Assembly (NCBI GenBank): GCA_945882615.1
Contig: CAMCWK010000010.1
Span: 1 to 64,000 of the forward strand
Direction: 5' to 3'
DNA length: 64,000 nucleotides
Source: Rhizobium sp. Q54
Lineage (GTDB): Bacteria > Pseudomonadota > Alphaproteobacteria > Micropepsales > Micropepsaceae
Under the pieces are notes generated by a model. That model was not told the DNA's origin and did no database searches. It saw only the letters and a program-made list of their open reading frames with translations. How positions within the stretch are numbered: the first letter of the stretch is position 1; each line of letters starts with the position of its first letter. The position numbers and the translations under genes were made by a program. Positions 1 through 64,000 of the stretch are shown here, one piece after another.

Positions 1-1
1 G

Positions 2-334
2 GACGAGCGGCGCAAGGATGCGTTCCTTGCCATCCGCGAAGCCACCATCAAGTCCACCCTGACCAAGACGGTGCAGGCCGTACCGCCCGGCACCTCGGAA
101 GGCGCCTTCCCGGCGCTGGAACGCAATATCGGGGACCTGCCCAGCAAGGAGTTTTTCCTGAAAGTCCTGGATCGTCCGCATTACGACAAGGCCATCGAGG
201 CTGCCGCACTCGATGGCAGGCGCTACGACACGGATGTGGCCGAGAAGCCCGAGCCGGCGCCTGCTGCGCCTGCCGCCGACAAGCAGGTGAAGAACGAAGC
301 GGTCCCCGCCCAGGTGGCCGACGCGCGCCAATAG
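2..334 (+). CDS. 3' end of a gene of unknown function (truncated by window edge)
   Basis: An open frame enters from the left edge and ends with TAG at 332-334, giving the last 110 residues of a longer protein. A GTG at 71 is in frame, but coding-like sequence continues upstream of it, so it is probably not the start. The visible part is mixed and hydrophilic (for example FFLKVLDRPHYDKA), followed by an Ala/Pro/Lys-rich tail of about 35 residues that looks like a disordered C-terminus. I do not recognise a family. A strong hairpin follows 14 bases after the stop, consistent with the true end of a transcript. Confidence 0.6.
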   Translation, partial: DERRKDAFLAIREATIKSTLTKTVQAVPPGTSEGAFPALERNIGDLPSKEFFLKVLDRPHYDKAIEAAALDGRRYDTDVAEKPEPAPAAPAADKQVKNEAVPAQVADARQ

Positions 335-348
335 TGTGTGAATGAACA

Positions 349-390
349 GCCGCCGGCCCGCGCGAAAGCCCGGGCCGGCGGCATTTTATT
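349..390. terminator. Bidirectional intrinsic terminator between convergent genes
   Basis: A perfect 12-bp GC-rich inverted repeat (349-360 with 371-382) has a 10-nt loop and is followed on the plus strand by ATTTTATTT. It sits between the plus-strand gene ending at 334 and the minus-strand gene ending at 386. The T-rich right side overlaps the last codons of the minus-strand gene. Confidence 0.8.
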
Positions 391-1687
391 TGCGGATCAG
401 GGCCAGCGCGTCTTTGCGCAGCTTGGCCACCACATTGTATTCCGGATCCACCACTTCGGCGATTTCGTACCGCATGGCGGTGCCCAGAAACGGCGCGATC
501 TCCTGCGGCGTCATCTGATAGGTCGCTGTCAACCAGCGGCTCATTTCCGTCGTGGCGGTTCGCATGGCGGCATCCAGCGTGACACCCGTCCCCATGATCA
601 TCACAAATTCCGTATTCTCGACCCGCGGGTGACCACCCGCCTGGCCAGAAATGACATCGACGGTGAACTGCACGTCCATCGAGGTTTCCAGGCCCTGTCC
701 GGGCAGTTCCCCGTCACCCTGCTGGGCATGGCCGTCGCCGACGAACAGCAGCGCGCCGGGTTGAAACACCGGCAGATAGACTGTCGCGCCTTCGCGTATC
801 TGCGATGAATCCAGATTGCCGCCATAGGGCCCCAGGCGGCCGCTGACGAACACTTCATCGCGCGGTGGTGCGACGCCCACCCCGCCCAGCATTGGGTCCA
901 GCTTGACCTTGTAATCGGCCAACTTGCCGGTGGGATTGATGATGGTGGCGATGCCCGCCGCGGCGTCGATCTTCCACTGGGTGAAGCCAGCTTCGTGCCT
1001 GGCCTGCTCGCGTATGGCGCTTGGCTCCAGCGCATTGCTGGACAGCAGATTGGCCTGATAGGCGGTGTCCCGGTTGGTGCGTATCCGATCCAGACGCACC
1101 ACCAGCGTGTCGCCCGGCATCGCGCCTTCGATATAGAAGGGCCCTGTCTGGGGATTGCCGCGCGGCGCCCGGGGTTTGCGGTCCTTGTCGAAGCCCCGGC
1201 TGTCGAGCGTGTGGGTTTTGACGCTGTCGCCGGGGAAAATCCGCAAGGCCGGCGGGATCGCGCCCGAGAAGAAAGTATAGAAATTCTGCGGGTTAAACGC
1301 GTGAACCGTGGCGGTCTTGGGCCGCGCCACGGGCCGCTGGCCTTCCAGCGTTACGGGAATTTCCTGCAAGGTGCCGCTGCCGCTGAGCCGGCTGCCCGAC
1401 CGGTGCAGGATGAACGCACCACAGGGCTTGCCGCCATCCTCACAGCTCAGGTGAAGCCCGTCATTTTCCAGGCGGCCTGAAAACATCGGCTTGCGGTTAT
1501 AGGCGGCAATATAGCGACCATCTCGCTGTTCGATGTTCAGGCGTCCATCGATCATCGGCAGGTAGAAATTCTTCTGTCCGAACTCCCGGACCGCGACCTC
1601 CCAGGTTCCGGAAAAGTCACTCTGTGCCCATACCGGCCCCGAACCGGACAGCAGCACAGCCAGCGACAGCGAAACAGGACGGATCAT
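386..1687 (-). CDS. Exported acetamidase/formamidase family protein
   Basis: 433 residues. Residues 1-21 form a Sec signal peptide (hydrophobic core, then VWAQ/S cleavage region). Residues about 22-120 are a separate N-terminal domain (DFSGTWEVAV...). The rest matches the acetamidase/formamidase family: FPGDSVKTHTLD, a PGDTLVVRLDRI segment, LGPYGGNLDSS, and GDGHAQQGDGEL, typical of FmdA/AmdA enzymes that hydrolyse short amides to ammonia and the acid. The family is usually cytosolic and lacks this N-terminal extension, so an envelope location is the odd point. The actual substrate cannot be read from the sequence. It is convergent with the gene on its 3' side and stands alone on its strand, 54 bases downstream of the next minus-strand gene. 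Confidence 0.85.
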   Translation of the reverse strand: MIRPVSLSLAVLLSGSGPVWAQSDFSGTWEVAVREFGQKNFYLPMIDGRLNIEQRDGRYIAAYNRKPMFSGRLENDGLHLSCEDGGKPCGAFILHRSGSRLSGSGTLQEIPVTLEGQRPVARPKTATVHAFNPQNFYTFFSGAIPPALRIFPGDSVKTHTLDSRGFDKDRKPRAPRGNPQTGPFYIEGAMPGDTLVVRLDRIRTNRDTAYQANLLSSNALEPSAIREQARHEAGFTQWKIDAAAGIATIINPTGKLADYKVKLDPMLGGVGVAPPRDEVFVSGRLGPYGGNLDSSQIREGATVYLPVFQPGALLFVGDGHAQQGDGELPGQGLETSMDVQFTVDVISGQAGGHPRVENTEFVMIMGTGVTLDAAMRTATTEMSRWLTATYQMTPQEIAPFLGTAMRYEIAEVVDPEYNVVAKLRKDALALIRK

Positions 1688-1741
1688 GATCTCAGCCCCC
1701 CAAGGCCTTTGCGTAAAAACCGCAGATGATAAAAGCGCCGG

Positions 1742-2866
1742 TTAAGGCACCAGCCCCTTGAAGGTGAATTTCTGCACCCGGCCGTCCCGCCCATCGCCCG
1801 TATAGATGTTGCCCTTGGAATCGGTCGTGATGATATGCAGCCCCAGGAACATGCCTGGCTGATTTCCGACATGGCCGAACCTGGCTTGCGGGATTTCCTG
1901 CAGGGTCTGCCGGTCCAGAACGCGGATGCGCTGCTGATGACCTTCACAAATGTAAAGGAACCGCTGCTCCTTGTCGCCGGACAGCGCCACGCTGTTGACG
2001 GTGCCGAAGCCCTTCATGGGAATTTCGCGGGCGACGAAGGCTTCTTTTAAAAATTTTCCTTCGAGGGTGAAGGCCTGGACGCGGTTGTTGTTGCGGTCGG
2101 CGACATAGACGATGCCGTCGTGGGAGATGGTCAGGCCGTGCACCAGGTTGAACTGCTGCGGCACCGGATCATAGGTCCGTTCCTTGGTGGCGGTGTCGTC
2201 CGGCGCCTTGCCATAGGCGCCCCACATCCGCTTGAACTTGCCGGTATCGGCATCGAACACGATCACCCGCCGGTTGCCATAGCCGTCGGAAATGAACACT
2301 TCATTGGTTCTGGCCCAATAGACCGGCTGTGAGGGGTGATTGAGGTTCTGGGTATCCAGGCTGCCTTTGCTCTGGCCGGACTTTCCCACCTGCAGCAGGA
2401 ATTTGCCGTCCCTGGTGAACTTCAGGCACTGATTGTCGTCCAGCTTGGCCTTGGCGTCACGGCCATTGCCGCAGATCCAGACATTGTCTTTGGAATCGAC
2501 AGCGATCCCGTGTTCCGAAACCGGCCATTCGAAGCTGGCGCGCTCGGCATCGCTCATCATGAAGGGCCCGCCCCAGCCGCGCAGGAATTTTCCGCTTGGG
2601 TCAATCGCCACCACCGACGGGGCCGGCACGCCGGACGCTTCCTGCGGCGGTTCATCAAGCTGCGGCACCACCCGGCGGGGACGCGAGATCACCCAGATAT
2701 TGTCCTGGGCATCCACCGTCAGGCCGGCGACCTGTCCGAAGAAGTAGCCATGCGGCAATTGCTTGGGCCAGTCGGGATCGACTTCAAATTTTGGATAGGT
2801 CTGTGCCTGCGCGCTCAGCGCCGTCGCTATGAGGACCAGGAATGCCGCCCAACAGCCTGTTTTCAT
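1742..2866 (-). CDS. Exported NHL-type beta-propeller protein (paralogue 1)
   Basis: 374 residues from the ATG at 2866, chosen because AGGAG lies just upstream and the protein then opens with a clean signal peptide (core AAFLVLIATALSAQAQ). An in-frame ATG at 3031 would add 55 residues unlike any leader. The mature part is built of repeated blades with motifs such as GLTVDAQDNIWV, GIAVDSKDNVWICGNGRD, VFISDGYGNRRVIVFDADTG and GIVYVADRNNNRVQAF, typical of NHL/6-bladed propellers such as the peptidyl-alpha-hydroxyglycine amidating-lyase fold. The ligand is unknown. It is closely related to the divergently transcribed neighbour at 3015-4151, so the pair probably arose by inverted duplication. Confidence 0.85.
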   Translation of the reverse strand: MKTGCWAAFLVLIATALSAQAQTYPKFEVDPDWPKQLPHGYFFGQVAGLTVDAQDNIWVISRPRRVVPQLDEPPQEASGVPAPSVVAIDPSGKFLRGWGGPFMMSDAERASFEWPVSEHGIAVDSKDNVWICGNGRDAKAKLDDNQCLKFTRDGKFLLQVGKSGQSKGSLDTQNLNHPSQPVYWARTNEVFISDGYGNRRVIVFDADTGKFKRMWGAYGKAPDDTATKERTYDPVPQQFNLVHGLTISHDGIVYVADRNNNRVQAFTLEGKFLKEAFVAREIPMKGFGTVNSVALSGDKEQRFLYICEGHQQRIRVLDRQTLQEIPQARFGHVGNQPGMFLGLHIITTDSKGNIYTGDGRDGRVQKFTFKGLVP

Positions 2867-3014
2867 GGTTTTTCTCCTGTTCGAGGCAATAACGCTAGGA
2901 TGCCATAGGCAAAGACAGGGATAAATCCTGCGCTGCAGCAACGGGCCGAAAACTGGAACGGGCCAGGCAACTGGGGCATACTGGGGACAATAAGAACAAG
3001 AAGGGGAGGCCGGG

Positions 3015-4151
3015 ATGGCTCGACGTTTCACCCTGTTCGCGCTGGCGCTGGCGGTGCTGCCGGGACCCGCGCTGGCGCAAAGCTATCCGGTCTTCGAAGT
3101 CGACTTCCGTTGGCCCAAGCAACTACCGCATGGCTATGTCTTTGGTCCCAGCGGCGGGGTCACAGTCGATGCCAAGGGGCATATCTGGACCTATTCACGC
3201 CCGACCCAGCTTCGCATCGCCATCAACGATCCACCGGAGGAGGAATCCGGCGTGCCGGCGCCTTCGGTGATCGAGCTGACACCCGACGGGACGTTCGTCC
3301 GGGGCTGGGGCGGCAAGGTCGCCATGAGCAAGGCGGAGCTCGCCAAGTTCGACTGGCCGATCCAGGAGCATGGTATCGCGCTGGACGGCAAGGACCGCGT
3401 CTGGGTATGCGGCAACGGCCGCGATCCCCAAGGTGAGAAAGAAAAGCGCAGCAAGGAAGACAATCAGTGCCTGGTGTTCACCAGGGACGGAAAATTCGTG
3501 ATGCAGATCGGCAAGGCGGGGCAGAACAAGGGCAGCCTGGACAGGGAAAATCTCGGCCGGCCGTCCCAGCCGGTCTATTGGGCCAAGGCCAATGAGATGT
3601 TCATTTCCGACGGCTATGGCAACCGGCGGGTGGTGGTGCTGGACGCCGACACCGGCAAGTTCAAGCGGATGTGGGGCGCCTATGGCAAGCCGCCGGATGA
3701 CAGCTACCCCAGGGACAGGGTGTATAAACCGGTGCAGCAGCAGTTCAACCTGCTGCATGGCATGGGAATTTCACAGGACGGCATCGTCTATGTCGCCGAC
3801 CGCAATGCCAACCGCGTCCAGTCCTTCACGGTTGAGGGCAAATTCCTGAACGAAGCCGTGATTGGCCCGGGATCGCCCATGACGGGCAATGGCTCGGCCT
3901 TTGCCGTGGCTTTCTCCGGCGACAAGGAACAGCGGTTTCTGTATGTCGCCGACGGCCACAATCAGAAAGTGCGGGTCCTGGACCGCAAGACGTTGCGGGA
4001 GATTCCCGGTTCGGCATTCGGCCGTATCGGTCTGGGCAATGGGCAGATCGCCAATATTCACATGATCGCCAATGACGCCCAGGGCAATCTCTATATCGGC
4101 GATGGCGGTGGGCGCTTCCAGAAGTTCGTCTTCAAAGGCCTTTCGAAATAG
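3015..4151 (+). CDS. Exported NHL-type beta-propeller protein (paralogue 2)
   Basis: 378 residues, with GGGGAGG upstream of the ATG at 3015. The signal peptide ends near PALAQS (residues 1-22). The mature protein repeats the neighbour's architecture almost blade by blade: WPKQLPHGY, GGVTVDAKGHIW, MFISDGYGNRRVVVLDADTG, FKRMWGAYGKPPDD, GIVYVADRNANRVQSF. A charged insert (GEKEKRSKED) follows the CGNGRD motif and is absent from paralogue 1. It probably functions in the periplasm as a propeller lyase or binding protein. No catalytic assignment is safe. It is followed after 39 bases by the creatininase-like gene, so the two are likely co-transcribed. Confidence 0.85.
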   Translation: MARRFTLFALALAVLPGPALAQSYPVFEVDFRWPKQLPHGYVFGPSGGVTVDAKGHIWTYSRPTQLRIAINDPPEEESGVPAPSVIELTPDGTFVRGWGGKVAMSKAELAKFDWPIQEHGIALDGKDRVWVCGNGRDPQGEKEKRSKEDNQCLVFTRDGKFVMQIGKAGQNKGSLDRENLGRPSQPVYWAKANEMFISDGYGNRRVVVLDADTGKFKRMWGAYGKPPDDSYPRDRVYKPVQQQFNLLHGMGISQDGIVYVADRNANRVQSFTVEGKFLNEAVIGPGSPMTGNGSAFAVAFSGDKEQRFLYVADGHNQKVRVLDRKTLREIPGSAFGRIGLGNGQIANIHMIANDAQGNLYIGDGGGRFQKFVFKGLSK

Positions 4152-4190
4152 GGCCGCGAAGCGCCGTTGATAGTCTGACAGGAGATTTTT

Positions 4191-4991
4191 ATGGTTCGAT
4201 ACATGTATCTGGCCGCAGCCCTTTGCCTGGCCGGCCCGGTGGTGGCGCAGGCGCCTGATACGGTCTTCCTGGAACAGCTCACCTGGGACGAGGCCCGTGA
4301 CGCCATCGCCGCGGGGAAAACCACCATCATCATCCCCACCGGCGGCACCGAACAGAACGGCCCGCACATGGCGCTGGGAAAGCACAATGCGCGCGTCACC
4401 GCCAACGCCAATACCATCGCGCGCCGGCTGGGCAACGCACTCGTCGCGCCGACCATGGCTTATGTGCCAGAAGGTGGTCTGGAGCCGCCGATGGGCCATA
4501 TGCGGTTCACCGGCACGATCACTTTGCCTGACCCGGTCTATCGCCAGGTGCTGGAATATGCGGCGCGCAGCCTCAAACTGCATGGGTTCAAGGACATCGT
4601 GTTTCTGGGGGATAGTGGCGGCAATCAGCCTGGCCAGACCGCCGTCGCCGCGACGCTGAACGCGGAATGGGCGGGTGCCGATGTCCGGGTGCATACCTTC
4701 TTCAATTATTATCGCGGCGATCCGGTGGGCGATGCCGCCCTGATGACGCAGCATGGCATAACCAAGGCCGAGATCGGCGATCATGCCGATGTACGCGACA
4801 CCTCGTTGCTGTTGGCCACCGCCCCGGGCCTGGTGCGCATGAACAAACTGCAGCCCGGCGACGGCAAGAATGGGGTGGTGGGCGATCCGCGCCGCGCCTC
4901 GGCGGATATCGGCCGCGCCCTGATCGAAAAGACCGTGGTGCGAACGGTACAGGAAATCCGCGCATCCATCGCCGATTCCCGCAAGAAATGA
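4191..4991 (+). CDS. Exported creatininase-family protein with altered metal site
   Basis: 266 residues, with AGGAG six bases before the ATG. The signal peptide covers residues 1-20 (ending VVAQ). The creatininase/amidohydrolase fold is recognisable from IIIPTGGTEQNGPHMALG, the GHMRFTGTITLP segment, LGDSGGNQ and GDHADVRDTS. Usual family members read EQHGPH, a following Asp, GHGGN and HAGExETS. Here the His of EQH is Asn56, the Asp position is His65, and the His of GHGGN is replaced within GDSGGN. The metal ligands are therefore reshuffled and creatinine hydrolysis should not be assumed. It lies downstream of propeller paralogue 2 on the same strand and is closed by a terminator. Confidence 0.8.
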   Translation: MVRYMYLAAALCLAGPVVAQAPDTVFLEQLTWDEARDAIAAGKTTIIIPTGGTEQNGPHMALGKHNARVTANANTIARRLGNALVAPTMAYVPEGGLEPPMGHMRFTGTITLPDPVYRQVLEYAARSLKLHGFKDIVFLGDSGGNQPGQTAVAATLNAEWAGADVRVHTFFNYYRGDPVGDAALMTQHGITKAEIGDHADVRDTSLLLATAPGLVRMNKLQPGDGKNGVVGDPRRASADIGRALIEKTVVRTVQEIRASIADSRKK

Positions 4992-5007
4992 CCCGCCAGA
5001 AATGAAG

Positions 5008-5041
5008 AGACCGGCACCGCGGGAACGGCGCCGGTCTTTTC
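5008..5041. terminator. Intrinsic terminator between convergent genes
   Basis: A 12-bp stem with one mismatch (5008-5019 with 5026-5037) and a short loop is followed by TTTT. It lies between the end of the creatininase-like gene (4991) and the end of the methyltransferase-like gene on the other strand (5061). Confidence 0.75.
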
Positions 5042-5060
5042 TATGGATAAATGCGCCCGC

Positions 5061-5879
5061 TTAGCCGCGGGTCGCCTGCCACTTGCCGCCGCCTTCGATC
5101 GTGCCGTCGATACGGTTGCCGTTGACGCGGCCACGATAGACGCTGTTGCCGACGGTGAAGGAAATCTCATCGCCGCGCATCTTTCCGTTGGCGATGGGGG
5201 TGGCGCCGCTTGACGATTTCAGCGAGCCGGACAGCATCTGATAGGTCTGCGACAGCGTCAGCTCGCCATTGGCCATTTTCCAAGTGCCGCCCACCTTGGC
5301 GGGGATGATCCAGAGCATGGCGCGGCAATAGCTGGTGCATTCGGTGGTGGCCGAGACTTCCTGGTCAGGATTCCAGTCGCCCATGTCGAAGGAATTCGAC
5401 ACCACCCGGGTACCGGGCTTCATGTTGAGCAGCTGGGGCCGCAGACGGACATTGAGGTCCGGCAGCAGGAACAGGGTGATGACCGTCGCCTTGCTGAAAT
5501 CGGTCTTGAAAATGTCGCCCTGCACGAAGGTGGCCTTGTCCGAAACGCCTGCCGCGGCCGCGTTCTTGCGGGACAGCGCGACCATGTCGGGATTGAACTC
5601 GACGCCCTGGGCCCTCACGCCGCGCTTGGCGGCGGTGATGACGGTGCGGCCGTCACCCGAACCCAGATCCATGACAAAATCCTTGGGCGTGACCTTCGCC
5701 ATGTCGAGCATGCGGTCCACCAGGGCCTGTGCGGTGGGCACCCAGACAACGTCCTTGCCCTGCTGGCCATATTCCGGTTCGAACGGTTTCTTGGCGTCCT
5801 GCGCGTGTCCCGGGCTGAACGTCATCATGACTGCGACGCACGAGGCAGTCAGCAGCCGCGAAAGGGTTTGAGATGTCAT
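5061..5879 (-). CDS. Exported class I SAM-methyltransferase-like protein
   Basis: 272 residues from the ATG at 5879, which has AGGAGG upstream; an in-frame ATG at 5924 lacks one. Residues 1-27 look like a Sec signal peptide (LLTASCVAVMMTF...GHAQD). Residues about 50-190 hold a Rossmann methyltransferase core: motif I VMDLGSGDG (69-77), GVEFNPDMV with the acidic ribose-binding position, and VQGDIF. Residues about 195-272 form a small separate C-terminal domain (GTWKMANGELTLSQTY, then GRVNGNRIDGTIEGGG). S-adenosylmethionine is not expected outside the cytoplasm, so either the leader is a membrane anchor or the protein has another role. It is followed by a terminator. The permease upstream ends 48 bases before it on the same strand. 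Confidence 0.8.
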   Translation of the reverse strand: MTSQTLSRLLTASCVAVMMTFSPGHAQDAKKPFEPEYGQQGKDVVWVPTAQALVDRMLDMAKVTPKDFVMDLGSGDGRTVITAAKRGVRAQGVEFNPDMVALSRKNAAAAGVSDKATFVQGDIFKTDFSKATVITLFLLPDLNVRLRPQLLNMKPGTRVVSNSFDMGDWNPDQEVSATTECTSYCRAMLWIIPAKVGGTWKMANGELTLSQTYQMLSGSLKSSSGATPIANGKMRGDEISFTVGNSVYRGRVNGNRIDGTIEGGGKWQATRG

Positions 5880-5927
5880 AAGTCCTCCTGATGGGTTGTC
5901 GGAAAATGGCATGAAGATTTGCAATGG

Positions 5928-7280
5928 CTATTCCGCCGGACCCTCGACCGGCCTGGCGCCCCGGCCCAGCAGCAGCAGAGGCGTTCCCGCCACCAGCACG
6001 CCCACGCCGAACAGCGCGCCGATGCCGGTATAAGCCAGGCTGGAATAGAGCATGTAGATGCAGGTGGCGATGAAGATGATGGGCGTGAGCGGATAGAGCG
6101 GCACGGAATAGGCCAATATCCGGCCCGGATCGCGGCGGCGGAAGATAAAGAGCGAAACGGCGACCAGGATCATGAACAGCCAGAAGACCGGCGAGGTATA
6201 TTCCACCATGGTCTTGAAGCCGTCGCGCGCGAAGGCGCCCAGCCCCACAAGTCCCAGCGCGATCGCACCTTGCAGCGCAAAGGCGTTGGCCGGATTTTCG
6301 CCGCGCGCGCTCCAGATCCCGAACAGCTTCAGACCGGGCAGGTCGCGGCCCAGCGCATAATAAACCCGCGCCCCGGTAAAGATGGTGGCGTTCAGCGTGC
6401 TGATCGCCGCGCCGCAGACGAACAGCGCGATCAGGGTCGCACCGGACGGACCGAACGCCGCGCGCATGACGTCGGCGGCGATGGTGCTGGATTTCTGCAA
6501 GCCATCAAAGCCCAGCACATGCAGGTAAGCCCAGGCGACCAGGAAATAGAGCAGGGTGACGCCGACGATGCTCAGCACCAGGACCCGCACGATGTTGCGC
6601 TTGCCGTCACGCAGTTCGGCCGAGATATAAGCGGCCTCGTTCCAGCCGCCATAGGTCAACAGCACAAACACCATGGCTAGGCCCAGAAGCCCGGTACTGC
6701 CCCCGCCCGCGGGCGACGGCGTCGGTTCGGGCGCCGTGCCCGACAGCGTGACCACAAGGCCCGCCGCGATCAGCGCCAGCAGGGCGACAATGTCCATGCT
6801 GGTGAAGATCTTCTGCGCCAGCTTGCCCTGCGCCGTGCCGGCCATGTTGATGCCGGTAAAGACCATAATGATGATGGCGGCGTGGATCGCGGTGCCGAAC
6901 GTGCCCAATGGCACGATTGCCTGGGCGTAATCGCCATAGACAAAAGCCACCAGGGCGATGGCGCCGGTCTGGATCACCGTGCAGCGCGCCCAGGCGAACA
7001 TCAGTGCGGTTCCCCGTCCATAGGCGCGGGACAGGAAGTGATACTCCCCGCCCGCATGCGGGAAGGCGGTGGCGATTTCCGCATAGCAAAGCGCGCCGAC
7101 CAGGGTGAGGGCGCCTCCGACCAGCCAAATGGCCAAATAGTTGAAGCTGTTGCCGGCGAACTGGGCCACCAGCGCGGGGGTGGCGAAAACGCCTATGCCC
7201 ACCACCATCCCGACCACGATCACCAGGCCATCGGCGAGCGACAATGTCTCGCGCGGCGCGGCGGAGTCCTTACGCAACAT
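5928..7280 (-). CDS. APC-family amino acid permease
   Basis: 450 residues, with GGGGGAGG six bases before the ATG. About 12 hydrophobic membrane segments run through the whole length. The N-terminal GLVIVVGMVVGIGVFATPALVAQ segment is the helix-1 substrate-binding signature of the amino acid-polyamine-organocation superfamily, and YAEIATAFPHAGGEYHFLSR is the helix-3 region. It imports or exchanges an amino acid or amine; the specificity is not readable. A second APC permease lies directly upstream on the same strand, 161 bases away, so the two may share a function or a promoter region. Confidence 0.85.
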   Translation of the reverse strand: MLRKDSAAPRETLSLADGLVIVVGMVVGIGVFATPALVAQFAGNSFNYLAIWLVGGALTLVGALCYAEIATAFPHAGGEYHFLSRAYGRGTALMFAWARCTVIQTGAIALVAFVYGDYAQAIVPLGTFGTAIHAAIIIMVFTGINMAGTAQGKLAQKIFTSMDIVALLALIAAGLVVTLSGTAPEPTPSPAGGGSTGLLGLAMVFVLLTYGGWNEAAYISAELRDGKRNIVRVLVLSIVGVTLLYFLVAWAYLHVLGFDGLQKSSTIAADVMRAAFGPSGATLIALFVCGAAISTLNATIFTGARVYYALGRDLPGLKLFGIWSARGENPANAFALQGAIALGLVGLGAFARDGFKTMVEYTSPVFWLFMILVAVSLFIFRRRDPGRILAYSVPLYPLTPIIFIATCIYMLYSSLAYTGIGALFGVGVLVAGTPLLLLGRGARPVEGPAE

Positions 7281-7441
7281 GGCGATCCTCCCCCAGACCC
7301 CTACTCGTTAAACACGGCGGACAAGCCGGTGCGGTCGAGCCTATGTGTATCTGGAAAATATGACGTGAATCCGTGAATTGTGCAGGGGATATAGGGGTCT
7401 GTCAAAGCACCCGGCGGGCTGGGAATGCGCCGGACAGCCTG

Positions 7442-8791
7442 TCAGTCGGGCACCTTGGGGACCACGTAACGGCCCCTCCGGCCCAGGAAATAGGTGGTCA
7501 GGATCAGGGCGATCAGCCCGCCAGCAATCGCTGGCGGTCGCCAATCACTTTGCAGAACCTGTCCCAGGATCATGACCAGACAAAGGCCGCCGCCCAGTAC
7601 CGGCACCAGCAGAGGCGCGTTGAAGCGGCCCGGGATATTGCCCTCGCGGCGCTTCAAAATGATCAGCGCGCCATTGACGACGACGAACACCAGCAGCAGC
7701 AGCAGCACCGTTGCCCCCGCCAGTTGGGCGATGTCGCCCGCGAACTGCAGGGCGGCGATGATGACAAAAAGAACGCCGACCGCGACATGGGGCGTACGGC
7801 GCTTCTTGTGGACCTTGCCCAGCGCCGCGGGAAGAAGGCCCTGCCGTGCCAGGCCGTACAACATGCGCGAGCCCATGATGGTATTGACCAGCGCGGTGTT
7901 GGCCACCGCGGCAATGGTGATGAAGGTAAAACCGACGGCCGGGAACCAGGGGGCCGCGCGCTCGATCACCGAGCGCAAGGGGCCTGGCGCGGTCGACAGC
8001 TCCTGCCAGGGGACGATGGAAACCGCGGTGATGGAAACCGCTATATATATAAGTGACACGATCAGCATGGCGCCGATCATGGCGATCGGCATGTTGCGCT
8101 CCGGTTCCTTGACCTCCTCGGCGAAGTTCAGCATGTCCTCGAAGCCAAGGAACGAAAAGAATGTCAGGATCGCGCCCTGCAAAAGCAAGGCCGCGGTCAG
8201 AAGGCCTTCGGGATTGGCGGGGCTGGCCGCCACTTCCATCAGGTCGTTCTGACCCCAGAACCGCATTCCGACCGCGACGACCAAAACCAGGCCGGAGATT
8301 TCAATCAGGGTACAGGCGGTGTTCGCCCAGATGGATTCGCTGATGCCGCGATAGACGATGCCCGCCACGATCATCAGAAAGCCGATCGCCAGCAGCACGA
8401 TCTCCACCGGCGCGCCGGCAACGGTGACGCCGGTGTTGAGGCCGATCAGGGCGTTGAGATTGGCCGCCACGACCTTGGACTGGGTGGCGGCCGAGGCGAT
8501 CCCCGAAGCCACCACGGTCAGGCCCACCAGATAGCTCAGCCAGGAGGCGCGAAAGGCACGTTCGGTGACATAGGCGGCGCCAGCGGCGCGCGGGTACCTG
8601 GAGGCGATGGAAGCATAGCTGAGACCCGTCAGCAGGGCGGCCGTCATGGCCAGCAGGAACGCCATCCAGATGGCGTTTCCCATGATGCCGGCGCCCTTGC
8701 CGACAAGTCCGTAGATGCCCGCGCCCAGCATCGAGCCGACGCCGTACAGCATCAGCTGACCGGGTCCGATGGTACGCTTGAGCTCCGCCAT
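7442..8791 (-). CDS. APC-family amino acid permease
   Basis: 449 residues, with GGGGGA upstream of the ATG at 8791. About 12 membrane segments are present. The first, GQLMLYGVGSMLGAGIYGL, carries the APC glycine-rich signature, and SYASIASRYPRAAGAAYV marks helix 3. Only loosely similar to the neighbouring permease at 5928-7280, it resembles the cationic-amino-acid-transporter/YfnA branch more. It is divergent from the amidohydrolase gene at 8983, with 191 bases between the starts. Substrate unknown. Confidence 0.85.
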   Translation of the reverse strand: MAELKRTIGPGQLMLYGVGSMLGAGIYGLVGKGAGIMGNAIWMAFLLAMTAALLTGLSYASIASRYPRAAGAAYVTERAFRASWLSYLVGLTVVASGIASAATQSKVVAANLNALIGLNTGVTVAGAPVEIVLLAIGFLMIVAGIVYRGISESIWANTACTLIEISGLVLVVAVGMRFWGQNDLMEVAASPANPEGLLTAALLLQGAILTFFSFLGFEDMLNFAEEVKEPERNMPIAMIGAMLIVSLIYIAVSITAVSIVPWQELSTAPGPLRSVIERAAPWFPAVGFTFITIAAVANTALVNTIMGSRMLYGLARQGLLPAALGKVHKKRRTPHVAVGVLFVIIAALQFAGDIAQLAGATVLLLLLVFVVVNGALIILKRREGNIPGRFNAPLLVPVLGGGLCLVMILGQVLQSDWRPPAIAGGLIALILTTYFLGRRGRYVVPKVPD

Positions 8792-8918
8792 ATCCGTCCC
8801 CCGCCATCAAACCGATCCGGCCAGTATGAAGCAGACCCGGCAATTATGGTCGAAATAATGCAGCCGCCGGAGCCCCTTTTGCGCCGACGGCGATTGTTGC
8901 TAGGCTCACCCCAATTGG

Positions 8919-8957
8919 CACGCATCGCGTGTTTTTCCAACACGTCGAAGATGCGTG
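8919..8957 (+). promoter_or_regulatory. Two-tier hairpin in the leader of the amidohydrolase gene
   Basis: An 8-bp perfect outer stem (8919-8926 with 8950-8957) encloses a 6-bp perfect inner stem (8928-8933 with 8939-8944) with a 5-nt loop. It ends 13 bases before the AGGAG ribosome binding site of the gene at 8983. No T-run follows, so it is not a simple terminator. It could be an RNA leader structure or an operator. Confidence 0.35.
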
Positions 8958-8982
8958 CCGGAGAATCGCAGGAGCGAACGCC

Positions 8983-10488
8983 ATGACCGGAATGCTCAGT
9001 GATCAGGAATTGGCGGCCCTCACGCCGTCGGAGCTTTGTCCGCACCGCACTCCCATTCCCACCCAGCCCGTCTCCAGCGACGAATTCTATCCCGCACCGC
9101 AGAACGAGAAGCAGCGCGAAGTGGAGCTGCGGATGCTGGCCATGGCGGATGAGCTGGGCAGGAAATCCGGCCTGGACCGCCGGCGCTTTTTCCAGACCGC
9201 TTCGGGCATGGCCGCCGCCTTTGTGGCGATGAACCAGGTCTATGGCGGGCTGTTCGAGGCCCAGGCCCAGGAAGCGGCCATACCGGAAGCAGCCAGGGCG
9301 CGCGCCGACGGGCTCAAAGACCAGTTCATCATGGACATGCACACCCACTTCCTGCGCGACGACACGCGCCTGACCGGTTTTGTCGCCATGCGCGCGGCCG
9401 TGGGCAAACAGGGCTGGAACAAGGCGCTGGCCGAAAAAGAACAGACCATCGAGGATCTGAAATTCGAGAACTACAAAAAGGAGATGTTCCTCGACAGCGA
9501 TACCAAGATCGCGCTGATCTCGTCTGCGCCGTCGGAAATCCCGCAGGACTGGTTTCTCACCAACCAGCAGATGGCCGATGCCCGCCAGCGGGTAAACAAG
9601 GAAGCCGGCTCACGCCGCCTGTTCGCCCATTGCATCTTCACACCGGGGCGCCCCGGTTGGCTGGACGATCTGGATGCCGCGCTGGCGCTCAAGCCGGAGT
9701 CGGCCAAGGGCTATACGGTGGGCGACAACACCCACAAGGATCTCAGCATTTATCCCTGGCGGATGGATGACGAGAAAACCACCTATCGCGGCTATGAGCG
9801 GATGGTGAAGGCGGGAATCAAGAATGTCTGTGTCCACAAGGGGCTGTTCACCGAATCCACCGCGAAGCGCTTTCCCAAGCTGGAGGCCTATGCCGATGTC
9901 TCGGACGTTGCGAAGGCGGCGAAGGACTGGCCGCAGCTCAATTTCATCATCTACCACTCCGCCTATCGCAACGAGAATCCGGAACGCGCGTTGGCGGAGT
10001 TTGGTCGCACCGGACGGCTGGAATGGGTCAGCGACCTGGCCGACATCCCTGCAAAGCACGGCGTCAACAATGTCTATGGCGATCTGGGGCAGATTTTCGC
10101 CTCCACCCTGGTGGCGCAGCCGCGTGTCTGCGCCGCAATCATGGGCACGCTGATCAAGGGGCTGGGCCCGGAGCGGGTGGTGTGGGGCAGCGATGCGCTG
10201 TGGACTGGCTCGCCGCAATGGCAGATCGAGGGCCTGCGCCGCCTGGAAATCCCTGAGGACATGCAGAAGAAACACGGGTTCAAGCCGCTGGGCGGCGCAC
10301 GGGGCGCGGTGAAGACCGCGATCTTCGGCGACAACAATGCGCGGCTGTACGGGATCAACCAGAAGCGTGCGAGCCAGGATGTGCAGCAGGACAAGTTTGC
10401 AAGTCTCAAGCGCGACTATGACGCGGCGGGACCCAATCCCAGCAACCTGCGCTATGGCTATATCAACACCGCAGAGGCGGTGGGCTGA
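8983..10488 (+). CDS. Amidohydrolase family protein (amidohydrolase_2 fold)
   Basis: 501 residues from the ATG at 8983, preceded by AGGAG; an in-frame GTG at 8929 lies inside the leader hairpin and is less likely. Residues 1-60 are a polar, proline-containing N-terminus, then LDRRRFFQTASGMAAAF resembles a twin-arginine signal but sits unusually deep in the protein. The metal-dependent hydrolase domain starts at FIMDMHTHFL (HxH metal motif) and continues with FIIYHSAYRNENP, NVYGDLGQIFAS and VVWGSDALWTGSPQW, typical of 2-amino-3-carboxymuconate-semialdehyde decarboxylase-like amidohydrolases. The substrate is unknown. It ends at a strong terminator. Confidence 0.85.
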   Translation: MTGMLSDQELAALTPSELCPHRTPIPTQPVSSDEFYPAPQNEKQREVELRMLAMADELGRKSGLDRRRFFQTASGMAAAFVAMNQVYGGLFEAQAQEAAIPEAARARADGLKDQFIMDMHTHFLRDDTRLTGFVAMRAAVGKQGWNKALAEKEQTIEDLKFENYKKEMFLDSDTKIALISSAPSEIPQDWFLTNQQMADARQRVNKEAGSRRLFAHCIFTPGRPGWLDDLDAALALKPESAKGYTVGDNTHKDLSIYPWRMDDEKTTYRGYERMVKAGIKNVCVHKGLFTESTAKRFPKLEAYADVSDVAKAAKDWPQLNFIIYHSAYRNENPERALAEFGRTGRLEWVSDLADIPAKHGVNNVYGDLGQIFASTLVAQPRVCAAIMGTLIKGLGPERVVWGSDALWTGSPQWQIEGLRRLEIPEDMQKKHGFKPLGGARGAVKTAIFGDNNARLYGINQKRASQDVQQDKFASLKRDYDAAGPNPSNLRYGYINTAEAVG

Positions 10489-10498
10489 CCGGAAATGA

Positions 10499-10530
10499 AA
10501 ACGCCGCCGACTTTGCAGTCGGCGGCGTTT
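10499..10530. terminator. Strong intrinsic terminator
   Basis: A perfect 14-bp stem (10499-10512 with 10517-10530) has a 4-nt TTGC loop and is flanked by AAA on the left and TTT on the right. It can serve both the amidohydrolase gene ending at 10488 and the ankyrin gene ending at 10552 on the opposite strand. Confidence 0.85.
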
Positions 10531-10551
10531 GATTCAGACGGCTCGCACCAA

Positions 10552-12021
10552 TCAGTCGGGCGCTCTTTTGGTGTCGACTTTGCGATCCTTGAGAAGCTGA
10601 ATGTAGAAGACTCGCAGCTTTTCAGGCCCAACGCGGTTGACGAAGCTGCCCGGCGAGACGCGCCGTTGGTCCACCATATTCAGGGCCGCGCCCTTGTCGG
10701 CCAGATAGGTGATGATCTCTTCATATTCGGTGGAGTTACGGTTCTCCACCACCATATGCATGATGCTGCGGCCTTCCTGGGCCAGGGCATGGATGTCCGG
10801 GTCAAGCTCCAGCGCGAACTTCAGCGCTTCCAGATTGCCGCCACGCGCCGCGGCCAGCGCCAGGGTCAGGCCGTCAGCGGCCTTGGCCTTGGGATCGGCC
10901 CCGGCCTCGAGCAGCACCTTCATCGCCTCTTTGGAACCGGACTGGGCCGCCAGCAGCAGCGGCGGCGTGGGGCTGCCCGGCGGCGGCAGAAGATATTCAA
11001 AGGCTTCCAGCGGGCGGCGCTTGACACCGCCGGCATCGCTCTTGACCGGCTTGGGCGAGGCGCTGCCGACAGCAGCAACCTGCACCTGCTCCCAGCCGGG
11101 GGTCTTCTGGATCAGCTGGGCGGCATAAAGGACGCCCTTCTGTTGCTCGATGGGCGGCGGCGTGGTCAACGCGTTGGCATTGCCGCCCTTAGACAGTACC
11201 ATCTTGATCAGGTCGGGATTGCCGCTGGCGGCGGCGGTGTGGATCAGCTGCCAACCCTTGCTGTCACGCTGATTGACATCGGCGCCGCGCGACACGACCT
11301 GCATCGCGAACGGATCATTCTTCATCAAAAGAGCAGCCTGGATCACGGTGGTGCCATCCGGCAGCACGGCCTTGGCGTCGGCGCCAGCATCCAGCAGGGC
11401 CATCGAAGCCGCCGGCACTTTGCTCTGCAGTGCGAAGAACAGCGGGGTGAAGCCCTTATTAGCGGCGGTGTTGACGTTGGCGCCCGCCTTCAGCAGCACC
11501 GCGATATTGTCGGTGCGGCGCTTGGCGGCGGCCCACATCAGGGGGGTCTGGCCCTGCATGTCGGCCGCGTTCACATCGGCGCCCTTGGCGATCATGCCCG
11601 TCAGCGCTTCGGATGTGGAGGTGCCGGCGCACAGCGCCAGAGCCGAAACGCCGTCGGCCCGCGCCGCCTTGGCGTCAGCACCGGCCGCAAGCAGGCTGGC
11701 GACGATTCCCGGATGGCCGCGTTCGCAGGCCAGCGTCAGCGGCGAAGCGCCGTTGATGTCGACGATACTGGGCTTGGCGCCGGCTCCCAGCAGCATGTTG
11801 ACCGCTTCGGGATCCTGACGATCGACCGCCCAGGACAGGACGGTCGAATTGTCGGGAAGCGGTGCGTTCGGATTGGCCTTCGCGCCCAGCGCGCTCTTGA
11901 TGGCCGCGTGATCGTTGTTGCGTACCGCCTCGACCAGGCGGTCCTCCGATGCACCCGCCCAGCCGGTCACCGGCAGGGCGGCGCCCAGAAGCAGAAAACC
12001 AAATCCGAATGCCTTCTTCAT
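10552..12021 (-). CDS. Exported ankyrin-repeat protein
   Basis: 489 residues with a signal peptide at residues 1-23 (FGFGFLLLGAALPVTGWA). At least ten ankyrin repeats follow, seen as recurring GxSPLxLACERGHPGIVASLL, GADVNAADMQGQTPLMWAA and ADPKAKAADGLTLALAA units. A linker of about 70 residues (around 300-370, Pro/Lys-rich) splits the repeats into two blocks, and the last 40 residues are basic and non-repetitive. It is probably a periplasmic protein-binding scaffold. It is the last gene of an operon with DUF1552 and DUF1592 genes (18-base gap upstream), a linkage that suggests it serves the same unknown exported complex. Confidence 0.85.
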   Translation of the reverse strand: MKKAFGFGFLLLGAALPVTGWAGASEDRLVEAVRNNDHAAIKSALGAKANPNAPLPDNSTVLSWAVDRQDPEAVNMLLGAGAKPSIVDINGASPLTLACERGHPGIVASLLAAGADAKAARADGVSALALCAGTSTSEALTGMIAKGADVNAADMQGQTPLMWAAAKRRTDNIAVLLKAGANVNTAANKGFTPLFFALQSKVPAASMALLDAGADAKAVLPDGTTVIQAALLMKNDPFAMQVVSRGADVNQRDSKGWQLIHTAAASGNPDLIKMVLSKGGNANALTTPPPIEQQKGVLYAAQLIQKTPGWEQVQVAAVGSASPKPVKSDAGGVKRRPLEAFEYLLPPPGSPTPPLLLAAQSGSKEAMKVLLEAGADPKAKAADGLTLALAAARGGNLEALKFALELDPDIHALAQEGRSIMHMVVENRNSTEYEEIITYLADKGAALNMVDQRRVSPGSFVNRVGPEKLRVFYIQLLKDRKVDTKRAPD

Positions 12022-12039
12022 ATGCCCCGTTTCCGCTCC

Positions 12040-13383
12040 TTAGGCCATGTAGCCGGTGAGACGGCCGGTGCTGTCGCCCAGCTTGTCGGCCTTGACGCCC
12101 AGCTGATCCATCATCGACAGCATCAGGTTGGTCATCGGCGTGCCCTTTTCCGCAACCAGGTGGCGGCCGCCCGTGGTCATGCCGCCCGCGACGATGGTCG
12201 GCAGGTCCTTGTGCGAGTGCTTGTTGGGATCGGCCAGGCTGGCGCCCGCCAACAGCAGCGTATTGTCCAGCAGCGTGCCGTTGCCGTCCTTGGTCTCGCT
12301 CATGCGCTTCAGATAGTAGGCCACCTGTTCCATATGCAGGGTGTTGATCTTGGTCAGCTTGGCCAGCTTTTCCGGATCGTTGCCGTGATGGCTCATCGGG
12401 TGATGGGCATCGGGCACGCCGATTTCGGGATAGGAACGCCCGCTCACTTCGCGCGCCAGCATCAGCGTGTTGACCCGGGTCAGGTCGGCCTGTGCCGCCA
12501 GCACCATCATGTCGATCATCATCTGGGCATGGTCGGCGAAATTGTCCGGGATGCCCGAGGGGCGGGTGTAGTTGGGCAGGGCGACATCCGAGCCGCCCTG
12601 TTCAATCTTCTGGATGCGGCGCTCGATGTCGCGGACGGAGGTCAGATATTCGTCCAGCTTCTTCTTGTCATTGGCGCCCATGTTGCCCGACAGGCGGCGG
12701 GCATCGTCGGCGACGAAATCCAGGATCGAGGCCTGGCGCTTCAGCCGCATCATGCGGGTCTTGGCGTCCAGGCTGTCGCCATCGCCGAACAGCCGCTCGA
12801 AGATCTCGCGCGGGTTGACGGTGACGGGCAGAGGCGTCGAAGGATTGCTCCAGGACAGGGTGTTGGTATAGGCGCAGCTGTAACCGGTGTCGCAGCTGCC
12901 AACCAGGCTGGGAGGCTCCAGGCCCATTTCCAGCGAGGGAATCTGGGTCAATTCGGCAAACTGCTGGGCCACCACCTGGTCCATCGAAATGCCGTTGGTC
13001 AGGTCGGCACCTTCGGTTTTCTTGACGTGCATGCCGGTCAGATAGGTGCCGCAGCAACGGCCGTGATCGCCGGCGCCGTCGCCCAGGGCTTCGGCCTGGC
13101 CATGGTCCAGGTTGGAGATAACCTGGAACTTGGAGCGGTAGGGCTCCAGCGGCTTGAGGATCGGGGTGATCTCATAGTCGGCGCCCGCCTTGGCCGGGGT
13201 CCAGTTTTCCATCTGCATGCCGTTGGGGGCGTAGATGACATGCAGGCGCTTGCGCGCGGCCTGCTGGGCCTCGGCGGCGACGCTGCTCGCCGGCATCATG
13301 GCTTCCATAAGCGGCAGCGCCAGGACGGCGCCGGTGCCCCGCAGCAGGGTACGGCGGCTCATGGATTTGCGGGTGATGATCAT
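12040..13383 (-). CDS. DUF1552 protein with Tat signal
   Basis: 447 residues. The N-terminus MSRRTLLRGTGAVLALP is a twin-arginine signal. The rest matches the DUF1552 family (PF07586): HVIYAPNGMQMENW, SNLDHGQAEALGDGAGDHGR, SCDTGYSCAYTNTLSW, and YLTSVRDIERRI. The family resembles sulfatase/alkaline-phosphatase-type proteins and is nearly always encoded next to a DUF1592 cytochrome; the function is unknown. The start codon overlaps the stop of the upstream DUF1592 gene in ATGA, indicating translational coupling. An export role is supported by the Tat motif. Confidence 0.9.
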   Translation of the reverse strand: MIITRKSMSRRTLLRGTGAVLALPLMEAMMPASSVAAEAQQAARKRLHVIYAPNGMQMENWTPAKAGADYEITPILKPLEPYRSKFQVISNLDHGQAEALGDGAGDHGRCCGTYLTGMHVKKTEGADLTNGISMDQVVAQQFAELTQIPSLEMGLEPPSLVGSCDTGYSCAYTNTLSWSNPSTPLPVTVNPREIFERLFGDGDSLDAKTRMMRLKRQASILDFVADDARRLSGNMGANDKKKLDEYLTSVRDIERRIQKIEQGGSDVALPNYTRPSGIPDNFADHAQMMIDMMVLAAQADLTRVNTLMLAREVSGRSYPEIGVPDAHHPMSHHGNDPEKLAKLTKINTLHMEQVAYYLKRMSETKDGNGTLLDNTLLLAGASLADPNKHSHKDLPTIVAGGMTTGGRHLVAEKGTPMTNLMLSMMDQLGVKADKLGDSTGRLTGYMA

Positions 13384-15866
13384 TTCTCGGGTGTCCTTCT
13401 CATGACAAAGGGAGTGCTTTGAACAATGGCCAGAATGATGGTCTGCATGCGGTTGTCGTCCTTGGCGGCGCTGTCGCGCACGATCCGGACGGCCGGCATG
13501 TCATAGGCTTCGACGCCGCGGCCCAGCGCATAGGTCATCAGCCGTTCGGTGAAGGCCTCGACGAACTGTTCCTTGCGGGAGAGCAGCACATTCTGCAGGC
13601 CCGCCGGACCGTCGAATTTGGTGCCGTCCGGCAGCACGGCGGAAACGTCGAGCAGCTTGCCCGCATCCTTGTCACGCCAGGCGCCGATCGCGTCGTAATT
13701 CTCCAGGCTGAAGCCGAACGGATCCATCTTGGTGTGGCAGGAGGCGCAGACCGCGTTTGTGGCATGGGCCTGCATCTGCTCGCGCACCGTCATGGCCTTG
13801 CCGTTCTTCACCTCGTTCAGGGCCGGAATGTCCGGCGGCGGCGGCGGCGGCGGCGCGGCCAGGATATTCTCCAGGATCCACTTGCCGCGCAGTACCACCG
13901 AGGTGCGGTTGTTGTAGGAGGTGACGGTCAGGATGCTGGCCTGGTTCAAGAGACCGCCATGGCGCTGCTTGGGGTCCAGCTTCACCTTGCGGAAGGTGGT
14001 GCCATAGACGCCCGGCACGCCGTAATGCTCCGCCAGGCGCTGGTTCAGATAGGTGTAGTCGGCGTCCAGGAAGTCCACGACGCTGCGGTTTTCCTTCACC
14101 ACGCCGTCAAAGAACATCTCGGTTTCCGCCAGCATCGCCGCACGCAGGCGCTGGTCGAAGTTGGGGAAGACGCGGCGGTCGGGGCGCTGATGCTCCAGCT
14201 TGCGCAAGTAAAGCCACTGGCCGGCGAAATTCTGTGTCAGCGCCTTGGCGCGCGGATCGTTCAGCATGCGCGCGATCTGCTGCTTCAGCACGGCCGGCCG
14301 GCTCAGCTGCTTCTTCTCGGCAACCTGCAGCAACTGCTCGTCGGGGATGGAGCTCCACAGGAAGAAGGACAGGCGCGTTGCCAGTTCGATGTCGCTGATG
14401 CGGTGCACGGTGCCCGGCGCGGCTCTGGCCGGGTCGCGTTCGTGCATGAACAGGAAGCTGGGCGACACCAGGATGGCTTCCAGCGCGGCGCTGATGCCGT
14501 GATCGAAGTCGGAGCCCTTGCGGCCTTCCGCATACAGCCTCATCAGCGGCCTGACATCGGCATTCGTCACGGGGCGGCGATAGGCGGCGCGCGCCAGCGA
14601 GGTCAGGATGCGGGTGGCGCAGGCATTTTCCTGCGCGGGCGTGGGACGGCAGACGAAAATCTTGCGGCGGCTGGGGGTGTCCCCCGGCCCCTTCACGTCA
14701 TAGGGGCCGGCGACCGAAATCTGCATCACGTCGCGCAGATAGAAATTCTGCTGCATGGCCGGGCCGTTGGCGTAGGACGGCACCGAGACGGTGTGCGCCC
14801 GCGCGCCGTCCACCCAGACGTCCATCGGCAGCTGCTCGGCCGGGCCAGTCGGCTTGACCGGCCGCGGACCGGTGGTGGTCTTGGGCAGCAGGGTCTCGTC
14901 GAGCGACAGCTGCTTGCGGAAAGAGGCGCCGATGGTGCGCAGGCCCGCCTTCAGCGGCACCTTCACCTCGTAGCGGTTGTAAGCGTCGATCTCGTTTTCG
15001 GTCTGGGTGCCGGAATTCAGATAGACCTGGATGGTGTAAGTGGCGTCATGCGGCGCATAGAATTTGAAGGCGCCGCCGCCGCGCGAATCCAGCGGCAGGT
15101 CATCGCTGGCGCGCTCGTTATAGGCCGGAACGCCGAAGGCATTCTCGAACAGGTCCTTGGTGACCTTGTAGTCGGTGGTGATCACGCGCTGCGAGGTCTG
15201 GCCCGTCGCCAGGCGCGCGATCTTGCCGGCCGTGTTCATGTAGCGGTCCATCAGCGTCGGCGAGACGGTGAGGATGTCGGCGATATTGTCGAAACCATAG
15301 CCGGTATCGTCCACCGGCAGGTCCTTGCTCATATCCACTTCAAGCGCCAGCAGGTCGCGAACCGCATTGGCGTATTCGGCGCGGTTCATGCGGCGCAGGG
15401 TGGCGCGGCCCGGATTCGGATCGGCTGCGCCCATCTGGTCGAGGGATTCCTCGAGCCAGTGGGTGAAGTCGGCGATTTGTTCCTTGGAAGGGCGCTTCAT
15501 GCCGCGCGGCGGCATTTCGCCCAGGCTGATGCGGCGCAGGATTTTTTCCCAGGTGGGATTGTGGGCTTCCAGGTTGGCTGCATCCAGCGGCAGCACCGAC
15601 ATGCCGGCCGTCTTCATCTTGTCGTTGTGACAGCCCGAGCAATATTGCAGCAGCATCTTCTTGCGGTCGGCGGGCGTGCCGCCCAGGGCCGCTGCGGCGT
15701 TCTGCGAAACCGGCATGGCGGACGGCGCGGCGGTCGTGGCCTTTGCCGGCACGGTTTCGGCGGTGGCGCTGCCCAGCAGCTGCAAGCCGACGACACCCGT
15801 CAAGGCAACGATGCCGGCGGAGGTGAGGACTTTTCCCAATAGGCTGCGCGTGTTCATCGGCGACAT
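13380..15866 (-). CDS. DUF1592-type multidomain c-type cytochrome
   Basis: 828 residues from the ATG at 15866 (AGGA five bases upstream); an ATG at 15905 would add a basic, unlikely leader. An N-terminal signal or anchor covers residues about 10-36. A CSGCH haem motif lies at 76-80 and a second, CASCH, near residue 707. The order matches the DUF1587-DUF1592-DUF1588-DUF1585 family seen in Planctomycetes, Acidobacteria and some Alphaproteobacteria: LRRMNRAEYANAVRDLL, TRLSFFLWSSIPDEQL, RHGGLLNQASILTVTSYNNRT (each read over at most 20 residues), CHTKMDPFGFSLENYD. A Pro7 run sits near residue 675. It is the first gene of the operon with DUF1552 and the ankyrin protein and probably transfers electrons in the envelope. 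The reaction is unknown. Confidence 0.9.
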   Translation of the reverse strand: MSPMNTRSLLGKVLTSAGIVALTGVVGLQLLGSATAETVPAKATTAAPSAMPVSQNAAAALGGTPADRKKMLLQYCSGCHNDKMKTAGMSVLPLDAANLEAHNPTWEKILRRISLGEMPPRGMKRPSKEQIADFTHWLEESLDQMGAADPNPGRATLRRMNRAEYANAVRDLLALEVDMSKDLPVDDTGYGFDNIADILTVSPTLMDRYMNTAGKIARLATGQTSQRVITTDYKVTKDLFENAFGVPAYNERASDDLPLDSRGGGAFKFYAPHDATYTIQVYLNSGTQTENEIDAYNRYEVKVPLKAGLRTIGASFRKQLSLDETLLPKTTTGPRPVKPTGPAEQLPMDVWVDGARAHTVSVPSYANGPAMQQNFYLRDVMQISVAGPYDVKGPGDTPSRRKIFVCRPTPAQENACATRILTSLARAAYRRPVTNADVRPLMRLYAEGRKGSDFDHGISAALEAILVSPSFLFMHERDPARAAPGTVHRISDIELATRLSFFLWSSIPDEQLLQVAEKKQLSRPAVLKQQIARMLNDPRAKALTQNFAGQWLYLRKLEHQRPDRRVFPNFDQRLRAAMLAETEMFFDGVVKENRSVVDFLDADYTYLNQRLAEHYGVPGVYGTTFRKVKLDPKQRHGGLLNQASILTVTSYNNRTSVVLRGKWILENILAAPPPPPPPDIPALNEVKNGKAMTVREQMQAHATNAVCASCHTKMDPFGFSLENYDAIGAWRDKDAGKLLDVSAVLPDGTKFDGPAGLQNVLLSRKEQFVEAFTERLMTYALGRGVEAYDMPAVRIVRDSAAKDDNRMQTIILAIVQSTPFVMRRTPEK

Positions 15867-16196
15867 TCGTTTCCTGCCCTTAAGCAACACAGGCGGCTTT
15901 GCCACCCTTGCCCCACATGCACCGTGTGAGGATATTTTGTGATCACCTTATTATTAGCGCATCCGGCGCACTTCTAGAAGGATTCCAGTGTTCTTCCGGA
16001 TATCAATAGCTTTAAGCGCAGCTAGTGTTTCTGCCGTCTGAATCCGCGGAAAGCCTGCCAAATCGCGAATGACGCGTCTGAGTATTTGTCATTTCGCTGC
16101 AATGCAGCATAGAAAGTTTCGGAACTTCGAATGACGGCTGGTTTTCCGCGTCAAACGAGGGCGAACTGCGCCGGTGGAAATCAACCAGGGCGACTC
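15867..16196. promoter_or_regulatory. Divergent control region with a 13-bp palindrome
   Basis: These 330 bases separate the DUF1592 operon from the amidohydrolase at 16197 and hold no gene. They are visibly more AT-rich than their surroundings. A perfect palindrome with a single central base, GCTGCAATGCAGC, lies at 16096-16108. A near-perfect inverted repeat with one bulge (16065-16073 with 16088-16097) lies next to it. Both are candidate operators or RNA structures. The promoters themselves could not be placed with confidence. Confidence 0.4.
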
Positions 16197-17117
16197 ATGG
16201 ATCGGCGAACACTTCTCTCATCCCTGGGCGCCGTGGCGCTGTCGTCGCCGCTCAAGGCGCAGGAGGTGCCGAGCTGGAGCGCGCCGGTGCTGGATCTGCA
16301 CTGGCATATGCGCCGCACGCCGGAGGCCAATCTGGCGCACATGAATGGCTGCGGTGTCGCTGCGGCCAACCTGCTGACCGGCGGCAATGCGCTGGAAGCC
16401 GTGGGTGTGCTTCAGGCGCAAAATCCCCACTGCTTCCCCAGCTGGTTCGCCAGCACCGATATCACCAAGCCGGAAGCGGCAAGCATTCTGACCCAGGCGG
16501 TAAAGAACGGCGCCAGCGGCTTTGGCGAGATCAAATTCCACGTCGCCGCCGACAGTCCCGAACTGAAGCGCATGTACGCGCTGGCGGCGGAGCTGGACGT
16601 GCCGATCATGGTGCATTTCCAGGAAGTGGGGCACACCCCCACCGAAGGAACCTTCGCATCGGGGTGGAAACGGTTCGCCGCCATGCTGAAGAAATTTCCC
16701 AAAACAAAGTTCATCGGCCATGCCGATGCCTTCTGGGCCAATATCAGTGCCGACTATGCGGAGGCAGAAGCCTATCCAACCGGCCCCGTGGTGCGCGGCG
16801 GCGTCACTGATAGATTGCTGGGCGACTATCCCAACCTGTTCGGCGATATGTCGGCCAATTCCGGCAACAACGGCCTGTCACGCGACCCGGACTTCACCAA
16901 GGATTTCCTGCATCGCCATCAAAGCAAGCTTCTGTTCGGCAGCGACTGCAACTGCAGCGATGGACGCGGCAGCAACACCGAGCGCGCCGCGCCGCGGATG
17001 CGCGGAAAATGCGTGGCGCGCGAAACGCTCACCTTGCTCACCAATGCGACGACGCCGTCGGTATTCCGCAAGCTGGTATGGGACAACGCCCATACCGTGC
17101 TGAAACTGCCCGCCTGA
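16197..17117 (+). CDS. Tat-exported amidohydrolase_2 family protein
   Basis: 306 residues from the ATG at 16197 (AGGG upstream); an earlier ATG at 16131 would put 22 unrelated residues ahead of the signal. The protein opens MDRRTLLSSLGAVALSS, a twin-arginine-like leader, then LKAQE. The domain shows VLDLHWHM (HxH-like metal motif), GFGEIKFH, DVPIMVHFQE, TKFIGHADAFW and LLFGSDCNC, in the order of the amidohydrolase_2 family. The metal-binding Asp in GSD is present. It is divergent from the DUF1592 operon and convergent with the esterase gene ending at 17140. Substrate unknown. Confidence 0.85.
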   Translation: MDRRTLLSSLGAVALSSPLKAQEVPSWSAPVLDLHWHMRRTPEANLAHMNGCGVAAANLLTGGNALEAVGVLQAQNPHCFPSWFASTDITKPEAASILTQAVKNGASGFGEIKFHVAADSPELKRMYALAAELDVPIMVHFQEVGHTPTEGTFASGWKRFAAMLKKFPKTKFIGHADAFWANISADYAEAEAYPTGPVVRGGVTDRLLGDYPNLFGDMSANSGNNGLSRDPDFTKDFLHRHQSKLLFGSDCNCSDGRGSNTERAAPRMRGKCVARETLTLLTNATTPSVFRKLVWDNAHTVLKLPA

Positions 17118-17139
17118 CGTCGTTTGCCGGTTGCTGGAT

Positions 17140-18129
17140 CTATTTTGTGCTGAACATCCAGCGCATCACCGACGGCAGCAGCCAGCCGCCATGCACGTCG
17201 GAATGCGCGCCATCGCCCCACTCATGCCGCACGTCATAGCGCGGGCCGGTGTCCTTCTTTTCATCGGCATTGGCATTGGCCCATTGCAGCGCCGAGAGCA
17301 TCTGTTGGTTGGCCAGGAACCAGTTGCCGTGAATATTGTTCAGGTCGTGCGCGCCATCCTGCAGGAAGATGCGGATGGGGCGGATCGGGCTTTTGCGGAT
17401 CAGGCCGGGATAGTTGTCGCCGCCCACGATCACCGGCGTGGTGGCGGTGGCCGGGCGATAGCCGATTGAGGTGTAGCTGCCGATATAGCTGATCACATTG
17501 CCGAAGGCTTCCGGCTTGTTCCATGCCACCGTCCAGGCGCAGATCGCGCCGCTGGAGGTGCCGCCAATGGCGCGCTTCTTGGGATCGCTGGTGAAGGTGT
17601 AACTCTTGGCGACTTCAGGCAGCATCTCTTCGGTCAGGAAACGCGCATAGGTATCGTTGACCGCGTCGTATTCCTGGGCGCGGTTGTTGGGATTGCCGGT
17701 GCAGGCATAACCCTTGCAGCCCACAGGGCCCAGGCCATCGGGATACTTGTCGGTGCCCTTGTTGCCGGGTGTGATGAAGATGCCCAAGGTTGCGGGGATG
17801 TCGCCCTTGGCGATCAGGTTGTCCAGCACCACCGGAATGTTCAGCGGGCCTTGCGGATTGATGGCGCGCTGGCCGTCCTGGAAAACCAGCAGGTTGGGCG
17901 GGCTCTTGGCGTCGTAATTGGCCGGCACATAAATCCAGTAACGGCGCACGGTGTCAGCGATGATCTTGCTTTTGAATTCCAGCGGCCCGATCAGCTTGCC
18001 CTTCTTGACGCCAGGCTGCGGGATCGAGTCGGCGGTCGGGGGATATTCGCCCGGCTTGCGGGGCTCTGCTGCCAAGGCCGGTCCGGCCAGAACCGCCAAT
18101 GCCACAACACATGCTGTCCAGAATTTCAT
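17140..18129 (-). CDS. Exported esterase of the esterase-D / Fes type
   Basis: 329 residues with a signal peptide (FWTACVVALAVLAGPALAA). The alpha/beta-hydrolase domain shows RRYWIYVPANYD, LLVFQDGQ, a nucleophile elbow GTSSG within IGGTSSGAICAW, IFLQDGAHDLNN and HSDVHGGW, supplying candidate Ser, Asp and His. The family (PF00756) includes enterochelin, feruloyl and acyl esterases. A feruloyl or acetyl ester of plant material fits the neighbourhood but is inference. The gene has its own upstream region with a direct repeat at 18203-18228. Confidence 0.8.
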   Translation of the reverse strand: MKFWTACVVALAVLAGPALAAEPRKPGEYPPTADSIPQPGVKKGKLIGPLEFKSKIIADTVRRYWIYVPANYDAKSPPNLLVFQDGQRAINPQGPLNIPVVLDNLIAKGDIPATLGIFITPGNKGTDKYPDGLGPVGCKGYACTGNPNNRAQEYDAVNDTYARFLTEEMLPEVAKSYTFTSDPKKRAIGGTSSGAICAWTVAWNKPEAFGNVISYIGSYTSIGYRPATATTPVIVGGDNYPGLIRKSPIRPIRIFLQDGAHDLNNIHGNWFLANQQMLSALQWANANADEKKDTGPRYDVRHEWGDGAHSDVHGGWLLPSVMRWMFSTK

Positions 18130-18202
18130 CGTCCGCCCCCTATGGAATTTCCTGGTGGAATTTTTCCGGGAGTTTGCTGCATTTGGCGCACGGCCACAAC
18201 AG

Positions 18203-18228
18203 CCGACAATTGGCCAACCGACAATTGG
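18203..18228. repeat. Tandem direct repeat upstream of the esterase gene
   Basis: CCGACAATTGG occurs twice, at 18203-18213 and 18218-18228, 15 bases apart start to start. It lies 74 bases upstream of the esterase start. The 11-bp identity in tandem suggests an operator or a small duplication. Confidence 0.4.
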
Positions 18229-18244
18229 TCAGTGCAGTGCGAAA

Positions 18245-18472
18245 TCAGTGACCGCGCATCTCGCGCAGCCGACGCAGCTGGGCCTTGACCGCTTCGGTTA
18301 GGTCATAGCCGCTGCTGAGCTGGGCGCCGTCTTCCACCACATCTTCATACGGCCCGGCGGCGAAGCAGCAGGGACAGACGGCCAGGTCGTGAAACTGGGT
18401 CTGGGCAATGCGGATCAGCGATTCCTGGCAGTCGCCGCAACGAGCGGTCAGATAACTGTGAAATGGCTCCAT
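18245..18472 (-). CDS. Small four-cysteine (zinc-ribbon-like) protein of the kor operon
   Basis: 75 residues from the ATG at 18472, chosen because AGGAG precedes it; a longer frame from 18514 lacks a site. Two CxxC pairs, CGDC and CPCC, are about 20 residues apart, a spacing typical of a zinc ribbon or rubredoxin-like knuckle. The C-terminal half is charged and probably helical (LTEAVKAQLRRLREM). It follows korB by 46 bases on the same strand and no other gene intervenes, so it likely belongs to the oxidoreductase operon. I do not recognise the family. A role in iron-sulfur assembly, electron transfer or regulation would fit. Confidence 0.65.
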   Translation of the reverse strand: MEPFHSYLTARCGDCQESLIRIAQTQFHDLAVCPCCFAAGPYEDVVEDGAQLSSGYDLTEAVKAQLRRLREMRGH

Positions 18473-18518
18473 GACATTATGCTCCTGTTGGCAGCGAATG
18501 ACGTGGAACGGCAAGAAA

Positions 18519-19574
18519 TTAGCGATGGGCTGCGTTGAAGGCGTCCAGGCCGTTAGAGCCGGGGCAAAGTTGTTTTTCGGACATTAAATTCAGCGGCTGG
18601 TCGACGGTGTTCAGATTGGCATGCATGTCGGTGGCCGTGGCATCCATATAGATGAGCCCGGTGACCAGCTCGCCCGCCGCGGCGCGGCTTTGCAGATAGG
18701 CCATGGCGCCGATACGGTCATGGGGATCGTAATCGGCCGCCAGCTTGGACAGCCGCAATGTTGAACCATCATGCAGTGCGACCTCTTCGCTGGTGCCTGG
18801 CGCATACTCCACCGTGATCGCCTCGCGTGGCTCCATCAGGTCCAGCCGGTTCACCGCCTCGTTATGCTCGCGCACGAAATCGTAGGCCTTGGTCGAGCCG
18901 GCATGGTTGTTGAACGCCACGCAGGGACTGACAATGTCAATGAAAGCGGGCCCGGGATGGCTCATCGCCGCCATGATCAGCGGCACCATCTGGGCCTTAT
19001 CGCCGGAAAAGCTGCGGCCCACGAATGTCGCGCCCACCATCAGCGCCATGCTGACCAAATCCAGCGGCGAATCCAGATTGCTGCCGCCGGCCTTGCTCTT
19101 GGAGCCTTTGTCGGCGGTGGCGGAGAACTGGCCCTTGGTCAGGCCGTACACGCCGTTATTTTCGGTGATATAGACCATGTTCACGCCGCGCCGCACGCAG
19201 TGCACAAACTGACCCAGGCCGATGGAGGCGGAATCGCCGTCGCCGGACACGCCCATATAGAGAAGGTCGCGATTGGCCAGGTTGGCGCCGGTCAAGACCG
19301 ACGGCATGCGGCCATGCACCGAATTGAAGCCGTGGCTCTGGCCCAGAAGATAATCCGGCGTCTTGGAGGAGCAGCCGATGCCCGACAGTTTGGCGACCCG
19401 GTGCGGTTCGATGTTCAGCTCGAAACAGGCCTGGATGATGGCGAAGGAAATCGAGTCATGGCCGCAGCCGGCGCATAGGGTCGAGACCGAGCCTTCATAA
19501 TCGCGGTGGGTGAAGCCCAGTCTGTTCACCGCGATGCCGGGATGGCGCAGCTTGGGCTTGGCGATATAGGTCAT
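18519..19574 (-). CDS. korB: 2-oxoglutarate:acceptor oxidoreductase, beta subunit
   Basis: 351 residues. The thiamine-diphosphate subunit of the 2-oxoacid:ferredoxin oxidoreductase family: CAGCGHDSIS, GIGCSSK and SPCVAFNNH supply the four cysteines for one [4Fe-4S] cluster. GVSGDGDSASIGLGQFVH with the following NN is the ThDP/Mg motif. GFNSVHGRMPSV is the usual conserved loop. It catalyses oxidative decarboxylation of a 2-oxoacid to acyl-CoA with KorA. The fused partner and the sequence style favour 2-oxoglutarate, though pyruvate or branched 2-oxoacids are not excluded. The start overlaps the end of korA by 4 bases. Confidence 0.92.
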   Translation of the reverse strand: MTYIAKPKLRHPGIAVNRLGFTHRDYEGSVSTLCAGCGHDSISFAIIQACFELNIEPHRVAKLSGIGCSSKTPDYLLGQSHGFNSVHGRMPSVLTGANLANRDLLYMGVSGDGDSASIGLGQFVHCVRRGVNMVYITENNGVYGLTKGQFSATADKGSKSKAGGSNLDSPLDLVSMALMVGATFVGRSFSGDKAQMVPLIMAAMSHPGPAFIDIVSPCVAFNNHAGSTKAYDFVREHNEAVNRLDLMEPREAITVEYAPGTSEEVALHDGSTLRLSKLAADYDPHDRIGAMAYLQSRAAAGELVTGLIYMDATATDMHANLNTVDQPLNLMSEKQLCPGSNGLDAFNAAHR

Positions 19575-21397
19575 TCCGCGGCCTCCTTGGATTTCAGCGC
19601 AATGCGCTCGGCGATGGCCGAAATGATGAAGCGCGCGGTGATGGGGGTGCCGTCATAATGCAGGATGGAGATGAACCGCGCCGGGTCGATGCCGCATTCA
19701 TTGACCAGCAGGACGCGCATCTGGGCGTCGCGGTTCTGCTCGACCAGGAAAATCTGGTCATGGGCATTGATGAAATCCACCACCGCATCGCTGAACGGGA
19801 AGGCGCGCAGCCTCAGCGTATCCATATGGACGCCATCATTCTCCAGGGCTGCCAGCGCCTCGTTCATCGCCGCGCTGGTGGAGCCGAAATAGATCACCCC
19901 GGTCTTGGCCTTTTCCCGGGCGCGCCGGACGATGGGCGCGGGCACCAGGGTCTTGGCGGTTTCGAACTTGCGCAGCAGCCGCTGCATATTGTCCTGATAA
20001 ACCGCGCCTTCCTCGCTGTATTTGGCGAAGCGGTCGCGGCTGGTGCCGCGGGTGAAATAAGCGCCTTTGGTGGGATGGGTACCGGGCAGGGTGCGCCAGG
20101 CAATGGCGTCGCCATCCACATCGAGATAGCGGCCGAAGATCTTGCCTGATTCCAGCTCTTGCGCCGTCATCACCTTGCCGCGGTCATAGACCTTGCTGTC
20201 GTCCCAGGTGAAGGGCTCGCACAGCCAGTCATTCATGCCGATGTCCAGGTCTTCCAGCACAAAGACAGGCGTCTGCAGCCGCTCCGCCAGATCGAAGGAC
20301 AAGGCGGAGAATTCAAACAGCTCCTTGGGATCTTCGGGCAGCAGCAGCACATGCTTGGTGTCGCCATGAGAGGCATAGGCGCTGATCAACAGATCGGCCT
20401 GCTGAGTGCGCGTGGGCATGCCGGTGGAGGGGCCGCCGCGCTGCACATCGATGATCACGGCCGGAATTTCCGCGAAATAGGCCAGGCCGAGAAATTCCTG
20501 CATCAGGGAAATGCCCGGACCGCTGGTGGCGGTGAAGGCGCGCGCGCCGTTCCAGCCTGCGCCGATCACTGTGCCGATGGCCGAAATCTCGTCTTCGGAC
20601 TGCACAATGGCGAACTTGTGCTTTCCGGTCTCCGCATCCACCCGGTAGGTCTTGCAATGCTGGGCGAAGGCTTCCGCCACCGAGGTTGACGGCGTGATCG
20701 GATACCAGGCCGCCACAGTGGCGCCGCCATAGACGCAGCCCAGTCCGGCCGCATCATTGCCGTTGACGAAGATACGGTCGCCGACCGCATCGGCTTTCTC
20801 GATTTTCAGTCCGCAGGCGTCGCCGAGATTGTCGCGTGCATAATCACGGCCCATGCGCAGTGCCTGCTGGTTGGGCGCGATCAGCTTGTCCTTGCCCTTA
20901 TATTGTTCGCCGATCATCTGCTCCAGGATTGCATGGTCGATACCCAGAAGCTGGGCCAGGGCGCCGACATAGATGATGTTCTTGAACAGCTGGCGCTGGC
21001 GCGGGTCGCTGTAGGCCGCATTGCTGATTTCGGTCAGCGGCATGCGGATGATGCTGATGTCGTCACGCAGGCGCGACATCGGAATGGGCTTTGAGGAGTC
21101 GTAGAACAGATAGCCGCCGGGATCGATTCCGGCGATGTCCTTGTCCCAGGTCTGGGGATTCATCGCCGCCATCAGGTCAACGCCGCCGCGCCGGCCCAGC
21201 CAGCCCTTGCCCGAGACGCGCACTTCATACCAGGTCGGCAGGCCCTGGATGTTGGAGGGGAAAATGTTGCGCGACGCCACCGGCACGCCCATGCGCAGGA
21301 TGGAGCGCGCGAACATCTCGTTGGCCGAAGCCGAGCCCGAACCATTGATGTTGGCGAATTTGACGACGAAATCGTTGACGGGCTTTAGCGGTGACAT
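19571..21397 (-). CDS. korA: 2-oxoglutarate:acceptor oxidoreductase, fused gamma-alpha subunit
   Basis: 608 residues from the ATG at 21397; an ATG at 21490 is in frame but lies deep inside the upstream gene. Residues about 1-190 are the gamma domain (VVKFANINGSGSASANEMFA, SGKGWLGRRGG). The rest is the alpha domain, with YPITPSTSVAEAFAQHC, ATSGPGISLMQEFLG, VQRGGPSTGMPTRTQQADLL and the C-terminal transketolase-like part (FLVEQNRDAQMRVLL). The gamma-alpha fusion is the form found in many proteobacterial and actinobacterial KGOR enzymes. The gene overlaps the upstream flavo-iron-sulfur gene by 13 bases, so the operon is tightly coupled. Confidence 0.92.
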   Translation of the reverse strand: MSPLKPVNDFVVKFANINGSGSASANEMFARSILRMGVPVASRNIFPSNIQGLPTWYEVRVSGKGWLGRRGGVDLMAAMNPQTWDKDIAGIDPGGYLFYDSSKPIPMSRLRDDISIIRMPLTEISNAAYSDPRQRQLFKNIIYVGALAQLLGIDHAILEQMIGEQYKGKDKLIAPNQQALRMGRDYARDNLGDACGLKIEKADAVGDRIFVNGNDAAGLGCVYGGATVAAWYPITPSTSVAEAFAQHCKTYRVDAETGKHKFAIVQSEDEISAIGTVIGAGWNGARAFTATSGPGISLMQEFLGLAYFAEIPAVIIDVQRGGPSTGMPTRTQQADLLISAYASHGDTKHVLLLPEDPKELFEFSALSFDLAERLQTPVFVLEDLDIGMNDWLCEPFTWDDSKVYDRGKVMTAQELESGKIFGRYLDVDGDAIAWRTLPGTHPTKGAYFTRGTSRDRFAKYSEEGAVYQDNMQRLLRKFETAKTLVPAPIVRRAREKAKTGVIYFGSTSAAMNEALAALENDGVHMDTLRLRAFPFSDAVVDFINAHDQIFLVEQNRDAQMRVLLVNECGIDPARFISILHYDGTPITARFIISAIAERIALKSKEAAE

Positions 21398-23250
21398 GCG
21401 TACCCCGTCTTGGGCGCGTTCAGCAGGAACTTCTGCATGTCCCAGGCGCCGGTCGGGCAGCGCTCGGCGCACAATCCGCAATGCAGACAAAGGTCTTCAT
21501 CCTTGGCCATGATGCGCCCGGTCTTGAGGGCACTGGAAATATAAAGATCCTGCTCCTTGTGCAGCGATGGCGCGGTCAACCGCCGGCGCAGGTCTTCTTC
21601 ATCGCCATTGGCGGTGAAGGTGATGCAGTCCATCGGGCAGATATCGACGCAGGCATCGCATTCGATGCATTTGGGCGTGTCGAACACGGTCTGCACGTCA
21701 CAGTTCAGGCAGCGTTCGGCTTCCGCGAAAGCCTGGCTCAGGTCAAAGCCCAGCTCCACCTCCAGCTTCACATCCTTCAGGGCCTTTTCGATCGGGGCGT
21801 GCGGCACCTTGAAACGATGGTCGTTGGAAATGTCATTGTCATAACTCCATTCGTGAATCCCCATCTTCTGGCTGCTGAGATTGACCAGCGGCGAGGGACG
21901 CTGGGCCATGTCCTTGCCCTGGCAGAGCAGGTCGATGGAGATCGCGGCGTCATGGCCATGCGCCACCGCCCAGATGATGTTCTTGGGTCCGAAAGCGGCG
22001 TCGCCGCCGAAGAACACCCGGGGGTTGGTGGACTGGAAGGTGCGCGGATCGACGCGTGGCATGTCCCACTGGTCGAATTCCAGGCCCAGATCGCGCTCGA
22101 TCCAGGGAAAGGCATTTTCCTGTCCCACCGCCACCAGCACGTCATCGCATTCCATCACCACATCAGGCTCGCCCGACGGCACCAGGTTGCGGCGGCCCTT
22201 GGCGTCAAACTCGGCCTTCACTTTCTGAAAGCGCATGCCGGTCAGCTTGCCGTTGGTGTGCAGGAACTCCCTGGGCACCAGGAAATTGTGGATCGGGATG
22301 CCCTCCTGCATCGCGTCCTCCTTTTCCCAGGGGCTGGCTTTCATTTCGTCGAAGCCGGAGCGCACCACGACATTGACCTGCTGCCCGCCCAGCCGCCGCG
22401 AGGTGCGGCAGCAATCCATCGCGGTGTTGCCGCCGCCCAGCACGATCACGCGCTTGCCGATCTTTGTGGTGTGGCCGAACGATACCGAGGACAGCCAGTC
22501 GATGCCGATATGGATGTTAGCCTTGGCCTGCGCACCACCTGGAAGCTCCAGTGCCCGTCCGCGCGGCGCGCCGCAGCCGACAAAGATGGCGTCATAGTCC
22601 TCAGCCAACAGCGCCTTCAGCGAGTCGATCTTCTGGCCCAGCCGCAATTCCGGCTGGAGATCGAGAATGTAATTCACCTCTTCGTTCAGAACCGTTTCCG
22701 GCAGGCGGAATTTGGGAATCTGGGTGCGCATCATGCCGCCGGCCGCGCCATCGCCGTCATAGAGGACGACGGTGTAGCCCAGCGGCAGCAGGTCGCGCGC
22801 CACGGTGAGCGAAGCGGGGCCCGCGCCGATCAGCGCCACCCGCTTGCCGTTCTTCGCGGCTGCCGGCGCCGGCATGCGCGCTTTCACATCGTCCTTGTTG
22901 TCGGCGGCGACGCGCTTGAGGCGGCAGATGGCGACGGGCTCGGCCTTCTTGGTCACTTCCTCGACGCGGCCACGCCGGCAGGCCGGCTCGCAGGGCCGGT
23001 CGCAGGTGCGGCCCAGCACGCCGGGAAACACATTGGAATGCCAGTTGACCATATAGGCGTCGGAATAACGCCCGGCGGCGATCATGCGGATATATTCGGG
23101 CACCGGCGTATGGGCGGGGCAGGCCCATTGGCAGTCCACCACCTTGTGGAAATAGTCGGGATTGGAAATATCGGTGGGCGCCATGCCCGCCACGGACAGC
23201 CGACTGTTCCGCGCGCCCGAAGGGGGCGTTTGCACTGCTGGACTACTCAT
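21385..23250 (-). CDS. FAD/NAD(P)-binding iron-sulfur oxidoreductase of the kor operon
   Basis: 621 residues from the ATG at 23250. Order: an N-terminal dihydropyrimidine-dehydrogenase-type iron-sulfur domain (CQWACPAHTPVPEYI, CDRPCEPACRRG); an FAD motif VALIGAGPASL; an NAD(P) motif VIVLGGGNTAMD; and a C-terminal ferredoxin domain with CIECDACVDICPMDC and CLHCGLCAERCPTG, two [4Fe-4S] clusters. It resembles the glutamate-synthase small-subunit family. Placed first in the operon, it very likely passes electrons from KorAB to NAD(P)+, or the reverse, as in the 2-oxoglutarate:NADP+ oxidoreductase described biochemically from Azoarcus evansii. That parallel is from memory. Translation couples to korA by overlap. 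Confidence 0.88.
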   Translation of the reverse strand: MSSPAVQTPPSGARNSRLSVAGMAPTDISNPDYFHKVVDCQWACPAHTPVPEYIRMIAAGRYSDAYMVNWHSNVFPGVLGRTCDRPCEPACRRGRVEEVTKKAEPVAICRLKRVAADNKDDVKARMPAPAAAKNGKRVALIGAGPASLTVARDLLPLGYTVVLYDGDGAAGGMMRTQIPKFRLPETVLNEEVNYILDLQPELRLGQKIDSLKALLAEDYDAIFVGCGAPRGRALELPGGAQAKANIHIGIDWLSSVSFGHTTKIGKRVIVLGGGNTAMDCCRTSRRLGGQQVNVVVRSGFDEMKASPWEKEDAMQEGIPIHNFLVPREFLHTNGKLTGMRFQKVKAEFDAKGRRNLVPSGEPDVVMECDDVLVAVGQENAFPWIERDLGLEFDQWDMPRVDPRTFQSTNPRVFFGGDAAFGPKNIIWAVAHGHDAAISIDLLCQGKDMAQRPSPLVNLSSQKMGIHEWSYDNDISNDHRFKVPHAPIEKALKDVKLEVELGFDLSQAFAEAERCLNCDVQTVFDTPKCIECDACVDICPMDCITFTANGDEEDLRRRLTAPSLHKEQDLYISSALKTGRIMAKDEDLCLHCGLCAERCPTGAWDMQKFLLNAPKTGYACHR

Positions 23251-23530
23251 ACGCTGACTGCTTCCCCAATGACTGCCCCGATACGAGACCAACGTCTGGA
23301 TACTTATTCAGCTATGTGCGCGGCTGTTGTTGGTCCTGGTGTTCTTTGTTCTTATGCGGCTGTCCGGAAAAAGAGCCGGTGTTTCCTGCCGCCATACTAG
23401 CGAGGGCAGGGGCGGTGCAAAAGTCCCGGCTGGCTCTATTCGGGCCCCGACCGGCAAATTATCTGCTTTTACAACGCGTTAGATTGCAGATCGCGAACAA
23501 AAGGCGCGCCCGGCGCCGCAGGGGGAAGAG

Positions 23531-24547
23531 ATGTACAAAGTCTTGAATTGGAAAGTCTGCGCCAGCGTCGGCCTTGCTCTGTCCTTGTGCCTGATGTTGC
23601 CGGCGGCGGCACAGGCGCCCGCGCCCTTTGTGGTCGAGCCGCCCAGCAATGAAGAAGTCGGAATTTCGATCGACCGTTACATCGGCAATCCCGCCATTTC
23701 GCCGGCCAAGATCAGCCATGACACGATGTACACCCAGCGCATTTTCGGGGAAGGCGACAAGTTCACCGGCAGCGCAGGCAATATCCTGGCCCCCGGCCAG
23801 CAGACCGACCTGGCGACCTTGCTGCCGCGCGACGTTACCTCGCTCTTCACCACCAGGAAGCAGCTGATTTTTTATGTCATCAGCGGCAAGGGACGGCTGG
23901 ACGATGGCCGGCGCTATTGGGACCTGCATGACGGTGTCGGCGCGGTGGTGCCGGCCAATCTGGCGCACCGCCTTTCCAACATCGGCGACGAGCCGCTCAA
24001 GATGATCATGTATTCCTTCACGCCGTGGCCCGGCGCGCGGGTGATGAAGGAGATTGTGGTGAAGGACAGTCACAAGCTTCTGATGATCGAGAACAATGTC
24101 CATTGGCAGCACAACGCCAAACTGCTGTTCGGCCCCGAATATGGCGTGGGCCGGGTGCTGGTGATCACGTTTGGGCCGATGACCATCGCCGGTCCCCATG
24201 CCAGCCCCGACAACCCCGATCCGAAGGGCGGCGGGGTGCAATGGATCAATGTCAGCGACAGCAAGATGATCATGCAGCTGGGCAGCGAGATCCGGCACTG
24301 GCCGCTCTATGCCGGCTTCATCACGCCGCAGAATGCCAAGACGGTACACGGGCGTTTGAATGTCGGTGACACCATCGCCACCACCCTGTTCATTTCCGGC
24401 GGCGGGCTTCCCAATCCAGCCGCGGCCGAAAATGCGCCGCCGCCAAGCTTCTGGCACGACCCGCCGCTGCCGGGCGAAATGGCCAGCGAGCAGATCGCAA
24501 AATCTTACTACGACGCTGCGATCCCTGGCCGGCCGCTGCCGAAATAG
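23531..24547 (+). CDS. Exported cupin-domain protein
   Basis: 338 residues. The signal peptide covers about residues 1-29 (LALSLCLMLPAAAQA). A cupin barrel is visible in LIFYVISGKGRLDDGRRYWDL, read over its core, followed by VPANLAHRLSNIGDEPLKMI (His metal ligand region). A second, weaker half (LVITFGPMTIAGPH, WPLYAGFITP) may form another barrel. The protein ends with a Pro-rich segment. Dioxygenase, isomerase or binding roles are all possible. It stands alone on the plus strand after the divergent kor operon, with two hairpins downstream. Further exported cupins occur at 42048-43494. Confidence 0.75.
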   Translation: MYKVLNWKVCASVGLALSLCLMLPAAAQAPAPFVVEPPSNEEVGISIDRYIGNPAISPAKISHDTMYTQRIFGEGDKFTGSAGNILAPGQQTDLATLLPRDVTSLFTTRKQLIFYVISGKGRLDDGRRYWDLHDGVGAVVPANLAHRLSNIGDEPLKMIMYSFTPWPGARVMKEIVVKDSHKLLMIENNVHWQHNAKLLFGPEYGVGRVLVITFGPMTIAGPHASPDNPDPKGGGVQWINVSDSKMIMQLGSEIRHWPLYAGFITPQNAKTVHGRLNVGDTIATTLFISGGGLPNPAAAENAPPPSFWHDPPLPGEMASEQIAKSYYDAAIPGRPLPK

Positions 24548-24620
24548 CCGGGGAAACCCCGGTTTGCTGCGCCTGCGATAGGGAGTTCCGGAGGGGTGCG
24601 ACAGGTGACCGCACCCTTTT
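24548..24620 (+). terminator. Tandem hairpins after the cupin gene
   Basis: A 6-bp GC stem with a 3-nt loop at 24548-24562 (CCGGGGAAACCCCGG) is followed by TTT. A second hairpin at 24594-24616 has a 7-bp perfect stem and a 9-nt loop, and TTTT at 24617-24620. The second is the better intrinsic terminator. Both lie between the cupin gene and the DUF2189 gene. Confidence 0.65.
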
Positions 24621-24730
24621 GCCCGGCTATGCTTTTGCCCATCTGGAAACGGTTGCGCGGCACTCCGCGACCCGACGGTGACGTCACCGCCAGGCGCGAC
24701 ATGCGCGTAACCCCATTTTGGGAGAGCGCG

Positions 24731-25597
24731 ATGACGATCAGAAATCCGATTGAATGGAGTGGTGCGCAGTTTGTCTCTGCGGCCCATGCCGCCAGTTCGT
24801 TTCAGCGCTCGATCGAGCACATGCAGGACACTGCGCATTCCCCCGCGCCGACGGTGCGCCGCATCAGCAATGCCGATGTGTACCGGTCGCTGCGCCAAGG
24901 CTTTGACGACTTCACCGCCTATCGCAGCGATGTGCTGTTCCTCTGCGCCACCTATGCGCTGGTGGGGCTGGTGATGGCGCGGCTCGCCTTCGGCATGGAC
25001 CTGCTGCCGCTGCTATTCCCGCTGGCTTCGGGCTTTGCCATTGTCGGCCCGCTGGCCGCGGTCGGCCTGTATGAGATGAGCCGCATGCGCGAACGCGGTA
25101 TGGAGGTTGGCTGGGCCAACGCCTTCGACGTGCTGAAGGCGCCTGCCGTCGGCGGCATCGCCGCACTGGGACTTCTTCTGATTGCCTTGTTCCTGGTCTG
25201 GCTGGGAACGGCCTGGGCCATCTTCCAGGCCACGATGGGCCCGACGGTGCCCACCGCCCCGATGGCTTTTGTGAATGACGTGCTTTTCACCGCACAAGGC
25301 CAGACCATGATCGTGGTCGGGGTCGGCGTGGGTTTTGTCTTTGCCCTGCTCGCGATGATGATGAGTGTGGTGTCCTTCCCGCTGCTGCTGGACCGTGATG
25401 CGGGTCTGGATACCGCGATCCGCACATCGTTTCGCGCTGTCATCGCCAATCCCGCGCCGATGGCATTGTGGGGCGCGATCGTGGCGGCGGCGTTGATTGC
25501 CGGCTCGGCGCTGTTCTTTGTGGGGCTTGTAGTGGCGGTGCCCGTGCTGGGTCATGCCACATGGCATCTGTATCGCAAGCTGGTGGCGCCTGACTGA
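24731..25597 (+). CDS. DUF2189 integral membrane protein
   Basis: 288 residues from the ATG at 24731, which has GGAGAG upstream; an earlier GTG-type start at 24596 would fall inside a terminator hairpin. A soluble N-terminus of about 70 residues is followed by five or six membrane segments (FLCATYALVGLVMARLAFG, FPLASGFAIVGPLAAVGLYE, and others), with an RMRERG cytosolic loop and MMMSVVSFPLLLDRDAGLD. This order matches DUF2189 proteins of Alphaproteobacteria, sometimes annotated near cytochrome oxidase biogenesis. Function unknown. It stands alone between a terminator and a response-regulator gene. Confidence 0.75.
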   Translation: MTIRNPIEWSGAQFVSAAHAASSFQRSIEHMQDTAHSPAPTVRRISNADVYRSLRQGFDDFTAYRSDVLFLCATYALVGLVMARLAFGMDLLPLLFPLASGFAIVGPLAAVGLYEMSRMRERGMEVGWANAFDVLKAPAVGGIAALGLLLIALFLVWLGTAWAIFQATMGPTVPTAPMAFVNDVLFTAQGQTMIVVGVGVGFVFALLAMMMSVVSFPLLLDRDAGLDTAIRTSFRAVIANPAPMALWGAIVAAALIAGSALFFVGLVVAVPVLGHATWHLYRKLVAPD

Positions 25598-25683
25598 TGC
25601 GACGAGGTTCCATGAGTTAACGCTGCAACCATGGACCTGCCGAAGGCGTTGACCCTATAGCTGTACAAACCAGTTTCGCGGGG

Positions 25684-26058
25684 ATGCTTATGGGTCCGCA
25701 GGTTCTCATCGCAGAAGATGAAAAGCAGCTTAGAGAACTGCTAACCGAAGCATTGGAGAGCAGGAACCTGCGTGTCGCCCAGGCGGCTGATGGCGTCGAA
25801 GCGCTGGGCATGCTGGAGGGGCGCTCCAGCATTCAGCTCCTCCTCTCCGACATCCGCATGCCGCGCATGAACGGGTACGACCTCGTCGAAAAGGCGCTGG
25901 CGCTCAGTCCCGAACTTAAGGTGCTGATGATGACCGCCTATGCCGAAGATCACCCGCCGGCCTCGGCGCTCAGAGCGCGCGAAATTCGCACCCTGCGAAA
26001 GCCGTTCGATCCGGACAGACTCTGCGATCTGGTGCACGAGATGCTCTCCCGCCCCTGA
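25684..26058 (+). CDS. Single-domain response regulator, CpdR-like
   Basis: 124 residues comprising only a receiver domain. Acidic pocket AEDE near the N-terminus, phospho-acceptor Asp in LLLSDIRMPRMNGYDL, Thr in MMTAYAE and Lys in LRKPFDPDRLCDLV are all present, so the phosphorylation site is complete. Resemblance to CpdR, the ClpXP adaptor-type regulator of Caulobacter and other Alphaproteobacteria, is good in length and in the PRMNG region, but CheY-type roles remain possible. An ATG two codons downstream (25690) fits the GGGG ribosome site better. No kinase lies nearby. Confidence 0.8.
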   Translation: MLMGPQVLIAEDEKQLRELLTEALESRNLRVAQAADGVEALGMLEGRSSIQLLLSDIRMPRMNGYDLVEKALALSPELKVLMMTAYAEDHPPASALRAREIRTLRKPFDPDRLCDLVHEMLSRP

Positions 26059-26180
26059 TCTGCGGGCGATAGTCTTTGAAATATCACGCCAAACACCAAC
26101 TCCGGTTCCTTGTCAGGACCGGACTTTGGGTTAAGCTTGCCCCAGGCCGGCCCGTAAGAACCGGCTTTGGGGAGGGGACA

Positions 26181-28064
26181 TTGCCGGGTATCAGCGCACA
26201 CATTCGCATCATTGCCATTGGGTTTACTGCCATGGCCGCAGGGTTGCTGTTTGGCGGCGCCCAGGCCGCGCCGCAGGATGACTGGCCCAATATGGGCCGC
26301 GATCCGGGCGGCGCGCGCTATTCCCCGCTCGACCAGATCACACCCGCCAATGTGAACAGCCTGAAAGTGGCGTGGAAACACGACCTCAAGCCGGCGGGCT
26401 CCGAACTGCGCAATGTCGCGTCCCAGACCACGCCGCTGGCGATCGATGGCGTGCTGTATCTCGCCAATCCTTACGGGAAAATTCAGGCGCTGGACGGCGT
26501 CACGGGCAGGGAAATCTGGTCTTACATCTTGCCGGACAATCAGCGTCCCAACACGCGCGGCATGGGCTATTGGCCCGGCGACGGCAGGAATGATCCGCGC
26601 CTGATTTTCACCACCGCCACCGGCAGGCTGGTGGCGGTGAACGCCAAGACCGGCAAGGCGCCGGAAGGCTTCGGCGACCAGCATGGCATGGTGAACTTGC
26701 GCACGCCCGACGTGATGCGCGGTTTTGAGGGTCGGCCCTATGGCGTCAGTTCCGCGCCGCTGATCTACAAGAATCTCGCCATCACCGGCAGCGCGATGGG
26801 CGAGATTCCCAAGGGACCGGCGGGCAATGTGCGCGCCTGGGACGTGTTGACCGGAAAGATGGTCTGGAGCTTCAAGACCGTGCCGGGTCCGGGCGAGCTT
26901 GGCTATGACACCTGGGCGCCGGGTTCCACCGTGGATCGCGCGGGCGCCAATGTCTGGGGCCTGATGAATGTCGATGCCGAGCGTGGCATCGCCTACCTGC
27001 CGATCGGCGCGCCATCGTCGGACCGTTATGGCGGCGACCGTCACGGCACAAACCTGTTCAGCGGCTCCCTGGTGGCGGTGAATGCCGCGACCGGCAAGTA
27101 TCTCTGGCACTTCCAGCTGGTCCATCACGACATCTGGGATCATGACATGGACACGCCGCCGGTGCTGCTGACCGTGCGCCGAGATGGCAAGGACATTCCC
27201 GCCGTCGCCACCATGACCAAGAGCGCGTACCTCTTCATCCTGGACCGCGTCACGGGCAAGCCGCTGTACGAGGTCAAGGAAGTGCCGGTGCCTGCCAGCA
27301 AAGTGACCGGCGAGCAGGCCTGGCCGACCCAGCCCATGCCGGTCAAGCCGCCGGCGCTGGCGCGCCAGAGCTTTTCGGCCGCGAAAGACATCGCCACCGT
27401 GACGCCGGAGCACAAGGCGTTCTGCGAGAAGCTGATCAAGGACAAGAAGCTGCACGATAGCGTTGCCTATTCGCCGCTCACCATGGATTCGCGGATCGCG
27501 CGTTTCCCGGGCAGCGGCGGCGGCCCGGAATGGGCCGGCGGGGCGATGGACGAAAAGCGCGGGCTTTTCATCATCAACACCCATGACATGGGCAGCATCG
27601 AAATGGTCGAGAAGAAAAAGGAAGGGCATTGGGGCTCCGCCGACGGCCCGGACAGCTTCTTCATCGATGAGAACAAGAAGCTGATGTGCCAGGAGCCGCC
27701 CTGGGGCACGCTCTATGCCATCAACGTCAACACCGGCGACATTGCCTGGAGCACCCGTCTGGGCGTCACCGACAGCCTGCCGGAAAGCGTGCGTAACACG
27801 GGCCGCCCCAGCATCGGCGGGCCGACCGTGACGGCGGGCGGGGTGATTTTCATTGCCGCCACCGACGACAGCCGCTTCCGCGCCTTTGAAACCGCCACCG
27901 GCAAGGAAGTGTGGACCCACAAGATGGATGTGTCCGCCCATGCCTCGCCGATGACCTATCGCGGCAAGGACGGCAAACAGTATGTCGCCATCGTCGCCAC
28001 GGGCGGCTCGTTCCTGCAAAGCCCGACCGGGCCCGGCAGTCTTCTGGTCTTCGCGCTGCCGTAA
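26181..28064 (+). CDS. PQQ-dependent dehydrogenase (membrane-glucose-dehydrogenase-type propeller)
   Basis: 627 residues from a TTG at 26181, chosen because GGAGGGG lies just upstream and the protein then starts with a signal peptide (IIAIGFTAMAAGLLFGGAQA); an ATG at 26076 adds an implausible leader. An eight-bladed quinoprotein propeller is seen in WPNMGRDPGGARYSPLDQI, NPYGKIQALDGVTGREIW, and HHDIWDHDMDTPPVLLTV, which holds the catalytic Asp of mGDH-like enzymes. It lacks the five-helix membrane domain and has no cytochrome domain. It would oxidise an aldose or alcohol in the periplasm. It heads a three-gene cassette with two Tat-exported enzymes. Confidence 0.88.
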   Translation: MPGISAHIRIIAIGFTAMAAGLLFGGAQAAPQDDWPNMGRDPGGARYSPLDQITPANVNSLKVAWKHDLKPAGSELRNVASQTTPLAIDGVLYLANPYGKIQALDGVTGREIWSYILPDNQRPNTRGMGYWPGDGRNDPRLIFTTATGRLVAVNAKTGKAPEGFGDQHGMVNLRTPDVMRGFEGRPYGVSSAPLIYKNLAITGSAMGEIPKGPAGNVRAWDVLTGKMVWSFKTVPGPGELGYDTWAPGSTVDRAGANVWGLMNVDAERGIAYLPIGAPSSDRYGGDRHGTNLFSGSLVAVNAATGKYLWHFQLVHHDIWDHDMDTPPVLLTVRRDGKDIPAVATMTKSAYLFILDRVTGKPLYEVKEVPVPASKVTGEQAWPTQPMPVKPPALARQSFSAAKDIATVTPEHKAFCEKLIKDKKLHDSVAYSPLTMDSRIARFPGSGGGPEWAGGAMDEKRGLFIINTHDMGSIEMVEKKKEGHWGSADGPDSFFIDENKKLMCQEPPWGTLYAINVNTGDIAWSTRLGVTDSLPESVRNTGRPSIGGPTVTAGGVIFIAATDDSRFRAFETATGKEVWTHKMDVSAHASPMTYRGKDGKQYVAIVATGGSFLQSPTGPGSLLVFALP

Positions 28065-28086
28065 AATCAAAACTCAGGGGAAACAC

Positions 28087-29265
28087 ATGACAGATACCTT
28101 CAAGAGCAAACTGTCCCGCCGCGGCCTGCTGCAGACATCGGGCGGCGCCTTGCTGGCCGGGGCTGCCGGCTTGCCTGCCTTCGCGCAGCAGGGGCCGAAC
28201 GCGCCCTATTCGCCCACGCCGCAAAAACGCCTCGGCCAGCCGCAGGAAGGCCCCGATACGCCCAAGATCACCATCTACATGAACAACCCCCTGGACGACG
28301 CGGAGGCGATCCGCATCAAGCAGCTCGGCGTCGACTGGGTCGACGTCTCTGCCGTGCCGGCCCAGCCCTGGGGCGTGGATTACCTGCAGCCGCGGATCGA
28401 CGCCTTGAAGAAACACGACATGCATATCGGCATCATGATGATGCGCTGGTCGTATCAGGGCGGACTTGATCCCGAAATGAACAAGATCGTGCGTGGCCTG
28501 CCGGGCCGCGACGAGGAAATCGCCAAAATCAAGCAGACCATCGTCAATATGGGAAAGGTGGGCATTCCGGTTCTGGAATGGAATTTCTACACCCATCGCG
28601 CCACCGACGGTTACAAGACACTGCCCGGCCGCGGCGGCGCTGGCTATTCGGACTTCAATTACGAGCGCATGAAAGACCTGCCCCCGCTTGCCGCCGATGG
28701 CGCGGTCCAGAATTATGACGATACCTGGAAGCACCTGACCTACTTCCTGAAGGAAGTGATCCCGGTGGCGGAAAAGAACAATGTGGTCATGTCGGTACAT
28801 GCCAACGATCCGCCCTCGCCCATGAGCCGCGGTTCGGCCCAGGTGCTGAACAGCTTTTCGGACTGGAAGCGGCTGGTCGAGACAGTGAATTCGCCGTTCA
28901 ATACCCTGACCTGGGACTGTGGTGTCACCCGCGAGATCGGGGAAGACCCGGTCGTGGTGGGCGAATGGCTGGCCTCGCGCAACCGCATCGGCCAGGTGCA
29001 TTTCCGCAATGTGATCACGCGCAAGCCGCGCCTGGATTATGTCGAAACCTTCCCCGACGATGGCGAGGTCGACATGTATGACGTGATGAAGGTGCTGGTG
29101 CGCAACAACTACAAGCGCCTGATCTTCCCCGAGCATCCGCGCGCCCTGGAGACCGACAAGCTGCTCCCCCGGGAGGTGCAGACCACGAATTCCGGCTGGG
29201 CCTATAATGTGGGCCATTGCCGGGCGATGTTGCAGATCGCCCTGCGCGAATTGCGGGGCATGTAA
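28087..29265 (+). CDS. Tat-exported mannonate-dehydratase-like TIM-barrel protein
   Basis: 392 residues from the ATG at 28087 (AGGGGA upstream). The N-terminus LSRRGLLQTSGGALLAG is a twin-arginine signal ending at AFAQQ. The body matches the UxuA/mannonate dehydratase TIM barrel: VPVLEWNFYTHRAT-like segment, VVMSVHANDPPSP, NTLTWDCGVTREIGED, RIGQVHFRNV and LIFPEHPRA, with the metal-binding His/Asp/Cys-rich strand ends kept. UxuA normally works in the cytosol on D-mannonate to give 2-keto-3-deoxygluconate. Export suggests that an aldonate made by the preceding quinoprotein is dehydrated outside. Dehydratase activity is inferred, not shown. Confidence 0.8.
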   Translation: MTDTFKSKLSRRGLLQTSGGALLAGAAGLPAFAQQGPNAPYSPTPQKRLGQPQEGPDTPKITIYMNNPLDDAEAIRIKQLGVDWVDVSAVPAQPWGVDYLQPRIDALKKHDMHIGIMMMRWSYQGGLDPEMNKIVRGLPGRDEEIAKIKQTIVNMGKVGIPVLEWNFYTHRATDGYKTLPGRGGAGYSDFNYERMKDLPPLAADGAVQNYDDTWKHLTYFLKEVIPVAEKNNVVMSVHANDPPSPMSRGSAQVLNSFSDWKRLVETVNSPFNTLTWDCGVTREIGEDPVVVGEWLASRNRIGQVHFRNVITRKPRLDYVETFPDDGEVDMYDVMKVLVRNNYKRLIFPEHPRALETDKLLPREVQTTNSGWAYNVGHCRAMLQIALRELRGM

Positions 29266-29310
29266 AAGCGCTTCCTTGACCTCAACATTCCAACGCCGAG
29301 GGGAATAAAC

Positions 29311-30330
29311 ATGACTCAGGACCGTCGCAGCATGATCAAGGGCATGGGGCTTGGCGCAGGCGCGGCCGTTATGGCCGCCGCCGGGGCAGCTCAGGCGCAG
29401 CCGCGCGGGCCCGGAATGCCCACCAATCAGCGTCCGCTGAAGGGCATCGACATCACCAACATTGTCACGGCAGATGGCCTGGGCCTGGGCGTGAAGACGG
29501 CGCGCGGCGTGCTGGACGTCGCCGGTGTGGAGCGCGACCGCAAGATCGGTCTTCCGACCAAGGCGATCGATGTGATCAACGGCCGGGGCAATCTGGAAGC
29601 GCTGGGCTTGTTGCTCGCCAACGGCGCGGCCGGCGCCCCGGCCAGCCGCCTGATACCGGAAGGCCAGGTTCGCTTCGGCAACATCGTTGAAAATCCGGGC
29701 AAGATCCTGTGCGTCGGGCTCAACTATGCCGCCCACGCCGCGGAGGGCGGCAGCAAGCCGCCCAAGGAGCCGATCATGTTCAGCAAGTTCAACAGCGCGC
29801 TGAACCACCACAACGGCACCATCGCGGTCAGCAAGTCGACCGCGCCGCCCAAGTGGGACTATGAGGCTGAACTGGTGCTGGTGCTGGGCAAGGGCGGCCG
29901 CGACATTCCGGAAAGCCAGGCCCTGAACCATGTCTATGGCTATGCCTCCGGCAACGACTTCACCAATCGCGACCTGCAGCGCCGCTCGGCGCAGTGGCTG
30001 CTGGGCAAGAGCACGGACGGTTCAGGCCCGTTCGGTCCCTGGCTGGTCAGCGCCGATCAGGTGGACGTCAACAATCTGGACATGAAGATGCTGGTCAATG
30101 GCGAGGTTCGCCAGAGCACCAACACAAGGTTGATGATCTTCACCTGCGCCCAGATCATCGCCTATTGCTCGAAGGCCTTCGCCCTGGAAGCGGGCGATGT
30201 GATCTTCACCGGCACCTGCGAAGGCGTGATCAGCGGCTATCCGCCGGAAAAGCAGGTCTGGCTCAAGCCGGGAGACAAGATGGTGACCTCGATCGAGAAG
30301 ATCGGCGACCTCCACGTCACCCTGACCTGA
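29311..30330 (+). CDS. Tat-exported fumarylacetoacetate-hydrolase family protein
   Basis: 339 residues. QDRRSMIKGMGLGAGAA is a twin-arginine signal ending at AAQAQ. Residues about 40-120 are an N-terminal domain, and about 125-339 the FAH domain: ILCVGLNYAAHAAE, PIMFSKFNSAL, WDYEAELVLVLGKGG (metal Glu residues), GNDFTNRDLQ (metal Asp), KSTDGSGPFGPW and GDVIFTGTCEGV. The family hydrolyses or decarboxylates/dehydrates diketo and keto-deoxy acids. Third in the cassette after the quinoprotein and the UxuA-like protein, it could act on the resulting 2-keto-3-deoxy acid. Export of an FAH enzyme is unusual. A palindromic repeat lies 20 bases downstream. Confidence 0.85.
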   Translation: MTQDRRSMIKGMGLGAGAAVMAAAGAAQAQPRGPGMPTNQRPLKGIDITNIVTADGLGLGVKTARGVLDVAGVERDRKIGLPTKAIDVINGRGNLEALGLLLANGAAGAPASRLIPEGQVRFGNIVENPGKILCVGLNYAAHAAEGGSKPPKEPIMFSKFNSALNHHNGTIAVSKSTAPPKWDYEAELVLVLGKGGRDIPESQALNHVYGYASGNDFTNRDLQRRSAQWLLGKSTDGSGPFGPWLVSADQVDVNNLDMKMLVNGEVRQSTNTRLMIFTCAQIIAYCSKAFALEAGDVIFTGTCEGVISGYPPEKQVWLKPGDKMVTSIEKIGDLHVTLT

Positions 30331-30349
30331 CCAGCCTGGGGGGAGAAGG

Positions 30350-30381
30350 GAATGTCCGCTTATGACCCAAAGCGGACATTC
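30350..30381. repeat. MSALGHKR-type intergenic palindromic repeat, copy 1
   Basis: A perfect 12-bp inverted repeat (30350-30361 with 30370-30381) has an 8-nt loop. On the minus strand it reads ATGTCCGCTTTGGGTCATAA, which would encode MSALGHK, the hallmark of palindromes scattered through many alphaproteobacterial genomes. The flanking GGGGAG and CTCCCC runs extend the stem imperfectly. It may also work as a terminator for the convergent genes ending at 30330 and 30430. The second copy is at 31957. Confidence 0.7.
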
Positions 30382-30429
30382 GATCTGATAATTCCCTCCC
30401 CAAGAAAATCGAGGGTTCGCCCCCGTGCG

Positions 30430-31818
30430 TTAGATGATGTCAGTATTGTGCTTTACTTTTACGCGCATGGCGGCAAATGCGATTGCGCCGATAAGCGCCC
30501 ATCCCGGAAACACTAGGTAAACCAGTGGGAAACCGCCAAGCTGGATTGGCGGCATCACTAGGGCAGCACCCGCCATGGCGATGGACCCTACAACACCTAC
30601 TGCCAACACGGGGGGACGGACGGTTACGATACCGGGCTGCGCCACGGCTTCCCGGCGGCGCAGCATCAAAAGTCCGACACAACAAATCGCGTAACCCAAG
30701 ACCAGGCTGATGGTGATTGTGTCGACAAGCAGGCCAATCGCGCCGCGCCCCAGGAAGATGCCCGCCAAGTTAAAAATAAGGATGGCAAGAACGACAGGCG
30801 CGGGAACGCCTGAGCGTCCCGGCGCGCGGCTGAAAAGTGCTGGCAGCAACCCGTTGCGGGTCAGTGCAATCAGCATCCGAGCCGCCATCATGAAGACACC
30901 GTTCCAGGTCTTCACTAGCGACAGCATGGCAGTCAGAAGTACGGTGGGCGCCAGCGCATGCCCCCAGGCCAGGGTGCGGGCCGCATCCACAAAGGCCAGC
31001 TTCCCGCCAGTCAGCACCGACCAAGGCGTGGCCGTCGCCGTGGCGATGACCACCAGGCAGTAGAAGGCCGTAGCGGCGCCGATTGCCAAAACCAAAATGC
31101 GAAACACCAGCCCGAGGGACATGTGGTTAGCGCGTTCCTCGACCATCTGGCTGACAGCCTGAAAACCGCAGAGCAGAAAGGCGCATTGGGCAAAGATGCC
31201 GAGCGCACCTTGCCACCAGACAGGGTCTGCAGCGGGGAAAACAGGCTGCAAGTTCAAGGGATGGCCCTGGAATAGCATCAGGACGACGAAACCAAGCGAC
31301 ATCGCGATGAAGCCATATGTCAGTGTGCTGTGAAAACGCGCCAGCAGATTGCCCCCCTGATAGTTCAGAAGGGCGATCAGCGGTGCGCCGGCGAGGCCGA
31401 TGAACAGCTGATTGCGCGTCACGTCGGTGCTCAAGACCGTGTAAAGCACCTTGTCCGGTACACCAGGCGCCAATTGCTCAAACAGCCAGGCGATAGCGAG
31501 TCCCTCGAAGATTGTGACGCATATCCAGGCCAGGGCGATGAACCAGCCGACAAAAAAAGCCAGCGGACGTCCAAAGATGTGCAGCACATAGCTGAACTCG
31601 GTGCCAGTGACCGGGACGCGCGAGGTCAATTCCGCATAACAGGCCCCGATGCAGCAGACCACGATTCCGCCCGCCAGAAAGCCGATTACCGCGCCGCCTG
31701 GCCCTGCCGATGCCAGCCAACTGCCCACCAGGACGCACCAGGCCGAGCCGATAATCGAGCCGAACCCGAAGGCGAACATCTGGAAGCGGCCAATATTGCC
31801 CTTGAGTGCTGTCCCCAT
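30430..31818 (-). CDS. APC-family amino acid permease between two palindromic repeats
   Basis: 462 residues from the ATG at 31818 (AAGGA upstream); a TTG two codons earlier is less likely. About 12 membrane segments: IGRFQMFAFGFGSIIGSAWC is the helix-1 signature, CIGACYAELTSRVPVTGTEF the helix-3 region. It transports an amino acid or amine. Codon choice seems less GC-biased than that of its neighbours (more ACC/ATT and tag/gta words), and copies of the same palindrome lie about 50 bases after the stop and 140 bases before the start. Recent acquisition is possible but not proven. Confidence 0.85.
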   Translation of the reverse strand: MGTALKGNIGRFQMFAFGFGSIIGSAWCVLVGSWLASAGPGGAVIGFLAGGIVVCCIGACYAELTSRVPVTGTEFSYVLHIFGRPLAFFVGWFIALAWICVTIFEGLAIAWLFEQLAPGVPDKVLYTVLSTDVTRNQLFIGLAGAPLIALLNYQGGNLLARFHSTLTYGFIAMSLGFVVLMLFQGHPLNLQPVFPAADPVWWQGALGIFAQCAFLLCGFQAVSQMVEERANHMSLGLVFRILVLAIGAATAFYCLVVIATATATPWSVLTGGKLAFVDAARTLAWGHALAPTVLLTAMLSLVKTWNGVFMMAARMLIALTRNGLLPALFSRAPGRSGVPAPVVLAILIFNLAGIFLGRGAIGLLVDTITISLVLGYAICCVGLLMLRRREAVAQPGIVTVRPPVLAVGVVGSIAMAGAALVMPPIQLGGFPLVYLVFPGWALIGAIAFAAMRVKVKHNTDII

Positions 31819-31956
31819 GACCAACTTCCTTTTCGCGAAACTGCTTGACTACTAGGTACAGCACTAGCTGGGCTCCGTACCTGCCCGTATGAAGACCGCC
31901 TACAGTGGTTCGCAAACTGCTCCAGTGATCGAAAACTGCCTATTAGACCAGATTTC

Positions 31957-31984
31957 GAATGTCCGCTTTTGGCGCAAAGCGGAC
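31957..31984. repeat. MSALGHKR-type intergenic palindromic repeat, copy 2
   Basis: Shares GAATGTCCGCTT and CAAAGCGGAC with copy 1 at 30350. The stem is 9 bp here (31961-31969 with 31976-31984). It lies in the 274-base gap between the permease and a quinoprotein gene. I see no gene in that gap; short frames crossing it are repeat-derived. Confidence 0.65.
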
Positions 31985-32092
31985 GCCTCCGGTCCCAGAG
32001 CGGAGATTTTGGGGCTGCTCCGACTGCCCGGCGTTTCGCCAGGGCGATCTGCTCAGCGAGCGAGAATTCCTGCTACTTCAGATTCCGGACAC

Positions 32093-34168
32093 TCACTTTG
32101 CTTTCGGCAGGGCAAAGACATAGACGGCGTGCCCCACCGTCGGGCGATTGCGCTCGAAGGCGAACATGCTGGCGGGCCTGACCTGCGGGCTGCCGCCATT
32201 ATAGCCGGTGGGAACAGCAACGAACTGCTCGCCATTGACCGTGAAGGTGGTGGGGAAACCCGCAGCCGTCGTGCCCAGCCGGGTCGTCCACAGGGTCTTG
32301 CCGGTCTTGACGTCGAAGGCCCGGAATGTGCGGTCCCAATCGCCGATAAATCCGACACCGCCAGCCGTCGTCATCGAACTGGTCAGGAAGGGTGCGCGCT
32401 GCTGCAAGGTCCAGACCGGCTTCAGGTCCTTCACCCGATAGGCGCTCAGCCGTCCCATATTGCCATCCGAGCCCGGCGCTTCGTAATTGCCGGGCATGTC
32501 GCCCCCCGACATCACGCAGATCTGCATCAACGGATAGATGATCAGATCTTCGCCCGGAACGTAGCTTGCGGCCGGCCAGTTGTGGCCGCCCGACTGGGCC
32601 GGGCATGAGGACCGCGACGCCCCCGGCTCCTGCTTCACGATGTCCGGGCGATAGGTGGCGCGGCCGGTCTTGCGGTCGATGTTGGTAAAGACATTCTGGA
32701 AAACCATCGGGACATAGTCGAGGAACTTCCCGGTGGTGCGATCGAGCTTCCACAGAATGCCCGGCTTGCCGGCGCTGAGAAGAAGTTTCTGCGAACCATT
32801 GTCCACCAGGATTTTTTCATAGACTTCGTCCAGGTCCAGGCCCTCATCCGGCGCTGACTGATGGTACCATTTGAGCTTGCCGGTATCGACGTCCAGCGCG
32901 ATGGTGGCGTTGCTGAAAAGCTTGTCGCCGATGCCGTGCCTGCCGGCCTTGGCCTGGCCGGTGCCGAAATAGATCAGCCGCAGCTTGGGATCATAGGTGC
33001 CCGCGATCCAGGCATCGGCGCCCGACCGCTCGCCGTTGGTCATGCTGCCCCAGGTATCCCCGCCCGGCTCGCCGGTATAGGCGACGGTGGAGAATTTCCA
33101 GATCTGGCGGCCATCCTTGACGTCATAGGCGGCGATGAAGCAGCGGTCCAACAGCGTAGCCTCGTCGCACACGCCAAGCCCGAGGATGAGCTTGCCATCG
33201 GCGATCATCACGCTGCCGATCTTGTCCCGGCCATAATCGGAAATCTTGAATTTCCAGTTGACCTTGCCGGTGCGCGCGTCGAGCGCATACATGGTGGCGT
33301 CGCTGGCGGGATAGAAAAGCTGGTTGCCGTACAGCGCCATGGCGCGCGCCGTGGCGTTGACCTGGTTTACCAGCCGGGGCCCCAGCCGGTTTTCCCAGAT
33401 CAGGTCGCCGGTCGCCGCATTCAGCGCCTGCACCGTATTGTTGATGACGGTCGAAACGAACATCACGCCGTCATGCACCAAAGGCGTGATCTGCTGGCGT
33501 TCGCCATCTTCCATCGACCACACCCAGCGCAGTTGCAGATTGTGCACGTTCTTGGCGTTGATCTGCTTCAGCGGCGAATGGCTCCAGCCGGCATAATTCT
33601 GGTAATGCATCAGCCAGTCGGCGGCGGGCGGATTCAGCAGAATTTCTTCGGTGACGGGCGTGTATTTTTCGACCGTTCCCGGAAAGCTGAGGCCGAAAAC
33701 TTCGGGTCCGCCGCTGGGGCTGACATAACCCGCATAGGGGTCTCTGCGCTGCGAGATGATCGTGTTGATCGCCACATTCGTCGCCGGGGTCAGGGCTGTG
33801 GTACCGGCTGCAGCCCCATTGGCCTTCAGGATATACGCCACGATCGAATTGGTTTCGGCATCGGTCAGGCTGCCCGGATTGGTGAGCGGCATGGTTTTCT
33901 GGATGCGGGTATGAAGATCGCGCGTGCTGCGCTTCGTCCAGGACTGGGTAAAGGCCGGACCCACCAGGCGGATGGTTTCGCCGCCGCTGTCGTGGCAGGC
34001 GGAACAACGGGCCGTATAGAGCGCCTGACCGGCCTGCGCCTGGGTCTCGGTAAAGGGCCCAGCCGCGGTGCTGCTTTGCGCAATGGCATTCGACGCCCAA
34101 ATGGCGGCAGCCGCCGCCGCCCCAAGTCCGGCAACCGCGCCGAACGCGCGCATGGTGTTCCTGATCAT
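32093..34168 (-). CDS. Quinohaemoprotein dehydrogenase with N-terminal cytochrome c
   Basis: 691 residues from the ATG at 34168 (GGAG upstream). The signal peptide ends near residue 31 (AIAQS). A c-type haem domain follows, with CSACH at 55-59 and a probable Met ligand in KTMPLTNPG near 95. From about residue 190 a PQQ alcohol-dehydrogenase-type propeller is seen: YAGWSHSPLKQINAKNV, ALNAATGDLIWENRLG, GEPGGDTWG, ALDVDTGKLKWYHQ, WLGDWDRTF-like FIGDWDRTFRAFDVKTG. Known quinohaemoprotein alcohol dehydrogenases carry the haem domain at the C-terminus; here it is at the N-terminus. It would oxidise a periplasmic alcohol or sugar and pass electrons through its own haem. It sits 13 bases after the CHRD gene. 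Confidence 0.88.
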   Translation of the reverse strand: MIRNTMRAFGAVAGLGAAAAAAIWASNAIAQSSTAAGPFTETQAQAGQALYTARCSACHDSGGETIRLVGPAFTQSWTKRSTRDLHTRIQKTMPLTNPGSLTDAETNSIVAYILKANGAAAGTTALTPATNVAINTIISQRRDPYAGYVSPSGGPEVFGLSFPGTVEKYTPVTEEILLNPPAADWLMHYQNYAGWSHSPLKQINAKNVHNLQLRWVWSMEDGERQQITPLVHDGVMFVSTVINNTVQALNAATGDLIWENRLGPRLVNQVNATARAMALYGNQLFYPASDATMYALDARTGKVNWKFKISDYGRDKIGSVMIADGKLILGLGVCDEATLLDRCFIAAYDVKDGRQIWKFSTVAYTGEPGGDTWGSMTNGERSGADAWIAGTYDPKLRLIYFGTGQAKAGRHGIGDKLFSNATIALDVDTGKLKWYHQSAPDEGLDLDEVYEKILVDNGSQKLLLSAGKPGILWKLDRTTGKFLDYVPMVFQNVFTNIDRKTGRATYRPDIVKQEPGASRSSCPAQSGGHNWPAASYVPGEDLIIYPLMQICVMSGGDMPGNYEAPGSDGNMGRLSAYRVKDLKPVWTLQQRAPFLTSSMTTAGGVGFIGDWDRTFRAFDVKTGKTLWTTRLGTTAAGFPTTFTVNGEQFVAVPTGYNGGSPQVRPASMFAFERNRPTVGHAVYVFALPKAK

Positions 34169-34181
34169 GTGTGCTCCGCGC

Positions 34182-34706
34182 TCAGCTATTGTTCTTGTTC
34201 GCCGGACCATCGTCCTGGCCGTCGAGAAGATTGGGGATATACCAGCTGCCCATCTGCGGCACGCCTTGCGGCACCGTCACATGCGCCGGCTGAAACCAGC
34301 CCCACAGATTGCCCTTGGACGCGCTCTGGCTATCGAGAATGACGTAGAGCTTTCCGACCTTCAAAGCCGCGACCTGGGGCGGCGTCAGGGTGAAGGTGCC
34401 GGAAATCTCGCCGCTCTGTGCCTGCACAATCTTGAGATCGCCTATGGCGGGGCCCGTTCCCCCCATCACATTACCGATATGAAGGCGTGCCTCGGTCGCC
34501 GGGGAGGACAGACCGGAGAATTTTCCCTGCAGCGAGAATGTGTTGTTGTCGAGCACGGCCAGCACCGTGCCGCGGCCCTGGACGTTGGCTCCCTGCCGGT
34601 TATTCTTCGGGGTCGGCCCGATGTCCGTCTGGTAATTTTCGGCTGCAAATGCCGGAGCCGTCGCAAAAAGGACTGCCGCGACGAGCGAAACAATTCTCAA
34701 AATCAC
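34182..34706 (-). CDS. Exported CHRD-domain protein
   Basis: 174 residues from a GTG at 34706, chosen for the GAGGGAA site about eight bases upstream; a TTG at 34742 has none. The signal peptide covers LRIVSLVAAVLFATAPAFAA. The rest fits a CHRD-like beta-sandwich (EARLHIGNVMGGTGPAIGDL, GEISGTFTLTPPQVAALKVG, LYVILDSQSASKGNLWG). The family was named from chordin, and bacterial members are extracellular proteins of unknown role. It directly precedes the quinohaemoprotein gene, so it may be an assembly or binding partner. Confidence 0.75.
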   Translation of the reverse strand: MILRIVSLVAAVLFATAPAFAAENYQTDIGPTPKNNRQGANVQGRGTVLAVLDNNTFSLQGKFSGLSSPATEARLHIGNVMGGTGPAIGDLKIVQAQSGEISGTFTLTPPQVAALKVGKLYVILDSQSASKGNLWGWFQPAHVTVPQGVPQMGSWYIPNLLDGQDDGPANKNNS

Positions 34707-34842
34707 GATGCCATTCCCTCGGTAAGCCACACGATTTGCCAAACCACCGGCGCGCCCGTTGTTTTAAGCGCGCTTTTTCATTCGCGCAACCAAGCACGAT
34801 CCCAGCCGGTGGCAGTTGGAAGTAGCGCGCGCCCGTCTGGCG

Positions 34843-35133
34843 TCAGGCTTCGTCCAGATAATGATGCACCACAGGCGGGTGGGCGAAGAAATGTCCGACT
34901 ACCGCCCGCCAGTCGGTGAAATTCTTCGATTGCTTGAAGGTCACGGTGTGATCTTCCAGCGTCTGCCACCACACCACCAGGATGAAAGTATCGGGTTCCT
35001 CGATGCCGGGGCGCAGTTCGAGGCGGTGGCAGCCTTTGGACTGTTCGATGAACGTCCGCCCGCGCGAGAAAGCCTCCAGGAACTGTTCGGCCTGGCCGGG
35101 ATGGATGGTGAATATGGCGGTTTCCAGGATCAT
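34843..35133 (-). CDS. Antibiotic-biosynthesis-monooxygenase (ABM) domain protein
   Basis: 96 residues. The ATG at 35133 overlaps the stop of the MFS gene in ATGA. The small ferredoxin-like fold is recognisable: MILETAIFTIHPGQAEQFLE, QSKGCHRLELRPGIEEPDTF, WQTLEDHTVTFKQSKNFTDW, and a His-rich C-terminus (HFFAHPPVVHHY). ABM proteins are cofactor-free monooxygenases, isomerases or dimer-forming binding proteins. It is last in an operon with an amidohydrolase, a hydroxyacid dehydrogenase and a transporter, so a small catabolic isomerase or oxygenase role is likely. The same frame stays open far upstream, which can mislead gene callers. Confidence 0.85.
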   Translation of the reverse strand: MILETAIFTIHPGQAEQFLEAFSRGRTFIEQSKGCHRLELRPGIEEPDTFILVVWWQTLEDHTVTFKQSKNFTDWRAVVGHFFAHPPVVHHYLDEA

Positions 35134-36374
35134 GCGGGCTTCTCGTCCCATTTGAGATATTTGAGCAGCAGGCTGAGGGCGGCCGAGAGCAGGGCGCAGC
35201 CCGCCATCACATAAAGACCGGTCGAAAAATCCCCGCCGCGCGCGGTGGCGCCCACGATATAGGGCCCCAGGAATCCGCCCAGATTGCCGGTGGCGTTGAT
35301 GGCGGCGATGCCCGCCGCCGCCGCCATGCCGCTCAGCATCAAGGGCGGCAGGGACCAGAACACCACCGCCTGGGCATAGAGCCCGATGGCGGCAATCGAG
35401 ATGGCGACCAGCGACCACACCGATGGTCCCAGGAAAGCGCTGATGGTAAGGCCCCCGGCCGCCAGCAGCATGGCGGCGATCACATGCCAGTGCCGCTCGT
35501 TGAAACGGTCGGAGCTCCAGGCCCAGGCCACCGCGCCCAGCGCGGCGGTAAGAAAGGGAATGGTGGCGGCAAAACCGACCTGTGTGTTGGTCAGCCCTGC
35601 GCCCGACAGGATCAGCGGCAGGAACAGGCTGACGCCATACATCGCCATGTTGCGGGTGAAGTAGATCAGCGATAAGAGGCCCGCGCGGCGGTTGAGGATG
35701 GCGCGGATCTGTTCCCACACCCCGCCATGATGCCGGCCGGTCTGCACCGCGCCTTCCAGCCAGGTGCGTTCTTCGACCGTCAGCCATTTGGCGTCGCGCG
35801 GCCGGTCGCTCAAGGCCCGCAGGATATAAAAGCCCAGCAGCACGGCAGGCACCGCTTCGACCACGAACATCCACTGCCAGCCTGTCAGGCCGAGAACGCC
35901 GTTCATCGCCAGAAGCGGCACCGACAACATGCCGGCAACCGCATTGCCCATCGGTGCGGCGAAGAAAAAGATCGCGGTGGCGCGCGCCCGGTAGCCTGGG
36001 GGAAACCAGTAGGTGATGTAGAGGACCAGTCCGGGCACAAAACCGGCTTCCGCCGCGCCCAGCAGAAAGCGCACGATCAGGAAACTGGTCGGACCCGTCA
36101 CCAGCGCCATGGCGCCGGAAATGATTCCCCAGGTGATCATGATGCGGGCGATCCAGCGCCGTGCCCCCACCCGTTCCAGGATCAGGTTGCTGGGAACCTC
36201 GAACGCGAAATAGGCCAGGAAGAAGATGCCCGCCCCCCAGGCATAGGCCGTGGTGGAAAGACCCAGATCGGCATTCATGGTCAGCGCCGCGAAGCTGACA
36301 TTGACCCGGTCGAGCTGGTTGATCAGGAACATCAGGGCCATCAGCGGCGGCAGCCGCCACATGACCTTGCGCAT
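35130..36374 (-). CDS. MFS transporter of the anion:cation symporter type
   Basis: 414 residues, about 12 membrane helices. NQLDRVNVSFAALTMNADLG and LAYFAFEVPSNLILERVGAR are the opening signatures of the ACS branch, which includes hexuronate, tartrate, glucarate and phthalate permeases. FLLGAAEAGFVPG is the helix-4 motif. It most likely takes up an organic anion used by its operon partners. It lies 35 bases after the dehydrogenase gene and is coupled by ATGA overlap to the ABM gene. Confidence 0.88.
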   Translation of the reverse strand: MRKVMWRLPPLMALMFLINQLDRVNVSFAALTMNADLGLSTTAYAWGAGIFFLAYFAFEVPSNLILERVGARRWIARIMITWGIISGAMALVTGPTSFLIVRFLLGAAEAGFVPGLVLYITYWFPPGYRARATAIFFFAAPMGNAVAGMLSVPLLAMNGVLGLTGWQWMFVVEAVPAVLLGFYILRALSDRPRDAKWLTVEERTWLEGAVQTGRHHGGVWEQIRAILNRRAGLLSLIYFTRNMAMYGVSLFLPLILSGAGLTNTQVGFAATIPFLTAALGAVAWAWSSDRFNERHWHVIAAMLLAAGGLTISAFLGPSVWSLVAISIAAIGLYAQAVVFWSLPPLMLSGMAAAAGIAAINATGNLGGFLGPYIVGATARGGDFSTGLYVMAGCALLSAALSLLLKYLKWDEKPA

Positions 36375-36409
36375 GGTGCGCCGTTCCAGCTCGCTTATGG
36401 CGAGGGCGC

Positions 36410-37285
36410 TCAGGATTTTGGCTTTTCGTACAGCCGCGCCACGGCGGCGCCGTCCACCATTTCATTGTCGGCGGCAAAGGCGTGATAGCGCTCCACCGCC
36501 TTGGCCAGCAGCGGCAGCTCCAGATTGTGCGCCTTCACGAACGTCATGACGTTCTTCAGATCCTTGTCCAGTTGGCGGGCATAGCTGCGCGGCGGCAGGT
36601 AATCGCGCGCCTGCTGCTGGGGATAGATGCGGCGCAAAACCGTGCTGTCGGCCATGCCGCCGGCCAGTGCGCCGGGAAGCCTTGCGGCGTCGATGCCGGC
36701 GGCTTCCGCCAGCGCCAGGGTTTCGCCCATCATCACATAACCGATGCCGACGATCGCCTGATTGATGATCTTGGCGGTCTGGCCGGCGCTCAGCGCCCCG
36801 ATATGGGTGAGGTTGGTGGCCAGATCGGTCAGCACGGTCGTGGCACGCGCCACGTCGTCGTCGGCGCCGCCCATCATGATGGTGAGCGCGCCATCGCCGG
36901 CCGCCACCGGGCCGCCGGAAATTGGCGCATCCACCCAACCCATGCCGGTTTCCTTTTTCAGGCGTTCGGCCAGTACCAGCGTGGTGTCGGGATTGATGGT
37001 GGAGGTATCAATAAGAAGTGTCGCGCCCGATGCGGCGCGCGCCATGCCGTGGGGGCCGAAGCAACATTGTTCAACTGCATCGCCATGCAGCACACAGAAG
37101 ATCACGATATCACTGGTGGCGCGCACCGCGGCGGGGCTGTCCAGCACGGTGGCGCCCGGCACTTCAGCATAACGCTCCGGTTCCAGGTTCCACACCGACA
37201 CGCTCCAGCCCTGCGCCATCAGGCGGCGTACCATCGGCGCCCCCATGATGCCGATGCCGACAAAGCCGATCCTTGGCTTGCTCAT
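36410..37285 (-). CDS. NAD(P)-dependent hydroxyacid dehydrogenase (HIBADH family)
   Basis: 291 residues. The Rossmann motif IGFVGIGIMGAPMVRRLMAQG is at the N-terminus (the first 20 residues of it are diagnostic), VDAPISGGPVAAGDG is the substrate-binding loop, and the catalytic Lys lies in GQTAKIINQAIVG. The family covers 3-hydroxyisobutyrate, tartronate semialdehyde and related beta-hydroxyacid dehydrogenases. Its overlap with the preceding amidohydrolase gene (ATGA) and the ACS transporter next door point to breakdown of a sugar acid or similar compound. The substrate is not determined. Confidence 0.88.
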   Translation of the reverse strand: MSKPRIGFVGIGIMGAPMVRRLMAQGWSVSVWNLEPERYAEVPGATVLDSPAAVRATSDIVIFCVLHGDAVEQCCFGPHGMARAASGATLLIDTSTINPDTTLVLAERLKKETGMGWVDAPISGGPVAAGDGALTIMMGGADDDVARATTVLTDLATNLTHIGALSAGQTAKIINQAIVGIGYVMMGETLALAEAAGIDAARLPGALAGGMADSTVLRRIYPQQQARDYLPPRSYARQLDKDLKNVMTFVKAHNLELPLLAKAVERYHAFAADNEMVDGAAVARLYEKPKS

Positions 37286-38205
37286 GGCGTGGCGCTTTCG
37301 GTGAGGCGGTAGATGCGCCTGGCATTGTCGGCGAACAGTTTTTTCTGCACGGCGGGTCCCATTGTTCTTGTTGCTTCATTGAAGCCGGAAAAGATCGTCG
37401 CAAAGCTTCCCGTGAGGCTATCCACCGGGAAATTGCTGGCGAACATGCAGCGATCCTCCCCGAAGATTCTGATCGTGTCCAGAATGACCTGGCGGTTTCG
37501 CTCAATGCTCCAGGCAATGCCGGGTTCGCCCAGCCCGGAAATCTTGACCGAGACATTGGGCGCGGCGGCGAACCGTTCCATCGCCCGCCGCCAGCCCGCC
37601 AGTTCGTCTTCGCCGCGGTTCCGCGGTAGGCCGGTATGGTTGAGGATGATGGGCGTGTGCGGAAAATCAGCCGCCAGCCGCGCGCCTTCCTCCAGATGCC
37701 ACCAGGGTGTCTGCAGGTCGAAGGAGAGGTTGTGCTTCTCCAGCAGGGCATAGCTGCGCCGCCAGGTGGGATCGTCCATCGATCCGGGCAGGCCCGTGAC
37801 GATCTTGTCCGGCGATGGCGCTGCTGCCGGTTTGTGCCGGATGCCCCGCACCAGCGGATACCGCGCCTGCTGCGCCAGTATGTCGGCGGCGTCGGAACGG
37901 TGCAGGGTGACATGGCACACCATGGCGGTGGGAAGCCCTGCCTGCTTCGCCAGCGTGTGTACCCAGCGCGTCTCGCCCACCGGATCGGTGCGGTCCCATT
38001 CGGTTTCGACAAAGACCGTGCCCACCAGATTCATCCCCCCGGCATCGCGGCGGTAATCTGGGGGCATGTAATTGTTGCGGATCGCGCTGTAATCGCCATA
38101 GCGGAAGGGGATCGGCGGCTGGTCGCGCAGCCAGGGCAGATAATTCTTGTCCAGGTCCCAGAAATGCTGGTGCGGGTCGATGACGGGTACATCGGGCAAG
38201 GTCAT
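37282..38205 (-). CDS. Amidohydrolase_2 family, lactonase-like
   Basis: 307 residues from the ATG at 38205 (AAGAAGAG upstream); an ATG at 38247 is in frame but lacks a site. VIDPHQHFWDLDKNYLPWL is the opening of L-fuconolactonase/pyrone-dicarboxylate lactonase-type amidohydrolases, with HxH. FVETEWDRTDPV, LVRGIRHKP, IILNHTGLP and CMFASNFPVD (metal Asp replaced by Asn in FASN, a known variation) follow. No signal peptide, so cytosolic. It is the first gene of the four-gene operon and probably opens a lactone ring for the dehydrogenase that follows. Confidence 0.85.
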   Translation of the reverse strand: MTLPDVPVIDPHQHFWDLDKNYLPWLRDQPPIPFRYGDYSAIRNNYMPPDYRRDAGGMNLVGTVFVETEWDRTDPVGETRWVHTLAKQAGLPTAMVCHVTLHRSDAADILAQQARYPLVRGIRHKPAAAPSPDKIVTGLPGSMDDPTWRRSYALLEKHNLSFDLQTPWWHLEEGARLAADFPHTPIILNHTGLPRNRGEDELAGWRRAMERFAAAPNVSVKISGLGEPGIAWSIERNRQVILDTIRIFGEDRCMFASNFPVDSLTGSFATIFSGFNEATRTMGPAVQKKLFADNARRIYRLTESATP

Positions 38206-38303
38206 GGCGCTCTTCTTTATTATATGTGGCGCAAAAAGGCAGGGCATTTGACCACCCCGAACGGCTCCGTCAAAGTGGAAACAGGTCGAGGAAATTCAGG
38301 AAT

Positions 38304-39443
38304 ATGAGCATGTCGGATGCAGCCGGAACGCAGCGGCTGCGCAGCATGGCGGGCGGCGCGATGGGCGGTAACGCCAGATCCGCGCTGGATACCCCGGCGC
38401 TGCTGGTCGATCTGGATGTGATGGAAGCCAATATTGATCATGTCGCGCGTGCTTGCCGCGCGGCGGGGGTGAACTGGCGGCCGCATGTCAAAAGCCACAA
38501 GACGGTCGAAATCGCGAGGATGCAGATCGCGGCCGGTGCCATCGGCGTCACCTGCGCCAAGCTGGGCGAGGTGGAAGTGCTGGCGGCAGCCGGCATCACC
38601 GATATCCTGATTGCCAACCAGATCGTCGGCGAGATGAAAATCCGCCGGCTGATGGCGCTTCCGCAAGAGTCCGATGTGATTGTCTCGGTGGACTCCCGCG
38701 AGAATGTCGCCGAACTGGCCGCCGCCGCGCAAAAAGCCGGCCGGCGGCTGCGCGTGGTGATCGAGGTCAATACCGGCATGAACCGCGCCGGGGTCGAGCC
38801 GGGCGCGCCGGCAGTGGCGTTGGCGAACTTCATCGCCCAGCATCCGTCTTTGCGCCTGGTGGGCGTGATGGGCTGGGAAGCGCATGTCACCGCCATTCAG
38901 GATCCCACCATAAAAGCCGAAGCCGTCGCTGACGCTATCGCGCTTCTGACCGATAGCGCTGAGGCCTGCCGCAGAGGCGGGCATGACATGTCGATTGTGA
39001 GCTGCGGCGGCACCGGCACACTGCTTTATTGCGTCAGCCAGCCGGGGGTCACGGAAGTGCAGGTGGGCGGCGCCATATTCAATGACGAGCACTATCGCAC
39101 CCATTATGGCATCGACCTGCCCTGCGCCCTGACGGTACTGGCCACCGTCATCAGTCGGCCCAATCCCACCCGCGTGATCCTGGATGTGGGCCGCAAGGCG
39201 ATGAGCACTGACATGGCCCTGCCGCGTCCACTCGGGCTGGATGCCGCTGCGGTGAAACTGTCCGCCGAGCATGCCCAGATCGAGCTTGGGGCGCCCAGCG
39301 ACACGCCGCGTGTCGGCGACAAGATTGAACTGGTGGTGGGATACAGTGACACCACCATCCATCTGCACGAAGAGATCGTCGCCTTGCGCGGCGGCGCAGT
39401 CGAGGCGGTATGGAAGGTCGCCGGACGCGGCAGGATCAAATGA
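38304..39443 (+). CDS. DSD1-family PLP enzyme (D-threonine aldolase / D-serine dehydratase-like)
   Basis: 379 residues from the ATG at 38304; an ATG two codons on (38310) is equally possible and the frame is open further upstream. A fold-III alanine-racemase-type barrel: LDTPALLVDLDVMEANI, NWRPHVKSHKTVEIAR with the PLP Lys, GITDILIANQIV, EVNTGMNRAGVEPG. The C-terminal domain has DVGRKAMSTDMALPRP and a His/His metal region near SDTTIHLHEE. It could cleave or dehydrate a D-3-hydroxyamino acid. It is divergent from the amidohydrolase operon with about 98 bases between the starts, and overlaps the MEKHLA gene by ATGA. Confidence 0.85.
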   Translation: MSMSDAAGTQRLRSMAGGAMGGNARSALDTPALLVDLDVMEANIDHVARACRAAGVNWRPHVKSHKTVEIARMQIAAGAIGVTCAKLGEVEVLAAAGITDILIANQIVGEMKIRRLMALPQESDVIVSVDSRENVAELAAAAQKAGRRLRVVIEVNTGMNRAGVEPGAPAVALANFIAQHPSLRLVGVMGWEAHVTAIQDPTIKAEAVADAIALLTDSAEACRRGGHDMSIVSCGGTGTLLYCVSQPGVTEVQVGGAIFNDEHYRTHYGIDLPCALTVLATVISRPNPTRVILDVGRKAMSTDMALPRPLGLDAAAVKLSAEHAQIELGAPSDTPRVGDKIELVVGYSDTTIHLHEEIVALRGGAVEAVWKVAGRGRIK

Positions 39444-39910
39444 ATGTCGGCCCCGTCCTTGCTGCGGCCGGCGAGGAAAATGATTTTCACGATGCGTTTG
39501 TTCAAAAAGTTCTGGCATCGCACCTGCGCGTTGTGGGGCGTCCGCTGCTGAACGGATTAAACGGGCGCGATGTCTGGTCGGGCGGTTTCGCGCTGCTGAC
39601 CCATCGCGGTGATCCGCATGCGATGCTGAATTACGGCAACAAACACGCGCTCGATCTTTGGGAATGTGACTGGCAGCAGCTCACCGCCACGCCGTCGTCC
39701 GCCACCGCGCCCGATGATGACCGCGCTTTGCGCGAAGCCATGATGCAGCAGGTTGTACGGGACGGCTTCGTGTCCGGCTATGAGGGACGGCGGGTCAGCC
39801 GCAGCGGCCGCCCCTTCCTGATCCAGGACGTCACCATCTGGCGCTTGCTGGAGGAGAATGGCGACAGTTTCGGTGTTGCTGCTTTTTTCCGCCGATACAT
39901 GTACCTGTGA
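39440..39910 (+). CDS. MEKHLA-domain protein
   Basis: 156 residues. The start overlaps the previous stop in ATGA. The MEKHLA (PAS-related) domain is clear: AMLNYGNKHALDLWECDWQQ, the LTATPSSATAPDDDR stretch, GYEGRRVSRSGRPFLIQD and VTIWRLLEENGDSFGVAAFF. MEKHLA domains are named from plant HD-ZIP III proteins, and stand-alone bacterial forms are of unknown function, perhaps ligand sensors. Coupling to the PLP-enzyme gene suggests a sensor or small accessory for that enzyme's substrate. Confidence 0.85.
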   Translation: MNVGPVLAAAGEENDFHDAFVQKVLASHLRVVGRPLLNGLNGRDVWSGGFALLTHRGDPHAMLNYGNKHALDLWECDWQQLTATPSSATAPDDDRALREAMMQQVVRDGFVSGYEGRRVSRSGRPFLIQDVTIWRLLEENGDSFGVAAFFRRYMYL

Positions 39911-39928
39911 GGTCGGCGGCACGCGCGT

Positions 39929-42004
39929 CTAGCGCGGCAAGGCGAAGGCGATATAGGCGTTGCCCTGGGGCGCTTTCTTGTCGCGCGCATTGCTGGCATG
40001 GATCAGCACGAACTGCCGCCCGTCCGCCATATAGGTGATGGGGGTCGCGGTGCCGGCATAGGGAAGGGTGGCTTGCCATAGCAAGGCACCGTTGCCGGCG
40101 TCGAAGGCGCGCAGCTTTTTGTCATAAAGGGTGGCACCAATGAACAGCAGGCCGCTTTGCGTCAGGATCGGGCCGCCATAATTCTCCGAGCCGGTATGGG
40201 AAAGTCCTTTGGCCGTCAGCTCGGGATACTCTCCCAGCGCAATCTTCCAGAGATATTTTCCGGTGTTGAGGTCGATGGCGTTCAGCGTGCCCCAGGGCGG
40301 CGCCACCGCCGGATAGCCGTCGGGATCAAGGAACTTGCGATAGCCGGTGAAACGGTATTTGGACGGCGCGTCGCCGGCCACTTCGCGTTGCGGCGCTTCC
40401 TCCTTGCCGGTGATCAGGAAGTCGATCAGCGCCTTCAGCGGATCGCCCTGAAGGTGGGCGAAGCCGGGCATCCGTCCGCGCCCGGTATGAATCACATCGG
40501 TGATCTGCTGCGGCGACAGTCTTTTGGCAATCCCGGTCAGAGCGGGAAAGGCAGGCGGCGAACCGCTGCGGTCCTGGCCGTGACAGACTGCGCAATTGGC
40601 CTGATAGGCCATGGCGCCGGGCCCGCCCGCGGTGGCGGCGTCCGTCAACCCGCCGGTCCAGGCGATGTCATTGGCGTTGATATAGATGATGCCGCGCTTG
40701 GGATCGGCTGCCGCGCCGCCCCATTCGGCCCCGCCGTCAAAACCGGGAAAGGCGATGGTCTGCTGGCCAAGGCGCATCGGCGCGAAAGGCCCGTCGTTAT
40801 GGAAGGTCCTGAACTGCGACCGCGCCCAGGCATTCGCCTCGGGCGTGCGGTTGGTCAGCATCTCCTCGGTCAGATGCTGACGGGCGAAGGGTGCGGGAAT
40901 GTGCGACATGGGCTGGGTGGCGGCGGCAGTTTCGCCAGGCACAGTGGATGGCGGCACCGTCATTTCCTGGATCGGAAACAGCGGCTTGCCGGTCACGCGG
41001 TCCAGCACGAACAGAAATCCCTGCTTGGTCGGCTGGGCCACCGCATCCACCATCCGCCCCTGATGACGCACGGTGAGCAGCACCGGCGGCGCGGGGAAAT
41101 CGCGGTCGAAAATATCGTGATGCACGCCCTGGAAGTGCCATAACCGCTTTCCGCTATTGGCATCCAGCGCCAGCAGGCTGTTGGCATAGAGATTGTTGCC
41201 CTTGCGATCCGCGCCATAGAAATCATCCACCGCCGATCCGGTGGGCGCGAAAATGATGCCGCGCTTGTGATCCACCACCATGCCGGCCCAGGCATTGGCG
41301 CCGCCCGCGCTTTTCCACGCATCGGGTGGCCAGCTGTCATGGCCGGCCTCGCCGGGGCGCGGAATGGTGCGGAAGGCCCAGCGCAACTTTCCCGTGCGCA
41401 CGTCAAAGGCGCGGATGTCGCCCGGCGCGGCGGGCGCGGATTCGGCGGTGCGGAATCCGGTGATGATCGTGTCTTTGTAAATCACGCCAGGTGTGGTGAG
41501 TGAGACATACAGTTCGGCGCTGTCACGGCTGAGGTTCTGGCGCATGTCGATGCGCCCGTTTTCGCCAAAGCTTGAAATCGGCTTTCCGGTTTCCGGATCG
41601 AGCGCATAGAGAAAATGCATCACCGACGCGAACAGCCGCTTTTCCTTGCCATCGCTCCACCAGGTCAGGCCACGCTGCGCACCGCGTCCAGCCACGCCGG
41701 AATCGAACTGCCATATCTGTTTGCCGCTGGCGCCATCCAGCGCCACGACTTTCAGCGATGGGGTGTAGGCATAAATCACGCCATTGATCGCCAGCGGATG
41801 GGTCTGCGCGTCGCCGGCCGCTTCCATGGGAAAGCTCCAGGCTTGCGTCAGCTTGCCGATATTGGCCTTGGTGATCTGGGTCAGGCTGGAATGGCGGTTG
41901 CCATCGCTGGTGCCGCCATAGATGGCCCAATCGCTACCGGCCGCCACAGCGCAGGTCGCGGCAGCGGCAAAAGCGAGTGCGAAGGCGGGCAGGGCGCGGC
42001 GCAT
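39929..42004 (-). CDS. Quinoprotein dehydrogenase with an internal cytochrome c domain
   Basis: 691 residues with a signal peptide (PAFALAFAAAATCAVAAG). The PQQ propeller opens with WAIYGGTSDGNRHSSLTQI and includes HHDIFDRDFPAPPVLLTV, the region of the catalytic Asp in mGDH-like enzymes. A c-type haem domain is inserted between late blades: CAVCH at 471-475 and a Met candidate in GRGRMPGF near 512; the propeller then resumes at PPWGTLNAIDLNTGKYLW. Both N- and C-terminal haem fusions are usual, an inserted one is not. It would deliver electrons from sugar or alcohol oxidation through its own haem. Convergent with the MEKHLA gene, 18 bases apart. Confidence 0.88.
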   Translation of the reverse strand: MRRALPAFALAFAAAATCAVAAGSDWAIYGGTSDGNRHSSLTQITKANIGKLTQAWSFPMEAAGDAQTHPLAINGVIYAYTPSLKVVALDGASGKQIWQFDSGVAGRGAQRGLTWWSDGKEKRLFASVMHFLYALDPETGKPISSFGENGRIDMRQNLSRDSAELYVSLTTPGVIYKDTIITGFRTAESAPAAPGDIRAFDVRTGKLRWAFRTIPRPGEAGHDSWPPDAWKSAGGANAWAGMVVDHKRGIIFAPTGSAVDDFYGADRKGNNLYANSLLALDANSGKRLWHFQGVHHDIFDRDFPAPPVLLTVRHQGRMVDAVAQPTKQGFLFVLDRVTGKPLFPIQEMTVPPSTVPGETAAATQPMSHIPAPFARQHLTEEMLTNRTPEANAWARSQFRTFHNDGPFAPMRLGQQTIAFPGFDGGAEWGGAAADPKRGIIYINANDIAWTGGLTDAATAGGPGAMAYQANCAVCHGQDRSGSPPAFPALTGIAKRLSPQQITDVIHTGRGRMPGFAHLQGDPLKALIDFLITGKEEAPQREVAGDAPSKYRFTGYRKFLDPDGYPAVAPPWGTLNAIDLNTGKYLWKIALGEYPELTAKGLSHTGSENYGGPILTQSGLLFIGATLYDKKLRAFDAGNGALLWQATLPYAGTATPITYMADGRQFVLIHASNARDKKAPQGNAYIAFALPR

Positions 42005-42047
42005 GCGCCGTTATCCCCGAAATCGCGGCATGACGCAAAAAGTGCGG

Positions 42048-42512
42048 TTACTTGCGCGTCTTGAAGACGATGTAGCGGACCTTGCCGCCCGCGGCCACTT
42101 CCATGCGATGCGCGGTGCCGGCCGGCGCAAAGATATAGTCGCCGGTGCGCAAGGTGACGGTGCGGCCGCCGGTGACGCCGCTGGAACGCACTTCGCCGGG
42201 GCCGACTTCGCGCGACCCGGTCAGCGTGCCGCCCAGGGTGAAACGGGCCTCGCCTTCCTGCACGATGATAAAATCGTTCCAGGTGGCATGACTTTCGCCC
42301 TCGCCCGACTTGTCGCGGGTGGTGATCATCACCAGTCCGCCTTCACGCGACAGGATCGCCTTGGAATACATGCCGGACGGATCGGCCTTCAGCAGTTTGG
42401 TGATCTCGTCGTTCGACAGATATTGTGGTTCGCCCGGCTTGAGAGCCTGTGCCTGCACCGCGCCGCAAAGCAGCGCGGACAAAACAACAGCGGAAGCGAT
42501 CCGTTTTTTCAT
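42048..42512 (-). CDS. Exported single-domain cupin protein (second of a tandem pair)
   Basis: 154 residues from the ATG at 42512 (GGAGAG five bases upstream); earlier in-frame starts at 42524 and 42662 are less plausible. A signal peptide of about 20 residues (ASAVVLSALLCGAVQAQ) is followed by one cupin barrel: ATWNDFIIVQEGEARFTLGG and LRTGDYIFAPAGTAHRMEVA. The gene follows the larger cupin gene by 25 bases on the same strand, so both are co-transcribed. Ligand unknown. Confidence 0.75.
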   Translation of the reverse strand: MKKRIASAVVLSALLCGAVQAQALKPGEPQYLSNDEITKLLKADPSGMYSKAILSREGGLVMITTRDKSGEGESHATWNDFIIVQEGEARFTLGGTLTGSREVGPGEVRSSGVTGGRTVTLRTGDYIFAPAGTAHRMEVAAGGKVRYIVFKTRK

Positions 42513-42537
42513 CAAACTCTCCATCACTGTTTGGCCA

Positions 42538-43494
42538 TCACTGCTTGGCGCCGGCTTCGGCGGCGTAGTTATGCATGTTGCGGGGGCGGGCAATGATCGC
42601 AAGCCGGGTGCCGACCTGTCCGTCGGCGGAAGCTGCGCGATGCCAGCGGCCGGGCGGCGCATAGACGATGTCGCCTGCCTCCGCCGTCAACAAGGGACGG
42701 CCCTCGATCAGGAACTCCACCTTGCCTTCGGGAATGAACCAGAACTCGCTGAGGCCGGTGTGATAGTGCCCGCGATTGGTTGCGGGCGGCGTCGGCCTGC
42801 CCTGCAGGCGGATGACATTCACCCAATTGTGATCGTCATGGATGAAGGGTTTGACGCTGCGGGGATTGGCCGGGTTGTTCACATAGTCCTTCAGGAAATC
42901 GAGATAGGGAACGTTGACCGCGGTGTAGGGATCGGGGGGCAGGCGATAACTCACCTTGTCCATGGTCGTGCCGATGGGATTGGGCGGCGCGTCGGCGGCG
43001 GAGCTGGTGGTGGGGTAATAGGCCTCGGCACGCGCGCGGCGCACTTCAAAGCGCAGCGACGGCTCATCGCCCACCGTCTCCATGGCGAAGGGGGTGCGAT
43101 ACGGCACCTGCACGAAGAATCCCTTGCTGGCAACAAAGGGCTGCTGGCCCTGAATGGTGAAACGGATCTGGCCGCCCCACACGACAAGGAAAGTGCGATC
43201 GTCGGCATAGAATTTGGTGCGGGCTTTTTCGCCCGGCGCCATCTGGATGTAGTCGGCGGCATAGTCCAGGTCGCGGACCACCGGATGCACCCAGCTTTTC
43301 TGCTTCTGGTGCGTGGCCAGGATTTCCGACAGCCGCCAGACCGGCCGGTTGGGGGCCTTCCACCCTTCCGGTACGGTGGGCTTGGGCGCCCAGGCATAGA
43401 AGACTTCCTGGGCGATGCCGGGGGCGATGGCAGGGGCGGCGGCCAACATGGCGGCCAGACCCGCGAGCGAGGCGATCCGCTTGATGAGGGTCAT
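42538..43494 (-). CDS. Exported cupin-domain protein (first of a tandem pair)
   Basis: 318 residues from the ATG at 43494 (AAGGGAA upstream); the frame is open to 43623 without a good site. The signal peptide is ASLAGLAAMLAAAPAIAPG. Two cupin-like halves are visible: DRTFLVVWGGQIRFTIQGQQ with VQVPYRTPFAMETVG, and HYHTGLSEFWFIPEGKVEFL with IVYAPPGRWHRAASADG. The second half has the classic HxH...E and H metal positions. A bicupin of this sort may be a dioxygenase, isomerase or binding protein. It leads the tandem with the smaller cupin. Confidence 0.78.
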   Translation of the reverse strand: MTLIKRIASLAGLAAMLAAAPAIAPGIAQEVFYAWAPKPTVPEGWKAPNRPVWRLSEILATHQKQKSWVHPVVRDLDYAADYIQMAPGEKARTKFYADDRTFLVVWGGQIRFTIQGQQPFVASKGFFVQVPYRTPFAMETVGDEPSLRFEVRRARAEAYYPTTSSAADAPPNPIGTTMDKVSYRLPPDPYTAVNVPYLDFLKDYVNNPANPRSVKPFIHDDHNWVNVIRLQGRPTPPATNRGHYHTGLSEFWFIPEGKVEFLIEGRPLLTAEAGDIVYAPPGRWHRAASADGQVGTRLAIIARPRNMHNYAAEAGAKQ

Positions 43495-43804
43495 GCGCGT
43501 TTCCCTTGGAAAAACTGGCCCAAAATGGTTCGCCGCGCACCGGGAGTCGCGCCGAACATTTTCTTTTGTCCGGCCTGACATAGCGCATCCCGTCTGACAG
43601 GTGATGCGCCTTAAACCCGACATCTCAAGATAGTTTTTCTAAAGTCTAATCCGCGAAGAACGATGCTATACGATTACCCAGAAGGGGTGTGTCTCGCAGG
43701 CGGGAGCATCGCGGCAGTGCCGACGATGCATGTACAGGCGGGCCACACTCAAATTTGACAGTTTGTCAGTCGCGCCCGGCAGAGGCGTATAGGGGAGGTA
43801 AAGT
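43495..43804. promoter_or_regulatory. Divergent intergenic region with a TGACA-N3-TGTCA palindrome
   Basis: This 310-base gap between the cupin pair and the TonB receptor contains no gene. A perfect inverted repeat, TGACAGTTTGTCA, lies at 43756-43768, overlapping a TTGACA hexamer and ending 36 bases before the receptor start. A small hairpin (43706-43711 with 43724-43729) lies upstream of it, in a relatively AT-rich stretch at about 43625-43680. The receptor's ribosome site GGGGAGG is at about 43792-43798. Confidence 0.4.
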
Positions 43805-45028
43805 ATGGCTTCGAAGTTCAATATGTCGCTGCTTTGCACCGTCGGCGTTGTGGCGCTGGCTTCGGCCTCATCCGCCTATGCGCAGGAGGGTCCGGTCGAG
43901 CAGGTGACAGTGACCGGTTCGCGCATCATCTCGGACATCACGCTCTCGCCCACGCCGCTGACCGTCGTCACCGCCGAACAGCTGCAGGCCACCACCCCCA
44001 CCAACGTGCCGGACGCGCTGAACAAGCTGCCGGTCTTCATCGGCGGCCGTACCCCGCGCAGCCAGGACAATGGCAGCCGCAATACGTCGGGCAACGTTCT
44101 GGCCCTGCGCAACTTTGGTCCCTCGCGTACCCTGATCCTGCTGGATGGCCATCGCGTCCCCGCCTCCAACCAGGACGGCACCGTGGACATCGATATCCTG
44201 CCGCAGATGCTGATGAGCCGCGTCGACGTGGTCACCGGCGGCGCCTCGGCCGTGTACGGCTCCGACGCCGTGGCCGGCGTGGTCAACTTCGTCCTCGACA
44301 AGACCTTCACCGGTTTCAAATACAATGTGAATGGCGGTATTTCGAAGTATGGCGACGGCGCCCGCTGGCAGAGCGGTTTCGCCTACGGCACGCCGGTTTT
44401 CGGGGACCGCGGTCATTTCCTGCTCTCGGCCAAGTACGAAAATCAGGACATGATCCCGATCGAGGCGCGCCCCTACGGCTATAACAACAATACCTGGGTC
44501 CAGGCCGGCGCTGGCAGCGTGGCCAATCCGTTCCGGATGCATCCCTATGGCCATACGTTCCAGCAGTCGCAGGCCGGCACCATCAATTGCGGCACCGGCT
44601 GCGCTTTCAACAATTATACTTTCGAAAATCCCAACCAGATCCGGCCGATGATCCATGGCACGCCGACCGGCACCGCCAACCTGGAAATCGGCGGTGACGG
44701 CGGTTACCAGACCGGCGGCACGTTCCGCTCTCAGCTGCGCTCCTATGAGGCCTTCACGCGCGCCAGCTATGACGTGACGGACAACATCAACATGTTCATC
44801 CAGGGCAGCTGGGCCGAGTCCAAGAATTTTGCCAGCTGGGCGCCATTTGTCATCAGCTCCGCCGGTGGCCGTCCCAACGGCTTCTTCACCAACAACCCGT
44901 TCCTGTCGCCCGCCGTGCAGGCGCAGCTGGCTTCGGGTGGCCGCACCCTGGCCGCGGCGGCAAGTGTTCCCAATCCCAATGGCGGCGGTACGCCGCCGAC
45001 CTGGCCGGCTTTCTGGCCGATTATCTGA
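43805..45028 (+). pseudogene. TonB-dependent receptor, truncated after the first barrel strands
   Basis: 407 codons. Signal peptide (ASASSAYAQ), then a plug domain with VTVTGSRI, LQATTPTNVPDALNKLPVFI, NFGPSRTLILLDGHRVP, VDVVTGGASAVYGSDAVAGV, and the start of the barrel (INMFIQGSWAESKNFASW, FFTNNPFLSPAVQAQL). Family members run to about 900-1000 residues; here receptor-like sequence stops near codon 397 (position about 44990) and the frame ends in TWPAFWPII. The last bases encode an MFS transporter in another frame, so the gene is broken by a join. The remaining product cannot form a barrel. Confidence 0.85.
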
Positions 45029-45396
45029 ATCAGCGCTGGCTACTTGTCGCCGCCACCCTGTTCATGATCACAGCGCAACTGCTGCTATGGCTGTTCCCGA
45101 CTTATCACGCGCTGCTGATCGGCAGTTGCCTGGCCGGCGCCGCGCTGGGCTTTGCCCTTCCCACCGCGGCGGGTCTGATCGCGGCAGGTTTCGGCGCGGA
45201 ATCCTTTGGCGCGGCGATGGGCTGGACCTATGCCCTGATCCTGGCCTTCGCCATCCTGGCCAGCCGCTTCATCGGCTCCGTATTCGATATGACGCACAGC
45301 TATATTCCCGCCTTCGTGACCTTCCTGGTTCTGACAGCCTGCGTATTCGTCGTCATGCTGCTGTTCTCACCCCAGGATAACAGGCGTACCGCATGA
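44998..45396 (+). pseudogene. C-terminal fragment of an MFS-type transporter
   Basis: In the frame one base off from the receptor, about 132 codons encode DLAGFLADYLNQRWLLVAAT, LGFALPTAAGLIAAGFGAES, and more, spanning three to four membrane helices with the late-helix motifs of an MFS permease, ending SPQDNRRTA. About two thirds of the transporter is missing. The stop overlaps the start of the condensation-domain gene in ATGA, so the lost transporter was probably the upstream member of that operon and may have exported its product. An ATG at 45064 could start a short remnant. Confidence 0.75.
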
Positions 45397-46904
45397 CGTC
45401 CTTGCCATTGCTGATTGCCGATCTGGAAAGCCGGGGCATCATCCTGTCGCTGGTGGATGGTGAGATTCGCTACCGCTCGCCCAAAAATGCCCTGACCCTT
45501 TCCGACCGTGACGGCCTTCGCAGTCGCCGGGAGGAAATCACCCAATGGCTGGCGGCGCGCGAAGCCGCCCGGGCGCTCAAGCGCGCCAAGGGCGCCCAGG
45601 GACCGCTGACCGTATCGGTGGCCCAGGAGATGTGGTGGCGCTTTGCCGGCGGCGCCCAGGAAGGAAAGCCCATTGCGCTCAATATCGGCATGGTGGGCCA
45701 ATTTCGCGCCGCGCCCGAGGCGGTGACCGCCGCCGTCCGTCAGGTGATTGCGCGCTATGATGCGCTGCGCGTGTCGTTCCGGGCGGAAGGCGAGATTCTG
45801 CATCCCGCGCTCAACCCCGCGGAGGCCCTGGTCGTGGAACAGGAAGATTTCCGCAGTCAAGGCGCCGATGCCGCGCGGGAAGCCGCCAGCACCAGCGCCC
45901 GGGAGTTCTGCGCCCGGGTCAATCTGATCGAAGGGACCTGGTTGACGCGTGCCAAGGTGATGGCCTTGCCCGACGGGGAGGCGATGGCCGCCATTTCCGC
46001 CGCCCATATGATCGCCGATGCCGGCACCCGCAATATCATCATCGATGAAATCCGCGACATTCTGGAGTATGGATCGCCGCGTGCCGCGCCGTCGGTGGGT
46101 TTCAATGCCTATTCCCTGGCCGAGCGAGAATTGCTGGCGGGCCCGCAGGGGGCCGCGCTGATCGATTACTGGCGCGGCTGGTATGACGCCCAGCCGGTCA
46201 TGACATCGCCGTCGGACAAAGTTCCCATGCTGTGGGGCAACGGCATCCGCACGGTGCGCAATTTCACCATTCCCGGGCCCGTGCTGGCCCGGGTGCGCGC
46301 CCAGGCCGAAGCGCTGAAGGTGACGCCTTTTCTGGTCTGCCTGACGATCTTCTCTTTGGCTATGGCGCGCTGGTCCGGGATGGAACGCTTTCCCGTCCGG
46401 GTGCTGGGCGACAAGCGCACCGCGCTGAATCTCGCCAATACGGTGGGCCTGATGTTCTGCGCCGATGCGGTCGAAATCCACGCGCCGGCCGCACAGGAAT
46501 TTGAAGAAACGCTGCATGGTATCATGGCGTCCTATGATGCTTCCCTGGCCTCGCGCATCCCGGCCCTGCATTTCTGGGCGCCGTATTGCGTGCGACCCGG
46601 CATAGAAGTGCGCGATTTCCCCAACAGGATTCCGGCGGTGTTCAACTACTATTCCGTCGGCACGGCGCGCGAGAAGGCGCAGAAGAAGAAGGCGCCGGAT
46701 AAAGCCTCCGTCTGGCCCCCCCAGATCGTCAAGCTGGATCAGGTCTGGCCGCGCCGCAGTTCGCCGATCTTCCTGCACCTGATCGACAATGGCGATCAAC
46801 TGGATGCGTCGCTGCATTTCTACCAGAATGTCGTCAGCGAACAGGATCAGGAATCCTTTGTCGCCTGCCTGTTCCAGGCGTTCGGCGAAACGGTCGGCGT
46901 TTGA
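45393..46904 (+). CDS. Condensation-domain protein with TubC docking domain
   Basis: 503 residues. Residues 1-55 match the TubC N-terminal docking domain of hybrid NRPS/PKS enzymes (LLIADLESRGIILSLVDGEI, then SPKNALTLSDRD). Residues about 70-500 are a condensation domain: PLTVSVAQEMWW is core C1, RYDALRVSFR core C2, and the active-site HHxxxDG reads AHMIADA, with His205 and Asp209 kept and the first His replaced by Ala204. No adenylation, thiolation or thioesterase domain is attached. It could join a carrier-bound acyl or aminoacyl group to an amine or alcohol. It is coupled by overlap to the phosphopantetheinyl transferase gene. Confidence 0.88.
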   Translation: MTSLPLLIADLESRGIILSLVDGEIRYRSPKNALTLSDRDGLRSRREEITQWLAAREAARALKRAKGAQGPLTVSVAQEMWWRFAGGAQEGKPIALNIGMVGQFRAAPEAVTAAVRQVIARYDALRVSFRAEGEILHPALNPAEALVVEQEDFRSQGADAAREAASTSAREFCARVNLIEGTWLTRAKVMALPDGEAMAAISAAHMIADAGTRNIIIDEIRDILEYGSPRAAPSVGFNAYSLAERELLAGPQGAALIDYWRGWYDAQPVMTSPSDKVPMLWGNGIRTVRNFTIPGPVLARVRAQAEALKVTPFLVCLTIFSLAMARWSGMERFPVRVLGDKRTALNLANTVGLMFCADAVEIHAPAAQEFEETLHGIMASYDASLASRIPALHFWAPYCVRPGIEVRDFPNRIPAVFNYYSVGTAREKAQKKKAPDKASVWPPQIVKLDQVWPRRSSPIFLHLIDNGDQLDASLHFYQNVVSEQDQESFVACLFQAFGETVGV

Positions 46905-47545
46905 GGATCGAACCGCAAAGTCTGGTGTCGCGCCTTCTGGCGCCCGGCATGGCGGGCAGCGAGATCGATGATGCCGGCCAGCCGGTGGCGATTGAGGCCG
47001 CAGAAGCGATCCTGGTGGCGAAAGCTGCCGAAAAGCGCCGACGCGATTTCACCCTGGGGCGTTTCTGCGCCCATGCGGCACTGGCCCAGCTCGGCGGCGA
47101 TTCCTATCCGATCGGGCAAAGCGGGGATGGCGCGCCGCACTGGCCGGCGCAGTTTTGTGGCAGCATCACCCACACTGCGGGCTATGCCGCGGCGCTGGCG
47201 GCGCGGCGCGACGCTTTTCTCAGCCTGGGGCTGGATGCCGAACGGCTGGGCGGGGTCACGGTCAAACTGTGGCCCAGGCTGTTCGATGCCGGGGAATGCG
47301 CCATGCTAACAGCGCTGACACCGGACCAACAGATGCGTGCCGCCACCATCCTGTTCAGCGCCAAGGAAGCCAGCTTCAAGGCCTGGAGCCCGCTGGGCGC
47401 CAAGGCGCTTTCCTTCCGGGACATTCACATTGAGCTGAATGAAGAAGACGGCTTTGACGCCATCTCTGCGGTGGGTATGTTGCAGGGCCGGTTCGCGGTT
47501 CGCGGCGATCTGGTGCTCACAGCGGCCTTCATACCGGCGCGCTAG
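46901..47545 (+). CDS. 4'-phosphopantetheinyl transferase (EntD/Sfp type)
   Basis: 214 residues from a TTG at 46901 that overlaps the upstream stop as TTGA, indicating translational coupling. Characteristic motifs: RRRDFTLGRFCAHAAL, a GSITHTAGYAAALAA segment, LGLDAERLG (Mg-binding acidic pair) and FSAKEASFKAWSPLG. It transfers phosphopantetheine from CoA to a carrier protein Ser. The carrier encoded convergently next to it (Ser36 in GGHSLLG) is the obvious partner. The stop overlaps the carrier gene's stop by 4 bases. Placement beside a condensation domain and a carrier supports a dedicated secondary-metabolite role. Confidence 0.88.
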   Translation: MRIEPQSLVSRLLAPGMAGSEIDDAGQPVAIEAAEAILVAKAAEKRRRDFTLGRFCAHAALAQLGGDSYPIGQSGDGAPHWPAQFCGSITHTAGYAAALAARRDAFLSLGLDAERLGGVTVKLWPRLFDAGECAMLTALTPDQQMRAATILFSAKEASFKAWSPLGAKALSFRDIHIELNEEDGFDAISAVGMLQGRFAVRGDLVLTAAFIPAR

Positions 47546-47805
47546 ATCTTGCCCCATTCCTCGCTGGGCGCGGTCAGCGAGTCCACATGTCCGGCAAAGG
47601 CCGACAAAGTGGGAAATTCGAACAGGTCCGACAGTTTCAACTCGTCGCCCAGGTCCATCTTCTCCTGGATTGCGGCGATCAGCTTGACGCCCAGAAGCGA
47701 ATGCCCGCCCAGCGCGAAGAAATTGTCATCGGGCCCCACCTGCTTGACGCCCAGGACCTGCGCCCAGATCGCGGCCAGCTGCTTTTGTGTATCTTCGCCC
47801 GTCAT
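47542..47805 (-). CDS. Stand-alone peptidyl/acyl carrier protein
   Basis: 87 residues, with AGGAGAG upstream of the ATG. A phosphopantetheine-binding domain: QLAAIWAQVLGVKQVGPDDN, FFALGGHSLLGVKLIAAIQE with Ser36 as the attachment site, and LSDLFEFPTLSAFAGHV. The GGHSLL form is that of NRPS thiolation domains rather than the DSL form of fatty-acid ACP. It is convergent with the phosphopantetheinyl transferase (4-base overlap of the ends), so it is not in the same transcript as the condensation gene. No adenylation enzyme is encoded nearby. Confidence 0.88.
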   Translation of the reverse strand: MTGEDTQKQLAAIWAQVLGVKQVGPDDNFFALGGHSLLGVKLIAAIQEKMDLGDELKLSDLFEFPTLSAFAGHVDSLTAPSEEWGKI

Positions 47806-47853
47806 TGTCTCTCCTGTTTTGCATCAGCTTATCGCATCGGCGGGGCAGAACGA

Positions 47854-47880
47854 AAAGGCGGGCCGCGTGGGCCCGCCTTT
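47854..47880 (-). terminator. Intrinsic terminator of the RidA gene
   Basis: A perfect 11-bp stem (47854-47864 with 47870-47880) with a 5-nt loop. Read on the minus strand it is followed by a T-rich TTTTCGTT. It lies 19 bases after the end of the minus-strand RidA gene at 47899 and separates it from the carrier-protein gene. Confidence 0.75.
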
Positions 47881-47898
47881 CGCGTTTTCGAAAGGAAC

Positions 47899-48390
47899 TT
47901 ACGGCTTCTTGGCCGCGGTGAATTCGATTTCGATCAGTGTGCCCGGCACGACCAGCGAATGGATATGGACGGTGGCGCGGGCCGGCTTGTTGGGCTGGGC
48001 GGCGGTGCCGAATTCGGTCGCCCAGACCTTGTTCATTTCCGCAGGACTCGCCTTGGGGTCGAGGAAGACATGGGCGGCAACCACATCGCCATAGCCGATC
48101 CCCAACTTGTCCATCACCGCCTTCAGGTTGTTCAGGGTGGAGCGGGTCTGCTGCGCGGTATCGCCATATTCGGCCGGCTGGCCACCCGCGGCAGGCTTGA
48201 TCGGCGAGGGCAGGGCACCCGAAAGATAGTAGGTCGTATATCCGGGCGGCACGACGGTGGCGTCGGCGATGGCCGGCATCGGGCTGGAGCGGTTGAGGCG
48301 CTGAATTTCCTGCGCCGAGACGGCGGTGGCGGCGCACAGAACGGCGCCCGCGAGCGATCCCAGCAGGGCGGACTTGCACAAGGTCTTCAT
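47899..48390 (-). CDS. Exported RidA/YjgF-family protein
   Basis: 163 residues, with AGAGGAAA upstream. Signal peptide SALLGSLAGAVLCAATAVSAQ. The RidA fold follows: TVVPPGYTTYYLSGALPSPI, QTRSTLNNLKAVMDKLG, VVAAHVFLDPKAS, and PARATVHIHSLVVPGTLIEI with the conserved Arg and the Glu of the deaminase site. RidA normally removes reactive enamines/imines in the cytosol. A Sec signal with an intact active-site Arg suggests an imine or similar substrate in the periplasm. It has its own terminator and is divergent from the M28 peptidase gene. Confidence 0.88.
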   Translation of the reverse strand: MKTLCKSALLGSLAGAVLCAATAVSAQEIQRLNRSSPMPAIADATVVPPGYTTYYLSGALPSPIKPAAGGQPAEYGDTAQQTRSTLNNLKAVMDKLGIGYGDVVAAHVFLDPKASPAEMNKVWATEFGTAAQPNKPARATVHIHSLVVPGTLIEIEFTAAKKP

Positions 48391-48524
48391 GTTTTTCCTC
48401 TTGATCGGGTGAAGGCCGGCACGGGATGTGCCCCCGCACCCATGCTATCAGCGCCCCAATACGAGTCTATCCAGGGCGCTGGCGTCGTGGCACGATTCGC
48501 CCTGACAATATCGCCAGGACACTT

Positions 48525-50120
48525 ATGTTGCGCCGCTCTTTGCTGCTTTCCGCCTTTTTGTCCCTTTGCCTTCCAGCCTGGGCCGCCGATCCTGCGGCGC
48601 AATGGTGGGCCGATGTCAGCGCCTTGGCGCATGACGACATGAAAGGCCGCCTGACCGGAACGGCCGATTACCTGCGCGCCGCCGATTACGTTATCGGCCG
48701 GCTCAAGGCCGAAGGCATCAAGTCTGCAGGCACGGATGGCTATCTGCAACAGGTATCGCTGGAGCAGCAGGTGGTGGACCAGGCTGCCAGCCGCGCCGAT
48801 CTGGTTGCCGCCAATGGCGCGGTCACGCCGCTGAAGGTCGGAGACGATATCCTGTTTTCGGCAGGCGGCGGACCACGCCCGGCCACGATCGATGCGTCGC
48901 TGGTATTCATTGGCTATGGCCTGCACCTGCCCGGGCAAGGCCATGACGATTTCGCCGGCCAGGACCTCAAGGGCAAGATCGTGGTGGTGCTGAGCGGCGG
49001 GCCCGCCGATATCTCCGGCGCCATCAAGTCCAATGCCCGTTTCGAGCGCAGCGAGGCCCTGTCCAAGCTGGGCGCGCTGGGGGTCATCAGCCTGACCACG
49101 CCCAAGCAGGTGGAAATCCTGTGGGAGCGCCAGAAGCTGCTGGTCCGCCAGCCCGGCATGTATCTGGCGGACGGGACCTTGCGCGACATCAAGGGGCCCT
49201 TCTTTGGCGCCACCGTCGATCCGGCCCAGGCCGAGCGGCTGTTCAAGGGCAGCGGTCACAGCTTTGTCGCCCTCGCTGCTTTGGCCGATGCCTCCAAGCC
49301 CTTGCCGCGCTTTGCGTTGCCTTTGCGTTTCAAGGCCAGCATCGCGGCGACGCGCAGCCAACTGTCCTCGCCCAATATCGTCGGCGTGCTGGAAGGCAGT
49401 GATCCCAAGCTGAGGTCGCAATACATCACCTTGTCGGCGCATCTGGATCATCTGGGCGTTGGCGCCGCGATCAAGGGCGATACGATCTACAATGGCGCGA
49501 TGGACAATGCGACCGGCGTTGCCTCGGTGTTGGATATCGCCCGCCGGCTGAAAAGCGGTGCGCCGCTCAAGCGCTCGGTCCTGTTCCTGTTCTTCACCGC
49601 CGAGGAAAAGGGCCTCTTGGGCTCCAGCTATTTCGCCCGCCGTCCCACTGTGCCCAAGGGCAGCATCGTGGCGAACATGAATCTGGACATGGCGCTGCCG
49701 CTATGGCCGCTGAAGAGTGTTTTTTCGCCCGGCCAGGAAGAAAGCACCTTGGGCGAGGACATGCGCGCCGCCGCCGCCGCCATGGGCGTCGCGGTGATGA
49801 CCGATCCCATGCCAGACCGCAATTCCTTCACCCGCGCCGACCAGTACAGCTTTGTGCGCGAAGGCATCCCGGCGCTGTTCTTCAAGTTCGGCTTCGCGCG
49901 CGATACGCCGGAAGCGAAAGTCGAGCGCGACTGGCGCGCCAACCAGTATCATTCGCCGTCCGATGACCTGGACCAGCCGATCCTGAAGGACGAGGCGGTG
50001 AAGCTGAACGCCCTGGCGGCGGCGATCATCCGGCGCGTGGGCGATGCGCAAGGCAGGCCGCAATGGGTTGCGGGGAGCATTTTCGCCAAGGACTTGCCCG
50101 CCACCGGAAAAGCCAAATGA
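48525..50120 (+). CDS. Exported M28-family zinc aminopeptidase
   Basis: 531 residues from the ATG at 48525 (AGGA five bases upstream). Signal peptide SLLLSAFLSLCLPAWAA. Residues about 100-270 hold a PA-like insert (FIGYGLHLPGQGHDDFAGQD, LKGKIVVVLSGGP). The M28 catalytic domain has all usual ligands: LSAHLDHLG, NGAMDNATG, FTAEEKGLLGS, ANMNLDMALP and YHSPSDDLDQ. It releases amino acids or dipeptides outside the cytoplasm, possibly feeding the amino acid permeases elsewhere in the window. ATGA overlap couples it to the ThuA-like gene. Confidence 0.9.
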   Translation: MLRRSLLLSAFLSLCLPAWAADPAAQWWADVSALAHDDMKGRLTGTADYLRAADYVIGRLKAEGIKSAGTDGYLQQVSLEQQVVDQAASRADLVAANGAVTPLKVGDDILFSAGGGPRPATIDASLVFIGYGLHLPGQGHDDFAGQDLKGKIVVVLSGGPADISGAIKSNARFERSEALSKLGALGVISLTTPKQVEILWERQKLLVRQPGMYLADGTLRDIKGPFFGATVDPAQAERLFKGSGHSFVALAALADASKPLPRFALPLRFKASIAATRSQLSSPNIVGVLEGSDPKLRSQYITLSAHLDHLGVGAAIKGDTIYNGAMDNATGVASVLDIARRLKSGAPLKRSVLFLFFTAEEKGLLGSSYFARRPTVPKGSIVANMNLDMALPLWPLKSVFSPGQEESTLGEDMRAAAAAMGVAVMTDPMPDRNSFTRADQYSFVREGIPALFFKFGFARDTPEAKVERDWRANQYHSPSDDLDQPILKDEAVKLNALAAAIIRRVGDAQGRPQWVAGSIFAKDLPATGKAK

Positions 50121-51058
50121 AGAGTGTCTGGACGGCGCTGCTGATTGTGATGATGGGATGCGGCTTTGCGATGGCCGCGCCGGTCAAGGTCATGATCCTG
50201 GATGGCCAGAGCGGGGGTGCCTATCACGACTGGAAACTCACCACCCAGATCATGAAGCGCCAGCTGGAAGAAGCCGGACTGTTCGAGGTTACGGTGGTGA
50301 CCGCACCACCGGCTGACGGCGATTTCAGCAATTTCCGGCCCGACTTCGCCAAGTACCAGGTGGTGGTGTCGAACTATGACGCGCCCGACTGGCCGGTATC
50401 GCTGAAAAACGAGTTTGAAAATTATATGCGCAGCGGCGGCGGACTGGTGGTGGTGCACGGCGCCGACAATGCTTTTCCGGACTGGCCGGCCTTCAACGAG
50501 ATGATCGGTGTCGGCGGCTGGCGCGGCCGTGACGCGCCCGCTGGCCCCAAATGGTATTACCGCAATGGCAAGCTGGACTCCGATCCCGGCCCCGGTCCTG
50601 CCGGCATGCACGGCCAGCGCACGCCGTTCCGGGTGACGGCGCGCGCGCCCGCACATCCCATCCTGCGCGGACTGCCGCCCGCATGGATGCATCATACCGA
50701 CGAGCTTTACACCCGCCTGCGGGGCCCGGGAAAAAACATGACGGTGCTGGCCACGGCCTATGCCGATCCGGCCAATCGCGGCACCGGCTTCGACGAACCC
50801 ATGCTGATGGCACTCAATTTCGGCAAGGGACGCATCTTCCACACCACCTTGGGGCATGACGCGACCGCTCTGTCCTGCGTCGGATTCATCACCACCTTCC
50901 AGCGCGGCGCCGAATGGGCGGCGACGGGGCGCGTCACCCAGAAGGTCCCCAAGAACTTCCCCACCGCAGATAGTGTCAGCTACCGCGCCGACCTGGCGGC
51001 GATGGCCCCCCAAACGGCCAGCGGCGTGCAGCCCACGTCGCGCATCCCCGCCAAGTGA
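50117..51058 (+). CDS. Exported ThuA-like domain protein
   Basis: 313 residues; the start overlaps the previous stop as ATGA. Signal peptide LLIVMMGCGFAMAA. The ThuA/glutamine-amidotransferase-like fold is seen in VKVMILDGQSGGAYHDWKLT, FAKYQVVVSNYDAPDW, GGGLVVVHGADNAFPDWPAF, HPILRGLPPAWMHHTDELY and GRIFHTTLGHD. ThuA proteins are linked to trehalose and other sugar utilisation in rhizobia. The exported form here is common in Planctomycetes-like sets. The role is unknown, perhaps sugar binding or hydrolysis. Confidence 0.85.
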   Translation: MKSVWTALLIVMMGCGFAMAAPVKVMILDGQSGGAYHDWKLTTQIMKRQLEEAGLFEVTVVTAPPADGDFSNFRPDFAKYQVVVSNYDAPDWPVSLKNEFENYMRSGGGLVVVHGADNAFPDWPAFNEMIGVGGWRGRDAPAGPKWYYRNGKLDSDPGPGPAGMHGQRTPFRVTARAPAHPILRGLPPAWMHHTDELYTRLRGPGKNMTVLATAYADPANRGTGFDEPMLMALNFGKGRIFHTTLGHDATALSCVGFITTFQRGAEWAATGRVTQKVPKNFPTADSVSYRADLAAMAPQTASGVQPTSRIPAK

Positions 51059-51087
51059 GGTAGCATCGGCGCAAAAGGGGAGGGCGC

Positions 51088-52170
51088 ATGAGGTACGTTG
51101 CCATTCTGGCTTTGCTGGCGCTGGCTGCGCCCGTGGCGGCGCAACCCGAACGTCCTGCTGCCACCGGCACCGGCGATTGCGCGCCGTCGATGGGTCTCAA
51201 TTTCGTCTGTGGCCTCAACCAGCCGGAAGACCTGCTGCAGATCGGGACCAGCAAATGGCTGGTTGCCAGCGGCATGGGCAAGGGCGGCGGCATCAGCCTG
51301 ATCGACACCGAGGCCAAGACCGCGCGCCGGCTTTACACCGGCCAATCCCGGCCCGACCGCAAACTTTATCCGGCCTGCGCGGCCCCCGATGTGGCGGTGC
51401 TGGATACCCATGGCTTGGCCTTGCGGGCGCGGCCCATCACCGGCCTCTACAATCTATACGCGGTCACCCACGGCCCGTTCGAGAGCATTCAGGTCTTTGC
51501 CCTGGATGCGCGTGGGGCCACACCGTCTCTCACCTGGACCGGCTGCATGAAGCTGCCAGCCGACTACCGCACCAACAGCGTCACCGCCACCAGCGACGGC
51601 ACCATTCTGGCCAATGTCCAGATGAAGGGTGGGACCACCAATGTGGATTTCATCAATGGCCACATCACCGGCGGGGTCTATGAATGGAAAACCACGGACA
51701 AGATGTGGCGCCTGTTGCCGGGCACGGAACTCGCCGGCAACAACGGCATCGAGCTGTCCAAGGACGAACGCGAATTCTATATCGCGGTGTCCGGCACCCA
51801 GACGGTGGCGGTTTATTCGCGCGCCGACACCTCAAAGCCGCTGCGCCAGGTGCGCACGCCCTGGTTCAATCTCGACAATATCCATTGGAGCGGCAACCGG
51901 CTGATCGCGGCGGGAATGATGTTCGATGAGCCAGCCTGCGGCGGTACCCGCAAGCAGATACTGGACAACAAGGGCAACCTGAATTGCCATCGCGGCTGGG
52001 TCGCCGCCGAACTCGATTCCGTCAGCTTGCAATGGACCATACTGGCCTATGGCGAACCCAATCCGGCGTTCGGCGGCATCGCCACCGCGCTGGTGATGGG
52101 CAAAACGCTATGGATGGGTTCGTACCAGATGGACCGCGTCGCTTACCGGGGCCTGCCGGGCGTCAACTGA
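51088..52170 (+). CDS. Exported SMP-30/arylesterase-like beta-propeller protein
   Basis: 360 residues, GGGGAGG before the ATG, signal peptide ILALLALAAPVAAQ. A six-bladed propeller is suggested by LNQPEDLLQIGTSKWLVASG, SVTATSDGTILANVQMKG, NNGIELSKDEREFYIAVSGT and WFNLDNIHWSGNRLIAAGMM. Cys pairs (CAPSM, CGLN, CAAP, CGGT, NCHRG) suggest disulfides, fitting a periplasmic location. The family includes gluconolactonase and paraoxonase-like lactonases, so lactone hydrolysis is possible. It follows ThuA by 29 bases. Its end overlaps the convergent PdxA-like gene by 8 bases. Confidence 0.75.
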   Translation: MRYVAILALLALAAPVAAQPERPAATGTGDCAPSMGLNFVCGLNQPEDLLQIGTSKWLVASGMGKGGGISLIDTEAKTARRLYTGQSRPDRKLYPACAAPDVAVLDTHGLALRARPITGLYNLYAVTHGPFESIQVFALDARGATPSLTWTGCMKLPADYRTNSVTATSDGTILANVQMKGGTTNVDFINGHITGGVYEWKTTDKMWRLLPGTELAGNNGIELSKDEREFYIAVSGTQTVAVYSRADTSKPLRQVRTPWFNLDNIHWSGNRLIAAGMMFDEPACGGTRKQILDNKGNLNCHRGWVAAELDSVSLQWTILAYGEPNPAFGGIATALVMGKTLWMGSYQMDRVAYRGLPGVN

Positions 52171-53164
52171 GCCGGGCGGCGCCCATCCTGGCCGCCAGCA
52201 GATAGGCCTGGGTCATGGCTTCGGCATTGGCCTTGCCCTGTCCCACAATATCGAACGCCGTGCCATGCGCCGGCGTGGTGATGGGCGCGGGCAACCCGCC
52301 CTGCACCGTGACGCCGCGTTCAAAGCCCATCAGCTTGACCGCAACCTGGCCCTGGTCGTGATACATGGTGACGATGGAATCCAGCATGCCATCGCGCGCT
52401 TTGAGGAAAATGGTGTCGGCGGGAAAAGGTCCCTGGATCGGCAAACCTTCCGCGTTCAGCTCGCGCGCCGCCGGTTCGATAATGTCGATTTCCTCGCGGC
52501 CGCAGGTGCCGCCGTCGCCGCCATGGGGATTGAGCGCCGCCACAGCCACGCGGGGCTCGACAAAGCCCGCGGCCTTCAGTGTTTTGTAGGTCAACCGCGC
52601 CGCCGCCTTGATGCGGTCCTTGGTGACATATTTGGGAATGTCGGCCAGCGGGATATGGCTGGAAATGCGCGAGGTCCACAGCGTGCCTAGCGTGTTGAAC
52701 TCGCAGAAATAGTCCTTCACGCCGAAATAATCGGCGAAGAAGTGCAGCTCGTCCTCGAAATCCATGCCGCCTTTCTTCATCGCCTGCTTGTTGAGCGGCG
52801 CGAAGCAGATGGCGTCGCAATCGCCGCGCCGCACCGCATCCAGACAGGCGGTTAGCGCCAGCCGCGCGCCGCGTCCGGCGGCCGGCGTCAACTGGCCGGC
52901 AGCCACATCGGCCTGTGACACGGTTTCGGTCTGCAGAAACAGCGGGACGCCGTCGCCGCCCCGGACATCCTTCCAATCGTGAATCACCTTGACCGGCGAT
53001 GTCACACCCGCGCTGCGCTGGCCGTCGGCCCAGACCCAGGCATCGCCCACCAGCACGACCTGGGCGACATCTTTTATCTCCGGCCGGGCCAGCAGCTTGG
53101 CCACCAGTTCCGGCCCGATGCCGCAGGCATCGCCGAAGGTCACTGCGACGACGGGCTTTTTCAT
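52163..53164 (-). CDS. PdxA-like 4-phosphate dehydrogenase
   Basis: 333 residues. VVAVTFGDACGIGPELVAKL is the opening, with Ala-Cys where PdxA usually has PAG. Further motifs are FAPLNKQAMKKGG, VALNPHGGDGGTCGREEID and TMYHDQGQVAVKLMGF (metal His/Asp). It resembles PdxA2-type enzymes acting on D-threonate/erythronate 4-phosphates more than the vitamin B6 enzyme, but a B6 role cannot be excluded. It is the last gene of a four-gene operon with a dihaem cytochrome, a Gfo/Idh oxidoreductase and a TIM-barrel isomerase, coupled by ATGA overlap. That setting favours sugar-acid catabolism. Confidence 0.8.
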   Translation of the reverse strand: MKKPVVAVTFGDACGIGPELVAKLLARPEIKDVAQVVLVGDAWVWADGQRSAGVTSPVKVIHDWKDVRGGDGVPLFLQTETVSQADVAAGQLTPAAGRGARLALTACLDAVRRGDCDAICFAPLNKQAMKKGGMDFEDELHFFADYFGVKDYFCEFNTLGTLWTSRISSHIPLADIPKYVTKDRIKAAARLTYKTLKAAGFVEPRVAVAALNPHGGDGGTCGREEIDIIEPAARELNAEGLPIQGPFPADTIFLKARDGMLDSIVTMYHDQGQVAVKLMGFERGVTVQGGLPAPITTPAHGTAFDIVGQGKANAEAMTQAYLLAARMGAARLS

Positions 53165-54111
53165 GGCTTCATTGGCAGGGCAGCGAGATAGGCAGTGATA
53201 GCGATCATGTCTGCTCCGGAAAGTTTCATCGCCGCCGGCTTCATCATCGCCGCCATGGGACTGCGCCGTGCGCCGGTCTGGAAATCATAAAGCTGCCGCG
53301 CCAGATAGCTGGGGGAGCGTCCGGCAATGCCGGGAATGATCCCGCGGCCTTCCAACTTCTCGCCATGGCACATGGTGCAGCGTGCGGCCAGTGCCTGGCC
53401 TTTCGCCACCGCGCCAGCGGGCACATAGGCGATGAAGTGTGCGCGGGGATCGCGCAACTGTTCGCGCTCGACATCGGCCGGGGTTTCGATGATGCGTGCG
53501 CCAATCTGTTCGTACGGCGCGCCTTCCACCGGCAGCCACATGCCGTCCTGACTGCGCAGTTGGGGCACGGCGGCTGTCTCGACCACCTTGATCGGCACGG
53601 TTGGCGGCAGCAACGCATAATAGGCGGCGGTCTCGGCGATCTCCGCCTCGGTCATCGCCTTGGCGTAAAAGATCATCTGCTGGGCGTTGCGCTTGCGCGG
53701 CTCGGAACTGGTGCGCAGGCCCGCTTTCATGTCCCGCATCTGGCGGGCGAGATATTCGGCATTAAGCCCGGCCAGGCCTGCATTCTGCGGCCGACCCTTG
53801 CCATTGGGATAATGGCAGGAGGCGCAGGCAGTAATGGCGCGCTTGGGATCGCCCGTGCTGACCAGCGCGGGCATGGTGGGATGATCGTTCGGATACCAGT
53901 CGGCCGGTGGTTTCAGCCCCGCGCCGCTGATTTGGCTGCGGGTGAACTTTCCTTGAGAGCCCGGCAGGGTGAAGACGGTGCCATCGTCCTTGGGCGCGGT
54001 GGCTGCGTTCTGGGGCGTCGCAATGGCATAGGCCCAGTCCGGATAGCTGGGCGCCTGCGCCCAGGCGGCGCCCGCAATCAAAATCAGGGCAAAGGCCAGA
54101 CGCGCTTTCAT
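53161..54111 (-). CDS. Exported dihaem c-type cytochrome
   Basis: 316 residues. Signal peptide FALILIAGAAWAQ. Two haem motifs, CASCH (near residue 97) and CTMCH (near residue 248), are each followed by class-I cytochrome features (AGLNAEYLARQMRDMKAG; RSPSYLARQLYDFQTG) and MKLSGADMIAITAYLA. The two halves resemble each other, as in the c4 family. A role as electron acceptor for a periplasmic dehydrogenase is likely. It is coupled by 4-base overlaps to both the Gfo/Idh gene upstream and the PdxA-like gene downstream, a curious mix of cytosolic and periplasmic products. Confidence 0.88.
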   Translation of the reverse strand: MKARLAFALILIAGAAWAQAPSYPDWAYAIATPQNAATAPKDDGTVFTLPGSQGKFTRSQISGAGLKPPADWYPNDHPTMPALVSTGDPKRAITACASCHYPNGKGRPQNAGLAGLNAEYLARQMRDMKAGLRTSSEPRKRNAQQMIFYAKAMTEAEIAETAAYYALLPPTVPIKVVETAAVPQLRSQDGMWLPVEGAPYEQIGARIIETPADVEREQLRDPRAHFIAYVPAGAVAKGQALAARCTMCHGEKLEGRGIIPGIAGRSPSYLARQLYDFQTGARRSPMAAMMKPAAMKLSGADMIAITAYLAALPMKP

Positions 54112-55253
54112 GCCGGAACACTGACCCAGGCGCGGCTTTTGTGACTGGCGAGTTCCGCGTCCAGGATTTTCATCTGCCTGAGGCCGTCCGCCATTTGCGG
54201 ATAATCCGCTGTCAGGCTTGGATCGGCGATGGAGGCGTAGAAGCGCCGGAACAGCTGCTTGAAGGTATCGGGATAGCCCTCGGCATGGCCGCCGGGATAG
54301 TCGGCAAAGCCGCGCGCCTTTTCATCCAGCAGGGATGGATCTTTCAGCAGAATTTGATTGGGCGCATCGCGGTGCCCCAGCCACAACTCTTCGGGGCGTT
54401 CCTGGCGCCAGCAGGCGCCGCCTTTGGTGCCGTAAATCTCCATCACCAGCCCGTTCTTGCGCCCCGCCGAAACCTGGCTGGCGGTCATGGTGCCGCGCGC
54501 TTTGCCCATGCGGAACAGGGTGGCGCCGAAATCCTCGGTCACCACTTTGGTGTCCACCGTTTCGCCGGCGCTGCCCAGCTTGCCGGAAAAACTTTCGCCG
54601 CCGCCCTTTGGCTGTTTGCGGGTGGGACAAAAAATCTGCAGGTCGCTGCACACTTCGGTGACTTTCAGGCCGCTGACATGCTCGGCCATGTCGAAGAAAT
54701 GCGAACCGATATCCGCCATCACCCGCGACGGGCCACTGACCTTGGGATCGACGCGCCAGTTCCAGTCGGACTCATACAGCATCCAGTCCTGCGAATAGGT
54801 GCCCTGTACCACCAGGATTTCACCGAACGCGCCGGCTTCACGCATGCTGCGCATCTGCTGCACCATCGGGTAATAACGCAGATTATGGTTCAGCCCGCCG
54901 CGCAGATTTTTGCTTGCCACCAGGTCGGTCAGTTCCTGCGCTTCGGCCACGCTCATCGCCAGCGGCTTTTCGCACAGCACATGCTTGCCGGCGGTCAGCG
55001 CCGCCTTGGTGATTTCGTAATGCGAGGCATTGGGCGTGGCGACATGCACGGCGTCGATGGAAGGATCATTGATCACCTCGCGCCAGTCGCCGGTGGCGTT
55101 GAGCACATTGAACCCGGCGGCTGCGGCTATCGCCTTGTCCCGCGAGGTGGCGGCGATCTCGACCACATCGACACTTTCGACGCGGCGCAGCGCTTCCAGA
55201 TGCACCCGGCCCATGAAGCCGGTGCCGATCACGGCGGTTCGGATGCGGTTCAC
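54108..55253 (-). CDS. Gfo/Idh/MocA-family oxidoreductase
   Basis: 381 residues from a GTG at 55253, one base after the stop of the upstream isomerase gene; an ATG at 55295 would overlap that gene by 41 bases. IRTAVIGTGFMGRVHLEAL is the NAD(P) Rossmann motif, AVHVATPNASHYEITKAAL and HVLCEKPLAMSVAEAQEL include the catalytic EKP Lys, and VMADIGSHFFDMAEH the substrate region. No signal peptide. It oxidises or reduces a sugar or inositol derivative. Partnered with a TIM-barrel isomerase, as in many keto-sugar pathways. Ends overlapping the cytochrome gene. Confidence 0.88.
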   Translation of the reverse strand: MNRIRTAVIGTGFMGRVHLEALRRVESVDVVEIAATSRDKAIAAAAGFNVLNATGDWREVINDPSIDAVHVATPNASHYEITKAALTAGKHVLCEKPLAMSVAEAQELTDLVASKNLRGGLNHNLRYYPMVQQMRSMREAGAFGEILVVQGTYSQDWMLYESDWNWRVDPKVSGPSRVMADIGSHFFDMAEHVSGLKVTEVCSDLQIFCPTRKQPKGGGESFSGKLGSAGETVDTKVVTEDFGATLFRMGKARGTMTASQVSAGRKNGLVMEIYGTKGGACWRQERPEELWLGHRDAPNQILLKDPSLLDEKARGFADYPGGHAEGYPDTFKQLFRRFYASIADPSLTADYPQMADGLRQMKILDAELASHKSRAWVSVPA

Positions 55254-55254
55254 G

Positions 55255-56214
55255 CTATACCCACCAAGCCGCAGCGGGCTTTTCCTTGATGACAAGCTGA
55301 TTGAGCAGCGCCGCCGCCTTGGTCAGGCCCTCATCCGGGGACATCAAACTGTCTTCATGTTCAATGGACATGACCTTGTCATAGCCATACATGCGCAAGG
55401 TCGAGATAAACTCGCTCCACCATTCGGCGCTGTGGCCATAGCCGACGGTGCGGAACATCCAGGAGCGGTCGCGCTCCTTGGTGTAGGACTTGGTGTCCAG
55501 CACGCCGGTCATGTCCATGTTGGCGCTATACATCTGCGTATCCTTGGCGTGCACATAGTGAATGGCATCGCCCAGGATGCGCACCGCCTGGATCGGCTCG
55601 ATGCCCTGCCAGAACAGGTGGCTGGGATCGAGATTGGCGCCCACCGACTTGCCGGCAATATCGCGCAGCCGCAGCATGGTTTCGGGATTGTAGACCACGA
55701 AGCCCGGATGCATTTCGATGGCGATCTTTACGCCATGGTCAGCCGCGAACTTGCCATGTGCCTTCCAGTAGGGCGTCACCACCTCGTTCCACTGCCATTC
55801 CAGGATTTCGAGGAAATCCGGCGGCCAGGGGCAGGTCACCCAGTTGGGGAATTTGGCGCTGGGCGAGTCGCCGGGACAGCCGGAGAAATCCACCACCGTG
55901 TCCACACCCAGTTTTTCCGCCAGCAGGATGGTCTTGCGGCTGACCTCGGCATGTTTTTCAGAAATCGCCTTGTCGGGATGCAGCGGATTGCCGTGGCTGG
56001 ACAATGCCGAAATGGTAAAGCCGGCGTCGGCGATCTTGCTTTTGAAGGTCGCAAGCTCGGCCGGATTGTCCAGCATCGACAGCTTGGCATGGGCGTCGCC
56101 GGGATAATTGCCGGTGCCGAATTCCACCATGTCGATGTTGAGCGACTTCAGCTTTTTCAGCACGGCGTCGAGCGGCAGCCCCGACAGCAGCGGCGTGAAC
56201 ACACCCACTTTCAT
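55255..56214 (-). CDS. Sugar phosphate isomerase/epimerase (AP-endonuclease-2-like TIM barrel)
   Basis: 319 residues from the ATG at 56214 (GGAGG five bases upstream). Xylose-isomerase-like barrel: MKVGVFTPLLSGLPLDAVLK, FTISALSSHGNPLHPDK, VKIAIEMHPGFVVYNPETML (metal Glu), GANLDPSHLFWQGIEP, YVHAKDTQMY, MSIEHEDSLM. The Glu, Asp, His and Glu metal ligands are all recognisable. It probably isomerises or epimerises the product of the Gfo/Idh enzyme next to it. First gene of the operon, with promoter expected in the 74 bases up to the sorbosone-dehydrogenase-like gene end. Confidence 0.88.
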   Translation of the reverse strand: MKVGVFTPLLSGLPLDAVLKKLKSLNIDMVEFGTGNYPGDAHAKLSMLDNPAELATFKSKIADAGFTISALSSHGNPLHPDKAISEKHAEVSRKTILLAEKLGVDTVVDFSGCPGDSPSAKFPNWVTCPWPPDFLEILEWQWNEVVTPYWKAHGKFAADHGVKIAIEMHPGFVVYNPETMLRLRDIAGKSVGANLDPSHLFWQGIEPIQAVRILGDAIHYVHAKDTQMYSANMDMTGVLDTKSYTKERDRSWMFRTVGYGHSAEWWSEFISTLRMYGYDKVMSIEHEDSLMSPDEGLTKAAALLNQLVIKEKPAAAWWV

Positions 56215-56288
56215 ACCATCCTCCAACCGCCCCGGTTTCGGAGCTTATGGCGGGATTTCAGACTATCGGGGCAGGCGGCGCAACCGGC

Positions 56289-57581
<1,293 letters not shown>

Positions 57582-57711
57582 TGAGACATATCCGGTGTGT
57601 GATTTACGAAAGCGCTCCAATAGCAGGCTTGGTTCCGAATTGGGGGCCGAAACTGGAACCTGGAACCCTCCTGCGCGCTATTGTCCCAAGAGAAACCTTA
57701 CAGGAGTGCCC

Positions 57712-57885
57712 ATGTCTCTCTTCAAGAAGAAGGAAGACGATCACGCCGGCAGCGGCATCGACAAGCCGGCCCCCAAAGGCATTGTTGAAAAGGTGGTCGA
57801 AACGGTGAAGTCCGTCGGGCAGGGCGGCGCGCCTGTGCCGCCAGAGCCTGCAACAGCGCCTGCAAAGGCGCCGACCCCGCGCTGA
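57712..57885 (+). CDS. Small unknown protein, 57 residues
   Basis: 57 residues. CAGGAG lies six bases before the ATG, a strong site. The sequence is charged at the N-terminus (MSLFKKKEDDHAG), has a short amphipathic middle (GIVEKVVETVKSVGQGG), and ends in an Ala/Pro-rich tail. No signal peptide or membrane segment. No family recognised. It lies between two divergent/convergent sugar-oxidation genes and 69 bases ahead of the alpha-glucuronidase gene, whose leader forms a hairpin. Confidence 0.55.
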   Translation: MSLFKKKEDDHAGSGIDKPAPKGIVEKVVETVKSVGQGGAPVPPEPATAPAKAPTPR

Positions 57886-57913
57886 TCTTGGTGGCCTGAA
57901 GCCATTCTGCTAC

Positions 57914-57952
57914 GACCTCTCCGGAGCCGCGAAAGCCGCCACCGGGGAGGTC
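57914..57952 (+). promoter_or_regulatory. Hairpin masking the alpha-glucuronidase ribosome binding site
   Basis: An 11-bp stem with one G-U pair (57914-57924 with 57942-57952) and a 17-nt loop. Its right arm contains the GGGGAGG ribosome binding site, two bases before the ATG at 57955. Closed, it would hide that site. No T-run follows, so it is not a terminator. This suggests translational control of the glucuronidase. Confidence 0.5.
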
Positions 57953-57954
57953 TC

Positions 57955-60078
57955 ATGCGTTTGTATGTCTGCGCGCTTGCCGCCGCGATGCTATTCGCCA
58001 CCGCCGCCAAAGCCGAGACCGGTTATGACCTGTGGCTGCGCTACACCCCGGTCGAGGCGCAATACAAGAACCGTTACGCCGTCAGCGCGATCGTCGCCGG
58101 CGCATCTTCGCCCACCCTGGATGCGGCGCGGGACGAGTTGAATCGGGGTCTGGCCGGCATGCTGGGCGCCGCTCCCGCGACAGCCGGGACCGTGACCGGC
58201 GACGGGGCACTGGTGATCGGCACGCCCGCTTCATCGTCCGTCGTGGCGGGACTGAATTTGCCGCTGAACGCGCTGGGCCGCGAAGGCTATCTGATCCGCA
58301 ATGTTGTCATTGGGGGGCGCAAGGCGACCGTGATCGCCGCCAATAGCGATGTCGGCGTGCTGTACGGCGCTTTTGCCTATCTGCGCCTGATCCAGTCGCG
58401 CCAGCCCATCGCCGACACCCTGTCGGCACCCAAAACCAAAATCCGCATCCTCAATCACTGGGACAATCTCGACCGCTCGGTGGAGCGCGGTTATGCCGGC
58501 GCCTCGATCTTCAACTGGCATACGCTGCCCGGCCATATCTCGCCGCGCTATATCGACTATGCCCGCGCCAATGCCTCCATCGGCATCAATGGCATGGTGC
58601 CCAACAACGTCAACGCCAATGCCGCCATCCTGTCGGCCGAATATATCGAAAAGGCGAAGGCCCTGGCTGATGCGCTGCGCCCCTATGGCATCAGGCTTTA
58701 TCTGTCGGTGCGCTGGAGTGCGCCGATGGAAATCAGCAAGCTGAAAACCGCCGATCCGATGGACCCGGCGGTGAAAGCCTGGTGGCAGGCAAAAGCCGCC
58801 GAGATTTACAAGGCGATTCCCGATTTCGGCGGCTTCCTGGTGAAAGCCAATTCCGAAGGCCAGCCGGGCCCGCAGGATTACGGCCGCAACCATGCCGACG
58901 GCGCCAACCTGATCGCCGACGTCATCAAGCCTTATGGCGGCGTGGTGATGTGGCGGGCCTTTGTCTATGCCAACGATCCCAAGCTGGACCGGGCCACGGC
59001 GGCTTACAAGGAATTCGTGCCGCTGGACGGCAGCTTTCGCGACAATGTCGTGGTGCAGGTCAAGAACGGCCCGATCGATTTCATGCCGCGCGAACCCTTC
59101 TCGCCGCTGTTCGCCGCCATGCCCAAGACCTCGCTGATGCTGGAATTGCAGATCACCAAGGAGTATCTCGGCCAGCAGACGCATCTGGTCTATCTGGGCC
59201 CGCTGTTCGAGGAGACTCTGAAGGCCGATACCTATGCGCGCGGGCCCGGCTCGACCATCGCGAAAATCACCGATGGCAGCCTGGACGGCCATGCCACCTC
59301 CGGCGTGGCAGGCGTCGCCAATATCGGCAATGACGCCGACTGGTCCGGCTCCATCTTCAACCAGGCCAACTGGTATGTGTTTGGACGCATGGCCTGGGAT
59401 ACCGAAATTTCCGCCCGCGCGGTTGCCGAGGAATGGACGCGCCAGACCTTCACCGCCGATCCGCAGTTCGTGAATCCGGTGGTCAACATGATGATGGCCT
59501 CGCGTGAGGCGGTGGTGGATTACATGACGCCGCTGGGGCTGCATCACATCATGGCCTATGGCCATCACATGGGGCCGGCGCCCTGGGATGACACCGGGCC
59601 GCGCGAAGACTGGCGGCCGGTCTATTACCACCGCGCCGCCAAGGATGGCGTAGGGGTGGACCGCGTCGCCAGCGGCTATGCCGCGCAATACCGCTCGCCG
59701 CTGAAAGAGCGTTTTTCAAAGGTCGCGGCCACGCCGGAAGAATATCTGCTCTGGTTCCACCGGCTGCCCTGGGACTATCGCGTGAAATCGGGGCGCACCC
59801 TGTGGCAGGAAATGGTGGCGCATTACCGGCGCGGTGTGGACGCCGTGGCAAAAATGCAGTCCGACTGGGCCGCGTTGAAACCCTATGTGGATGATGAACG
59901 CTTCGGGCAGGTCACGTCGTTCCTCGCCATCCAGCACCGCGAAGCGGTGTGGTGGCGCGACGCGTGCCTGGCCTATTTCGCGCAATTCTCCGGCCAGCCC
60001 TTCCCGCCGGATTATGCGCCCAAATATCCGCTCTCTTATTATCAGGCGATGCCGATCTACGCCTCGCCGCCGCCCTGA
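57955..60078 (+). CDS. Exported GH67 alpha-glucuronidase
   Basis: 707 residues with a signal peptide (LYVCALAAAMLFATAAKA). GH67 architecture: an N-terminal alpha/beta domain (residues about 25-140, GALVIGTPASSSVV), then the TIM barrel with RILNHWDNLDRSVERGYAG, GFLVKANSEGQPGPQDYGRN, GVVMWRAFVYAND, LMLELQITKEYLG and the helical C-terminal domain (TPLGLHHIMAYGHHMGPAPW, WWRDACLAYF). GH67 removes 4-O-methyl-glucuronic acid from xylo-oligosaccharides. Acidic residues of the active site are visible in the SEGQPGPQD region. An extracytoplasmic position fits hemicellulose breakdown before uptake. The start has a masked ribosome site, suggesting translational regulation. Confidence 0.92.
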   Translation: MRLYVCALAAAMLFATAAKAETGYDLWLRYTPVEAQYKNRYAVSAIVAGASSPTLDAARDELNRGLAGMLGAAPATAGTVTGDGALVIGTPASSSVVAGLNLPLNALGREGYLIRNVVIGGRKATVIAANSDVGVLYGAFAYLRLIQSRQPIADTLSAPKTKIRILNHWDNLDRSVERGYAGASIFNWHTLPGHISPRYIDYARANASIGINGMVPNNVNANAAILSAEYIEKAKALADALRPYGIRLYLSVRWSAPMEISKLKTADPMDPAVKAWWQAKAAEIYKAIPDFGGFLVKANSEGQPGPQDYGRNHADGANLIADVIKPYGGVVMWRAFVYANDPKLDRATAAYKEFVPLDGSFRDNVVVQVKNGPIDFMPREPFSPLFAAMPKTSLMLELQITKEYLGQQTHLVYLGPLFEETLKADTYARGPGSTIAKITDGSLDGHATSGVAGVANIGNDADWSGSIFNQANWYVFGRMAWDTEISARAVAEEWTRQTFTADPQFVNPVVNMMMASREAVVDYMTPLGLHHIMAYGHHMGPAPWDDTGPREDWRPVYYHRAAKDGVGVDRVASGYAAQYRSPLKERFSKVAATPEEYLLWFHRLPWDYRVKSGRTLWQEMVAHYRRGVDAVAKMQSDWAALKPYVDDERFGQVTSFLAIQHREAVWWRDACLAYFAQFSGQPFPPDYAPKYPLSYYQAMPIYASPPP

Positions 60079-60083
60079 CCCAA

Positions 60084-61373
60084 TTAGGGCGGGGTGAGCT
60101 TGAACAGCTTGCCGCGCTCGGCCAGGGCATAGACCGCGCCGTCGGGAGCGATCTTCACATCGCGCATGCGCAGCTTCTGGTCGGTCAGCATCGGCTCTTC
60201 CGCCACCACCTTGTCGCCCTTGATCTCCAGCCGGTAGATGCCGACACCGCGCAGGCCCGCCACGAACAGGCTGTTTTTCCATTGCGGGAACAGGTCGCCC
60301 TGATAGAAAGCCATCGCGGAGGTGCCGATCACCGGGTCCCAGTAATAGACCGGCTGCTCCATCCCCTTCTTGGCGACACCTTCCCCGATCGGCTCGCCGG
60401 GATAATTGATCCCCCGGGTGATGATGGGCCAGCCGTAATTCTTGCCACGCCCGATGATGTTCACCTCGTCGCCGCCGCGCGGGCCATGTTCGACTTCCCA
60501 TAGCTGCCCGGTTTTCGGGTCAAATGCCAGCCCCTGCGGACTGCGCAGGCCATAGGCCCAGATTTCCGGCAGTGCGCCCTTGGTCTGGAGGAAGGGATTG
60601 TCCTTGGCAGGCGCGCCTTCGGGGGTCAGGTGCACCACCTTGCCCAGGTGATTGTCCAGCTTCTGCGCCAGCTTGGCCATATAGTCCCAATGCCGGTTGG
60701 CATCGCGGTCGCCCATGATCAGGAAGATCGAGCCGTCCTTGCCAAAGACAATGCGGCCGCCCTGTTTGCTGGACCAATTGTTCAGCGGCACCGCCGGTGA
60801 TCCCTTGAAGATCACCTTGACGTCCCGCACCGCATTGCCGTTTTCGTCCAGTGTCGCATAGGCGAGGTTGGTGTTGCTCCAGAAGCCTTTCTCCACAACC
60901 TCGAAGAAGCTGAAATAGATGCGGCGGCTTTTGGCGAAGTCCGGCGCCAGCACGACTTCCAGCAGGCCCAGCTTGTGGCCGGGCGCGGCGATATTCTCCA
61001 AACCGGTCAGCGGCGCCGACAGATTGCCGGAAGGCTCCAGCACCTTCAGCGCACCCGGCAGCTTCTCGCTGACCAGCAACTTGCCACCCGGCAGGAAGGC
61101 GACGCTCCAGCCCGTGCCGAGCTTGTCGGTGACGAGGGTGACCTTGTGCGGCGCCACGCTTTTGAAAGGCGCGCGGGTCTGTTCCTGGAAGGCGGGATTG
61201 TTCTTGGGCGTTTCCGGGGGGCGGGGGTCCCAGTATTCGCCTTCCGCCACCTTGGGTGCGGGATGTTCGCGCGATTCGCCCTCCGGCAGCGGCGCGGTCG
61301 CTATGGTTTGCGCCGCCAGCGGGGCGGGCAGCAGGGCCAGGCAAAGCATTCCGGGCTTCAGCCAATCGTTCAC
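60084..61373 (-). CDS. Soluble PQQ-dependent aldose sugar dehydrogenase (YliI/ASD type)
   Basis: 429 residues from a GTG at 61373 (GGGAGA six bases upstream). Signal peptide PGMLCLALLPAPLAAQT. A linker (residues about 22-75, Pro-rich) is followed by a six-bladed propeller of the soluble glucose dehydrogenase family: GTGWSVAFLPGGKLLVSEK, GHKLGLLEVVLAPDFAKSRR, GGRIVFGKDGSIFLIMGDRD, AYGLRSPQGLAFDPKTGQLW, EVEHGPRGGDEVNIIGRGKN, YGWPIITRG. PQQ-binding His, Arg and Glu positions appear present. It oxidises aldoses in the periplasm. Convergent with the alpha-glucuronidase gene, 5 bases apart. Confidence 0.88.
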   Translation of the reverse strand: MNDWLKPGMLCLALLPAPLAAQTIATAPLPEGESREHPAPKVAEGEYWDPRPPETPKNNPAFQEQTRAPFKSVAPHKVTLVTDKLGTGWSVAFLPGGKLLVSEKLPGALKVLEPSGNLSAPLTGLENIAAPGHKLGLLEVVLAPDFAKSRRIYFSFFEVVEKGFWSNTNLAYATLDENGNAVRDVKVIFKGSPAVPLNNWSSKQGGRIVFGKDGSIFLIMGDRDANRHWDYMAKLAQKLDNHLGKVVHLTPEGAPAKDNPFLQTKGALPEIWAYGLRSPQGLAFDPKTGQLWEVEHGPRGGDEVNIIGRGKNYGWPIITRGINYPGEPIGEGVAKKGMEQPVYYWDPVIGTSAMAFYQGDLFPQWKNSLFVAGLRGVGIYRLEIKGDKVVAEEPMLTDQKLRMRDVKIAPDGAVYALAERGKLFKLTPP

Positions 61374-61452
61374 GCGCGTCTCCCGTTATTTTGGCGGCAG
61401 TTTAGCCGGCGTCTGGCGGTGCGCCTAGCCGGTTTGGGGGTGACGCCGCCGC

Positions 61453-61462
61453 TTGTATACAT
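61453..61462. promoter_or_regulatory. TGTATACA palindrome, candidate GntR-type operator
   Basis: TTGTATACAT at 61453-61462 contains the perfect 8-bp palindrome TGTATACA, in the divergent region between the PQQ sugar dehydrogenase (start 61373) and the symporter (start 61527). Its centre is about 69 bases before the symporter start. The core resembles operators of GntR-family hexuronate regulators; no regulator is encoded in the window. Confidence 0.3.
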
Positions 61463-61526
61463 CTAGACTTGGCCCCGGGCCGGATAACAAAAGCCGAAAA
61501 GGCATTGCTGGGCAGGGGATACGGGC

Positions 61527-63263
61527 GTGACTTCGACATTGGCCATGCTGCCGCTCGATTACATCGAGTTCTTCATCTTTCTCGTCCTGCTCTGCGCGGT
61601 CGGCATCTGGTCAGGGCGGGGCGAGCGCAAGTCGACCAACGACTACTTCCTGGCCGGACGCACGCTGCCCTGGTACGTGGTCGGCGGGTCCTATGTCGCC
61701 GCCAATGTCTCCACCGAGCATTTCATCGGTCTGGTGGGCATCAGCTTCCTGCAGGGCGTGGTACCGGCGCTGGCCCAGTGGCAGACCTCGCTGATCGAGA
61801 TCATCATCGTCTTCCTGTTCGTGCCTTTCCTGATCAAGGCCCGCATCACCACGGTTCCGGAATATCTCGCCAAACGCTTCGGGCAGGGTGTGCGGCAGGT
61901 TTTCGCGCTGCTCACCATTTTCGCCAACATCTCCATCTTCATGGCGGCGGTAATGTATGCCGGCGGCTTGGCGCTGTCGGGCTTTTTCGGCTGGCCGCTT
62001 TTGTGGTGCATCATCGGCACCGGCATTTTCGCCGGTGGCTGGGCGGTCTATGGTGGCCTCAACACCGTGGCCTGGACCGGCCTGTTGACGGCGGTGGTGA
62101 AGATCGGCGGCGTCGGCCTTCTCACCATCTTCGCGCTAAAAGCCATGACGCCGTCCGGCGGCATCATCGATGGCTTCATGTACGTGATGCACATGAACAT
62201 GGCCGAGACCGGCGTGTGGAAGCAGGCGGTCGAAGCCAGCGCCCCCAATCTGACCCAGTATGGCGAATACAACCGCATGACGGTGTTCCAGCCGCCGGAT
62301 CATCCGCTCGCCCCCTGGACCGGTACCTTCTTCGGCTTGCTGGCAGTTGGCGTCTGGTATGGCGTGATGAACCAGTTCATCGTCCAGCGTGTGCTGGGTG
62401 CGAAAGACATCTGGCATGCGCGCATGGGCATGCTGATGGCCGGTTACGCCAAGCTGTTGCTGCCGTTGATTGTGGTGTTGCCGGGCCTGATCCTGTTCGC
62501 GCGCCATCCCGACTTCCTGCTGGGCGACTGGAGGTCGGCTGTTCACCGCGCCGATGGCGGCTTTGTGGTACTGGTGCAGGAATTCCTGCCGGTGGGGTTG
62601 CGCGGGCTGCTGCTGGCGGTGCTGATCAGCGCGGTCCAGGCCACGGTCAGCGCGGTGGTCAATGCCACTGCCGCCATCCTGACGCTGGATATCTATGTGC
62701 CGCTGATCAATCCCAAGGCGACGCAGAAACAGCGCGTGCGGTTCGGCATGTGGGCCAGCGTGGGGGCCATTGCGGCGGGCATCGGCATGGCGATCTATGT
62801 CAGCCAGCAGAGCGCCGGCATTTTCCAGTATATGCAGACCCTGAATGCCTTCGTCGCGCCGCCCTTTGCCGCGATCCTGTGGGTAGGGTTGCTGTGGAAG
62901 CGCACCAATGGCGCCGGCGCCCTGACCGCGGTGATCGGCGGCCTGCTCACGGGTCTTTTGATCAAGCTGGTGGGGTACAGCGTGGACATGCCCAGCTGGT
63001 ATTACGCCTTCGCCAATCAGGCGGCGGTTTGCCTGGCGGTGTCGTTGCTGCTTTGCGTGGTCGGAACCCTGCTGCATCCGGCCCCCACCCCCGGCACCGA
63101 GACCGATCCCATAACCTTCTGGAATTCCCGCGACACGCTTACCCAGGGATTGGGCGACCGCTGGTATAACAGTGTGATCTTGTGGGCCGGAGTGCTGCTT
63201 GTGCTGACATGCGCCTGCATGCTGATATTTTCGCAGATATTCTTCCCAACGGGAGGGGGATGA
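61527..63263 (+). CDS. Sodium:solute symporter (SSS/SLC5 family)
   Basis: 578 residues from a GTG at 61527, with AGGGGA eight bases upstream. About 13-14 membrane helices. Motifs: KSTNDYFLAGRTLPWYVVGG, ANVSTEHFIGLVGISF (Na+ site region), GGWAVYGGLNTVAWTGLLTA, LISAVQATVSAVVNATAAIL, LNAFVAPPFAAILWVGLLWK. These place it with SSS sugar/organic-acid symporters. Next to an alpha-glucuronidase and two sugar dehydrogenases, glucuronate or a xylo-oligosaccharide-derived acid is a reasonable but unproven substrate. Its stop overlaps the start of the ceramidase-like gene. Confidence 0.9.
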   Translation: MTSTLAMLPLDYIEFFIFLVLLCAVGIWSGRGERKSTNDYFLAGRTLPWYVVGGSYVAANVSTEHFIGLVGISFLQGVVPALAQWQTSLIEIIIVFLFVPFLIKARITTVPEYLAKRFGQGVRQVFALLTIFANISIFMAAVMYAGGLALSGFFGWPLLWCIIGTGIFAGGWAVYGGLNTVAWTGLLTAVVKIGGVGLLTIFALKAMTPSGGIIDGFMYVMHMNMAETGVWKQAVEASAPNLTQYGEYNRMTVFQPPDHPLAPWTGTFFGLLAVGVWYGVMNQFIVQRVLGAKDIWHARMGMLMAGYAKLLLPLIVVLPGLILFARHPDFLLGDWRSAVHRADGGFVVLVQEFLPVGLRGLLLAVLISAVQATVSAVVNATAAILTLDIYVPLINPKATQKQRVRFGMWASVGAIAAGIGMAIYVSQQSAGIFQYMQTLNAFVAPPFAAILWVGLLWKRTNGAGALTAVIGGLLTGLLIKLVGYSVDMPSWYYAFANQAAVCLAVSLLLCVVGTLLHPAPTPGTETDPITFWNSRDTLTQGLGDRWYNSVILWAGVLLVLTCACMLIFSQIFFPTGGG

Positions 63264-64000
63264 TGAACAAGCGCAATCTGTCCGATCTGGTGATCCGCCA
63301 GTCCGAATTCAAAGGCGAGATGGGGGTGGCGCGCGCCGACATCACCCCGCCCGCCAATATCTATGCCCGCTCCTGGGGCAGTGCCCTGCATGACGCCGCC
63401 GAGGGCATCCACCGCCCGCTGGTGGTCACCAGCCTGTTCCTGCGCGGCGGCGATCCCAAACTGGAACTGTATCTGGTCTGCTTCGATCTGGGCTGGTGGT
63501 TCGACACTGCGCACGAACTGGAAATCCGCAAACAGATTCTGGAAAAGTCGGGCATCCGCAACGACCAGCTGATCACCCATATGGGCCACACCCATGCGGG
63601 TCCGGCCTCCAACCTGCAGAACCTGGACCGCGAAGGGGGCCACCTGATCCCGCCCTATCGCGACAAGATCGTGGAAGGCGCCGTCGCCGCGATCCTGGAC
63701 TCGAAGAAGAATGTCCAGCCAGCGGTGATGTCCTGGGCCACGGGCCGCTGCGACCTGGCGCGCAACCGCGACCTGGTGCTGGACAGCGAGACGTTTCTTT
63801 GCGGCATCAATCCCGACGGTCCCGCCGACGATACGGTGCTGGTGGGACGCATCACCGATGCCACGGGCAAGATCATCGCCACGCAGGTCAATTATGCCTG
63901 CCATCCTGTCTCGCTAGGTGGTGGCAACAGGCTGATCTCGCCGGACTATTACGGCGCGATGCGCGAAATCGTCGAACGCGATACCGATGGCGCACCTTGT
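63260..64000 (+). CDS. Neutral-ceramidase-like hydrolase (5' part, runs off the window)
   Basis: Starts at an ATG at 63260 or 63263 (the first overlaps the symporter stop), with GGGAGGGG upstream, and remains open to the right edge (about 246 residues visible). The N-terminus has GVARADITPPANIYAR and EGIHRPLVVTSLFL, then CFDLGWWFDTAHELEI, ITHMGHTHAGPASNL and VNYACHPVSLG, matching the neutral/alkaline non-lysosomal ceramidase N-terminal family (PF04734). HTHAGP and ACHP provide the zinc histidines. No clear signal peptide in the visible part. Bacterial members of this family near sugar genes have unknown amidase or lactonase roles, so ceramide hydrolysis is not assumed. Confidence 0.8.
   Translation, partial: MMNKRNLSDLVIRQSEFKGEMGVARADITPPANIYARSWGSALHDAAEGIHRPLVVTSLFLRGGDPKLELYLVCFDLGWWFDTAHELEIRKQILEKSGIRNDQLITHMGHTHAGPASNLQNLDREGGHLIPPYRDKIVEGAVAAILDSKKNVQPAVMSWATGRCDLARNRDLVLDSETFLCGINPDGPADDTVLVGRITDATGKIIATQVNYACHPVSLGGGNRLISPDYYGAMREIVERDTDGAPC

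Follow-up and report, generated by a model that had tools for sequence, protein, structure and literature searches.

The window, a 64,000-nucleotide stretch of DNA, contains three consecutive open reading frames on its plus strand (positions 26181–30330), which are separated by gaps of 22 and 45 bp and encode a PQQ-dependent dehydrogenase (the quinoprotein), a UxuA-like TIM barrel and a FAH-superfamily protein (Table 1). All three products begin with leaders of the exported type, and the reading frames, their spacing and their Pfam families are as the original prediction had described them. The inverted repeat that follows is of a kind given by 0 of 100 shuffles. It could mark where the transcription unit ends, or it could be a palindrome of the dispersed sort; the terminator scan did not pick it up, and the promoter scan found nothing. 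Three further genes on the minus strand encode a sugar-acid-type MFS transporter, a HIBADH-like dehydrogenase and an Amidohydrolase_2 protein, the last with no leader by eye. A counterpart of the transporter also adjoins the cassette at loci L042, L046 and L149, where a counterpart of the HIBADH-like dehydrogenase is also found, and that of the Amidohydrolase_2 protein adjoins it at L042 and L046 and was not called at L149.

Table 1. Genes and sequence features of the cassette and its surroundings
Feature	Position	Strand	Remarks
PQQ-dependent dehydrogenase gene	26181–28064	+	TTG start, 627 aa
Quinoprotein leader LPGISAHIRIIAIGFTAMAAGLLFGGAQA	N-terminus of 26181–28064 product	+	Putative, Sec type, by eye
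UxuA-like TIM barrel gene	28087–29265	+	392 aa
Barrel twin-arginine leader LSRRGLLQTSGGALLAGAAGLPAFA	28087–28185	+	Putative; SRRGLLQ, hydrophobic stretch, A-x-A; end by eye
FAH-superfamily protein gene	29311–30330	+	339 aa
FAH twin-arginine leader QDRRSMIKGMGLGAGAAVMAAAGAAQA	29311–29397	+	Putative; DRRSMIK; end by eye
Inverted repeat GGAATGTCCGCTT ... AAGCGGACATTC	30349–30382	none	Perfect, directly 3' of FAH gene stop codon
MFS transporter, sugar-acid-type	35130–36374	-	PF07690; nearest TIGR00893 (D-galactonate transporter), 291 bits, cut-off 395
2-Hydroxy-3-oxopropionate reductase / HIBADH-like dehydrogenase	36410–37285	-	Nearest NF008592, 189 bits, cut-off 397
Amidohydrolase_2 protein	37282–38205	-	PF04909; nearest L-fucono-1,5-lactonase, NF052480, 91 bits, cut-off 400

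A crude script based on motif and hydrophobicity, used in place of SignalP or TatP, detected a twin-arginine motif, a hydrophobic stretch and an A-x-A, and export is predicted; TatC is encoded in the window's genome. A Tat-like leader was recorded by the script in all 16 barrel orthologues with a readable start, in 10 of 10 chosen paralogues and in five of five complete FAH orthologues, and in none of three true UxuA proteins at the called start, although in one of these (L048) the open frame contains, 43 codons upstream of that start, an RR stretch which the script accepts. The check left out one barrel cut at a contig end (G018) and the partial ManD-type matches in G008 and G081. The export-type leaders that had been proposed are thus conserved, and at the level of sequence they give no sign of being non-functional, which the original prediction had named as a point against itself.

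The first product is, as judged from its sequence, a soluble PQQ dehydrogenase of the glucose/quinate/shikimate type, predicted to lack a membrane domain. It matches PF01011 over its full length (603 bits), and the nearest NCBIfam model is TIGR03074 (435.8 bits, below the cut-off of 832.65), whose profile aligned from position 150. The N-terminal membrane domain expected of a glucose-type enzyme is missing; the full PQQ propeller is present, with the equivalents of Asp466, Lys493, Arg266 and Asn607 of Escherichia coli Gcd identical, as are those of Trp404 and Asp693. His262 of Gcd is replaced by Arg and Asp354-Asn355 by Gly-Glu. PqqC is absent from the window's genome and PqqE does not rise above its cut-off there, so the quinoprotein would depend on scavenged or imported PQQ; the organism seems unable to make this cofactor.

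The second product matches PF03786 (UxuA) partially (122 bits; cut-off 23.7), with the best stretch covering positions 178–329 of 352, and its relatives in the PDB are 1tz9, 3ban and 4eac, the best solved ones being mannonate dehydratases. Both UxuA-level NCBIfam scores lie below cut-off (TIGR00695, 78.2 versus 199.55 bits; NF003027, 100.3 versus 191 bits). The predicted metal site comprises His238, Asp277, His305 and Glu349. The ligands of UxuA are presumably His/Cys/His/Asp, with roles as in the S. suis enzyme, and the barrel departs from this set by replacement of Cys with Asp and of Asp with Glu. The two replacements are found in 19 of 19 aligned rows of the exported clade (11 of the 17 orthologues and eight paralogues, one a fragment), and the four other rows have Cys and Asp; six orthologues (G086, G066, G079, G036, G018 and the second G085 copy) were left out of this alignment. 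Immediately after the last ligand, His350 is kept in 23 of 23 rows and Arg352 in 22 of 23, at what we take to be functional positions of UxuA. The barrel has a shorter version of one loop of true UxuA, and the alignment is ambiguous in the C-terminal region, where we assume the catalytic Tyr of UxuA to lie.

The description of this protein as a mannonate-dehydratase-like barrel therefore holds for its UxuA family membership and complete metal site, but a canonical UxuA is ruled out by the sub-cut-off scores and the altered ligands. A loss of catalytic residues had been named as counting against the prediction, and it applies in part, the ligands being altered and His350 and Arg352 kept. As the barrel fails both UxuA-level models and carries two clade-wide ligand replacements, its family membership does not by itself imply aldonate dehydration, and the chemistry may differ. 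An AlphaFold2 model from six related rows reached a mean pLDDT of 46.7, too poor for use, and no structural claim is based on it. The best 20 of 367 matches in a plasmid search for relatives were all at 28–32% identity; in a phylum sample, 10 of 398 genomes matched at 1e-20 or better, the own genome included and the others at no more than 38% identity; within that sample, the close clade thus seems to be restricted to this genus.

The third product matches PF01557 (FAA_hydrolase) over its full length (212 bits), with L-2,4-diketo-3-deoxyrhamnonate hydrolase (8gsr, 1e-45) as its nearest solved structure and NF053535 (2,4-didehydro-3-deoxy-L-rhamnonate hydrolase) as its nearest NCBIfam model, at 194 bits against a cut-off of 500. 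Glu184, Glu186 and Asp216 are the predicted metal ligands and His142 and Glu145 the predicted catalytic pair; the Glu/Glu/Asp site and the His/Glu pair are present in five of five aligned complete orthologues. The pair matches the His83/Glu86 reported for a C-C hydrolase in PMC6336799. The protein thus looks, from these residues, like a C-C hydrolase of 2,4-diketo acids and not of plain 2-keto-3-deoxy acids. A Weimberg-like reading, with the FAH protein as a 2-keto-3-deoxypentonate dehydratase, was set aside as the less probable one, the His/Glu pair fitting a C-C hydrolase. Because such a hydrolase would need a 2,4-diketo acid, the likely order of steps changes, and the order originally proposed, from aldose to aldonate to 2-keto-3-deoxy acid, is not supported.

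The neighbourhood was compared across 17 barrel loci in 16 barrel-bearing genomes, with 53 other genomes alongside. The same three-gene order, which had been expected to recur, is rare, being found at 3 of 17 loci in close relatives whose barrels are all at least 90% identical to the query, whereas the barrel with the quinoprotein does recur. The orthologous quinoprotein adjoins the barrel at 7 of 17 loci in seven genomes, co-directionally at four and convergently at three, one with a small gene between. At a threshold of at least 60% identity, 15 of the 16 barrel genomes and 2 of the 53 others encode it, with part of the quinoprotein candidates scored in the richest genomes. A second partner is a Tat-led, ManD-type protein of the enolase superfamily (NF043051, 407 bits; PDB dehydratase 3tw9, 8e-131), which is unrelated to the barrel, adjoins it at 5 of 17 loci and is encoded in every one of the 16 barrel genomes and in 2 of the 53 others; the window's genome encodes it elsewhere, at 71% (G000:C14:34342–35664). 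These co-occurrence counts score partial matches as present (ManD-type in G008 and G081, quinoprotein in G001) and ignore shared ancestry, and the barrel bearers may be one subclade. Where the ManD-type gene is the neighbour, the FAH protein encoded nearby lacks a leader (L156 was checked, and the others start alike), so cleavage would be cytosolic in those genomes. Four of the 17 loci, of which one is truncated by the end of its contig, have a true UxuA gene next to that of the barrel, and three of the four also have a sugar-acid-type MFS gene and a gene that we take to be hydroxypyruvate-isomerase-like. None of the three partners is near the barrel at 4 of 17 loci, two on short contigs (G079 and G017) and two on long ones (G031 and one G085 copy).

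FAH orthologues of at least 89% identity are restricted to barrel genomes, with five of the 16 carrying them and none of the 53 others, and five of the six copies at this level adjoin an exported dehydratase-like gene, the sixth being cut by a contig end. One genome, G086, has one copy in divergent orientation beside another Tat-led MR_MLE-type protein (28% to the ManD-type one), not beside the barrel; its other copy lies where a contig stops, and no dehydratase is encoded on the side that can be read. More distant relatives, at 41–42%, are found in G069, G070, G071 and G087, genomes without a barrel orthologue; the one checked, in G071, has a leader-like start.

Collectively, these data lead us to lean towards the cassette being a periplasmic breakdown module for a sugar acid, or for a deoxysugar or pentose behind it. 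The sugar-acid breakdown originally envisaged is in part borne out, with catalytic positions kept in the quinoprotein and the FAH protein and the barrel lying near sugar-acid genes (quinoprotein, ManD-type, UxuA and MFS), whereas the missing PqqC and sub-cut-off PqqE weigh against such a module. It appears unlikely, by comparison, that the exported barrel acts as an isomerase or epimerase on keto- or aldo-sugars and not as a dehydratase, rearranging a keto sugar made by the quinoprotein, with the FAH protein separate. The barrel does match PF01261 (xylose-isomerase-like, 43 bits) and, weakly, ribulose-phosphate epimerase models; its His/Asp/His/Glu metal set is, we assume, closer to isomerase-type sites; and its paralogues and one orthologue (L155) adjoin an exported gene without an NCBIfam match, presumably a DUF4432 aldose-epimerase-like protein. 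Yet its best solved relatives are mannonate dehydratases, His350 and Arg352 are kept, and the exported partner most steadily present is the ManD-type dehydratase.

That three exported enzymes of unrelated function are adjacent by chance is less likely still. With 25 quinoprotein matches in a genome of 2.85 Mb (in the richest genomes only part of the candidates were scored), a quinoprotein neighbour becomes likelier by chance, and the trio is confined to close relatives, with four loci lacking any partner. However, the adjacency of barrel and quinoprotein, in seven genomes and two arrangements, exceeds chance, and the placement of five of six FAH copies beside an exported dehydratase-like gene also speaks against coincidence. 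Least likely is a periplasmic cyclitol pathway resembling QuiA/QuiB/QuiC, in which the quinoprotein would oxidise a cyclitol and the barrel remove water: in Acinetobacter, exported dehydratases, among them a TIM barrel, come after a PQQ dehydrogenase, and the subfamily closest to the quinoprotein is the glucose/quinate/shikimate one, but the barrel matches UxuA and not dehydroshikimate dehydratases, the neighbouring genes are of sugar-acid type, and the closest solved relative of the FAH protein is a 2,4-diketo-3-deoxyrhamnonate hydrolase.

For the favoured periplasmic module, we infer the reactions, substrates and their order from the genes, the leaders and their conservation, the retained catalytic positions and the recurrent neighbourhood. 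The barrel would be exported folded and metal-loaded through Tat and would remove water from a sugar acid, leaving a 2-keto-3-deoxy acid. The quinoprotein might take electrons from C1 of the parent sugar, as first proposed, or, as we favour, from C4 of the 2-keto-3-deoxy acid to give a 2,4-diketo acid; there is no SDR among the three genes, and the quinoprotein is the only one of them that could perform a 4-dehydrogenation. To judge from the His/Glu pair and from the closest relative of known structure, the exported FAH protein would then split the diketo acid into pyruvate and a small hydroxy acid, the cleavage known from Route III for L-rhamnose, L-fucose and pentoses, and the products or unspent sugar acid would be imported, perhaps via the neighbouring MFS protein. 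The His/Glu pair favours this order of dehydration, oxidation and hydrolysis over the aldonate order; its operation in the periplasm is a tentative proposal. The Arg at the Gcd His262 position counts against the module, as do the FAH relatives at 41–42%, by which leader-bearing FAH proteins do not always go with the barrel. It is doubtful, somewhat more so, that the route is complete and non-phosphorylative in the periplasm, with a re-liganded UxuA- or ManD-type dehydratase, a quinoprotein replacing the NAD-dependent 4-dehydrogenase, and the FAH protein taking a sugar acid to pyruvate and a hydroxy acid, electrons passing to the respiratory chain and PQQ being scavenged. If true, the carbon-splitting part of sugar catabolism would move to the periplasm, tied to the respiratory chain and a scavenged cofactor; to our knowledge, sugar-acid dehydratases and diketo-acid hydrolases are cytosolic enzymes. 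Two enzyme clades, re-liganded UxuA-like and Tat-led ManD-like, are open to testing, and a non-exhaustive search met no characterised member of either. Among the matches listed from the open-licence literature, none describes an exported sugar-acid dehydratase and FAH route.

UxuA/ManD of PF03786 (1tz9, 3ban and 4eac) shares its barrel family with the cassette, the positions of His238, His305, His350 and Arg352 being kept; the barrel differs in its Tat leader, Cys-to-Asp and Asp-to-Glu ligands, missed TIGR00695 and NF003027 cut-offs and shortened loop. The partner gene is near enolase-superfamily ManD (NF043051; 3tw9) by sequence, and differs in its Tat leader and in scoring 407 bits, below the cut-off of 550. 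The periplasmic quinate route QuiA/QuiB/QuiC likewise pairs a PQQ dehydrogenase with exported dehydratases, but these are of other families and the cassette adds an FAH enzyme. In SAR202, expanded sugar-acid dehydratase paralogues feed non-phosphorylative routes (PMC10444878), an expansion shared with the cassette; the abstract of that paper names NAD(P)-dependent dehydrogenases, and its sole mention of signal peptides concerns archaellin. Route III, as set out in PMC6336799, from whose text the word periplasm is absent, is like the cassette in combining a dehydratase, a dehydrogenase and an FAH hydrolase with a His/Glu pair; its 4-dehydrogenation is carried out by an NAD-dependent SDR, whereas the cassette has a quinoprotein instead.

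The three genes of the cassette were found as originally predicted in identity, order, spacing and export-type leaders: a PQQ dehydrogenase (quinoprotein), a UxuA-like TIM barrel and a protein of the fumarylacetoacetate-hydrolase (FAH) superfamily, separated by gaps of 22 and 45 bp, with a purine-rich stretch ahead of each start. The inverted repeat beyond the FAH gene occurs once as a pair in the window (GC content 63%), with a half copy at 31957. The source genome, G000, comprises 2.85 Mb in 56 contigs, and the close barrel relatives are five records from metagenome-assembled genomes. The quinohaemoprotein and CHRD pair downstream adjoins the quinoprotein at locus L053 and lies ∼6.5 kb from the barrel at L044. 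On the same contig, a GH67 α-glucuronidase, a GSDH-type (PF07995) dehydrogenase and a sodium-solute symporter (57955-63263) form a group that resembles a set as for glucuronoxylan use.

Features of the cassette, its surroundings and related loci
Feature	Location	Strand	Remark
Quinoprotein gene	window 26181-28064	+	PQQ propeller (Pfam)
Barrel gene	window 28087-29265	+	UxuA, partial match (Pfam)
FAH protein gene	window 29311-30330	+	FAA_hydrolase (Pfam)
Perfect inverted repeat	window 30349-30382		just 3' of the FAH stop codon
Quinohaemoprotein	window 32093-34210		cytochrome c + PQQ propeller
CHRD-domain gene	window 34182-34742		paired with quinohaemoprotein
One G086 FAH orthologue and a different Tat-led MR_MLE-type protein	L189:479-1687 and 1862-2881		divergent
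Tat-led ManD-type enolase-superfamily protein	G000:C14:34342-35664		71% identical to G001 copy beside barrel

The quinoprotein carries a Sec-type leader, judged by eye, and the barrel and FAH protein carry twin-arginine leaders; TatC is encoded in G000. A crude script scoring motif and hydrophobicity identified Tat-type leaders in every barrel orthologue with a readable start (16 of 16), in 10/10 chosen barrel paralogues, in each of the five FAH orthologues that are complete (a contig end truncates the sixth copy) and in 16/16 of the orthologues examined of a ManD-type dehydratase-like protein. By the same script, none of three true UxuA proteins has a leader at its called start; at L048 an RR stretch 43 codons upstream, in open frame, does pass. 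In the small L156 FAH protein, RR pairs occur but no hydrophobic stretch accompanies them. The leaders of the trio thus point to export, as sequence evidence rather than proof, and the Tat route would suit enzymes that take up metal during cytosolic folding.

Mannonate dehydratases are the closest solved relatives of the barrel, and the curated UxuA cut-offs stand 1.9 and 2.6 times above its scores. Across the exported clade (Tat-led orthologues and paralogues), the ligand Cys is replaced by Asp and the ligand Asp by Glu in 19 of 19 aligned members; both ligands are retained in the three true UxuA proteins and in an exported paralogue from contig C3 of G000 that is more distantly related. His238, His305 and His350 are present in all 23 aligned rows and Arg352 in 22. 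For the catalytic Tyr of the S. suis enzyme, the barrel alignment gives only an ambiguous counterpart.

Barrel orthologues (identity at least 67%) number 17, in 16 of 69 genomes of the genus. In a phylum sample of 398 genomes, 10 (G000 among them) had barrel matches that reach 1e-20, and outside G000 none exceeded 38% identity. The quinoprotein adjoins the barrel, or is separated from it by one small gene, at 7/17 loci, co-directional in the window, G015, G092 and G086 and convergent in G012, G016 and G008. The exported FAH protein is next to the barrel at four (window, G015, G092 and, across ∼1.1 kb, one G085 copy), and the trio is complete at three. A Tat-led ManD-type protein adjoins the barrel at five (G001, G036, G018, G066, G090). 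No quinoprotein, exported FAH or ManD-type neighbor was found at the remaining four: G031, two loci on short contigs (G079 and G017) and the remaining G085 copy, which adjoins a DUF4432-like gene. An exported gene, provisionally DUF4432-like, is found beside five paralogues of the barrel and beside one orthologue (L055, L056, L057, L153, L154, L155); at L056, L153, L154 and L155 it belongs to a more extensive block that also includes a propeller protein and genes resembling those for small membrane proteins.

Co-occurrence extends beyond adjacency. With ancestry ignored in each Fisher test, the quinoprotein orthologue (at least 60%) is found in 15/16 barrel genomes versus 2/53 others (p = 4e-12), the ManD-type protein (at least 70%) in 16/16 versus 2/53 (p = 8e-14; G008 as fragments, the two others being G014 and a fragment in G081) and the FAH protein (at least 89%) in 5/16 versus 0/53 (p = 4e-4). 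Barrel and quinoprotein were compared contig by contig, or were visibly apart, in 10 genomes; in G017, G018 and G001 the quinoprotein is located away from the barrel. Four genomes that lack a barrel orthologue carry FAH relatives at 41–42%, which counts against exclusive barrel-FAH linkage. Taken together, the missed UxuA cut-offs and the rarity of the full trio weaken the proposed periplasmic route, whereas the conserved leaders and the link to a second exported dehydratase-type family tip the balance slightly in favor of a periplasmic sugar-acid module in general.

The quinoprotein, which lacks a membrane part, is closest to the glucose/quinate/shikimate subfamily, falling far short of its cut-off (436 versus 833 bits). 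Compared with E. coli Gcd, it keeps the positions of Asp466, Lys493, Arg266, Trp404, Asn607 and Asp693, with His262 replaced by Arg and Asp354-Asn355 by Gly-Glu; the kept positions indicate that it is probably active as a quinoprotein. It has 25 matches in G000, a genome rated 100% complete, where no PqqC match was found and the best PqqE match reached 34 bits against a cut-off of 381. A positive control, G003, exceeded both cut-offs and 14 named control genomes fell below both. Among 37 genomes searched, the nine with at least 23 quinoprotein matches (G000, G001, G008, G009, G012, G015, G016, G017, G018) gave no PqqC match and no PqqE match above cut-off. The G000 cell would have to import PQQ; Alphaproteobacteria are portrayed as likely producers, not scavengers, in PMC12124388.

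Sugar-acid genes recur around the barrel and its paralogues: the ManD-type dehydratase, true UxuA with a D-galactonate-transporter-like MFS protein and, beside paralogues L056 and L154, a rhamnonate-dehydratase-like MR_MLE protein with another MFS protein. Genes near the cassette encode a D-galactonate-type MFS protein, a protein resembling 2-hydroxy-3-oxopropionate reductase and an amidohydrolase similar to fuconolactonase. No scanned neighbor reached its NCBIfam cut-off, so these names are directions, not assignments. G000 also has a true UxuA copy (513 bits, Pfam only).

The route was originally predicted to run from sugar to aldonate to 2-keto-3-deoxy acid to product, an interpretation that is supported in part and extended here. 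Should the FAH protein act as a C-C hydrolase, its substrate would have to be a 2,4-diketo acid, placing a 4-oxidation earlier in the route, and the quinoprotein is the only dehydrogenase of the cassette. The barrel would dehydrate first, the quinoprotein would oxidize its product and the FAH protein would hydrolyze last; at loci without an adjoining quinoprotein, the oxidation would have to fall to one of the many other quinoproteins or occur inside the cell. Glu184, Glu186, Asp216 and a His142/Glu145 pair are conserved among the five aligned FAH orthologues, and PMC6336799 describes a pair of this kind for a C-C hydrolase of the superfamily. The simplest reading is a periplasmic version of Route III, the non-phosphorylative route for L-rhamnose, L-fucose and pentoses, and the closest solved protein to the FAH protein is L-2,4-diketo-3-deoxyrhamnonate hydrolase.
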